DNA from: a virus
DNA length: 34,966 bases
Reading direction: 5' to 3' (one strand)
Virus record (IMG/VR): IMGVR_UViG_3300002835_000585
Coordinates: 1 to 34,966 of that record
Shown here: piece after piece, positions 1-34,966 of the stretch
Numbering within the stretch: position 1 is the stretch's first letter
How the letters are laid out: every line of letters begins with the position of its first letter
Translations under genes and position numbers: made by a program
The notes under the pieces: model-generated
Seen by the model: the letters and a program-made list of their open reading frames with translations, nothing else
Told to the model about the DNA's origin: nothing
Database searches by the model: none

Positions 1-7
1 AAAACTA

Positions 8-1057
8 ATGAGTAATGAACTATTAGCAAAAGCAGCTGAAGCAGGCACAACACTAACAGGTGGAATGACTGGCGCAGCAAACCCTACCGACGGAATTCAC
101 GTAGGTTCCGAGGGTAAGGGAGGCTTGCTCAATCCTGAGCAATCCGCAAGATTCCTCGATTACATGTTCGATGCAACAGTAATCGGTAAGGTAGCACGTA
201 CAGTTCGAATGAGAGCTGACACTACAGAGATTGATCGTATTGGCGTCGGTGAGAAGCTTATGAAGCTTGCAGCTGAAGCAGAGAACACTGGCACAAATGC
301 AGCCGTACAGTTCTCAAAGATTTCTCTCACAACAAAGAAGCTTCGCCTAGATTGGGAGCTTTCAACTGAGTCTCTAGAAGACAACATTGAAGGTGCAGAT
401 CTAGAAGATCACATCGCAAGACTTATGGCAACACAGGCTGGTAACGACCTTGAGGACGTAGTTCTTAACGGTAACACAGCTCTAACTGGAGATGCACTTT
501 ATAAGTCATTCGACGGTGTTGTTAAGATTGCAAAGGCAAACGGCCACGTAGTAGCTGGAGCGGGTGCAGTAATTTCCCGTGACATCTTCAATAAGGCTCT
601 TAAGGCAATGCCACGTAAGTACAAGCAGCGTCGTCCAGACCTACGCTTCCTTGCAGGCTCAAACCTAATTCAAGACTACTTGTACTCAACATCACAGAAC
701 ATCCAGAACGTCAACCCACAAGATATTGCTTCAAGCATTATCCGTGGTGACCAGGGTGGTCTAGGTGGTCCAGCAGGGTATGTAGCACCATTCGCATTTG
801 GTATTCCAATTGTTGAAGTTCCGCTACTAAAAGAAACTCAGACTGGTTCATATGCAACACCAACAGGAGAGCACGGAGACGTCCACTTGACATTCCCAAA
901 TAACGTTGTTATTGGTATCAAGCGTGATGTAACTGTTTACCGCTTCTTCTGGCCAAAGAAGGACTCAATCGAATATACAATGTATACTCGTGTTGGTACC
1001 CAAATTGAGCAGGCAGATGCATGGGTAGTCGTAAAAGACGTTAAGGTTGCTTCTTAA
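8..1057 (+). CDS. Major capsid protein (HK97-fold type)
   Basis: 349 residues, a usual length for an HK97-like phage major capsid protein, which assembles into the icosahedral head. An N-terminal Gly/Ala-rich arm (about 1-40) leads to 'GGLLNPEQSARFLDYMFD', typical of the start of capsid N-arms. The middle has an acidic E-loop/spine region with 'LRLDWELSTESLEDN', and the C-terminal part has the 'FPNNVVIGIKRDVTVYRF' and 'YTMYTRVGTQIEQADAWVV' strands expected of the P and A domains. Head-tail connector genes follow directly, which supports the call. Arginine is mostly CGT/CGC, unlike the AGA-rich neighbours, consistent with very high expression. A strong terminator follows. The ATG lies 7 bases from the window edge, so its ribosome binding site is not visible. 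Fold assignment is by pattern and position, not by alignment. Confidence 0.88.
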   Translation: MSNELLAKAAEAGTTLTGGMTGAANPTDGIHVGSEGKGGLLNPEQSARFLDYMFDATVIGKVARTVRMRADTTEIDRIGVGEKLMKLAAEAENTGTNAAVQFSKISLTTKKLRLDWELSTESLEDNIEGADLEDHIARLMATQAGNDLEDVVLNGNTALTGDALYKSFDGVVKIAKANGHVVAGAGAVISRDIFNKALKAMPRKYKQRRPDLRFLAGSNLIQDYLYSTSQNIQNVNPQDIASSIIRGDQGGLGGPAGYVAPFAFGIPIVEVPLLKETQTGSYATPTGEHGDVHLTFPNNVVIGIKRDVTVYRFFWPKKDSIEYTMYTRVGTQIEQADAWVVVKDVKVAS

Positions 1058-1081
1058 TTTAAGAAATAACTTGCTGGAAAG

Positions 1082-1107
1082 GCCCCCAATTAATTTTGGG
1101 GGCTTTT
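1082..1107 (+). terminator. Intrinsic terminator after capsid gene
   Basis: An 8-bp perfect stem (GCCCCCAA at 1082-1089 with TTGGGGGC at 1096-1103), a 6-base loop and a following TTTT tract. It lies 25 bases after the capsid stop codon and just before the next promoter. Confidence 0.9.
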
Positions 1108-1123
1108 CATTTTAATTTTCTAG

Positions 1124-1132
1124 TGCTATAAT
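1124..1132 (+). promoter_or_regulatory. Extended -10 promoter for connector operon
   Basis: TGC-TATAAT, an exact consensus -10 with the extended TGn element. No good -35 is seen 16-18 bases upstream. The predicted start near 1139 gives a leader of about 19 bases carrying AAAGGAG (1146-1152) before the ATG at 1158. The same nine bases recur at 5199-5207 in the same post-terminator setting. Confidence 0.75.
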
Positions 1133-1157
1133 TTATATACATACCAAAGGAGTATAT

Positions 1158-1556
1158 ATGTCATTTGACACACTTAAGGTCAAGGATCTAAAGACATTAG
1201 CAGCAAACTTTGCAGTTGATGTCGATGGACTAAAAAATAAAGCAGATGTAATTGCGGCACTTGCAGAAGAGGGAGTTACTTGGTCAGTTTACCAAGGGAC
1301 ACTCAAGAATATTGAAAGCGCAAAAGAAGATGCAGATGAGATTCTTCCTAGACTGGATCCAAATCAAAAACTTGATGAAGATATGATTCTAGTAAAGATG
1401 GACAGACCAAATGCTAGATATGATGCCCTAGGCTTCACATTTACAAGAGATCATCCATTTGTAGCAATGAAGCCCGATGTGGCGCAAGAAATTTTTGATA
1501 AGGAGGAAGGGTTTAGACTAGCTACCCCTAGAGAAGTACAGGAGTACTACAACTAA
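1158..1556 (+). CDS. Small head-associated protein with SAP-like N-terminus
   Basis: 132 residues. Residues 5-42 (motifs 'KVKDLKTLAANF', 'KNKADVIAAL') have the helix-loop-helix pattern of SAP/Rho-N-like domains, often found in phage head or neck proteins. The rest ('MILVKMDRPNARYDALGFTF', 'RLATPREVQEYYN') reads as a structural adaptor resembling the Mu gp35/FluMu-like small head protein style, but I cannot name a family. It is the first gene after the capsid terminator, with its own promoter and a good AAAGGAG ribosome site. Position between capsid and connector genes suggests a head-completion or DNA-end-binding role. That role is inference. Confidence 0.6.
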   Translation: MSFDTLKVKDLKTLAANFAVDVDGLKNKADVIAALAEEGVTWSVYQGTLKNIESAKEDADEILPRLDPNQKLDEDMILVKMDRPNARYDALGFTFTRDHPFVAMKPDVAQEIFDKEEGFRLATPREVQEYYN

Positions 1557-1565
1557 GCCTAACAA

Positions 1566-2549
1566 ATGGCAGAGATATATGTAAACACAAGCACACCTGC
1601 AACAACAAAGATTTATGTAAAGGGTGAGGCTGTAACACTTAGCTCTCCAGTAACTGTCAAAGTTTATGACATAACTGGCGATCCAGTTATATCTCCACCA
1701 ATTAATTCAACATCAATACTTACAACTCTTACGGCGGAGCAAAGCGAAGTTGATATAGGGTCATACAAAGTTTATCTACCTATCTCGTACACAGCAAGAT
1801 CAAGAAAGTTCAAGTTGGTATGGGAATGGCAATATGAAGGATCTTCTTATTCTAATACAACTATGCTTGATATTGTAACACCTTATGTAGATATACAGGA
1901 GGCTGCACAAGAAATGGGATTGGGATCAGATTCAAATGATCCAAACCATAAGACATATCAAGAGCTCAAGCTTGCTGAAAGATATGCAAGAAATATAATT
2001 GATGGGTACACTGGTCAAAAATTTTTCCTACACGATGATTATTTTTCTTCAGTAGGAAATGATTCTGACACTATGCCTCTTACTAAAAAGATAAATAGAT
2101 TGCATACTCTTCACGCAAATGATCAGATCCTTATCGATAATTTAAATGAAGTTAACAACCTAGGCCTTGCTATTGATATCACGACAAGCGGCTTTGGATT
2201 AAAGGTAAACATAGCGTCTATTTTAGACAATGATGTTTATATAGCTAACGGAATGGTCCCTCCATCAATTCACGACTCTTCTCCAGATATATTTAGAAGG
2301 TCTAAGAATTATAAGGTCTACGCTAGATTTGGTTGGGAGTATGTTCCAAATGAGGTTCGTGACGCAGCTGTAGAAATAATGAAGATGTACTTTGCAAAAG
2401 ATCGTGTTTGGAAAGACAGATATGTTAAAAAGGTTTCCACAACAGATTGGGACTTTGAATATTCTTCAGAAGCATTTAGTGGAACTGGCTCCTCATACGC
2501 AGACAAGCTACTTGCAGACTATGTAATAACACAAATGGTTCTGGTGTAA
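1566..2549 (+). CDS. Head-tail connector (adaptor) with N-terminal Ig-like domain
   Basis: 327 residues, longer than usual adaptor proteins (about 100-200). Residues 1-105 are beta-rich ('TKIYVKGEAVTL', 'KFKLVWEWQYEGSSYSN') and look like an Ig- or BppU-type beta sandwich. From about 108 ('YVDIQEAAQEMGL', 'LAERYARNIIDGYTGQKF') the mostly helical pattern matches gp6/gp15-like head-tail connectors, which bind the portal ring and continue the DNA channel. It starts 9 bases after the previous stop with no clear Shine-Dalgarno, so translation probably depends on re-initiation. Its stop shares one base with the next ATG (TAATG). The Ig fusion could decorate the neck exterior. The connector call is family-level and moderately sure. 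Confidence 0.68.
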   Translation: MAEIYVNTSTPATTKIYVKGEAVTLSSPVTVKVYDITGDPVISPPINSTSILTTLTAEQSEVDIGSYKVYLPISYTARSRKFKLVWEWQYEGSSYSNTTMLDIVTPYVDIQEAAQEMGLGSDSNDPNHKTYQELKLAERYARNIIDGYTGQKFFLHDDYFSSVGNDSDTMPLTKKINRLHTLHANDQILIDNLNEVNNLGLAIDITTSGFGLKVNIASILDNDVYIANGMVPPSIHDSSPDIFRRSKNYKVYARFGWEYVPNEVRDAAVEIMKMYFAKDRVWKDRYVKKVSTTDWDFEYSSEAFSGTGSSYADKLLADYVITQMVLV

Positions 2550-2974
2550 TGTTTGATTTAGTAGACGGCCTCATGACAATGAAGATGGACGTATATCGAC
2601 AAACTGAGCAGCAGGATAAAGATACTGGTGCAATGATAAGAGAGTTTTCTTTTATAAAAACAATTGATTGCTATGCTAGAGGAGTAATTACCGAAAGCAG
2701 AAATAGGTCTAACGATAGTCAGAAGTTTTCAAACAAGTATTCAAATAACCAGTATATTGAGGCTAGAACATCTGACAGATTAACTGCAAGAGATAAAGTT
2801 AAAAACATTAGAGATGTAAATGGGAAGCCTATCTGGTATGAGTTAAACTATCCAAGCGATACAGATACAGTTTTTGATGTTGTTGGAACTACACCAATAT
2901 CAGATCCATTTGGAAATGTTGTAGGATATAACTCTTCATTGCAAAGAGCGGAGAATCAGCAAATTGGCATCTGA
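2549..2974 (+). CDS. Head closure/stopper-like neck protein
   Basis: 141 residues, starting in a TAATG overlap with the adaptor gene. The sequence ('TMKMDVYRQTEQQDKDTGAM', 'IEARTSDRLTARDKVKNIRD', 'VFDVVGTTPISDPFGNVVGY') has the small beta-barrel pattern of head-closure (stopper) proteins such as SPP1 gp16. In those families the product joins the adaptor ring, retains packaged DNA and gives the tail docking face. The order capsid, adaptor, this gene, two further neck genes, tail tube is the conserved siphophage order and is the main support. No catalytic motif is expected or seen. Confidence 0.6.
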   Translation: MFDLVDGLMTMKMDVYRQTEQQDKDTGAMIREFSFIKTIDCYARGVITESRNRSNDSQKFSNKYSNNQYIEARTSDRLTARDKVKNIRDVNGKPIWYELNYPSDTDTVFDVVGTTPISDPFGNVVGYNSSLQRAENQQIGI

Positions 2975-3755
2975 AATTTTAGCGATTAAAGCAGCAAGCG
3001 GATTAGTTAATTTAATGACTAATAAGCCAGTAAGTGGTGCAATAAAAGATAGTACAGTTGCACAAATATCTGCTGCATTGTTCTATAAAACAAATGTAAT
3101 GGCTAAACTAGCTGCCAATCCGCAATTCCAATCAGCATTTAGAAGTGTAATATTTGATCAGGTTCAGATCGACTTTGCAGACTATATAGACGCAAAAGCA
3201 AGAACATCTCCAAAATCTTTTCACCATGTTTACGAATGGGGAAGAGTAGGAGATAGCGAGGCAAGACTATTTAAATTAAATAAGCTTCCTGCAGATGGAC
3301 TATCATTAAAAATTAATTACGAACTAACTGACTCAAAGTCTTTTGTACCATCTGAAAACTCTAACAATAAACACGTCTTTGTAAAAAAAGCTTCTGTTAT
3401 GGAAGAGGGGAAGACTGTAGTAATAAGGCCAAGATTTTCTGAAAGGCTGGTATTTGATGTAGACGGATACACAATATTTATGCCAAAAGGCGAATCCGTT
3501 ACTGTTAGAAAACCAGGAGGGGCGGCAACCAAAAACGCCTTCTTTGCACAGTATAGATATTTCTTTACTGGACAGCTAGTCAACATGTCTATAAAAAAAT
3601 CGGGATTCCAGAGATTATTTAATTCATCATTGTCTAGAGCGCTGGGTGTACCAGCACAAGTTAAATCAGTTAAATATAGTTTCTCACCAAATCAATTGGC
3701 AAGTGAAGCCGAGGCCGCTACATCAGCAGCGTTTGCGAGGTTAGCACATGGCTAA
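2964..3755 (+). CDS. Neck / tail completion protein (minor capsid-like)
   Basis: 263 residues from a TTG start. The TTG overlaps the previous gene by 11 bases and has GGAG (2950-2953) 10 bases upstream; the next in-frame ATG would lose a well-formed N-terminus. It begins with an Ala-rich helical segment, then a beta-rich core ('KTVVIRPRFSERLVFDVDGY', 'GYTIFMPKGESVTVRKPGG') and a helical, Ala-rich C-terminus. Its place between head-closure and tail-terminator genes matches HK97 gp10-like neck proteins, but it is about twice their usual length, so the precise role is uncertain. It overlaps the next gene by 8 bases. Confidence 0.5.
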   Translation: MASEILAIKAASGLVNLMTNKPVSGAIKDSTVAQISAALFYKTNVMAKLAANPQFQSAFRSVIFDQVQIDFADYIDAKARTSPKSFHHVYEWGRVGDSEARLFKLNKLPADGLSLKINYELTDSKSFVPSENSNNKHVFVKKASVMEEGKTVVIRPRFSERLVFDVDGYTIFMPKGESVTVRKPGGAATKNAFFAQYRYFFTGQLVNMSIKKSGFQRLFNSSLSRALGVPAQVKSVKYSFSPNQLASEAEAATSAAFARLAHG

Positions 3756-4257
3756 TTATAAATTAGATGCAATGTTTGAAATAAGAAAGTTCCTGTGGAG
3801 CAGACTTACAGCACTTAATATATTCAATCAAGAAGACTACTACTCAGACAATCTAAATGAGACACTTGTCCCAATTGTTCCAGTCCAGCAACAGCCAGAG
3901 ATGAATCAGTTCTTGAGCGGAAAGAAGCACATAGTCTACGATAAGATAGGAATGTCTTATGAGAACAACTGGATGATATGCTGCGAACAGATTCTATTAA
4001 CCCTATATTCACCAGATCTCCTTGATATTGTTGAGATAAGAAACTTCCTAACTGATGAGTTTAGAAGAATGGATGAGTCTGCAAGGGATGTCAATAAATG
4101 GGCGGGACTATCAGATAAATTCAAGTTCCATAGTATCCATATAGCAGACATATCATCTACAGCCCCATCAGAAGAAATCAAAGGATTCTATGCAGCAGAT
4201 GTCATATTAGAGGTCAAATATTCAAGGATAACAAATGGCCAGGGCAGGTTTGCCTAA
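3748..4257 (+). CDS. Tail terminator-like protein
   Basis: 169 residues. The N-terminal helix ('EIRKFLWSRLTAL') followed by a strand region and 'VIVEIRNFLTDEF'-type helices resembles tail terminator proteins (lambda gpU / SPP1 gp17.1 families), which form the ring capping the tail tube and join tail to head. Lengths of 130-170 are normal. It overlaps the upstream neck gene by 8 bases and is the last gene before the tail tube promoter, the standard place for this function. No sequence motif is diagnostic, so the call rests on order, size and fold-like pattern. Confidence 0.55.
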   Translation: MANYKLDAMFEIRKFLWSRLTALNIFNQEDYYSDNLNETLVPIVPVQQQPEMNQFLSGKKHIVYDKIGMSYENNWMICCEQILLTLYSPDLLDIVEIRNFLTDEFRRMDESARDVNKWAGLSDKFKFHSIHIADISSTAPSEEIKGFYAADVILEVKYSRITNGQGRFA

Positions 4258-4258
4258 T

Positions 4259-4287
4259 TTGCCTTTTATAAGCTACTAGAGTAAAAT
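4259..4287 (+). promoter_or_regulatory. Candidate promoter for tail tube gene
   Basis: TTGCCT, 17-base spacer, TAAAAT, beginning just after the stop at 4257. The start would fall near 4294, giving a leader of about 65 bases with AGGAGG at 4346-4351 before the ATG at 4361. Unlike the other promoters it lacks a TGn extension. Confidence 0.5.
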
Positions 4288-4360
4288 TAGAACAGAGGAA
4301 AGGGCCTAGCCAGCCAAAATATATATATTAATTTCATATGAAATCAGGAGGCAATAAATC

Positions 4361-5128
4361 ATGGCATATCAAAATACAGGAGACGCCCGCAACATTCTTG
4401 TTGGAGCATCACCACTATTTTTATCAGTAGAAGATTCAACCGTAGATGGTTACGATAACAGCATGGAAGCAGGGGCAACCCCAGAAAACGCTTTTGTTGC
4501 AAACAAAAACCGTTTTGTACCAGCATTTTTGGCAGGAGAGTCTTATACTACAACATTAAACAAAGTTCTAACAACAACAGGTGCTACACAAACAGCAACA
4601 CCTTCAGAAAATACACCAAAGATTGGTGGAGCTTATCGTAACGTAGGTTACACAAATAACGGTCTTCAGATCAGTTATCAGCCAACATTCGATTCAGTAA
4701 CTGTAGACCAGTTGCTAGATACAGCTAAGCTTTTCAAGTCTGCTATGCAGGTTCAAATTTCAACAGAAATGGCAGAAGGCACACTAGAGAATATCCTAGC
4801 AGTATTTGGTCAAAAGGGATCAACACTAAACAAGGGTGCTGAGATTGACGTACTAGGTTTGGAAGCAGGTGCACTAGGTGCAGCTCCAACAGAGCGTCAG
4901 TTAATTGCAGTTGGACAGGCTCCAACAAGAGATGATTCAGGTGCTAATATCACATCAGAGCGTGTATACTATGCACGTCGTGTTTTGTCTGTTGAGCAGT
5001 CACAGTTCTCTTTGGCTCGTACAGCAGCAACAACATTCCCAGTGACATTCCGTCTTCTCCCATCAGGTGAAGCAAGCCACACTGGTTCAGAGTACGGTAA
5101 AATTATTGACCGTGTTCTATCAGCTTAA
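4361..5128 (+). CDS. Major tail tube protein
   Basis: 255 residues. It forms the stacked hexameric rings of the tail tube. It opens with 'MAYQNTGDARNILVGASPLF', a start style common in actinophage major tail proteins, has a central 'YTNNGLQISYQPTFDSVTVDQLLDTA' region (positions about 92-117, beta strands then a helix) and ends with strands ('YARRVLSVEQSQFSL', 'FPVTFRLLPSGEA'). It has a near-perfect AGGAGG site, its own candidate promoter and a strong terminator, and its CGT arginine use resembles the capsid gene, all fitting high output. It immediately precedes the tail assembly chaperones, the invariant place for this gene in siphophages. Confidence 0.82.
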   Translation: MAYQNTGDARNILVGASPLFLSVEDSTVDGYDNSMEAGATPENAFVANKNRFVPAFLAGESYTTTLNKVLTTTGATQTATPSENTPKIGGAYRNVGYTNNGLQISYQPTFDSVTVDQLLDTAKLFKSAMQVQISTEMAEGTLENILAVFGQKGSTLNKGAEIDVLGLEAGALGAAPTERQLIAVGQAPTRDDSGANITSERVYYARRVLSVEQSQFSLARTAATTFPVTFRLLPSGEASHTGSEYGKIIDRVLSA

Positions 5129-5147
5129 TTATATTAATAATTAATAT

Positions 5148-5181
5148 CAAAGCCCCCAAGAAATTGGGGGCTTTGCTGTTG
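5148..5181 (+). terminator. Intrinsic terminator after tail tube gene
   Basis: A perfect 12-bp stem (CAAAGCCCCCAA 5148-5159 with TTGGGGGCTTTG 5164-5175) closed by a GAAA tetraloop. The following tract (CTGTTGT) is only moderately T-rich, so some read-through into the chaperone genes is possible. Confidence 0.85.
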
Positions 5182-5198
5182 TACCCTTATAATGATTA

Positions 5199-5207
5199 TG
5201 CTATAAT
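5199..5207 (+). promoter_or_regulatory. Extended -10 promoter for tail assembly genes
   Basis: TGC-TATAAT, identical to 1124-1132. A weak TTGTAC lies at 5179-5184 with a 17-base spacer. The start would be near 5214, with AAGGAGG at 5224-5230 and the ATG at 5236. Confidence 0.72.
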
Positions 5208-5235
5208 AATTTAGACGATCCTTAAGGAGGATACA

Positions 5236-5568
5236 ATGGCAACAACAGTATATGACGTAGAAGAGATTGAACTACAAAGCGGAGCTAAAGTAAAGCTCAA
5301 GCCATTATCAATCAAGCAACTACGAAAGTTTATGGAAGTAATTAAGAAAGTTCAAGATGCAGAAGATGAAGCTGCAACACTTGGTATTTTGGTAGAAGCA
5401 TGCGGAGTTGCAATAGAAACTCAGCTACCAGATCTAGTTGCAGACCTAGACAAGCTAGAAGAAGCATTAGACGTTCCAACAATTAACCGCATCCTTGAAG
5501 TTTGCGGAGGAATTAAGATGGACGACCCAAACCTGATAGCGGCAGCAGTACTGGCTGGTCAGAACTAG
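5236..5568 (+). CDS. Tail assembly chaperone, short (G-type) product
   Basis: 110 residues when translation stays in frame to the TAG at 5566. The sequence ('EIELQSGAKVKLKPLSIKQL', 'AVGVAIETQLPDL'-type helices, 'INRILEVCGGIKMDDPN') is typical of the first chaperone, which binds the tape measure protein during tail assembly and is absent from the virion. A good AAGGAGG site lies 5 bases before the ATG. The last codons contain the CCCAAAC slip site at 5526-5532, so a fraction of ribosomes give the longer product. The tape measure gene follows, as in almost all siphophages. Confidence 0.85.
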   Translation: MATTVYDVEEIELQSGAKVKLKPLSIKQLRKFMEVIKKVQDAEDEAATLGILVEACGVAIETQLPDLVADLDKLEEALDVPTINRILEVCGGIKMDDPNLIAAAVLAGQN

Positions 5569-5903
5569 ATTTAGCCGCTTTAGAAGGCCAAGTTTTTCTT
5601 CTGGGACACTGGAAGAATTATGAAGAGCTAGAAGAAAATTTATCGATGCCAGAGTTGGTTCAAACCATAACAGCGATAAACCTAAAAGAGCACAACCAAA
5701 GAAAGTTTGCAGCATCACTAAAAGGAATACAATTAGATGATGATGTAGAAGAAGAAAAAAAAGGTTCTACCTTTGAAGATATCCAAAGAAGAGCACTTGG
5801 TATAACGGCATCAGCAGATGATGTTGTTGGATTACAGGGGCCATTCGCAGCACAAGCTGGATTTGGAATTGGCGCAGGGTTAGGATATTCTAGGAGTAAT
5901 TAA
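5236..5903 (+). CDS. Tail assembly chaperone, -1 frameshift (GT-type) product
   Basis: Joins about 99 codons of the short chaperone to about 123 codons in the -1 frame, for roughly 222 residues. The -1 frame is open from 5517 to the TAA at 5901 and gives a smooth continuation through the slip site, including 'GWSELDLAALEGQVFLLGHW' and 'NYEELEENLSMPELVQTITA', which read as the usual T part of actinophage chaperones. The only early ATG in that frame (5646) would remove this conserved-looking part and has no ribosome site, so I read it as an extension rather than a separate gene. The tail 'AQAGFGIGAGLGYSRSN' is Gly-rich. The stop overlaps the tape measure ATG by one base. Confidence 0.85.
5526..5579 (+). 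promoter_or_regulatory. Programmed -1 ribosomal frameshift site
   Basis: The heptamer C-CCA-AAC (5526-5532) is in the right phase of the upstream frame to be X-XXY-YYZ, allowing both tRNAs to re-pair at CCC and AAA. Six bases downstream, AGCGGC (5538-5543) can pair with GCCGCT (5574-5579) around a 30-base loop that spans the zero-frame stop at 5566; this is a candidate stimulator. Frameshifting between these two genes is conserved in tailed phages. Confidence 0.82.
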
Positions 5904-8900
5904 TGGCTGACGAACAAATTGTAACCAGTATAGTCGCCAAAGCCGACTTGTCTAGCCTTGTGTCTGAAGTACACAGGGCTAGTGCTAGTCTCCAGCAACT
6001 ACAAAGAGAACTCCTTGCATCAAACAAAGCAATATCTTCTTCAACAAAATTAGCAAATAATCTATTCAGAGATACCCTAACTGGAAGCGGACAGTTCTCC
6101 AGCCACTTTGTAAACCTTAATTCTGATGTAGATAAATTTGGTAAAAACTTAGATGCTGGTAGACTAAAGCTTAAGAACTATTTCCAAACATTTAGAGAGC
6201 ACTCTACAACTCAAAAGGGTATGATTAGGGAGCTTGCCAAAGAACAGGTAATGCTTCAAAATTCAGTACTGCAACCTCTGGGCAGAAATGCTCAAGGTTT
6301 AATGCAATACAATGTAATGATTCCTAGAGGCTTAGATGCAATAGCAAATAGCGGAAAATTAGCTCGCATGGAAATGCAGATTATGAATCGTGCATTATCT
6401 GAAGGAGCAGGCTCTTTAATTAACTGGGGTAAAAATACTCAGTGGGCAGGTAGACAGCTTACCGTAGGACTCACAGTTCCTCTCACTATGTTTGGAGCGG
6501 CAGCTGGAAAAGCATTTAGAGAAGCAGACGCAGAGCTTGTAAGATTAACAAAAGTTTATGGCGGTCTTGCAGCTACATCCGCTTCAGATTTAAGAGCAAT
6601 TAGAGAAGAAGTTGTTGAAACAGCAAAAGTTTTATCCAAGACAATGGGTGCATCTTTTAAAGAAACTATTGCGCTAGGTGCTGATATCGCGGCAACAGGA
6701 CAAACTGGCGACGAGCTCCTTGGATCAATTGCAGAAACAACAAGACTAGCAATACTCGGTGAAGTTGATAGACAAGATGCAATGAAAGCAACTCTATCAA
6801 TTCAAACAGCTTTCAAGCAAAATACAGAACAGTTAACAGAATCAATTAACTTTCTTAACGCAGTTGAAAACCAGACGTCAACAACTCTTAATGATCTAGT
6901 AGAAGCTATTCCAAAAGCTGGTCCAGTAATTCAGCAATTAGGTGGTGACGTTAAAGATTTAGCTCTTTATCTAACCGCAATGAGAGAAGGTGGAATCAGC
7001 GCATCAGAAGGTGCTAACGCTTTAAAGTCTGGTCTAGCCTCTCTTATTAATCCAACAAAGCAAACCGTTGGCATGATGTCAGAATTTGGCATAGATGTAA
7101 TGGGTATGGTTTCTAAGAATACAGGAGACACAACTGGTCTTCTTATGGATTTACAAAAAGCATTAGATTCACTTGATCCACTAAGTAAAGCAAGAGCAAT
7201 GGAGCAGATGTTTGGTAAGTTCCAGTTTGCAAGAATGAGCGCATTGCTTAATAACTTAGGCAAGCAAGGTAGCCAGACGCTTCAGGTTTTAGATCTAATG
7301 AAAGCAAGTACTGCAGATCTAGCAGATGTTGCCAGCCGAGAATTAAAAATGGTTACAGAGTCCGCATCTGGTAAATACAAGAGAGCTATAGAAGGCCTTA
7401 AGGCAGAGCTTGCAGATGTCGGAGAAGAGTTTCTTGGAGTTGCTACCAAGCTTATAAGCGCAGCCACAAAGATTTTGGATTTCTTTACTAAGTTGCCTGA
7501 TCCAATTAAAAAGGGATTAACATTTTTAGCTGGATTCACAGCACTAGTTGGTCCGCTTATCATGCTAACGGGTGTGCTCGCAAACTTCTTTGGATACATA
7601 ACTAAGGGAGTTGTTCAGCTAAGAGCATTCTTTATGAAGGCCAACGGCTGGAAGATGCTTACTCCAGAAATTATTGCTGCTGAAAAAGCAGCGCTTATGG
7701 TTGAGAATGCATTTTATTCAGATGCAGCAGCAGCTCAAGTTCTTCACAATGCGTTACAAAAGCTTGTTTTAGATTATCAAAGTCTACAAGCGGCATCAAT
7801 GAAAAATGCAGTTCCAGTAAATGGAGGAGTTAGCACTGTTGCTGGTAACCCAGTGATGGTTGGCGGAAGAAGAGTTGTAGACCCTAACGATCCATATGTT
7901 GGAGATCCTAACACTAGAGCAATGTCTCATATTAGACCAAGAGATCCAAATAATCCTGCAACTATATTTGGCGGAGTCCCAGGAGCTATCCCAGTTAATA
8001 GAGGTATATCAAGAACTCCTCAAATGTACATGCACGATAGGCTTCCAAATATTGAAGGACTAACAAGCGTAAAGGGAATATCAACAGGAATTGTTCCAGG
8101 AGAAGCAGCTAAATTCCATGCATTGATGGCTACGCTTGGAATGCAGACAGAGCAAGAAGTTGCAGCGCTAAAGAAAACAATTGCAATGGGTGGAACTGTA
8201 AGCGCAGAGCTGCTAGACACATTTGATGATATTCTGCCTATAACTAAAAGATTTGCAGATAGTGCCGCAACGCAAGCAGCATCTATTGTGCAACAAATGA
8301 GAAATGCAGAAATAACAGTTGAGCAAGCTAAGGCAAGAATACTTGCACTTAATGCACAGATAGAAGCAGATATGGGCTCTGCAGTAACAGCATATGCAGC
8401 TGGTCGAGGAAGAAGAATTGATTTAACAAGAGCTCCGATGATGGACCAACCAGTTGTTGATGCTAATGGCCAGTTTACATTAAGAGATCTTTATAAGAAA
8501 AAAACTAATGCTTCTGTTATGGAAGAATTTGGAAGACTACGTGGTGTTAGAACTTTTGGAGCACCATATAGTATTCAAACAACAAGGCTGCCTAAGTTTA
8601 ACATAGGTGGAGACATAGAATCATTTGGCCCAAACAAGACTATGGTTTCTGGACCGTCTTCAATTAATTACGACGACAGACTTGGAAGCGTTCCGCTGGG
8701 TGGATATGTTTTGAACCAGCAAGCTGCAATGGATCCAGCAAATGCCCCATTAGTTGCAATGGCTCCAAGCACATATTTAAATGACGGTGGAAATATTACA
8801 GCAGCTCTTACTCCACGGGAAGTAGTTTTTGGTCCTCAAATTCAAAGAATGCCTGAGCTTTATGCAGCAGTTGATGCCGCAAATAGCGGATACAATTTTG

Positions 8901-11900
8901 GTGGGCAGATCATGAGTGGCACATATGGGTATGGAAGAGAAAGCACTCTATCAATATGGGCAAGATTAGTTAACTCTAAGGATTATCCAAAAGTAATTAA
9001 AGCAGCAACAGTTGCTTCTGATGCTGCAATCCTTTCACAACTTACTGGAATGGATATTAAAGATGCCACAAAGAGAGTTTCTGCAGATTATGATTCAGCA
9101 ATAGAGCATGCTAAAAAAGCAGCAGCCAAAAATGGGACAAGAAAAACAGAAGAGTTTGTAAAGGCAAGAACAGCTCAGCTTATTAGATTAAGCAAAGAGT
9201 TCCCAGGTGCAAATTTAATTCTAGATGAATATTCAAATAAAAATAAGTACGATCAAAGTGCAAAAGCAGCTCGTATGAAAGCTATAGCTCCTCAGACATA
9301 TGCAGGAACAATGAGATCTGTCATTGACGATTTAGTAAAAGAAGGAGTTTTAACTCAATCTCAAGCAAACAAAGTCTTTGGAATTTTAGGCCAAACATCA
9401 GATACTTACGATCCAATTTCTAAATCTCATACTATGACTGCAAAAAGATCTGCTTCAATATTTAAGCCAGGAGAGTTGCAAGCCCTGCTTGTTGAAGAAG
9501 GAATGTCAAGAGCAGAAGCAGAAAAATATGCTGGTGTTACTGGAGTCAGATCAAATAATTTTGTTGGTCAATCTACTGGACTTTCAAAATCATTTAACAC
9601 AATGGGTAGATGGTTAGACGTCGCTACTGATGGAGCTTTTAGGGATGAAGTTTCACCATTTCAAGACGAAGCAAAAAGCAATTTTATATCAGGGATTAAA
9701 AGACTTAAAGCTAAGTTGGGAATTACAGGCCCCACAACAATGAGGGAAATCATTAGACAGCTTACCTTGATGAGAATAAAATCTGGAGTGGGCTATAACT
9801 CTAAAATGGTCACAACACTTGGTGGAAGGTTGGCGGGTAGGGGAATTTCTTTTGCAAAACCAGCACTAGGTCCACTTGCTGGAGCATTTAACAAGGGCGG
9901 AATGATTCCAGGTGGATCGATATCTAGAAACAGAAAAAATTATGGATTTGTGTCCCCAGCTCTAAGATTATTGGCGCCAGCACAACAACTTAAAATATTG
10001 CAGCAAGCTCGTGAAATGTCCGCTACAACACCTGCTGGATATATTCCAGCATCATATAGTCATTTGCTAACACCAAGCACAGGAAGAAGTTTCCCAGTTC
10101 CTGGAGTTGCTGGGGTTTATCAAAACGAAGAAAAGAAAAAGGTGTTCTTTAAAGCGGTTCCAAATGAAGTTAGCTTAACAGCAGAAATGCGTGGAACAGA
10201 AATTGGAAGAATCCTAGGTCTTGTAACTCCAGTTCAAGTTGCAAGATCAATTCGCAATCCACTGGACCCAACTGGCAAGTCTAGATTCCTTGGAGCAGAG
10301 TCAGATTACGATGAAGGCTTTATTAATCCAAATACATCAGTACCTGGAAAGTTTACTCAAGATGAAGTTTTAGATCAATTTATTGCATCAATGATTCTTG
10401 CAAATAAAGATTTGTCTAGATCAAATGTACACGGAAGAAGATTAGCAGATGTTGGCAACGGTGGAGTTTTAGCTAAAGCATCTATGAATGATGACTATGC
10501 AAAAACATTACCATCTATGGAAGAGATGGCACTGGCAAACTTGTTGCAAGTCAAGGGTGGATCTAGAAAAGATTTTGCTCGTGATACCGCTCCTATTATT
10601 GCAAAGATGACTGCAAAAGAATATGGCGATAAGATTAAAGAAAAGATGGAAGCCGCATATCCAGAATTAAAGAGATACATCAAGTCTCTTCCTAAAAAAG
10701 ATAGAAAGCCTTATGATGCATTGCTTAAGAGATTTGAAGAAGGAATGGATGTTGATTGGTCTAAGTATCATGCAATGCACGTTAATCCAAAATATCTTAA
10801 TGCTGGAGGACCAGTTGGTGGAGGCCCTGTTCAAAGAAGTAGATATGCTTATGGACGTAAAAAAGATGGATCTAGAGTATCAGGAAATCCAGCAAAAAGA
10901 GCTCAGCAGGAAAGATTAAAGGCTGAGCGATCAGTAACACCTGTATCTAGATCTGGATACACATCTTCAGGCAATCCTCAAATGCAAGTACAACAAATTC
11001 CTTATGTTGGCGGAGCTGGAGTTTTTGGAAACGCATTTGGTGCATCGCAAACTGGACAATCTCAGCAGGCTATAAACACTTTGAGACTTTCACAAATTGG
11101 TCAGCTTGCACCAGGAATAACTAGATCTTTTAAATCTTTAACTGACTCAATTAAATTAGGCACAGTAGGATTAAGATACGGAATTATGAATTCAGGAAAA
11201 TATCTGAGTTCAGCTTATGCAGATTATGCAAAAGAACGAATAAGCTCTGCAAGAATAACTACAAGAACTATTAGAGAAGGAATTTTAAGAGAGCAGTCTA
11301 AGAGGCTGTCTGCCGCATATCCAGGACAAATGATGCCTATGTATATTTCTGGCCCAGGCGCTGGTGTAGGAAACGTTGGAGCAGTTGGCGCTTGGAAAGA
11401 CTATGGAGAAGATGGAGTTAAGAGTCGTAAAGTAGGAACTTATGGCTATAGACGCAGAGAGTTCATGGATGCAAGTGGCAAGATCTATGACACAAAAGCT
11501 GCAAAAGCCGCAGGAATTGACACTAGGGTAAGAGGCGGAATGGGCATGGGTGCCCAAATGGGTATCGGAATGGCTGGCTCTATGGGCGCAATGTCATTAA
11601 TGCAACAGGAAAAAGTTTTGGGCATGAGCGGAATGACAGCTGGATTAGCTCTTATGGGTGCCTCCACTATAATTCCTATGTTGCCATGGAAAACAATTGG
11701 AAGCTCAGTAAAGTCAACCACAACTTCTGTAGTGGCATCAATTAAAGCTTTTAAAAGTGTTAAAGATGCAATTTCTGCAGTAGGCGCTTCTGCCAGTAAC
11801 TTTGTTACAAAGTTTAAAGCCCTTGGTGCAGTTTTATCAATTGTTTTGGTAGGGCTTGATACATGGAAGAAATACAACAATGCTCAGCAAGACGCTGCAA

Positions 11901-14900
11901 TGGGTTTATCTATTACTGCAGATGGTGCCGAACAAGCTGGAATTAAATACTTTAATCTTAATCAGTACTTAACAGACTATATTGAAAAGCAAAAATTAGC
12001 AAATGCTGCTGCTCAGGGATCAAAAAATAACTCAATCGGTATGCCTGGCATACCTCAGTCCGTAGATGAAATGAAAAAAGCAAAAGAAGAGGGCAAGGTT
12101 CTTAAAGACTTAATTGAATCAATTAATAGAACTTCAAGCACAGGAGAACTTCAAAGATTAATAAATAATCAAAAAGCACAATATATTGCAGGAGGATTAA
12201 GCGTAGAGCAATCAAACTCGATGATTTATGGAGCTATTGCTAATAGCAAAAAGGCCTCCCAGGCTTATAAGTTGCTAGCCGATCAAGGCTTCGGCGCAAT
12301 TGAAGACAGATCTTCTGCGGCAGAATTTGCTGTGGGCAACTTAGTAAAAACCATAAATGGAAATAAATCATCATTTTCTTTGTGGAAAGACAACGTTGAC
12401 TTTCAACCAAGCGATCTGCTTAATCCAATAACTTTCTCAACGAACCTATTTGATAGCTATGGTCAAACTTTTGCAGATGCTAACGCACAGAAAAAGGCGG
12501 TGGTATCTGGTTTTGAAAGCATGATTGGCATAGTTAACGCAGGCACTCAAGCGCTCATTGGAACAAAAAATGCTCAAGGAGATCTTATTGATGAGTTTGA
12601 AGCATATCAAACAATGTTGGCAAGCACAGAAAAGAATATACCTGAATTTAATATTCCAATTGGCAAAGATACTTACCAGACTTTGAAAGAGATGAGCCCA
12701 GAGCTAGAAAAGATTATAAACGAGTTTGATACATTAAAGTCAATTCTAGCAAAAACTAAACTGTTTACTTCTGGAATCAGTATTGACTTAAAGAGTATTG
12801 ATGCTGATTTAGCTATAAAGCTAGCTGGATTTACTGCAGCAATTGGATCAGGAATTGCTGATTTAACTGCTGCTGGCAATAGTGAAAATACATATGGAGC
12901 AACTGGTAAAGTATTAAAAAGACTACAAGAATCAATTTTAGCTACCTCTGCTGCTTCACAAAAAGCAGCTGCTGTTTCACAAAGAAACATTCAAGAAGAA
13001 ATAAAATTAATTGCTAAAAAAATTAGCCTTATTGAAGATGAAAAAAATAAAAAATTAGAATCTTTAAGAGCAACTCAAGACGCATCTAACTATGCATTAG
13101 AATTGCAAAAACTTCAAATAGAGTATGCAGACGCTGTTGCTCGTGGAGATGTTTCTGGTGCAGCCAGAGCAAGAATAAACATTGACCAGCTTACAGCTAA
13201 TAGACAGGCAGACTTAGCTGAAAAAGCAATACAAGATGAAGCAGCTAGACTAAAAGCTATTGAGCAAAAGAAAATAGATGCAAAGCAAGCTGCAGCTGAT
13301 AAAAAAGCAATTGCTTTCCAGAACAGACAAGATAATGCAACAAATGCTGCTGCAGTTATGGATGTAGTTAAAGGATTTAAAGCAACTTACGATGAGATAA
13401 CCGCTTTAAGAATAACAAATAGCATGATGCCAGAAAGCGAAGCAAAAAGAAAAGCGGAGGGAGAGCTTGTTGGTAAGCTAAGCGACCTGCTTAAAAAAGT
13501 AGGCGTAGCAGGAACTGGATCAAGTGAAACTGCAAAAGCCATAAGAGAATCTTTTGCCCAGTACTTTAATAAAGATGGAACAATAAAGAAAGTTTATGTT
13601 GAATCTCCTGGTTTACCTGCCGCTACAAACAGTGGTGTAACCTCAACAACAATTACCACTCTAAATAAAGATATATTGAAGATCCTTGATAGAGATGTTG
13701 CTTTGGTATCAAGTATGGCTACTCAGATTACTGGAGGTAAAGGCTACTCGATAAAAACAATGACTGAAGAAATTGTTGCTGCACTAAAAGGTACCTCTAA
13801 AACAGTATATGGCGGAAAATCAAAGGATGTATTCGGTATGGATATGCTTATAAACACATTGCTACCGTCCCAACAAGGAAAGATCAATAAGTTTGCAAAA
13901 GAAAAGGGATATAAAGCAGGACAGCAATTTACTTTAAAAGAGTCTAATGGAATTCTAAAAGAATTCATAGTTTTAAATGATGGAACTGTTAAGTTTGTAA
14001 AAAATACTAGTCCAACATATGCCAGCGGCGGTAAGGTTACAGGCCCAGGAACTGGAACATCAGATTCTATTCCAGCAATGCTTTCAGATGGTGAATATGT
14101 AATTAAAGCATCTTCTGTTGCAAAGTACGGCGTAGAAACACTTGATGCATTAAATGCACAAAAGTTGCATAAGGGAGGGCCAGTTGGTCATAGACACGGA
14201 AGAAATTTACCAGGGTCTCTATTCAGATGGAAGTCATATCCTGAAGATATGCCAGATTACTGGAGTGATGGAAGCCCATCAGGAAGCCCTTATACTCAAA
14301 GATGGGGAGCGCTAAGATACGGTCCTGCTAAGGGTAAAGATATTTGGGGCGGAACAGAGATACCAGGTCTTAGGTTTGACGGAAAAATAGCTAATCGTTC
14401 AGATTACTGGCATCAGATAGCCGAGCAGCCTGTTAAATATAGTGGCCCAGGAATGGCTCTTGACAAGGATCCAATGCGTTACGCAGGCTCTGGTGCTTCT
14501 ATGAGTGGTATCGGCAATGGAGTGTACGGTGCAGGATCGTGGCTAACCTTTGCTAATGGCGGCCCAGTAGGCAATAAAAATAAAAACGGTAATTGGTTTA
14601 GCAGATTTAATCCAGTAAATTCAATATCCTCAATGCTTTCTGGCATGTTTAGCTTTGGTGCATCTAAGGCTGTAAACCAGAATGTTAATGTTCAGTCTAC
14701 TATGACTCAGCAAGAAAAAGATAGAGCTCTACTGCAAACAGTACAAATGCTTTCAGGTTATACATCAGCATTTAATCTAAAAAATAGCACAAGCCCAGAA
14801 ATTGCTGGAAGCCAAAAGCTAGGAACCGCAGCAGACGTATTGGGCGTACTTCCACTTATTGGAGGTCTTAGCAAGATAACTAAATTACCAGGCGTCGCTG

Positions 14901-17542
14901 CAAAATCTAAATTAGTTACACCAGATATTAGTCTAACACCAGCTGGTCCTTTATCTAGTTTTAATGCTGCTAAGTATGAGGGAAAAAATATAAGTGCTAA
15001 GAACATGCAAAAGTTTTTATCAGATGTGCTTGGAGATGTATCTTTACCAGCAATAAAAGCAGAAAAATTACCATGGAACATTGCAGGGCAGTATGTCCCT
15101 AGGTTTGCAGATAAATCTTCTAATTATGAAAATTTGCTTCCGCATATTCTTCTTAATTCAAATCATAAAACAAGTGGTCAAACTGCAGTGCATGAAACAA
15201 TGCATCATTTTGATTTTGAAACGCACAACACATTTAAAAGAACACTTGAAATGTTACGCAAATCTGGTAAATATGATTTAGCAGATAGATACGAATCTGT
15301 CTATGTAAATGCAGAAAAACAGCAAAAGGGTCTTGGTTTTGCAACCTGGGAAGATTATGCAATTGGCCAAAAAGACATTGATAGCATTGCTTGGAGTAAC
15401 GGAGCAGCTGAAGCCTTTGCTGACGAAAATACATTTAAAGCATACCTAAACTTTGTAAATAGCAAGAGCCTAAAAGATAAAATGCTGGCTTCAAAAATTG
15501 GCAATACATACGGTCCAGGCCTAGGAACAGATAATTTAAGAGGATACTTTAAAACTTTTAGAATGTTTGAGCAAAATGCTTTAGCTCTTCCTTTAAGACT
15601 TAATCCACAATTCCTAAAAGGCTTTATAGATAATTCTCCAAATATGCCTGAAAAAACAAAAACTATTTACCAGATGTGGCAAGAAGGACTTCAAGAATTT
15701 AATCCAGCAGCTTATGTATCTAAACCAGAAGAGCTCCCAAATTCTGTACAATATAAAAAATTCAAAGACTATATTACTAGTCTTAACCTAGATAAAGCCA
15801 AGGGATACCATAAGGGCGGTCCAGTAGGGCATAAGCATGAAAACTTCTTTAGTAGATTTAATCCAGCAAACGTGTTTGCATCAATTACAAATGGCATGTT
15901 TGGATTTGGAGCAAGTAAGGCATTTAATAAAAATATATCAGCTCCTAAAATAGATCAATCTGAAACAGATTTAGCGGCATTGCAAACAGCACAAATGTTA
16001 ACTGGATACACTTCAGCATTCAATTTAAAAAATAAAACAAGCCCAGAAATTTTTGGAAGTCAGAATCTGGGTGTAGCTGCAGACGTTCTTGGAGTATTGC
16101 CAGGACTTGGGCTGGCATCAAAACTTACAAGGCCTATCACTAAGCCAATCACGTCAAAAATTGCAGTAGATGCTTTTACTCCTATAAAAGTAAATGCCAA
16201 GATTAAAGAAACTTTACTAGGGCCATCTGCATTATCCCCATATGAATCAGCAATGATTAAAGCAGAGAAGCTTGCAAAGGCTGGCAAGTTTACGCCAATT
16301 GAAAAATTAGGTACTGTTAAATATGAAGATCTTTTGAAAGAAGCTAGAAATCTTACAGAGCATACTGGAACATTTCCAACACCTAAAGGAGATTATTCAT
16401 TTAAATTTAAACCAGCTCAAATAGATCAGTACCCACCAGAGTCAACTTTTAAAAGCGGAATTTCAGGAATACAAGAAAATATGTACGGAAACGAGTGGGT
16501 TGGCCCAATGCACAATATCGAAGTGTATGCTCCAGACGGCTCAGTTGCAGGCAATATAACTTGGGATTCTATAACTGGAACAATTAGATTGATAGGAGTA
16601 AACCACAACCACCGAAAGCTTGGCATAGCAAGATTTATGAATGAATACGGCGCATCTATTACTAGAATAAAGCATTCTAAGCAAAGAACAGCAGATGGTG
16701 TAGGTTACTCCGAAGCAATTGGAGGAATTATGCCTAACATGCCATTCATATCCCCTGGCAAAGTTACTTTAGCCTCCCTGGTATCTAATGCTGCAAATAG
16801 CAGGCTGGCAGCATTGCGTTCAAAATTAATACCTGGAAAACCTTATACTCCTAAGCCATATTCTGAACCACAGCCAAGCGAAGCTCAGTTAGCTTATGAT
16901 GCACAATATGCAGCTCGTATGGAAAAGCAGAGGCTAGCCGTAGAGGCAGCAGGCAAGGCACAGTATGAGGCATTAATTGCATGGAGAAAGAATCCAAATC
17001 GTACATATAATTCATATCCATTTGGCCACGGCAGCTATGTAGAAATGATAGATGATCTTGACCTAAGACTTTTGATGAAACAGGGAAATGATACTCCAGC
17101 TACTTGGCCTTGGAAAAACCCTTATCTTCCACCGATTGCAAGCAGGGCACCACATTCACGCCCAGGATCAAATATCTGGTCTGAAAATGGTTATGGGCAC
17201 ACAAGTGATGCAGCTGGCGGATACATAAACAACACTGGATTAAACCTTACTAACTCTATGAGCACTGCATTTTCTAGATTGGGAGTACCTCAATTTGAAA
17301 ATGGTATTAATATGGTTCCTGCAAATATGCTGGCAATGCTTCATAAAGATGAAGCTGTTATCCCAGCTAATATGAACCCATTTAATCCAAATGCATCGGC
17401 GGCTGTATCAGGTTCAGTATATAATATTAACGTAGAATTAAATGGAACTAATGTAACAGCACAAGATGTTGCAACTCAAATACACAGAGAGATGAGATTA
17501 AAGGAAATGGCAGCTGGAGTAAATAGAAGGGTTGGTGGGTAA
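5903..17542 (+). CDS. Giant tape measure protein with embedded enzyme-like domains
   Basis: 3,879 residues, far beyond usual tape measures (600-2,000). It is packed inside the tail tube, sets tail length and is released at DNA entry. N-terminal coiled coil, then a TP901-type core at about 190-420 ('LTVPLTMFGAAAGKAFREAD', 'LYLTAMREGGISASEGANAL'), membrane-like helices at about 536-565, 1880-1930 and 1974-1990, and a coiled coil at about 2353-2480. Gly-Gly linkers recur (about 900, 960, 1331, 1633, 2708, 2757, 2885, 3304), several followed by the tape-measure 'LSDGEYVI'/'LHKDEAVI' motif. Between them lie a kinase-like domain (1395-1625), a metallopeptidase-like domain with HETMH (3050-3270) and a GNAT-like domain (3525-3612). 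The C-terminus 'YNINVELNGTNVTAQDVATQ' is typical. At 1.5 angstroms per residue a fully extended ruler would be near 580 nm; folded inserts make the true tail shorter. It overlaps neighbours in TAATG at both ends. Confidence 0.9.
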   Translation: MADEQIVTSIVAKADLSSLVSEVHRASASLQQLQRELLASNKAISSSTKLANNLFRDTLTGSGQFSSHFVNLNSDVDKFGKNLDAGRLKLKNYFQTFREHSTTQKGMIRELAKEQVMLQNSVLQPLGRNAQGLMQYNVMIPRGLDAIANSGKLARMEMQIMNRALSEGAGSLINWGKNTQWAGRQLTVGLTVPLTMFGAAAGKAFREADAELVRLTKVYGGLAATSASDLRAIREEVVETAKVLSKTMGASFKETIALGADIAATGQTGDELLGSIAETTRLAILGEVDRQDAMKATLSIQTAFKQNTEQLTESINFLNAVENQTSTTLNDLVEAIPKAGPVIQQLGGDVKDLALYLTAMREGGISASEGANALKSGLASLINPTKQTVGMMSEFGIDVMGMVSKNTGDTTGLLMDLQKALDSLDPLSKARAMEQMFGKFQFARMSALLNNLGKQGSQTLQVLDLMKASTADLADVASRELKMVTESASGKYKRAIEGLKAELADVGEEFLGVATKLISAATKILDFFTKLPDPIKKGLTFLAGFTALVGPLIMLTGVLANFFGYITKGVVQLRAFFMKANGWKMLTPEIIAAEKAALMVENAFYSDAAAAQVLHNALQKLVLDYQSLQAASMKNAVPVNGGVSTVAGNPVMVGGRRVVDPNDPYVGDPNTRAMSHIRPRDPNNPATIFGGVPGAIPVNRGISRTPQMYMHDRLPNIEGLTSVKGISTGIVPGEAAKFHALMATLGMQTEQEVAALKKTIAMGGTVSAELLDTFDDILPITKRFADSAATQAASIVQQMRNAEITVEQAKARILALNAQIEADMGSAVTAYAAGRGRRIDLTRAPMMDQPVVDANGQFTLRDLYKKKTNASVMEEFGRLRGVRTFGAPYSIQTTRLPKFNIGGDIESFGPNKTMVSGPSSINYDDRLGSVPLGGYVLNQQAAMDPANAPLVAMAPSTYLNDGGNITAALTPREVVFGPQIQRMPELYAAVDAANSGYNFGGQIMSGTYGYGRESTLSIWARLVNSKDYPKVIKAATVASDAAILSQLTGMDIKDATKRVSADYDSAIEHAKKAAAKNGTRKTEEFVKARTAQLIRLSKEFPGANLILDEYSNKNKYDQSAKAARMKAIAPQTYAGTMRSVIDDLVKEGVLTQSQANKVFGILGQTSDTYDPISKSHTMTAKRSASIFKPGELQALLVEEGMSRAEAEKYAGVTGVRSNNFVGQSTGLSKSFNTMGRWLDVATDGAFRDEVSPFQDEAKSNFISGIKRLKAKLGITGPTTMREIIRQLTLMRIKSGVGYNSKMVTTLGGRLAGRGISFAKPALGPLAGAFNKGGMIPGGSISRNRKNYGFVSPALRLLAPAQQLKILQQAREMSATTPAGYIPASYSHLLTPSTGRSFPVPGVAGVYQNEEKKKVFFKAVPNEVSLTAEMRGTEIGRILGLVTPVQVARSIRNPLDPTGKSRFLGAESDYDEGFINPNTSVPGKFTQDEVLDQFIASMILANKDLSRSNVHGRRLADVGNGGVLAKASMNDDYAKTLPSMEEMALANLLQVKGGSRKDFARDTAPIIAKMTAKEYGDKIKEKMEAAYPELKRYIKSLPKKDRKPYDALLKRFEEGMDVDWSKYHAMHVNPKYLNAGGPVGGGPVQRSRYAYGRKKDGSRVSGNPAKRAQQERLKAERSVTPVSRSGYTSSGNPQMQVQQIPYVGGAGVFGNAFGASQTGQSQQAINTLRLSQIGQLAPGITRSFKSLTDSIKLGTVGLRYGIMNSGKYLSSAYADYAKERISSARITTRTIREGILREQSKRLSAAYPGQMMPMYISGPGAGVGNVGAVGAWKDYGEDGVKSRKVGTYGYRRREFMDASGKIYDTKAAKAAGIDTRVRGGMGMGAQMGIGMAGSMGAMSLMQQEKVLGMSGMTAGLALMGASTIIPMLPWKTIGSSVKSTTTSVVASIKAFKSVKDAISAVGASASNFVTKFKALGAVLSIVLVGLDTWKKYNNAQQDAAMGLSITADGAEQAGIKYFNLNQYLTDYIEKQKLANAAAQGSKNNSIGMPGIPQSVDEMKKAKEEGKVLKDLIESINRTSSTGELQRLINNQKAQYIAGGLSVEQSNSMIYGAIANSKKASQAYKLLADQGFGAIEDRSSAAEFAVGNLVKTINGNKSSFSLWKDNVDFQPSDLLNPITFSTNLFDSYGQTFADANAQKKAVVSGFESMIGIVNAGTQALIGTKNAQGDLIDEFEAYQTMLASTEKNIPEFNIPIGKDTYQTLKEMSPELEKIINEFDTLKSILAKTKLFTSGISIDLKSIDADLAIKLAGFTAAIGSGIADLTAAGNSENTYGATGKVLKRLQESILATSAASQKAAAVSQRNIQEEIKLIAKKISLIEDEKNKKLESLRATQDASNYALELQKLQIEYADAVARGDVSGAARARINIDQLTANRQADLAEKAIQDEAARLKAIEQKKIDAKQAAADKKAIAFQNRQDNATNAAAVMDVVKGFKATYDEITALRITNSMMPESEAKRKAEGELVGKLSDLLKKVGVAGTGSSETAKAIRESFAQYFNKDGTIKKVYVESPGLPAATNSGVTSTTITTLNKDILKILDRDVALVSSMATQITGGKGYSIKTMTEEIVAALKGTSKTVYGGKSKDVFGMDMLINTLLPSQQGKINKFAKEKGYKAGQQFTLKESNGILKEFIVLNDGTVKFVKNTSPTYASGGKVTGPGTGTSDSIPAMLSDGEYVIKASSVAKYGVETLDALNAQKLHKGGPVGHRHGRNLPGSLFRWKSYPEDMPDYWSDGSPSGSPYTQRWGALRYGPAKGKDIWGGTEIPGLRFDGKIANRSDYWHQIAEQPVKYSGPGMALDKDPMRYAGSGASMSGIGNGVYGAGSWLTFANGGPVGNKNKNGNWFSRFNPVNSISSMLSGMFSFGASKAVNQNVNVQSTMTQQEKDRALLQTVQMLSGYTSAFNLKNSTSPEIAGSQKLGTAADVLGVLPLIGGLSKITKLPGVAAKSKLVTPDISLTPAGPLSSFNAAKYEGKNISAKNMQKFLSDVLGDVSLPAIKAEKLPWNIAGQYVPRFADKSSNYENLLPHILLNSNHKTSGQTAVHETMHHFDFETHNTFKRTLEMLRKSGKYDLADRYESVYVNAEKQQKGLGFATWEDYAIGQKDIDSIAWSNGAAEAFADENTFKAYLNFVNSKSLKDKMLASKIGNTYGPGLGTDNLRGYFKTFRMFEQNALALPLRLNPQFLKGFIDNSPNMPEKTKTIYQMWQEGLQEFNPAAYVSKPEELPNSVQYKKFKDYITSLNLDKAKGYHKGGPVGHKHENFFSRFNPANVFASITNGMFGFGASKAFNKNISAPKIDQSETDLAALQTAQMLTGYTSAFNLKNKTSPEIFGSQNLGVAADVLGVLPGLGLASKLTRPITKPITSKIAVDAFTPIKVNAKIKETLLGPSALSPYESAMIKAEKLAKAGKFTPIEKLGTVKYEDLLKEARNLTEHTGTFPTPKGDYSFKFKPAQIDQYPPESTFKSGISGIQENMYGNEWVGPMHNIEVYAPDGSVAGNITWDSITGTIRLIGVNHNHRKLGIARFMNEYGASITRIKHSKQRTADGVGYSEAIGGIMPNMPFISPGKVTLASLVSNAANSRLAALRSKLIPGKPYTPKPYSEPQPSEAQLAYDAQYAARMEKQRLAVEAAGKAQYEALIAWRKNPNRTYNSYPFGHGSYVEMIDDLDLRLLMKQGNDTPATWPWKNPYLPPIASRAPHSRPGSNIWSENGYGHTSDAAGGYINNTGLNLTNSMSTAFSRLGVPQFENGINMVPANMLAMLHKDEAVIPANMNPFNPNASAAVSGSVYNINVELNGTNVTAQDVATQIHREMRLKEMAAGVNRRVGG
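10079..10780 (+). other. Embedded kinase-like (HipA/PI3K-fold) domain in tape measure
   Basis: Residues about 1393-1625. Seen: a beta-rich start with 'GVYQNEEKKKVFFKAVPNEV' in which K1417 could be the ATP-binding lysine; a helix 'TAEMRGTEIGRILGLVTPVQ' with E1428/E1433 placed as the alpha-C glutamate; and 'ILANKDLSRSNVHG' with D1503 and N1508 spaced like a kinase catalytic loop (DxxxxN), followed by 'DVGNGGVLAKASMND' where the metal-binding loop would be. This pattern matches the HipA/phosphatidylinositol-kinase-like domains found in phage virion and toxin proteins. The final 'Asp' position of the metal loop is uncertain. The call is fold-level inference. Confidence 0.5.
14594..14878 (+). repeat. 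Tape measure duplicated module, copy 1
   Basis: Residues about 2898-2992, from 'WFSRFNPVNSISSM' through 'SGYTSAFNLKNSTSPEIAGS' to 'AADVLGVLPLIGGLSK'. It matches copy 2 (15845-16128) closely and, like it, follows a GGPVG linker and precedes an enzyme-like domain. Confidence 0.85.
15050..15720 (+). other. Embedded zinc-metallopeptidase-like domain in tape measure
   Basis: Residues about 3050-3272. A helix carries 'TAVHETMHHFDFE': H3097-E3098-x-x-H3101 is the HExxH zincin motif. About 70 residues later 'GAAEAFADE' offers E3170 (or D3174) as a third zinc ligand, the gluzincin-like arrangement in which an E/D-rich helix follows HExxH. Flanks are mainly helical. This could cut peptidoglycan cross-links or a protein during entry, or mature the tape measure itself. 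Substrate is unknown. The domain sits between the two copies of the duplicated module. Confidence 0.62.
15845..16128 (+). repeat. Tape measure duplicated module, copy 2
   Basis: Residues about 3315-3409, from 'FFSRFNPANVFASI' through 'TGYTSAFNLKNKTSPEIFGS' to 'AADVLGVLPGLGLASK'. It aligns with copy 1 almost without gaps, 417 residues downstream, and follows the linker 'YHKGGPVGHKH'. Confidence 0.85.
16470..16740 (+). other. Embedded GNAT-like acyltransferase domain in tape measure
   Basis: Residues about 3524-3613. Two antiparallel strands ('HNIEVYAPDGSVAGNITWD', 'GTIRLIGVNHNHRKLGIARF') lead into N3567-H-N-H-R-K-L-G-I-A, the GNAT motif A turn (Q/RxxGxG/A) that binds acyl-CoA pyrophosphate. 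The helix 'GIARFMNEYGAS' and the end 'KHSKQRTADGVGYSEAIGG' resemble short phage GNAT-like domains ('HS..RT..G..(W/Y)..(A/S)(V/I)GG'). The substrate is unknown and activity not demonstrated; the domain may be only structural. Confidence 0.6.
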
Positions 17543-18138
17543 TGAGTTTTCAAAACTTAGCAAAAGGATCTGTGTTATATATCGAAGCAATTGACCCATT
17601 TGCAATTAATACTGCAAACAATACTTTTAACTACAAGGGTGAAACAATTACTCCACCAGGAAATGTTTATCCTGCCTATGATGCTCTAACAAAAACTTGG
17701 CCGCTACGATACGAGGATAGAGCGGATTTAAAATTTAGAAGAGTTACAGAGCATAATAGAGACCCCCTTGCCATAACTACAAATAGAATTGAATCTAGCC
17801 AAAGAATGTCAAATGGAACACTAAGAAAATATTTTATTGCCGATAAGTTAAATATAAGTGTATCCTGGGAAATGCTACCATCATTTAGAAATGAAACAGT
17901 AGATGGTGGATGGGGTGCAGAAGACATAAAGAATTTTTATGAGTCAGATGCAGGAAGAGGATCTTTTAGGATAAAACTAAATCCAACGGTATTTAATCCA
18001 TCCCTAATAACTGCTGATGCTGGCACCTTGGCCGATGATTATACTTATACGGTAATGTTTACCTCATGTGACTTTACTGTCCTTAAAAGAGGCTTGCAGA
18101 CCTTCTGGAGTGTATCTATATCAATGGAGCAGGTATGA
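17542..18138 (+). CDS. Distal tail / minor tail protein
   Basis: 198 residues, starting in a TAATG overlap with the tape measure gene, the usual place of the distal tail (Dit-like) protein. Seen: 'LNISVSWEMLPSF' then 'ETVDGGWGAEDIKNFYE' and 'GRGSFRIKLNP', a beta-rich pattern recurring in actinophage minor tail proteins. Such proteins form a ring at the tail tip, linking tube to hub. The C-terminal 'YTVMFTSCDFTVLKRGLQTF' is a beta strand pair. It overlaps the hub gene by 4 bases (ATGA). No carbohydrate-binding insertion is obvious at this length. Confidence 0.68.
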   Translation: MSFQNLAKGSVLYIEAIDPFAINTANNTFNYKGETITPPGNVYPAYDALTKTWPLRYEDRADLKFRRVTEHNRDPLAITTNRIESSQRMSNGTLRKYFIADKLNISVSWEMLPSFRNETVDGGWGAEDIKNFYESDAGRGSFRIKLNPTVFNPSLITADAGTLADDYTYTVMFTSCDFTVLKRGLQTFWSVSISMEQV

Positions 18139-21100
18139 TAACTGTAAGTAATACAACTAAGAATTTAATTAAGCGGGGGTCATCAATAAAAACTTCTGCA
18201 AGTGCAACAATGGAATATAACTTAAACTCCATGGTTGAATATATAAAAGCAACAACTACACCAGCAGAGATAGTTAATACATATTCAGCTGCTTTTAAGA
18301 AATTGTTCCCAATAGATACAATATATAAACCATTTAGACCTGTGTCCCCAGGAATTAAATATTTAGTTTATACAAAGGATGCATCTGGAAATCAAACAGA
18401 CTCACCACGTCAAGATTTGTATGAAAATCCTAGGGACGTAGCTTTTTTGGGTAAGCCTAGATTATACTACCCTGGCCCAGAGATGACATATAAATATTGG
18501 CTTGCTCCTAAAAATACAAACATTAGTGTTTCTTTAGAATATTTTTCAAATGAAGCAAAGACTACCGTAAAGCTAGTCCCTGCAAATAAAATTATCGCAA
18601 GATTTGAAACTAATCACGACACACCGCTGTCTTGGACAATATCTGTAGTTAAGGAAGACAACTCAGTCGTAAATGTAACTGGAACATCTCTTAATGAAAA
18701 CGGGGAGGCAGTGATATATTATGATGGAGATGCATGGTCAACAGATGAACCTGGTGAATATACTACAACTCAAAAGTTAAAAAAAATAACTTTATCTGCA
18801 ACAAACAGAATGAATGGTAAATTACTTGGTGTAATTGAATTGAGTCCAAGGTGGGTAGTAGACATAAGTTCAGACATAGTATCACTTACTGTTAATAAAG
18901 AAACAACAGCAGATAGCGACTCTGTTGTTCCAGTTGGAGTGATTACAGCAAACTACTTAAGCTTATCTTTATTTAGGCAGCACGGCGAAACATCTAGATC
19001 AATGATGGAGTATAACGTAAAAGATGATATAGATGATACAAAGCTGTATCTATTTAAAAATGCAATTATAAAACCATATATTAATATTGGAGACGTAGAT
19101 CCAGAAAAAGTAACTCAGGGTATATTTTATGCCAACTCATGGACTCTTTCTGAATTTGGAGAAGCCACCATTGATGCAACCGATGCAGCAAAAATATTAC
19201 AAGATACTGTTTGCCCACAATTATTAGTTCAAGATTCACCAGTAACTTCAGTAATAAAAAGAGTACTTGACGCTGTTGGGTTTTCTAATTACAATATTAA
19301 CATAAAGATGACTAATGGCGAGGTTGATGATGACTCAATTCCATCTCTAACCTATTGGTGGTGTGATGGAGATAAAACAGTTTGGGAAGTATTGCAAGAG
19401 TTATGTAGAGATATTCAGATGAACGCGTTTGTAAATGAAAATAATATCTTAAACTTCTATAGCAGAAATGTAATTTATGACGCAGGCACCCCATCAAGTT
19501 GGGTATTTACAGATAAAGAAATTACCAGTGGAGGTGTTGTTGATTATGCACCAAGCATAGCAAGCTTGTCATCAAGAGAAATGTTTTCTGCAAATCAGGT
19601 TACTGTAAAATACTCTTCAGCATCTACTTCGGTAAATAGCACCTCTAGCCAGCCTTTATGGACATCTTCTGATTCGTTTCTTGGAGCTGGCAGACTTGAT
19701 GACGATATTGTAGACAGTAGCACAATGTTCAAGCTAAAACCAAATACAATAAATAAAGATAGAATTGATAAGGTGCTAGATGCTTTTAGTGGTTATGTTT
19801 TAATTAACGATGAGATAATTGAGTACGACGGGCTTTGGTATCAATATGTTCCCAAAGAAAAAGATTATTCGTTTGATCCACCACGTGATAAGCCTGCAGT
19901 TCGAGTTCTAATGAAAAGCCAATCAGATTTTTGGAAGTACGAAGCTTTGGCAAAACCAGGGTCTAAGTATTTTTTTCCAACTGGGGAGTACAATATTAAG
20001 ACCAGGGGAGCGCTTGGCACACTGAAAAACAAAAGGAATCATCAAAAGCAGGTAACTTCTTATATTAACGATGTAGGTCAAAATGATCCAAATAAATTTA
20101 AACCTTATTCAGTTTCTCTGGGAGAAACAGCTATTACAAAATGGACAGGCGGAAACCTAACTGCGCCAGCAAATCCGAGATTTGATAGTAAATCTAAAAA
20201 CTTTTTGATGATATCAAGCTTAATTAAAGAAAAAAAACAAGTTAATTTATTAATAAAGCCATTTAATACAATTAACACAGGATCTTTATATATGGCATGC
20301 GGAACCAGAATGTTTTTTGATAGCCAGCTAGTAAGCCCAGCTCAGGTTGGAGGCATTGCATTTTGCTTAGACTCAACTGGCCAAAATGGCTACTATGTTC
20401 TAATACGTACTACAGCTTATGCTGTTTTAGAAAACGACATAATGATTGTAAAAGTTCAAAATGGAAAGATTACTGTTTTAAAAGATAGTCAGCAAACATC
20501 TCCAAAGACTTTGGCTGGAATATATGCAGGCCAATCTTACAACATAGACGTACTTGTTAAGTCTCAAATACATTCTACATCAGACATTTTGATTAAAAAT
20601 ACGATTACTGTTTTTATTAATGGATTTAAGATAAGAGCGGTTGATGTTGGAAGTGATTCTACAAACCAATACATTCCACCACTTGCTATTACAAAAAATA
20701 TAGCAGTTCATTGTGGGCGTGGCATGTCCTACTTTGATTTTTTATACGCAAAGAGTATTGATGAAGCTCTTTATAATCAAAGATCCACAGTGTCATCATA
20801 CAAACACGTTGGCTCTTATGCAGACGACACAATTTCTATGCTATACGGAGATTTAATTTATAATAATGGGAACACACTCGCAGACCAAAATGGAGCACTA
20901 ATTGAGTTTGGAACAACCGCAAGAGAAATAAGAAAGGTAAAAATTGCTTACGATCCAGACGAAAGGCCTGCCTTACCTATTATGTTTAGAACTTCCAAAA
21001 ATCCTTACGCTACAGTCCTTGACCAAAGGCTCCAGCCATTTTCTGCGGAGACGTATATTTTAAACAATACATCCACCTCAGTTGTTTTGCACGATAGCGA

Positions 21101-21458
21101 CTACACAACTTTCTATGTACTTGGAAATAAAATTAGCCGATCCTCTGCTATAGAGTATAATACAGATCAATCAGAAGATTCCCAAAACAAGGAGTCTGTA
21201 ATATTTGAATCGTCATGGATTCAGAATGAGCAGGATGCAGAAAAACTTGCAAATTGGATTAAATCAAACTCTTTAAATAAGGGTAGGTTTGTTGACATGA
21301 CAGTTTTCGGTAACCCATTAATATCTGCTGGAGATATTGTTAGCATAAAGTATCCAATATTGGGGATGTCAGAATCTAGCGCTAAATACCTAGTAACTAA
21401 GTGTACTTTAGAATATTCAGAAGGGATCACTACCACAATTTCGTGTAGAGCTATCTAA
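18135..21458 (+). CDS. Large minor tail protein / tail hub with lectin-like domain
   Basis: 1,107 residues. N-terminal part beta-rich; about 330-450 has 'SPVTSVIKRVLDAVGFSNYN', 'TYWWCDGDKTVWEVLQELCR' and 'MNAFVNENNILNFYSRN', the signature of actinophage tail-hub (gp27/Tal-like) proteins that plug the tail tip. About 690-870 ('TGSLYMACGTRMFFDS', 'GGIAFCLDSTGQNGYYVLIR', 'VFINGFKIRAVDVG') looks like a concanavalin/LamG-type jelly roll, which may bind cell-wall sugar. The end 'AEKLANWIKSNSLNKGRF' through 'GDIVSIKYPILGM' again resembles hub domain IV. It overlaps the preceding gene by ATGA. The following gene has its own promoter. Confidence 0.7.
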   Translation: MITVSNTTKNLIKRGSSIKTSASATMEYNLNSMVEYIKATTTPAEIVNTYSAAFKKLFPIDTIYKPFRPVSPGIKYLVYTKDASGNQTDSPRQDLYENPRDVAFLGKPRLYYPGPEMTYKYWLAPKNTNISVSLEYFSNEAKTTVKLVPANKIIARFETNHDTPLSWTISVVKEDNSVVNVTGTSLNENGEAVIYYDGDAWSTDEPGEYTTTQKLKKITLSATNRMNGKLLGVIELSPRWVVDISSDIVSLTVNKETTADSDSVVPVGVITANYLSLSLFRQHGETSRSMMEYNVKDDIDDTKLYLFKNAIIKPYINIGDVDPEKVTQGIFYANSWTLSEFGEATIDATDAAKILQDTVCPQLLVQDSPVTSVIKRVLDAVGFSNYNINIKMTNGEVDDDSIPSLTYWWCDGDKTVWEVLQELCRDIQMNAFVNENNILNFYSRNVIYDAGTPSSWVFTDKEITSGGVVDYAPSIASLSSREMFSANQVTVKYSSASTSVNSTSSQPLWTSSDSFLGAGRLDDDIVDSSTMFKLKPNTINKDRIDKVLDAFSGYVLINDEIIEYDGLWYQYVPKEKDYSFDPPRDKPAVRVLMKSQSDFWKYEALAKPGSKYFFPTGEYNIKTRGALGTLKNKRNHQKQVTSYINDVGQNDPNKFKPYSVSLGETAITKWTGGNLTAPANPRFDSKSKNFLMISSLIKEKKQVNLLIKPFNTINTGSLYMACGTRMFFDSQLVSPAQVGGIAFCLDSTGQNGYYVLIRTTAYAVLENDIMIVKVQNGKITVLKDSQQTSPKTLAGIYAGQSYNIDVLVKSQIHSTSDILIKNTITVFINGFKIRAVDVGSDSTNQYIPPLAITKNIAVHCGRGMSYFDFLYAKSIDEALYNQRSTVSSYKHVGSYADDTISMLYGDLIYNNGNTLADQNGALIEFGTTAREIRKVKIAYDPDERPALPIMFRTSKNPYATVLDQRLQPFSAETYILNNTSTSVVLHDSDYTTFYVLGNKISRSSAIEYNTDQSEDSQNKESVIFESSWIQNEQDAEKLANWIKSNSLNKGRFVDMTVFGNPLISAGDIVSIKYPILGMSESSAKYLVTKCTLEYSEGITTTISCRAI

Positions 21459-21466
21459 TAACGTAA

Positions 21467-21475
21467 TGGTATAAT
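21467..21475 (+). promoter_or_regulatory. Extended -10 promoter, leaderless transcript predicted
   Basis: TGG-TATAAT ending only 6 bases before the ATG at 21482, so the expected start (about 7 bases after the -10) falls on the start codon itself. No -35 and no Shine-Dalgarno are seen between 21459 and 21481. Confidence 0.62.
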
Positions 21476-21481
21476 AAATAA

Positions 21482-21820
21482 ATGGGAATTGAAGTAGGAA
21501 AAATTGCGGTCATATTTGACGATGACCCACGCCTTGCCGCAGTCTGGAAGGGTGAGATTAGGGAAACAAGAGCGCTTGAAAACCCTTTTCCATTTTCAAG
21601 TGGTGGCTCAGACGGCGGAGGCCCAGGACCATCTTTCCCTCCAAATGTCAAAAGGCCACAGCTTTCAGACATAGTGTTTAAAGGATTTGAAACTTATGAT
21701 GATTCTTCTAAAACACAAAGAGTAAGAGCAAAATTTAGAATTTATAATTCAAGTGATGAGGAAATAGATGGATTCCTTTACACGTTAACAATGTCAGATA
21801 CACAGGGGGGAAGATCATGA
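21482..21820 (+). CDS. Small tail-region protein, function unknown
   Basis: 112 residues. The start 'MGIEVGKIAVIFDDDPRLAA' is followed by a disordered, Gly/Pro/Ser-rich stretch (about 37-55, 'SSGGSDGGGPGPSFPPNV') and a beta-rich C-terminal half ('QRVRAKFRIYNSSDEEIDGF'). I do not recognise it. Its position between the tail hub and fibre genes suggests a linker or small tail-tip component. The ATG has no ribosome site but sits where the TGGTATAAT promoter would start RNA, so it is probably leaderless. It overlaps the next gene by ATGA. Confidence 0.6.
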   Translation: MGIEVGKIAVIFDDDPRLAAVWKGEIRETRALENPFPFSSGGSDGGGPGPSFPPNVKRPQLSDIVFKGFETYDDSSKTQRVRAKFRIYNSSDEEIDGFLYTLTMSDTQGGRS

Positions 21821-22683
21821 TAACTAAATTTGGTAAACGATTTTTAACCAATTTTGTTGCAGGCAATTCAACTTTTGATTCAAAGCAAATGGCATTAGGT
21901 ATTGCAACTGGATCATCTCTTGAGTACCCTTTGTCCGATACAAACTCAAGATTAGGATTTGAATTTTATAGAGTTCCAATTAGACAGGGCGGAATAGATG
22001 TAGACACATCCGTATCACCACCCAAATATACAGTTATCTATTCTGCTACAATTCCTACAAATATTGCAGGTAAGATTAATGAGATAGGAATATACTCAGG
22101 AGAATCTTATACGAGAAATTTATACGATAGCAAGTTTATATCTAACTTTGAGTTGCCATACAAATGGAACCCTGAGCCAGCATTAGATCAAACCAATTAT
22201 AGAATTGGAGACAGCTCGCTGATATTTGGTTCAAATGCGGCGGCTGCTAGAGAGTACACCTATGAACTTGGAAGCCTAGATGTATCTGGATATGATCCAT
22301 CAGATACATTATGTTTTTCATACAAGGCAAATGATGCAAACCTATCATCATTAAAGGTTAGACTGTATAGCTCAGATACTGATTATATTCAGTTTACATT
22401 TACTGGACATTCAGTCGGATATAATATTAAAAGTTTAAACATGTCTACTGGAGTATCAGTAGGAACATTTAATCCACAAAGTGTTGTTAAGTTAGGAATT
22501 GTTGTTACTCCAACATCTGCTCAAACATATGTATCTATGGATGGATTAAGAATTAATGATGAAGATACGTTTGATCCAGCATATGGATTAATTGCTAGAT
22601 CTATATTAGATTCAACTCTGATCAAAGTAAATGGAAGAGAAGCAGCAATAGAATTTAAACTAGACCTATCGTTCGGAGTTTAG
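21817..22683 (+). CDS. Tail tip / baseplate-like minor tail protein
   Basis: 288 residues. Residues 1-110 ('MALGIATGSSLEYPLSDTNS', 'KYTVIYSATIPTNIAGKINE', 'EIGIYSG') read like the beta domain of baseplate or fibre-base proteins that test sequence of the form 'GtGttaps..dt.L..E..R' and end with 'EIGly'. Residues 120-288 form a beta-sandwich-like domain with 'CFSYKANDANLSSLKVRLYS' and 'YIQFTFTGHSVGYNIKSLNM', resembling carbohydrate-binding or LamG-like modules. Probably attaches fibres or binds surface glycans. Overlap by ATGA upstream; the fibre gene starts 2 bases after its stop. Confidence 0.58.
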   Translation: MITKFGKRFLTNFVAGNSTFDSKQMALGIATGSSLEYPLSDTNSRLGFEFYRVPIRQGGIDVDTSVSPPKYTVIYSATIPTNIAGKINEIGIYSGESYTRNLYDSKFISNFELPYKWNPEPALDQTNYRIGDSSLIFGSNAAAAREYTYELGSLDVSGYDPSDTLCFSYKANDANLSSLKVRLYSSDTDYIQFTFTGHSVGYNIKSLNMSTGVSVGTFNPQSVVKLGIVVTPTSAQTYVSMDGLRINDEDTFDPAYGLIARSILDSTLIKVNGREAAIEFKLDLSFGV

Positions 22684-22684
22684 T

Positions 22685-25600
22685 GTGTCAGAACAATATC
22701 CAGATTTAGGAATTAGCCAAAGCCAAGACGGAGACTATTGGGATATAGTTGTTTCGGATTTGGATTTTGAGACAGACTATTCACTGCAAGTGGCCTGGTC
22801 TTATTTAGATAAAACAAAAGTTGCAAGCGAATATTCGGATAGATATAATTTTACAACACCTCAACAGGAAGGCCTACTCGCTCCTAAATTTGTATTAGAT
22901 GACCTTTATGCAATCAACTCAATACTTTATATTAACTGGAACGGCAAAGACTCTAGCGGCGCAGAGTATTCAGAATCAATTTTAAAGCAGGTAAACATTT
23001 GGATCAAAGGCGGAGACTTTGGAACAGAGTTTGTTCAATACGCAACTTCTTTTGCAAAATCTGGTCTTATACAAATTAATGCTACACAGAAAACAACATA
23101 CTGTGTAAAACTTCAAGCCGAATCAAAAAATGGAGATTTTTCACTTTTCTCAAATGAATTCTGCGTAACAATGTTGAAGCAGCCAAAGGCTGTGTATGAT
23201 GTAAGACATACATGGGATAAGGTAGGAAACCTATCTGTATTCTGGAAGTTTGATCCAACACTTAAAGATGCAACAAATGATAACACTATGGCAGATCAAT
23301 TTGGATTACAGATGCTTGATGAAACAAATGATGTTGATGGCACCTGGTGGACAGCTGTAGAAAAAGATAAAATACCTCCATTAGAACAAAAAATAACAAT
23401 ATCTGCAAACGATTTACAAAAAGTGTTTGGTAACGTTACAGCATTTCAAACAGACTATGCCAGCTTTATTTATGTTAGAGATAAAAATTTACAGACGAGC
23501 CTTGTAACTGGCTATGCCTTAACAAAGTACTCTGATCCACTTACCGCTCCAGTTATTTCAGTAATAAAGGGTCCTTTATCTTACAATGTTTCATTTACCA
23601 ATGACTCAGAATTTGATAGGATATATATTGAAGACAGTATTGACAGTGGTGTTACTTGGGTAGACAGAGGCTCTTCTTCTTCAAACCCAGTTTATGTTTC
23701 ATCTGGAAACTCTGCGCCAAGACAAGTACGTGCAAGATTTTCTAAGATACGCGGTGGTCTTACTGGGTATAGTAATATTGTTAGTGTAACGCCAGACCCA
23801 TTAGTTTCTTTTAATGATCAGGCGCCAAATAAACCTACATCTTTTTCTGGAGTTGGATCTGTAGATAGCAGCGGAGTTATAGGATTTAATGGAGTTATTA
23901 ACTTTACATGGACTCCAGATGTATCCTCTTCAAATGTAAGAGGTTATCGAATTAAGTTTAGGCCGTATAAAGCAGCCGCACCTTTTGAAGAATTTTCTTA
24001 TGTTGACTCTCCAGGAACTGGAACAAAGTATAGGCTGGCTGGATTAGCAGTTGGGACTACCTATGAAATTGCTGTAGGATCTTTTAATGAATTTAATAAA
24101 GAATCAATTTCTTATACTAGCGGAACAAACGTACTTGTTCCTGGAACCCCATTTATTGGTACAAATGTAACTACAACTGGTTACTTTGAAGCATTTCCAG
24201 GATCGGGAAACACAAGCAATGCCTTTAGGTTTGGGTATGGAGTTGAATCTGGTAAGCGTGGCATCACATTTAATCCAAATAATTATTGGTACATTGATTC
24301 AGATGCATCAGCACTATTTAAACTTGGCGGAGACAATGAAAATTATATTCAATGGAATGGGCAAACATTTATTGTACAGGGTGACCTAAGAGCAAAGAAA
24401 GGAAATTTTTCTGGCAGCGTTGAAATAATTTCTGGTGGTTCATTGTTTAGCGGGGTAATGAATCAAAACCAGTCTGGCATTACTGGAGCTGGTTTTATAT
24501 TAAACAACAATGGATTAAAATTTAGCTCATCGACAATTTCAGATATAACAACTATAAGCGGAACTACTGGAAGGTTTGTTACCTCAAGTGCAGAAATAGG
24601 TGGTTGGAATGTAGGAGCAAGTACTATATCTTCTACTGGAATTACTTTAACCTCTGGGTCTACAGTTGGATCAACTTCTATTATAGCAACTAATGCTGGT
24701 GGATACGTTGGAATAAAACCAAAAGGAACTGTTGGTTCTGATATTGTTTTATGGGCAGGTAACACTGCATCTCCAACGGCAAATAATGCAGCAAGCGGTC
24801 AAGCTGGATTCCAAGTAAATGCTGATGGTCAGCTTAGAGCTACTGGTGCAATTATATCTGGAGTTGTAAGTTTAGAATCTGGATCCTCTTTGGGAGGCTT
24901 AGTTCCAGATTCCTCTAAGGTTTACTATTCAGGAACTACCCCCGTAGTTCCAACTGGTGGGCACAAGCAAGGCGATTCTTGGGTAGATACTGCAAATGGA
25001 AATCAGCTAAAAATCTGGAGTGGAACAGCCTGGGTGATAACACAAGATTCTGCTGCTGCATTAGCAGTTGCAAATCAAAAAACTAAAACAACATATGGAC
25101 CAACACAGCCAACAAATTCAATTTTAGGTGATGTCTGGTACGATACAAATACTGGAATTAATTATTTTAAAGTTTATAATGGAACTCTGTGGACCAGAAT
25201 GAAGGACTCTGATATAACTGCAGCAGATCTAAAAGCAGCAAGCGCTCTTACTGAAGCAGAAAAAAAATCAACAACAACATCTTCAGCTACTGCTCCATCA
25301 TCTCCCAAAGCTGGTGATATTTGGTTTGACATCAATTTTAATTATTTTAAAGTGTGGAGTACAACTGTAACACCAGCAGCCTGGGTTAGATTAAAAGATG
25401 GAGATCTATCGGAGGCTCAAACTAATATAACTGCAATCAATGCAAAAGCAGACAATGCTTTGGCAAAAGTAGTTAAATTTGGTGAAGATGGAAGCTTAGC
25501 TTCAAATCTAACGGTAAAGTTTAACTCACCCACACCAGGATCTATAAACTCCCAATACCAGATTGGCCAAACTATATTTGCAAAAAATACATATTCAAGT

Positions 25601-26341
25601 GATGTGCCAGGATATTTTTTAGGCTGGGAAACAGGACCTGGAGGAGCAATCTATCCTGCATTCAATGTAGGTAATAATTTAGCTTATCTTAAATATTCAA
25701 ATGCTACCCAGACACTCGAAGTAAGAGGAACAATTAAAGCCACAGCAGGAGACTTTCTGGGAGATGTAAAAGCTGGTGGGGGAGCAATAACAATAGGTCT
25801 TAATGGAATATCTGCTGCAGGATTTTCAATAAATACATCTGGAGCAGCTACATTTACAAGCGGAACGTTTGCTGGAAATATAACTTCTACTGGAACAATA
25901 ACAGGTGGTACTATAACTGGATCTAATATATCGACATCTGGAAACTTTAACGGATCCCTGAGAATGAATTCATCAAACAACCAATTAGAATGGCTTGGAA
26001 CTAACGCCGTTGTTATTGGAAGAGCATTTGTGTATGCAGGAAATCAAACGATTATTGCTTCAGGTGCTGGCGGAGATTATTCTGCTTTTCCATCTTCTGC
26101 TGGAATGGTAAGTCTTTCACCTTCATCAGTTTCTCTTCAGGTAACTAATGCAGCAGGTAATAGCATTGGAGGGCTGACAATAGATTCAGCTTATGCTACA
26201 TTTAGTTCTTTGTATGTAAGAAATCTCTCTTCTGCAGTTCTTACTGAGCCAGTTTTTAGAAATATAAGTATGGGTACTGATCCTAAACTAGCATCGGCTG
26301 CAGATGGCATCCGTGGCGACATATATATTCAGTACTCTTAG
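22685..26341 (+). CDS. Long tail fibre with FN3-like domains and knob repeats
   Basis: 1,218 residues from a GTG with GGAG (22675-22678) 6 bases upstream. Residues 1-480 hold several fibronectin-III/Ig-like segments ('TDYSLQVAWSYLDKT', 'FNDQAPNKPTSFSGVGS', 'YRLAGLAVGTTYEIAVGSFN'). Residues 485-720 ('YFEAFPGSGNTSNAFRFG', 'QGDLRAKKGNFSGSVEIISG') look like trimeric fibre shaft. Residues 750-925 contain three knob-like repeats built on 'GDxWxDT...K.W/Y.G..W'. The C-terminal Ser/Gly/Thr-rich region ('AATFTSGTFAGNITSTGTIT') looks like a beta-helix with a tip ending 'GIRGDIYIQYS'. Likely host receptor binding. A collagen-like or enzymatic domain was not seen. Confidence 0.72.
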   Translation: MSEQYPDLGISQSQDGDYWDIVVSDLDFETDYSLQVAWSYLDKTKVASEYSDRYNFTTPQQEGLLAPKFVLDDLYAINSILYINWNGKDSSGAEYSESILKQVNIWIKGGDFGTEFVQYATSFAKSGLIQINATQKTTYCVKLQAESKNGDFSLFSNEFCVTMLKQPKAVYDVRHTWDKVGNLSVFWKFDPTLKDATNDNTMADQFGLQMLDETNDVDGTWWTAVEKDKIPPLEQKITISANDLQKVFGNVTAFQTDYASFIYVRDKNLQTSLVTGYALTKYSDPLTAPVISVIKGPLSYNVSFTNDSEFDRIYIEDSIDSGVTWVDRGSSSSNPVYVSSGNSAPRQVRARFSKIRGGLTGYSNIVSVTPDPLVSFNDQAPNKPTSFSGVGSVDSSGVIGFNGVINFTWTPDVSSSNVRGYRIKFRPYKAAAPFEEFSYVDSPGTGTKYRLAGLAVGTTYEIAVGSFNEFNKESISYTSGTNVLVPGTPFIGTNVTTTGYFEAFPGSGNTSNAFRFGYGVESGKRGITFNPNNYWYIDSDASALFKLGGDNENYIQWNGQTFIVQGDLRAKKGNFSGSVEIISGGSLFSGVMNQNQSGITGAGFILNNNGLKFSSSTISDITTISGTTGRFVTSSAEIGGWNVGASTISSTGITLTSGSTVGSTSIIATNAGGYVGIKPKGTVGSDIVLWAGNTASPTANNAASGQAGFQVNADGQLRATGAIISGVVSLESGSSLGGLVPDSSKVYYSGTTPVVPTGGHKQGDSWVDTANGNQLKIWSGTAWVITQDSAAALAVANQKTKTTYGPTQPTNSILGDVWYDTNTGINYFKVYNGTLWTRMKDSDITAADLKAASALTEAEKKSTTTSSATAPSSPKAGDIWFDINFNYFKVWSTTVTPAAWVRLKDGDLSEAQTNITAINAKADNALAKVVKFGEDGSLASNLTVKFNSPTPGSINSQYQIGQTIFAKNTYSSDVPGYFLGWETGPGGAIYPAFNVGNNLAYLKYSNATQTLEVRGTIKATAGDFLGDVKAGGGAITIGLNGISAAGFSINTSGAATFTSGTFAGNITSTGTITGGTITGSNISTSGNFNGSLRMNSSNNQLEWLGTNAVVIGRAFVYAGNQTIIASGAGGDYSAFPSSAGMVSLSPSSVSLQVTNAAGNSIGGLTIDSAYATFSSLYVRNLSSAVLTEPVFRNISMGTDPKLASAADGIRGDIYIQYS
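24940..25480 (+). repeat. Three knob-like repeats in the tail fibre
   Basis: Within the fibre gene, 'QGDSWVDTANGNQLKIWSG', 'LGDVWYDTNTGINYFKVYNG' and 'AGDIWFDINFNYFKVW' recur about every 45-55 residues, each ending in a Trp then Asp/Ala-rich helix. They differ in DNA sequence, so the duplication is old. Such repeats are common in fibre proteins of phages of Gram-positive bacteria. Confidence 0.7.
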
Positions 26342-26349
26342 GATAATAG

Positions 26350-29115
26350 ATGTCAGACATTTTTATTAAAAGCACTACGGGCTCTGGTGGTTGGAAAAAA
26401 ATAACTAATCTTTTTGTTAAGAGTACTACTGGATCTGGTGGGTGGAAGGCTGCAGCTGGCGTATGGATTAAAAATACCACTCAGTGGCTTAAGGTTTGGC
26501 CCCTGTCAGGAATTTTTGCTACAAGAGTTCCATATATTGGATACCTTGCATCAGATGCATATGCAGCCAGAATGCCTAATGCCACTTATCCAGTAGTTAG
26601 AATAGGCGACTCCTATTTTGGAAACAATGCTAACTGGGATTTAAATGGATGGAATGCATCATCCTATACATACAGATGGAAACTTTATGATCAGAATGGT
26701 ACAGACTTATTAACAACTTTAAGAAGCGGAACAACTTGGTCAGTTGTCGCCCCAAATTCTACAGGTAGTGGACAGGATCAGTTACCATATGCAATATGGA
26801 CATCAACAAACTCAACAAATGCAGATGAGCAATATTTAGCATTTGAAGTTACAGCAAACAATTCATCCAACTCTCAATACAATGGTGTGTCTTTTTCAAC
26901 AAGAGTAAAAGTTATTAGAGAAAGTCCTATAAATTTAACAGCAAGCTTAAGTACAAATAGCCCGTCAGTTGGAACACCAATAACATATTCATCAACATGG
27001 GAAGCTGGAGAAGCATACAAGCCACGTAGCACGTTTGTACAATGGCATAGGAATTCAACAAACACAACAGTCGGTGGAACTTTTCTTGCAAATGGAGCAT
27101 CTTACACTCCAGTAGAAGCAGACAATGGTAAATATTTATATGTTACAGAAACAAGACAGAACTCTGGAACAGATTATGATCTAGGTATTGCAACTGGTGT
27201 TGAAGTCTCAGTAGTGACTACTAATGTAGTTGCCTCAGCTCCAAGTACATTTACATATTCATTAACAAATGTAAGCTCTGTAACTACGCCTTCTGCGCCT
27301 ACACAAACTAGAGTTTCTTCCACATCAAACACCGTTCTTGTTGAAATGGCTGCATCTTTTCCTTCTGATACTGAGTACTATGATCTTTTGAGTTATGGTG
27401 CTGGATCTAATACGGGGGGAACAATATCTGCACCAATTACTCAAGCAGTAACAACATTAAATCAATATAACTCTTCAGGAAATTTTGTTCCTACTGGAGG
27501 TACATCTGATGCGATTTTAAGCATATCTCCTTCTGCTTCAAGCTCTTCAATAAGCACATTTACTAAAGCATATGGAAATTCAAGAAAAATAAATGTTAAT
27601 GTCAGCACAACAACTGGAGCCCAAAGCTGGGCTGTAAGCTGGAACTTGTCTGGAGCATCAGGAGGGAATGGCACATATATATCAAACACAAATTCAATGC
27701 CGCTTACCATTACAGTAGGTGGAGCCTCTAATCCAACTGTATCTATAAATAGCGTAACGGCATACTCTGGATTAAATCAGACGGGAGCTACTAGAGCTGG
27801 GACTGCAGGCTCACCAACCTCCTTGTCTTCTATAGCAAAGCCAACTTCAACATCCTCAACTTCTTCTTTAATCTATACTTACTATGCAAATAATCAGTTA
27901 GCATTAGCTAAAAGAAGAGTTACCCTCCCAAGCAATTTTACTAATAATACAAATGTTTATATATCAACAAATGGTTTTATTGGAATAGGAACTAGTACGT
28001 CAACAGGATCAACTCCACCAATAACTGGAGTATTTTTAACACCTATAATGAGAGACCAGAGGCAAACTTTTCTATATCATTATTCAGACTCTACAAATTT
28101 TTATATAAGATGGAAAGGCGCTGATTGGCAAGATGCTACAAAAATATCAGAATATCAAGCAAAATTTTATTATGACTCAAACATAGTTGATGTTAATTTT
28201 ATTAGTAACGGGGTAGATTCTTACAGCACTAATGCTGTTTATAATAATAATGTTGTTACGCAAACATGGGCTGAATCTACATTGCAAACATCAGACAACT
28301 TTGCAGTAGCAGGAATGACTAGAAATACTAGCAGAGATGGAGTAGATGATAACTTTACTTTAATTACAGCAGTAAAGCCAGTCGTTGCTCCAACAATACT
28401 TACAGCTCCAGTTGTAACACCTAGCACTGGAACTCAAGGAACCACAACCTATACAACAACTAATGGAACCTGGACTAATTCTCCGACTTCGTTTGCTTAC
28501 CAATGGAGATACTTTGATCAAGGAAGCGTTTACCCAGCTGCACCAGCAAGTATTGTATCTCCATTTACAAGCACAGCACAAACATACAGGCCTCCAGCAA
28601 ACTACAGAACCATATATGGGTCCGCTTTGTATTGTGACGTAGTGGCAACTAACTCAGGTGGATCATCAATTGCCTCACGTTCTGCTGCAGTTTCTGTCAA
28701 TGCAGCAGCTGGTCCGTTCTTCCCACCGTTCTTCCCACCATTCTTCCCACCGTTCTTCCCATTCTTCCCACCATTCTTCCCACCATTCTTCCCACCATTC
28801 TTCCCACCATTCTTCCCAGGAGTAGCTCCAGGCCAAGTCACAGGAGTAACCTGTTCTTCAGATCGTTATGACGGAGTCCAGATATCTTGGACTGCAGTGA
28901 CTGGTGCTACTGGGTATGACATCTGGTATGGCGGGCCACCATCTCCAACATCAACGCCAGACACTAGCGTTGGGGCAGTAACTACTACACTATGGACTAA
29001 TGCGCCATCTGGCACTCAGACTTATTATGTTCGTGCAAAAAATGCTAATGGAAATGGAGCCTGGTCTAGCCCTGGAGTATCTGGAACTAGATTGTCTATG
29101 GGTGGCGGATATTAA
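26350..29115 (+). CDS. Tail fibre with Ig/FN3 domains and FFPP repeat
   Basis: 921 residues. It starts with three 17-residue repeats (see 26356-26508), then Ig-like modules ('SSYTYRWKLYDQNGTDLLTT', 'NLTASLSTNSPSVGTPITYS', 'NGKYLYVTETRQNSG'), a beta-rich central region (about 500-680, 'VYISTNGFIGIGTSTSTGST', 'FYIRWKGADW'), another Ig-like module ('FAYQWRYFDQGS', 'CDVVATNSGGSS'), the proline-phenylalanine repeat at 790-823 and a final fibronectin III domain ('QVTGVTCSSDRYDG', 'YYVRAKNANGNGAWSSPG'). Ig/FN3 chains in phage fibres bind cell surface sugars weakly. AGGA (26340-26343) lies 6 bases before the ATG. Role: receptor contact or decoration of the tail tip. Confidence 0.7.
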   Translation: MSDIFIKSTTGSGGWKKITNLFVKSTTGSGGWKAAAGVWIKNTTQWLKVWPLSGIFATRVPYIGYLASDAYAARMPNATYPVVRIGDSYFGNNANWDLNGWNASSYTYRWKLYDQNGTDLLTTLRSGTTWSVVAPNSTGSGQDQLPYAIWTSTNSTNADEQYLAFEVTANNSSNSQYNGVSFSTRVKVIRESPINLTASLSTNSPSVGTPITYSSTWEAGEAYKPRSTFVQWHRNSTNTTVGGTFLANGASYTPVEADNGKYLYVTETRQNSGTDYDLGIATGVEVSVVTTNVVASAPSTFTYSLTNVSSVTTPSAPTQTRVSSTSNTVLVEMAASFPSDTEYYDLLSYGAGSNTGGTISAPITQAVTTLNQYNSSGNFVPTGGTSDAILSISPSASSSSISTFTKAYGNSRKINVNVSTTTGAQSWAVSWNLSGASGGNGTYISNTNSMPLTITVGGASNPTVSINSVTAYSGLNQTGATRAGTAGSPTSLSSIAKPTSTSSTSSLIYTYYANNQLALAKRRVTLPSNFTNNTNVYISTNGFIGIGTSTSTGSTPPITGVFLTPIMRDQRQTFLYHYSDSTNFYIRWKGADWQDATKISEYQAKFYYDSNIVDVNFISNGVDSYSTNAVYNNNVVTQTWAESTLQTSDNFAVAGMTRNTSRDGVDDNFTLITAVKPVVAPTILTAPVVTPSTGTQGTTTYTTTNGTWTNSPTSFAYQWRYFDQGSVYPAAPASIVSPFTSTAQTYRPPANYRTIYGSALYCDVVATNSGGSSIASRSAAVSVNAAAGPFFPPFFPPFFPPFFPFFPPFFPPFFPPFFPPFFPGVAPGQVTGVTCSSDRYDGVQISWTAVTGATGYDIWYGGPPSPTSTPDTSVGAVTTTLWTNAPSGTQTYYVRAKNANGNGAWSSPGVSGTRLSMGGGY
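26356..26508 (+). repeat. Three 51-bp (17-residue) tandem repeats at fibre N-terminus
   Basis: Units begin at 26356, 26407 and 26458, exactly 51 bases apart: 'DIFIKSTTGSGGWKKIT', 'NLFVKSTTGSGGWKAAA' and a divergent 'GVWIKNTTQ..WLKVW'. The 'h-h-(I/V)K-x-T-T-..-W-K' pattern is commonly repeated at the start of phage tail-tip proteins. DNA of units 1 and 2 differs at many third positions, so selection is on protein. Confidence 0.85.
28717..28818 (+). repeat. FFPP-encoding 12-bp tandem repeat
   Basis: Nine units of TTCTTCCCACC(A/G); units 4 and 9 are shortened to 9 bases (TTCTTCCCA). It encodes a 34-residue run of FFPP/FFP blocks, in frame with the fibre gene, between an Ig-like and a final FN3 domain. 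Confidence 0.92.
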
Positions 29116-29129
29116 AATAGTTAATACTA

Positions 29130-29157
29130 TTGACTAATAGTGCCTAAATGGTATAAT
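29130..29157 (+). promoter_or_regulatory. Strong promoter before small coiled-coil genes
   Basis: TTGACT (29130-29135), a 16-base spacer and TATAAT (29152-29157) preceded by TGG, so both -35 and extended -10 are near consensus. AAGGAGG at 29162-29168 precedes the ATG at 29175. It is the best-formed promoter in the window. Confidence 0.82.
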
Positions 29158-29174
29158 AAACAAGGAGGAATAAA

Positions 29175-29399
29175 ATGACTACATTAAAAAAAGAAGACAA
29201 GATTCAAATTATTGAAGCAAGACTAAAGTCTATAGAATATAAAAAGTATAGCCTTGGGATAGATCTTGTTGTTGAAAATAATAAGAGTGAACCAATAGAA
29301 GAAGCTGTTACAAATTTAAGTAATGCTATTGAAGAATGTAATAATCAACTGTCTGTTCTAAATTCAGAACTTGCAGACGTAAATGCACTAGCCGAGTAG
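29175..29399 (+). CDS. Small coiled-coil protein, unknown function
   Basis: 74 residues, mostly helical with heptad-like spacing ('EDKIQIIEARLKSIEYKKYS', 'AIEECNNQLSVLNSELADVN'). No signal peptide or membrane segment, so a holin is unlikely. It has its own strong promoter and AAGGAGG site. Small coiled-coil genes directly after the fibre genes are common in actinophages, where some products are thought to be minor tail or fibre-chaperone proteins. Not otherwise recognised. The next coiled-coil gene begins 7 bases downstream. Confidence 0.72.
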   Translation: MTTLKKEDKIQIIEARLKSIEYKKYSLGIDLVVENNKSEPIEEAVTNLSNAIEECNNQLSVLNSELADVNALAE

Positions 29400-29405
29400 G
29401 TAAAA

Positions 29406-29579
29406 ATGGAAAAATTAGAATTGATTGTTAATGCCCTGCAAGAAAGAATTGGACAGCTAGTCTCTGGATATGAGACTCAGATCGCAGTATTGAGGGCGGA
29501 ACTAACAGAATTAATGAATGCACAGCAGGAAAAAGAAAGCTATGCTAAATCAATTGATTCTAAGTTAGAGGAGGCATAA
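29406..29579 (+). CDS. Very small coiled-coil protein, unknown function
   Basis: 57 residues, read directly from ATG 29406 to TAA 29577-29579. 'MEKLELIVNALQERIGQLVS', then 'YETQIAVLRAELTELMNAQQ' and a charged tail, predicted as one long helix with heptads. It is closely packed between two genes (6 bases after the previous stop, 1 base before the next ATG) and its end supplies the AGGAGG site of the next gene, which supports it as real. Acts perhaps with its neighbour as a coiled-coil pair or fibre chaperone (inference). Confidence 0.75.
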   Translation: MEKLELIVNALQERIGQLVSGYETQIAVLRAELTELMNAQQEKESYAKSIDSKLEEA

Positions 29580-29580
29580 A

Positions 29581-30009
29581 ATGGGCGAAGTATGGGCAGA
29601 TGGAGAGCCAGCAGATCCAAAAAAGCTACAGAATCTTCAAAATCAGATAGATCAAATAAAAGAAATATCAGATCAATCTTATAATTTAAGTAAGACTACA
29701 GCGGGTGATATCACAACACTTGGAATACATCATATAAGATCTGGCGTGGTTAGATTTCAAAATGGAATATCAGCCAAAGCAGACCCAGTCTCAGTAGAGG
29801 TAAATCCTGGTTGGGGAGAAGAGTACACAGATGCTTTTATAGTTGCATCCCCAAAGCTTAAAGACCCAAAGGCCAGCAATATCAGATGGTCAATATCTGG
29901 TGAGGTAACTAATAACGGAACTGCAAAGATAGTTGTTTATTCAGACTTTAAATTAGGTCCGTTTAACTTTGAATGGATAAGCGCTGCTATTAAGCCTTCT
30001 ACCCTTTAG
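29581..30009 (+). CDS. Possible lectin-like tail appendage protein
   Basis: 142 residues. An N-terminal coiled coil ('KKLQNLQNQIDQIKEISDQS', about 14-33) suitable for trimerisation is followed by a beta-rich domain: 'SGVVRFQNGISAKADPVSVE', 'EYTDAFIVASPKL', 'IRWSISGEVTNN' and the end 'FNFEWISAAIKPSTL'. The order (F-x-x-P-x-V, strand, W-x-A-I end) resembles H-type lectin domains used as tips in phage fibres. AGGAGG (29569-29574) lies 6 bases before the ATG. Likely a virion appendage that contacts host glycan. It is the last gene of the structural run. Confidence 0.55.
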   Translation: MGEVWADGEPADPKKLQNLQNQIDQIKEISDQSYNLSKTTAGDITTLGIHHIRSGVVRFQNGISAKADPVSVEVNPGWGEEYTDAFIVASPKLKDPKASNIRWSISGEVTNNGTAKIVVYSDFKLGPFNFEWISAAIKPSTL

Positions 30010-30020
30010 AAGTACAACTA

Positions 30021-30048
30021 TTGACACACTAGCTTAATATGTTACAAT
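30021..30048 (+). promoter_or_regulatory. Promoter before metallophosphoesterase gene
   Basis: TTGACA (30021-30026) with a 16-base spacer to TACAAT (30043-30048), which is preceded by TGT. A second possible -10, TGG-TATAAC at 30049-30057, follows at once. The core ACTATTGAC also occurs at the 29130 promoter. The predicted start is near 30055, immediately before a perfect palindrome. Confidence 0.72.
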
Positions 30049-30060
30049 TGGTATAACATT

Positions 30061-30086
30061 AAGCCACGATATCGTGGCTTTTATAT
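30061..30086 (+). terminator. Perfect 20-bp palindrome: terminator, 5' hairpin or operator
   Basis: 30061-30080 is a perfect inverted repeat (AAGCCACG-ATAT-CGTGGCTT) followed by TTATATATAT. As RNA it forms an 8-bp stem with a U/A-rich tail and could end read-through from the tail genes. It also lies within about 10 bases of the start of the promoter at 30021, where an operator or a stabilising 5' hairpin would sit. Sequence alone cannot separate these. Confidence 0.6.
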
Positions 30087-30101
30087 ATATTAAGGGTTTT
30101 A

Positions 30102-30902
30102 ATGAGCAACGATTTAAAGTGGATGATTTCATCCGACCAACAGTTTCCGTATCAAGACGATAAAATGATTGCCCTATGGTTTAAGGTTATGAAATGGTTT
30201 AAGCCAGACGTTGTTGATTACCTTGGCGATACAGATGATCAAGCCTGCTATAGCAAGTATACAGAAGGAAGATCAGCAGAGTTTTTAAATTTTCATAAGA
30301 CAGATAGCAGAGATTTAATTGTTCCCATGATGCGCCATGAAGCAAAGGGTGCAAGAGACTTTTATACTAAGACTAGAGAAATGCTTCCAGAAGCACAGCT
30401 GTTCTCAGCTCTTGGAAACCACGATGTTAGAATTTTTAATTATGTAGATGCGAAGTTGCCAGATTATATTAATGAAGTTACCCCCGAAGCTCTTTGGGGA
30501 CTAGACTCATTAGGTTATGAATATATTCATTATAATGAATTGCCAAAGCGTCGCTTTGGAGACATTCACGTTCATCATGGGCTTTCAATTGCATCAACTG
30601 GATCCGTTCGTAAAGATATGGAAGATCTTCAAATTTCATTAATTAGAGGTCACTCTCATAGAATTGCTTCTCATTTAGTTACATATGAATTAAGAAATAA
30701 TGGCGAAGGAGAAACACTTCGTGGCTACGAGCTTGGGCACATGTGTGATGAAAAGGGTCCAGGAATGAAATATATGCAACACCATGATTGGCAAAAAGGT
30801 TTTGCTATAGCGCATATTGTAAATGATTACCCACATATTCAGATGATACATGTGGCACCAGATTATTCATGTGTTGTTGATGGGAAGCTATTTACATTAT
30901 GA
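30102..30902 (+). CDS. Calcineurin-like metallophosphoesterase
   Basis: 266 residues with the full motif set of this superfamily: D12-x-Q14 (the first motif is usually DxH; here 'SSDQQFPYQ'), G42-D43-T44-D45-D46 (GDxxD), G105-N106-H107-D108 (GNHD), H158/H159 ('VHHGL') and G183-H184-S185-H186 (GHxH). These bind two metal ions and hydrolyse phosphomono- or diesters; substrate is not predictable. Such enzymes recur in phage genomes near the late/early junction and could act on nucleotides, DNA ends or 2',3'-cyclic phosphates. A weak AAGGG site (30092-30096) precedes the ATG, which follows the palindrome. It overlaps the next gene by ATGA. No signal peptide, so cytoplasmic. Confidence 0.85.
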   Translation: MSNDLKWMISSDQQFPYQDDKMIALWFKVMKWFKPDVVDYLGDTDDQACYSKYTEGRSAEFLNFHKTDSRDLIVPMMRHEAKGARDFYTKTREMLPEAQLFSALGNHDVRIFNYVDAKLPDYINEVTPEALWGLDSLGYEYIHYNELPKRRFGDIHVHHGLSIASTGSVRKDMEDLQISLIRGHSHRIASHLVTYELRNNGEGETLRGYELGHMCDEKGPGMKYMQHHDWQKGFAIAHIVNDYPHIQMIHVAPDYSCVVDGKLFTL

Positions 30903-31087
30903 TGAAATGCAATAAGTGTCAAGGTAGGGTTTTTGTAGATAGAGTATTCTCACAAAAATTACACGTAGAGCTTTTCTGCATGATGTGCGGTAAAAGATGG
31001 ATGATTAATAAGGATACGAGTGCACTAGGTAAATGGATAGAAAAAAGAGAAAACAGCCAACTAAAAGCATTCGGTATTTCTTCTTAA
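30899..31087 (+). CDS. Small zinc-ribbon protein
   Basis: 62 residues from ATG 30899 (a second ATG follows at 30902). C4-x2-C7 and C27-x2-C30 form a zinc ribbon ('KCNKCQGRVFVDRV', 'LFCMMCGKRW'), with a basic tail. It could bind nucleic acid or a host polymerase, as other phage zinc ribbons do. It overlaps the phosphoesterase gene by four bases and the following gene by 55 bases in another frame. Confidence 0.75.
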   Translation: MMKCNKCQGRVFVDRVFSQKLHVELFCMMCGKRWMINKDTSALGKWIEKRENSQLKAFGISS

Positions 31088-31515
31088 ATAACAAGATACA
31101 TAAAGTATTAAGTCATTCAAGATCTAAAGACCAAATGGTTGCTTGGTGCTATCCTGATAAAAAAAGATTGTTGTATTCTTATTCACAAGTTTTAAAAACT
31201 ATGGAGAATGCATATTCAACCAGTCAGGTAGCCCAGATGCTTGGCAAGCATAAGGTTACTATAGAAGATTACATTTTGGACGGGAAGATAAGATACCCAC
31301 AAAAAGTATATCCGATAGGTAATCCAGAAAGCACATGGTATAAGTTTATGTATAGTGAATCGGACATTATGGACATTCATGAGTTTATATTAGAATCAGG
31401 TTATTCTAATAATATGCCTTCAAGAAATGAAATGAGGGCTCTTCTCAAACACAACACTATATTGTATACTAAGACAACAGAAGGGAACTTTGTACCAGTA
31501 TGGAAAGCAGAGTAG
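31033..31515 (+). CDS. Helix-turn-helix DNA-binding protein
   Basis: 160 residues. Residues about 60-86, 'AYSTSQVAQMLGKHKVTIED' then 'YILDGKIRYPQKVYPIG', form a MerR/excisionase-like winged helix-turn-helix (HTH_17 style). The basic N-terminus ('MDRKKRKQPTKSIRYFF') may add DNA contacts; the C-terminus is helical. A transcription regulator or replication accessory factor is likely. The ATG at 31033 lies inside the zinc-ribbon gene (55-base overlap) with no good ribosome site. Translational coupling is likely, and a later start would not damage the HTH. The gene also overlaps the next small gene by 16 bases. Confidence 0.7.
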   Translation: MDRKKRKQPTKSIRYFFLNNKIHKVLSHSRSKDQMVAWCYPDKKRLLYSYSQVLKTMENAYSTSQVAQMLGKHKVTIEDYILDGKIRYPQKVYPIGNPESTWYKFMYSESDIMDIHEFILESGYSNNMPSRNEMRALLKHNTILYTKTTEGNFVPVWKAE

Positions 31516-31622
31516 CACCAGCAAGAGTTGTAGTATGTGAAATATGTAAGAAAGAATTAGTAGTGCGTTGGGGCATTTTTGCTCATGACACTTTAAGCAG
31601 ACATAGAAAGGCGGAGCACTAA
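31500..31622 (+). CDS. 40-residue zinc-finger-like microprotein
   Basis: Read directly from ATG 31500 to TAA 31620-31622. C13-x2-C16 ('VVCEICKKELVV') with H29, H35 and H40 ('FAHDTLSRHRKAEH') matches a degenerate C2H2-type finger. It fills the space between two genes, overlaps the upstream gene by 16 bases and shares one base with the next ATG (TAATG), which supports translation. Very small, so function is unknown; many phages carry similar finger microproteins near replication genes. Confidence 0.68.
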   Translation: MESRVAPARVVVCEICKKELVVRWGIFAHDTLSRHRKAEH

Positions 31623-31831
31623 TGGAAAAAGGGACTCAGGTTAGAGTTGATTTATCTTTTACACGCAACCTAGGCAACTTTGAAAGCATTAAGATTGGTA
31701 TTGGCGTTGACGACTTTGTTCGAGACGGCGAGACAGTAGATGCTGCAGCAGACAGAGTCTATAAGTTTGTTGAAGACAAGCTTATTCAAAAGACACAAGA
31801 AGTAGAAGAGGAATTGCGTGGCAGTAAATAA
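31622..31831 (+). CDS. Small conserved-type hypothetical protein
   Basis: 69 residues. 'QVRVDLSFTRNLGNFESIKI' is a beta hairpin, then 'GETVDAAADRVYKFVEDKLI' a helix and a charged C-terminal helix. The ordered alpha/beta look and acidic C-terminus resemble small proteins often beside replication genes in actinophages; I cannot name the family. It starts in a TAATG overlap and overlaps the next gene by 14 bases. Confidence 0.7.
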   Translation: MEKGTQVRVDLSFTRNLGNFESIKIGIGVDDFVRDGETVDAAADRVYKFVEDKLIQKTQEVEEELRGSK

Positions 31832-32132
31832 AGAACCCTACATCCTCTTATCTTTATATTCAAACTTATACGAAGGCCTGTACAATACAAAGCCAACAAT
31901 TAATAGATATAAAGAGAAGTGGGCTATGCAGGATGTAATTGATAGCATAGGGTTTGATCGTGCAAAGGATGTTTTGTACTATTATTTTGAGACTGGAAAG
32001 AATAGGCACCCGCTTAATTTTTTCTATAATAACTTTGACAGAATAGAAGACATGATGATTCAAATTAAAGAAGATAAAGTTAACAGAAGCCGTCTGTTGC
32101 AAGAAACTAAAAGAATGGTTGAGGATAATTAG
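31818..32132 (+). CDS. Possible helicase-associated (loader-like) protein
   Basis: 104 residues from GTG 31818, with GAGG (31808-31811) 6 bases upstream. Mostly helical: 'LLSLYSNLYEGLYNTKPTIN', 'WAMQDVIDSIGFDRAKDVLY', 'FFYNNFDRIEDMMIQIKEDK'. It lies immediately upstream of the DnaB-like helicase gene and shares a base with its start codon (TAGTG). Small helical proteins of this kind upstream of phage helicases include loader or replisome-organiser proteins. Sequence gives no ATPase motif. The loader role is inferred from position. Confidence 0.65.
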   Translation: MAVNKEPYILLSLYSNLYEGLYNTKPTINRYKEKWAMQDVIDSIGFDRAKDVLYYYFETGKNRHPLNFFYNNFDRIEDMMIQIKEDKVNRSRLLQETKRMVEDN

Positions 32133-33367
32133 TGAATACAGAAGCAGAACTAATTTCAGCAGTTTGTAAAAACAAAGACATAAGCACCATTCTTGCAGAT
32201 AATTCAGACGACCTATTTGTATCTCATAAAGATATCTGGGAAGGTCTAAAGTCATACTATTATAAGTTTAGGGCAGTTCCAGAGGCTGGAATTTTGCAGG
32301 ATAAGTTTAAAGACTTTGAGCCAGTTGAAACTAAAGGAGAGACTGGATACTATTTAGACAAACTTAAAAATGAATTTGTTGGAAACAAGCTTAAGGGTAT
32401 TCTTTTGCAGGCAGGATCATCTTTGAAAGAGGATGCCCCTTCTAGAGTGCTAGGTACAATGCAGTCACAGTTAGCAAACTTAAGTAGATATACAAATAAC
32501 GTAAAAGATTTAGACATAACAGATTTAGATTCAGCAGAAAGACACTATGAGTCAGTAAGAACTCGATCATTGGCAATGGGCGGTAGCCCAGGAATCCTAA
32601 CTGGATTTGAGGCAATTGATAAAGCTTACCCAACAGGAATGGCTCCAGGACACCTTATCGTTGCTATTGGCTGGCCAGGACGTGGTAAGACTTGGTTCAC
32701 ATCATACTTAGCATGCAAAGCTTGGGAGCAAGGCTTTAAGCCTATGATTGTTTCTCTTGAAATGGCACCAGAGAATATGCGAGATAGAATCTATACAATG
32801 CTTGGTTCTGGATTGTTTAGAGCAAGCGACCTTTCAAAGGGTGACATTAACATTGATGATTTTAAAACTTGGGGAAAGAAAAAGACTGAAGGCAAGAACA
32901 GCTTCATTCTTGTTTCTAATGAGGGTGCTGGAGAAGTAACACCAGCAACTATTCAAGGTAAGATTGATCAGCATAAACCAGATCTTGTAATTCTCGACTA
33001 TCATCAATTGTTTAATGATAACAAGCGAAGCAATTCTGAAGTTGAGCGAAATAGAAATATCTCAAGAGACTTTAAGCTGCTTGCAGTTACAAACGGAATC
33101 CCAATCATTGATATTACTGCAGCAACTGCAGATGATATTTCAGATCAAAAAGAGCCACCAATGATGAGTCAAGTTGCATGGTCAAAGGCTATTGAGTATG
33201 ATGCTGACATGGCTATTGCTATTCACAAGCATGCTAATACAGATTTGATTGAGGTTGTATCTAGAAAAAACAGGCATGGACATGACTTTAGATTCTTCCT
33301 TGACTGGGATATAAATAGAGGAGTTATCACTCCAATCTATGAAGACCTTCCAGAGTTGAGCAAGTGA
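32132..33367 (+). CDS. DnaB-like replicative DNA helicase
   Basis: 411 residues from a GTG that overlaps the previous stop. It unwinds DNA at the fork as a hexamer. The N-terminal helical domain (about 1-150) is followed by a RecA-like core: Walker A 'GWPGRGKT' at 180-187 (K186), 'VSLEMAPENMRDRI' (a DnaB H1a-H2 region), and Walker B 'LVILDYHQLF' with D289. 'SKAIEYDADMAIAIHK' then 'EVVSRKNRHGHDFRFFLDWD' match DnaB-family motifs 3 and 4. No intein was seen. The GTG start with the stop of the former gene suggests coupled translation. It lies two genes before primase. Confidence 0.88.
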   Translation: MNTEAELISAVCKNKDISTILADNSDDLFVSHKDIWEGLKSYYYKFRAVPEAGILQDKFKDFEPVETKGETGYYLDKLKNEFVGNKLKGILLQAGSSLKEDAPSRVLGTMQSQLANLSRYTNNVKDLDITDLDSAERHYESVRTRSLAMGGSPGILTGFEAIDKAYPTGMAPGHLIVAIGWPGRGKTWFTSYLACKAWEQGFKPMIVSLEMAPENMRDRIYTMLGSGLFRASDLSKGDINIDDFKTWGKKKTEGKNSFILVSNEGAGEVTPATIQGKIDQHKPDLVILDYHQLFNDNKRSNSEVERNRNISRDFKLLAVTNGIPIIDITAATADDISDQKEPPMMSQVAWSKAIEYDADMAIAIHKHANTDLIEVVSRKNRHGHDFRFFLDWDINRGVITPIYEDLPELSK

Positions 33368-33663
33368 CACATCAAAATATTAAAAGGTTTCAAATACAAG
33401 TTGAGTTTCTAGATGATTCTAATATGATTAGGATTAAAAAGCAGTACGAAGATCTACTAACTGGTCAGATGAAAGACTCTGGTTATGCCAGGGTGCTTGA
33501 CATAGACCCAGCTTTTTCGGTAGAATTTGACGGACAAACTTGGAAGTTCTTAATGACTATCCACGGAATCTATGTAGGAAAGAAGAAGGCATGGCAATTA
33601 GAGGGTATAACTCAAGGCAAGTTGATAGCTCGGAGTACACCCCTGCCCATATCAAGTCAATAG
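33364..33663 (+). CDS. Small protein between helicase and primase genes
   Basis: 99 residues from GTG 33364 (GTGA overlap with the helicase stop). A beta-alpha-beta pattern with 'QIQVEFLDDSNMIRIKKQYE', 'KDSGYARVLDIDPAFSVEFD' and 'WKFLMTIHGIYVGKKKAWQL'. I do not recognise it beyond similarity to proteins found at this place in actinophage replication modules. It probably belongs to the replisome (inference). The primase gene begins inside its 3' end. Confidence 0.7.
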   Translation: MTHQNIKRFQIQVEFLDDSNMIRIKKQYEDLLTGQMKDSGYARVLDIDPAFSVEFDGQTWKFLMTIHGIYVGKKKAWQLEGITQGKLIARSTPLPISSQ

Positions 33664-34580
33664 TACAAAGCCTTGGGATAGATATGGTGGGGGAAACATC
33701 GAATGATTACCTTGCGTATTGCCCATTTCATTCTAATAGACACACATCAAGCTTTAGCATAAGCAAAACAAAAGGAGCATACCTATGCTTCAATCCCTCT
33801 TGCGGAGAATCTGGAACACTGAGTGATCTTGTAAAAAAGATTTTAAACAAGAATGAGTTTCAGTCTTTAAGGTTTATTGAATCAAAACAATCAGAAGCGC
33901 TAGAGCATTTTGACGAGTCCCTTAAGGATATGCTTGAAGATAAGCCAGACTTTATAGAGTTTTCAGAAGATACATTAAAGAGTTTATATAATGGATTGGT
34001 TAAAAGCGATAAGGCAAAAGAGTATTTAAGGTCACGTGGTATTGATTTAGAATCAATGGCATATTTTTCATTAGGTTATTCTGAAAATATGGACATGATA
34101 ACTGTTCCAGTTCATAGTCCAGATGGAACTCCAGTTGGAGTTGTTGGCCGATCTATATCTGATAAAAGATTTAAGAATAGTAAAGACCTGCCAAGAAGCA
34201 AAACAATGTTTAATATTCATCGTGCTAAAAAAATTGGTGACAAGGTCATAGTCGTGGAGTCCAGTTTTGATGCAATCCGTGTGCATCAGGCTGGGTTTCC
34301 AAATGTAGTTGCTACACTCGGAGGTCATATATCTGGAGACAATTTAAAACTGCTAAACAGATATTTTAATACAGTTATTATAATGACGGATTCTGATAAG
34401 GCGGGAAGAGACTTAGGCTCAGCTATTGCTTATAAACTAAGTAATAAAAACATCTTGTGGGCATCGCATTCTTATGGTAGAATATATCCAGAGGGTGTAA
34501 AAGATGCAGGTGATATGTCAGATGAAGACATTAAAGCCTGTATAACAAATGCCATATCTAATTTTGAATACAGGCTATAA
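33591..34580 (+). CDS. DnaG-like primase
   Basis: 329 residues from ATG 33591; the TTG further upstream (33540) would give a longer overlap and a poorly formed N-terminus. It makes RNA primers. The zinc-binding domain has C44-P-F-H47 with C66 and C71 ('LCFNPSCG', spacing 4 rather than 2). The toprim domain has E223 ('IVVESSFDAIRVH') and D267-x-D269 ('IMTDSDKAGRD') for metal binding. 'NMDMITVPVHSPDGTPVGVV' is the usual linker between them. No helicase-binding C-terminal domain is seen, so helicase contact must differ from bacterial DnaG. It overlaps the 33364 gene by 73 bases. Confidence 0.87.
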   Translation: MAIRGYNSRQVDSSEYTPAHIKSIVQSLGIDMVGETSNDYLAYCPFHSNRHTSSFSISKTKGAYLCFNPSCGESGTLSDLVKKILNKNEFQSLRFIESKQSEALEHFDESLKDMLEDKPDFIEFSEDTLKSLYNGLVKSDKAKEYLRSRGIDLESMAYFSLGYSENMDMITVPVHSPDGTPVGVVGRSISDKRFKNSKDLPRSKTMFNIHRAKKIGDKVIVVESSFDAIRVHQAGFPNVVATLGGHISGDNLKLLNRYFNTVIIMTDSDKAGRDLGSAIAYKLSNKNILWASHSYGRIYPEGVKDAGDMSDEDIKACITNAISNFEYRL

Positions 34581-34592
34581 AAATAATATAAG
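34564..34592 (+). promoter_or_regulatory. Promoter for SSB-like gene
   Basis: TTGAAT (34564-34569), 17 bases, TATAAG (34587-34592), overlapping the primase stop. The start is near 34599 and AAGGAG (34626-34631) lies 6 bases before the ATG at 34638. Its placement fits high production of this protein. Confidence 0.6.
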
Positions 34593-34600
34593 TGGTTACA

Positions 34601-34617
34601 AACGGATATATACCGTT
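34601..34617 (+). promoter_or_regulatory. Inverted repeat at the predicted transcript start
   Basis: AACGG-ATATATA-CCGTT, with arms at 34601-34605 and 34613-34617, bracketed by GTTAC-type direct repeats (34595-34599 and 34615-34619). It may be an operator or weak hairpin; too short to decide. Confidence 0.4.
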
Positions 34618-34637
34618 ACATACATAAGGAGAATAAA

Positions 34638-34966
34638 ATGGGAATAGTAAAAGGTTTGTCAGGAATGACAAAAGCAATGGACAAGGTTACATATACTAGT
34701 TCAGAAGATAGCAAGGCAAAGTGGTTAAAGATTGAAGACGGAGAAGCAGTAAAGATTCGCTTCCTACAAGAGCTCGATCCAGACTCACCAAACTATAATG
34801 AAAAAATGGGTTGCGGATTTTTTGCAATTGAACACACAAACCCTAAAGATTATCGCCGTAAGGCACTAGACACAATGGAAGACGAAGGCCGTGACTGGGC
34901 TCAAGAACAACATCGCAAAGATCCAAAAGCTGGGTGGGGTGCAAGAAAGCGCCTTTACATTAACGT
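34638..34966 (+). CDS. Probable single-stranded-DNA-binding protein (partial)
   Basis: First 109 codons; the 3' end is cut by the window edge. It starts 'MGIVKGLSGMTKAMDKVTYT' and continues 'WLKIEDGEAVKIRFLQELDP', a beta-strand pattern common to gp32-like phage SSBs, then 'GFFAIEHTNPKDYRRKAL'. Related SSBs place a C-x2-C zinc site near here; in this one the stretch after 'DTMEDEGRDWAQEQHRKD' lacks cysteine, so zinc binding is lost or altered. Good AAGGAG site and its own promoter. Arginine codons are CGC/CGT, as in capsid and tail tube genes, suggesting high expression. Location after primase fits. Confidence 0.62.
   Translation, partial: MGIVKGLSGMTKAMDKVTYTSSEDSKAKWLKIEDGEAVKIRFLQELDPDSPNYNEKMGCGFFAIEHTNPKDYRRKALDTMEDEGRDWAQEQHRKDPKAGWGARKRLYIN

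Follow-up and report, generated by a model that had tools for sequence, protein, structure and literature searches.

Exchange of enzyme-like domains between close relatives suggests that a giant phage tape measure protein doubles as a reloadable enzyme carrier

The tape measure gene and its relatives

The window, the whole stretch of DNA analysed here, is an entire virus record of 34,966 bases with a G+C content of 38%. The gene under study is its largest tail gene, located between the major tail and chaperone genes and the minor tail genes (Table 1). A head protein (phrog_1623), a head-tail adaptor and an Ig-domain tail gene lie on its 5' side, and a minor tail protein (phrog_10359) and, further on, a DnaB-like helicase lie on its 3' side. 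A Pfam search of the whole 3,879-aa protein gave PF10145 alone, with no MuF domain, and phrog_10030 was the best among many matching tape measure families, in agreement with the original prediction of a tape measure with the usual core. The ORF length was also confirmed, although its description as exceptional is tempered by the 5,002-aa tape measure of P23-45 (PMC10770324). Neither tRNA genes nor tandem repeats were found in the window. Two tail-region ORFs at 22685-26341 (1,218 aa) and 26350-29115 (921 aa) had at most a weak PHROG match and are candidate receptor-binding proteins.

Table 1. Features of the tape measure gene, in window coordinates
Feature	Residues	Position	Strand	Basis
Tape measure protein gene, 3,879 aa		5903..17542	+	ATG to stop; PF10145 E 1.5e-26, phrog_10030 E 9.2e-119
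PhageMin_Tail core domain	240-438	6620..7216	+	PF10145 match, E 1.5e-26
Slot 1	about 1005-1331	8916..9895	+	no DNA match to relative L014; flanks match 91-94%
Atypical-kinase-like domain	1380-1640	10040..10822	+	model; invariant K1417, E1428, D1503, N1508, D1516
GPGTGTSDSIPAMLS-type stretch	2709-2757	14027..14173	+	phrog_23013; ends conserved part
Linker GGPVGHRH	2758-2765	14174..14197	+	linker search
W module (D-WGG-EIPGL)	2782-2878	14246..14536	+	recurrent in relatives
Leader copy 1, precedes zincin	2893-2991	14579..14875	+	DNA repeats, protein comparison
Zincin-like domain	3025-3300	14975..15802	+	HExxH 3097-3101 (15191-15205); candidate third ligand E3170
Linker GGPVGHKH	3305-3312	15815..15838	+	linker search
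Leader copy 2, precedes GNAT	3310-3407	15830..16123	+	DNA repeats, protein comparison
GNAT-like segment	3440-3630	16220..16792	+	family profile; matched core about 3533-3609
Conserved C-terminal end	3795-3879	17285..17542	+	77-100% identical in those compared loci (9 of 10) that reach it

The gene order is the same as in Streptomyces phage Tomas (Stanwilliamsviridae), which has a tape measure of 2,094 aa. When window positions 1-25000 were compared with phage records by megablast, the head gene was the only matching part among the matches listed, with 73-76% identity over 1-2% of the query in at least 42 Streptomyces records. The N-terminus of the tape measure was 31-34% identical to those of Streptomyces phages, again among the matches listed. 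By these similarities, the source virus is a phage related to the Streptomyces Stanwilliamsviridae. A host search with the kinase alignment found no relative in genome contigs, and the linker likewise had no match there.

Relatives of the tape measure were collected as 41 distinct ORFs, retrieved with queries for the kinase, zincin, leader, GNAT and linker; frequencies among them are not prevalences. Intact 3,868-aa ORFs occur on three contigs from independent records (L001-L003, L013-L015). Other intact ORFs include that of L008 (3,925 aa) and range from 2,738 aa (L033) to 4,573 aa (L038). The possibility that an assembly error had fused separate genes is negligible: it was ruled out by giant ORFs that are intact in numerous independent records, and the window's own set of enzyme-like domains was found on three further contigs.

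The kinase-like, zincin-like and GNAT-like segments

A kinase-like segment had been predicted at about residues 1393-1625. The structure model built from a 17-sequence alignment reached a pLDDT of 78.4 and a pTM of 0.80, with a weak part (pLDDT <50) at model residues 139-152. In a Foldseek search of the PDB, the best match was the kinase CtkA (E 1.0e-3, probability 1.00), and none fell below 0.001. The leading VIA matches were all kinases, with Z values of 11.3 for CtkA (rmsd 4.8, 212 aligned), 11.2 for CotH, 10.3 for PI4KII beta, 9.4 for HipT and 8.2 for HipA, on a scale where best values of 7-8 are common by chance and values up to 14 occur with mostly helical models. The five residues named in Table 1 were invariant in all 17 sequences. 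We take K1417 to be the catalytic Lys, D1503 and N1508 the catalytic Asp...Asn, and D1516 the metal Asp. The model and the invariant residues support a HipA/CtkA/PI4K-like atypical kinase fold in this region. The omega values of 0.19-0.31 in diverged pairs indicated purifying selection.

In a viral structure library, the kinase fold was also present in large phage proteins with several domains that go by the name of ADP-ribosyltransferase or portal protein. The kinase type of polyvalent proteins is described as having no C-terminal subdomain (PMC5512222); in the window model, residues 192-248 form C-terminal helices, while the model is weak at 139-152. The original prediction regarded the kinase as cargo like the other two segments. 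This was not borne out: the kinase is located within the conserved region, and therefore does not count as cargo in the way that the zincin and the GNAT do. The window-type kinase (KinA) held this core position in 20 of the 41 ORFs. Its relatives lay in the exchangeable zone in two (L098:831-1682; L101:8964-9776, minus strand), with 35-36% identity to the core kinase of the window.

The zincin-like and GNAT-like segments were characterized through motifs and profiles. Within the predicted metallopeptidase-like region (3050-3272), H3097, E3098, H3101, D3104 and E3170 were invariant in six aligned sequences, the window and five others that were 23-60% identical to it, and E3170 may be the third zinc ligand. 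Profile-profile comparison joined the zincin subfamilies at 97.4%, 96.0% and 89.2%. Comparison of the zincin profile with solved structures gave nothing significant, the best match being astacin (E 0.21). For the predicted GNAT-like region (3524-3613), the profile of the window family matched that of a second family at 98.5% (E 3.9e-15), compared with 0.3% for an unrelated control. Six of the nine members of the joint GNAT alignment matched Pfam Acetyltransf_1 below threshold (best E 1.8e-4); the window's own copy matched no Pfam family. The GNAT profile gave nothing significant against solved structures, and its chance-like best matches were SH2 domains (E 0.017). A joint model of both segments, built from a 7-row alignment, had a pLDDT of 41. 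Its best Foldseek matches were acetyltransferases at E 0.05 or worse, and it gave neither a zincin nor a GNAT fold. Support for these putative zincin and GNAT assignments came from motifs and profiles, and the model did not add to it.

The HExxH motif was concentrated in the tail part of the relatives. Among the 37 of 41 ORFs that had the dividing motif, the 35,757 residues of the tail part held 13 HExxH motifs, against a mean of 0.43 and a maximum of 5 in shuffled sequences; these 13 were carried by 11 ORFs, with homologous copies counted separately. The 63,677 residues of the core part held none, where shuffles averaged 0.12. A chance origin of the observation was rejected from this enrichment, the recurring linkers and the intact ORFs of the relatives. 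None of the three window segments had a match worth naming in Pfam, PHROG or NCBIfam, where weak chance matches alone appeared. Among 50,697 phage records, neither the kinase query (331 aa) nor the zincin and GNAT query (661 aa) found a relative at E 0.01.

Degenerate or pure spacer domains that merely lengthen the ruler could also be envisaged. Some segments match no model, and TM4 tails were shortened by the mt3 deletion (PMC1796659). However, the zincin omega values were 0.35-0.41 in diverged pairs, indicating purifying selection; the value of 1.0 between the window and L014 is based on five changes. Omega below 0.41 in diverged pairs and the invariance of catalytic residues at 23-60% identity make a pure spacer very improbable.

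Exchange of domains between constant parts

Gly-Gly stretches flank all three segments, as had been claimed. The exchangeable domains are joined by linkers with the consensus H-x-GGPVGH[KR]H. We found 40 linkers of the form GG[PLA][VIA]GH[KR]H in 31 of the 41 ORFs, a frequency that is partly built in because the linker was among the queries that fetched them; 39 of the 40 had a His two residues before. The GGPVGH codons occurred in 25 distinct DNA versions among 30, which shows synonymous variety alone, since only third-position changes are possible. The linker could serve as a hinge or a cleavage site. The original prediction missed a leader of about 100 aa, present in two copies as shown by the DNA repeats D1, D4 and D5 at a spacing of 1,248-1,251 nt. 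The GPGTGTSDSIPAMLS-type stretch before the first linker occurs too in tape measures of cultured phages. In many relatives a W module of about 100 aa (D-WGG-EIPGL...DPMRYAGSGASM) lies between linkers, and L109 has two copies.

On the evidence of sequence comparison, residues ~2970-3797 are an exchangeable slot (slot 2) between the conserved body and the conserved C-terminal end. The DNA of the window and L008 was 93% identical over 867-14810 (14 kb) and 97.9% identical over 17294-20753 (3.5 kb). Between these, at 14811-17293 (2.5 kb), there was no colinear match, and only a 130-nt leader and two linker-sized stretches matched, out of register. Protein identity per 100 aa was 25-37% over residues 3001-3800 and then returned to 100%. 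These two comparisons are to be trusted over the table of pairs, in which the values for this pair (80% upstream, 0% of the tail) are distorted by merged low-identity alignments. The L008 slot contains a distant zincin and a distant GNAT, each about 27% identical to that of the window. This exchange was like for like, zincin for zincin and GNAT for GNAT, which counts against a reloadable cargo. In other pairs, the type of domain changed. L054 and L073 were 98% identical upstream and shared 21% of the tail, with kinase B in one and an ART-like domain in the other by motif reading. Other domain types were exchanged between L038 and L139 (90% upstream, 10% of the tail shared) and between L006 and L121 (85% and 16%). 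The combination of enzyme types in one protein had been called unusual. Several enzyme-like types are indeed present, but what stands out is that relatives differ in their combination.

A second variable place, slot 1, precedes the kinase. Its two alleles in the relatives belong to a single distant family. In the 13 of 15 segments that could be cut out, identity was 67-94% within the window's type (four sequences), 51-96% within the other type (nine sequences) and about 22-33% over part of the length between types. L014 illustrates this variation: its slot 2 is 97-99% identical to that of the window, and it differs in slot 1 instead. Synonymous divergence between the window and L014 was highest in the core (0.261), followed by leader 1 (0.181), the kinase (0.135) and the C-terminal end (0.117); it was lower in leader 2 (0.042), over residues 1700-2760 (0.028), in the GNAT (0.016) and in the zincin (0.006). 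This range of about 40-fold within one gene is as expected from recombination and points to several histories.

The cargo of the relatives was sorted into families defined from 26 seed segments drawn by eye. At least one recognised tail-zone family was present in 33 of the 41 ORFs. The other eight comprised four that run off their contigs and four complete ones (L024, L033, L034 and L047), of which L047 is probably a different kind of protein. In the slot of relatives, motifs marked several families with HExxH and others that are ART-like. No library searched backed an ADP-ribosyltransferase identity for ArtA-ArtF, and the label is kept as a by-eye motif reading. KinB (kinase B) was recognised by motif, with invariant K, E, D-x-H-x-GN and DFG; neither its profile nor the ART-like profiles gave anything significant against solved structures. 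Kinase C was ABC1/APH-like at a sub-threshold E of 1.7e-4. "BigX", a cargo segment of about 575 aa in L038 (3880-4455 of the ORF) and L096, matched no Pfam or PHROG family.

Wall-active domains were also found. CHAP occurred in the slot of L020 and L021 (E 4.6e-13), LysM in that of L021 (E 1.1e-12), and the tail zone of L094 held a peptidoglycan-binding domain of the OmpA family (E 2e-17), with relatives in L043, L096 and L133. The cultured Streptomyces cousins Tomas and Blueeyedbeauty have an M23 peptidase near the tape measure C-terminus (E 1.6e-24 and 2.2e-26). These domains, and the precedent of TM4 mt3 (PMC1796659), would fit a slot for cell-wall penetration only, with all domains, zincins included, binding or cutting peptidoglycan or envelope proteins. 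We consider this unlikely in view of the kinase fold with intact catalytic residues and the GNAT-like domains. Such domains are not known to have a substrate or a supply of cofactors in the envelope.

The neighbouring genes were conserved while the slot content changed. The gene directly downstream (17542-18138) was 67-98% identical in nine loci with different or equal cargo, and no cargo-specific immunity gene was found there in these loci. This conservation also bears on a role in the producing cell at tail assembly, in which the zincin would trim the tape measure and the kinase and GNAT would have tail or chaperone proteins as their substrates. Other phages are known to process their tape measures, and the kinase sits in the conserved core. 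Domains with such a role should be conserved, yet the slot contents change beside conserved tail genes. None of the cargo families was recognised in the complete relatives L024, L033 and L034, which makes the cargo dispensable. An assembly role is improbable on these grounds.

A possible enzyme carrier and its known counterparts

The exchange of enzyme-like domains between close relatives suggests that the tail ruler doubles as a reloadable carrier of enzymes that would enter the host before the viral DNA. Delivery by an early-ejected tape measure, as originally proposed, is a reasonable hypothesis. By sequence, the tape measure combines a constant body and a constant C-terminal end with a slot exchanged by recombination; this slot probably carries cargo, part of which would be active in the envelope and part, probably, in the cytosol. 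Near-identical phages differ in the enzyme-type domains of this slot, and we infer that these domains are delivered and enzymatically active. In mycobacteriophage Douge, the baseplate hub holds the C-terminus of the tape measure, which is believed to be the first component to leave the tail (PMC13033339). The 85 constant C-terminal aa of the window protein would, by analogy, dock in the tail tip. This would place the slot distally in the tail lumen, just behind the tip and among the first parts expelled. Peptidoglycan-dependent domains, namely CHAP, LysM and OmpA in relatives and M23 in the cousins, would act in the envelope. The kinase and GNAT would act in the host cytosol, modifying host or defence proteins before or during DNA entry; they would have to enter the cytosol because they need ATP and acetyl-CoA. 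The zincin may act in the envelope or the cytosol, or cut the tape measure protein itself. The narrow tail tube counts against the cargo reading, since folded domains of 20-30 kDa must unfold or pack within it, and so does the dispensability of the cargo.

As Tomas and Blueeyedbeauty hold M23 near the same end, the wall-cutting position may be ancestral and later widened to other cargo. The downstream gene does not vary along with the cargo, and no dedicated immunity protein is therefore apparent at that position. This is consistent with an infection effector rather than a colony toxin. Tentatively, and with somewhat less than even confidence, we suggest a tail-borne counterpart of polymorphic toxins. 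Zincins, kinases, acetyltransferases, probable ADP-ribosyltransferases and wall-active domains would form a shared pool of effector cassettes, recombined into the tape measure behind a standard linker and leader. In this way a phage lineage would fire differing combinations of enzymes into the host before the genome, with host defence or core physiology as the probable target.

The window protein resembles the polyvalent proteins of Iyer et al. (2017; PMC5512222), in which one large polypeptide has peptidase, kinase, GNAT and ART-type domains and is predicted to enter the host together with the DNA. It likewise has several effector-type domains in one polypeptide, with the zincin and GNAT assigned by motif and profile. 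The carriers of polyvalent domains are head, MuF or portal proteins or plasmid-borne, in contrast to the tail ruler here, and the word "tape" does not occur in the available text of PMC5512222 or of a viral NAD/ADPr survey (PMC9503650). The MuF polymorphic toxins of temperate phages (PMC5576092) also join a constant virion part to exchangeable effector domains. Unlike these, the window protein has no MuF match, its constant C-terminus follows the variable zone, and the downstream gene is independent of the cargo. Polymorphic toxins have a C-terminal variable domain, whereas 85 conserved aa follow the slot here.

Other tape measures carry enzymatic domains. That of P23-45, with a fused RNA polymerase, is similarly giant and full-size in virions; however, the polymerase is N-terminal, and the available text reports no exchangeable slot (PMC10770324). 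TM4 mt3 (PMC1796659) and the M23 of Stanwilliamsviridae, the latter at the same end, are also enzymatic inserts, but are limited to peptidoglycan hydrolysis. Tme, an effector of a Streptomyces contractile injection system, is tape-measure-like with a C-terminal endonuclease. It differs in being non-phage, with a single C-terminal domain and domain exchange proposed only as a tool (PMC11126660).

In the open-access literature searched, no tape measure with an exchangeable slot for several enzymes was reported. Virion-carried phage effectors are described mainly as head- or portal-associated (PMC5512222, PMC9503650). A polymorphic slot in a tape measure would open a second effector route, earlier than the DNA. 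It also points to a natural site for cargo in tail-based protein delivery. In a large survey of mosaicism in phage proteins, tape measures gave a mosaic signal, but genuine recent cases could not be confirmed (PMC10684548). The pairs window/L008 and L054/L073 look like genuine recent cases.

Separately from the tape measure, the Ig-domain tail gene (4361-5128) was 68% identical to that of L008, while its neighbours were 98-99% identical. From this comparison, it is another locally exchanged gene.
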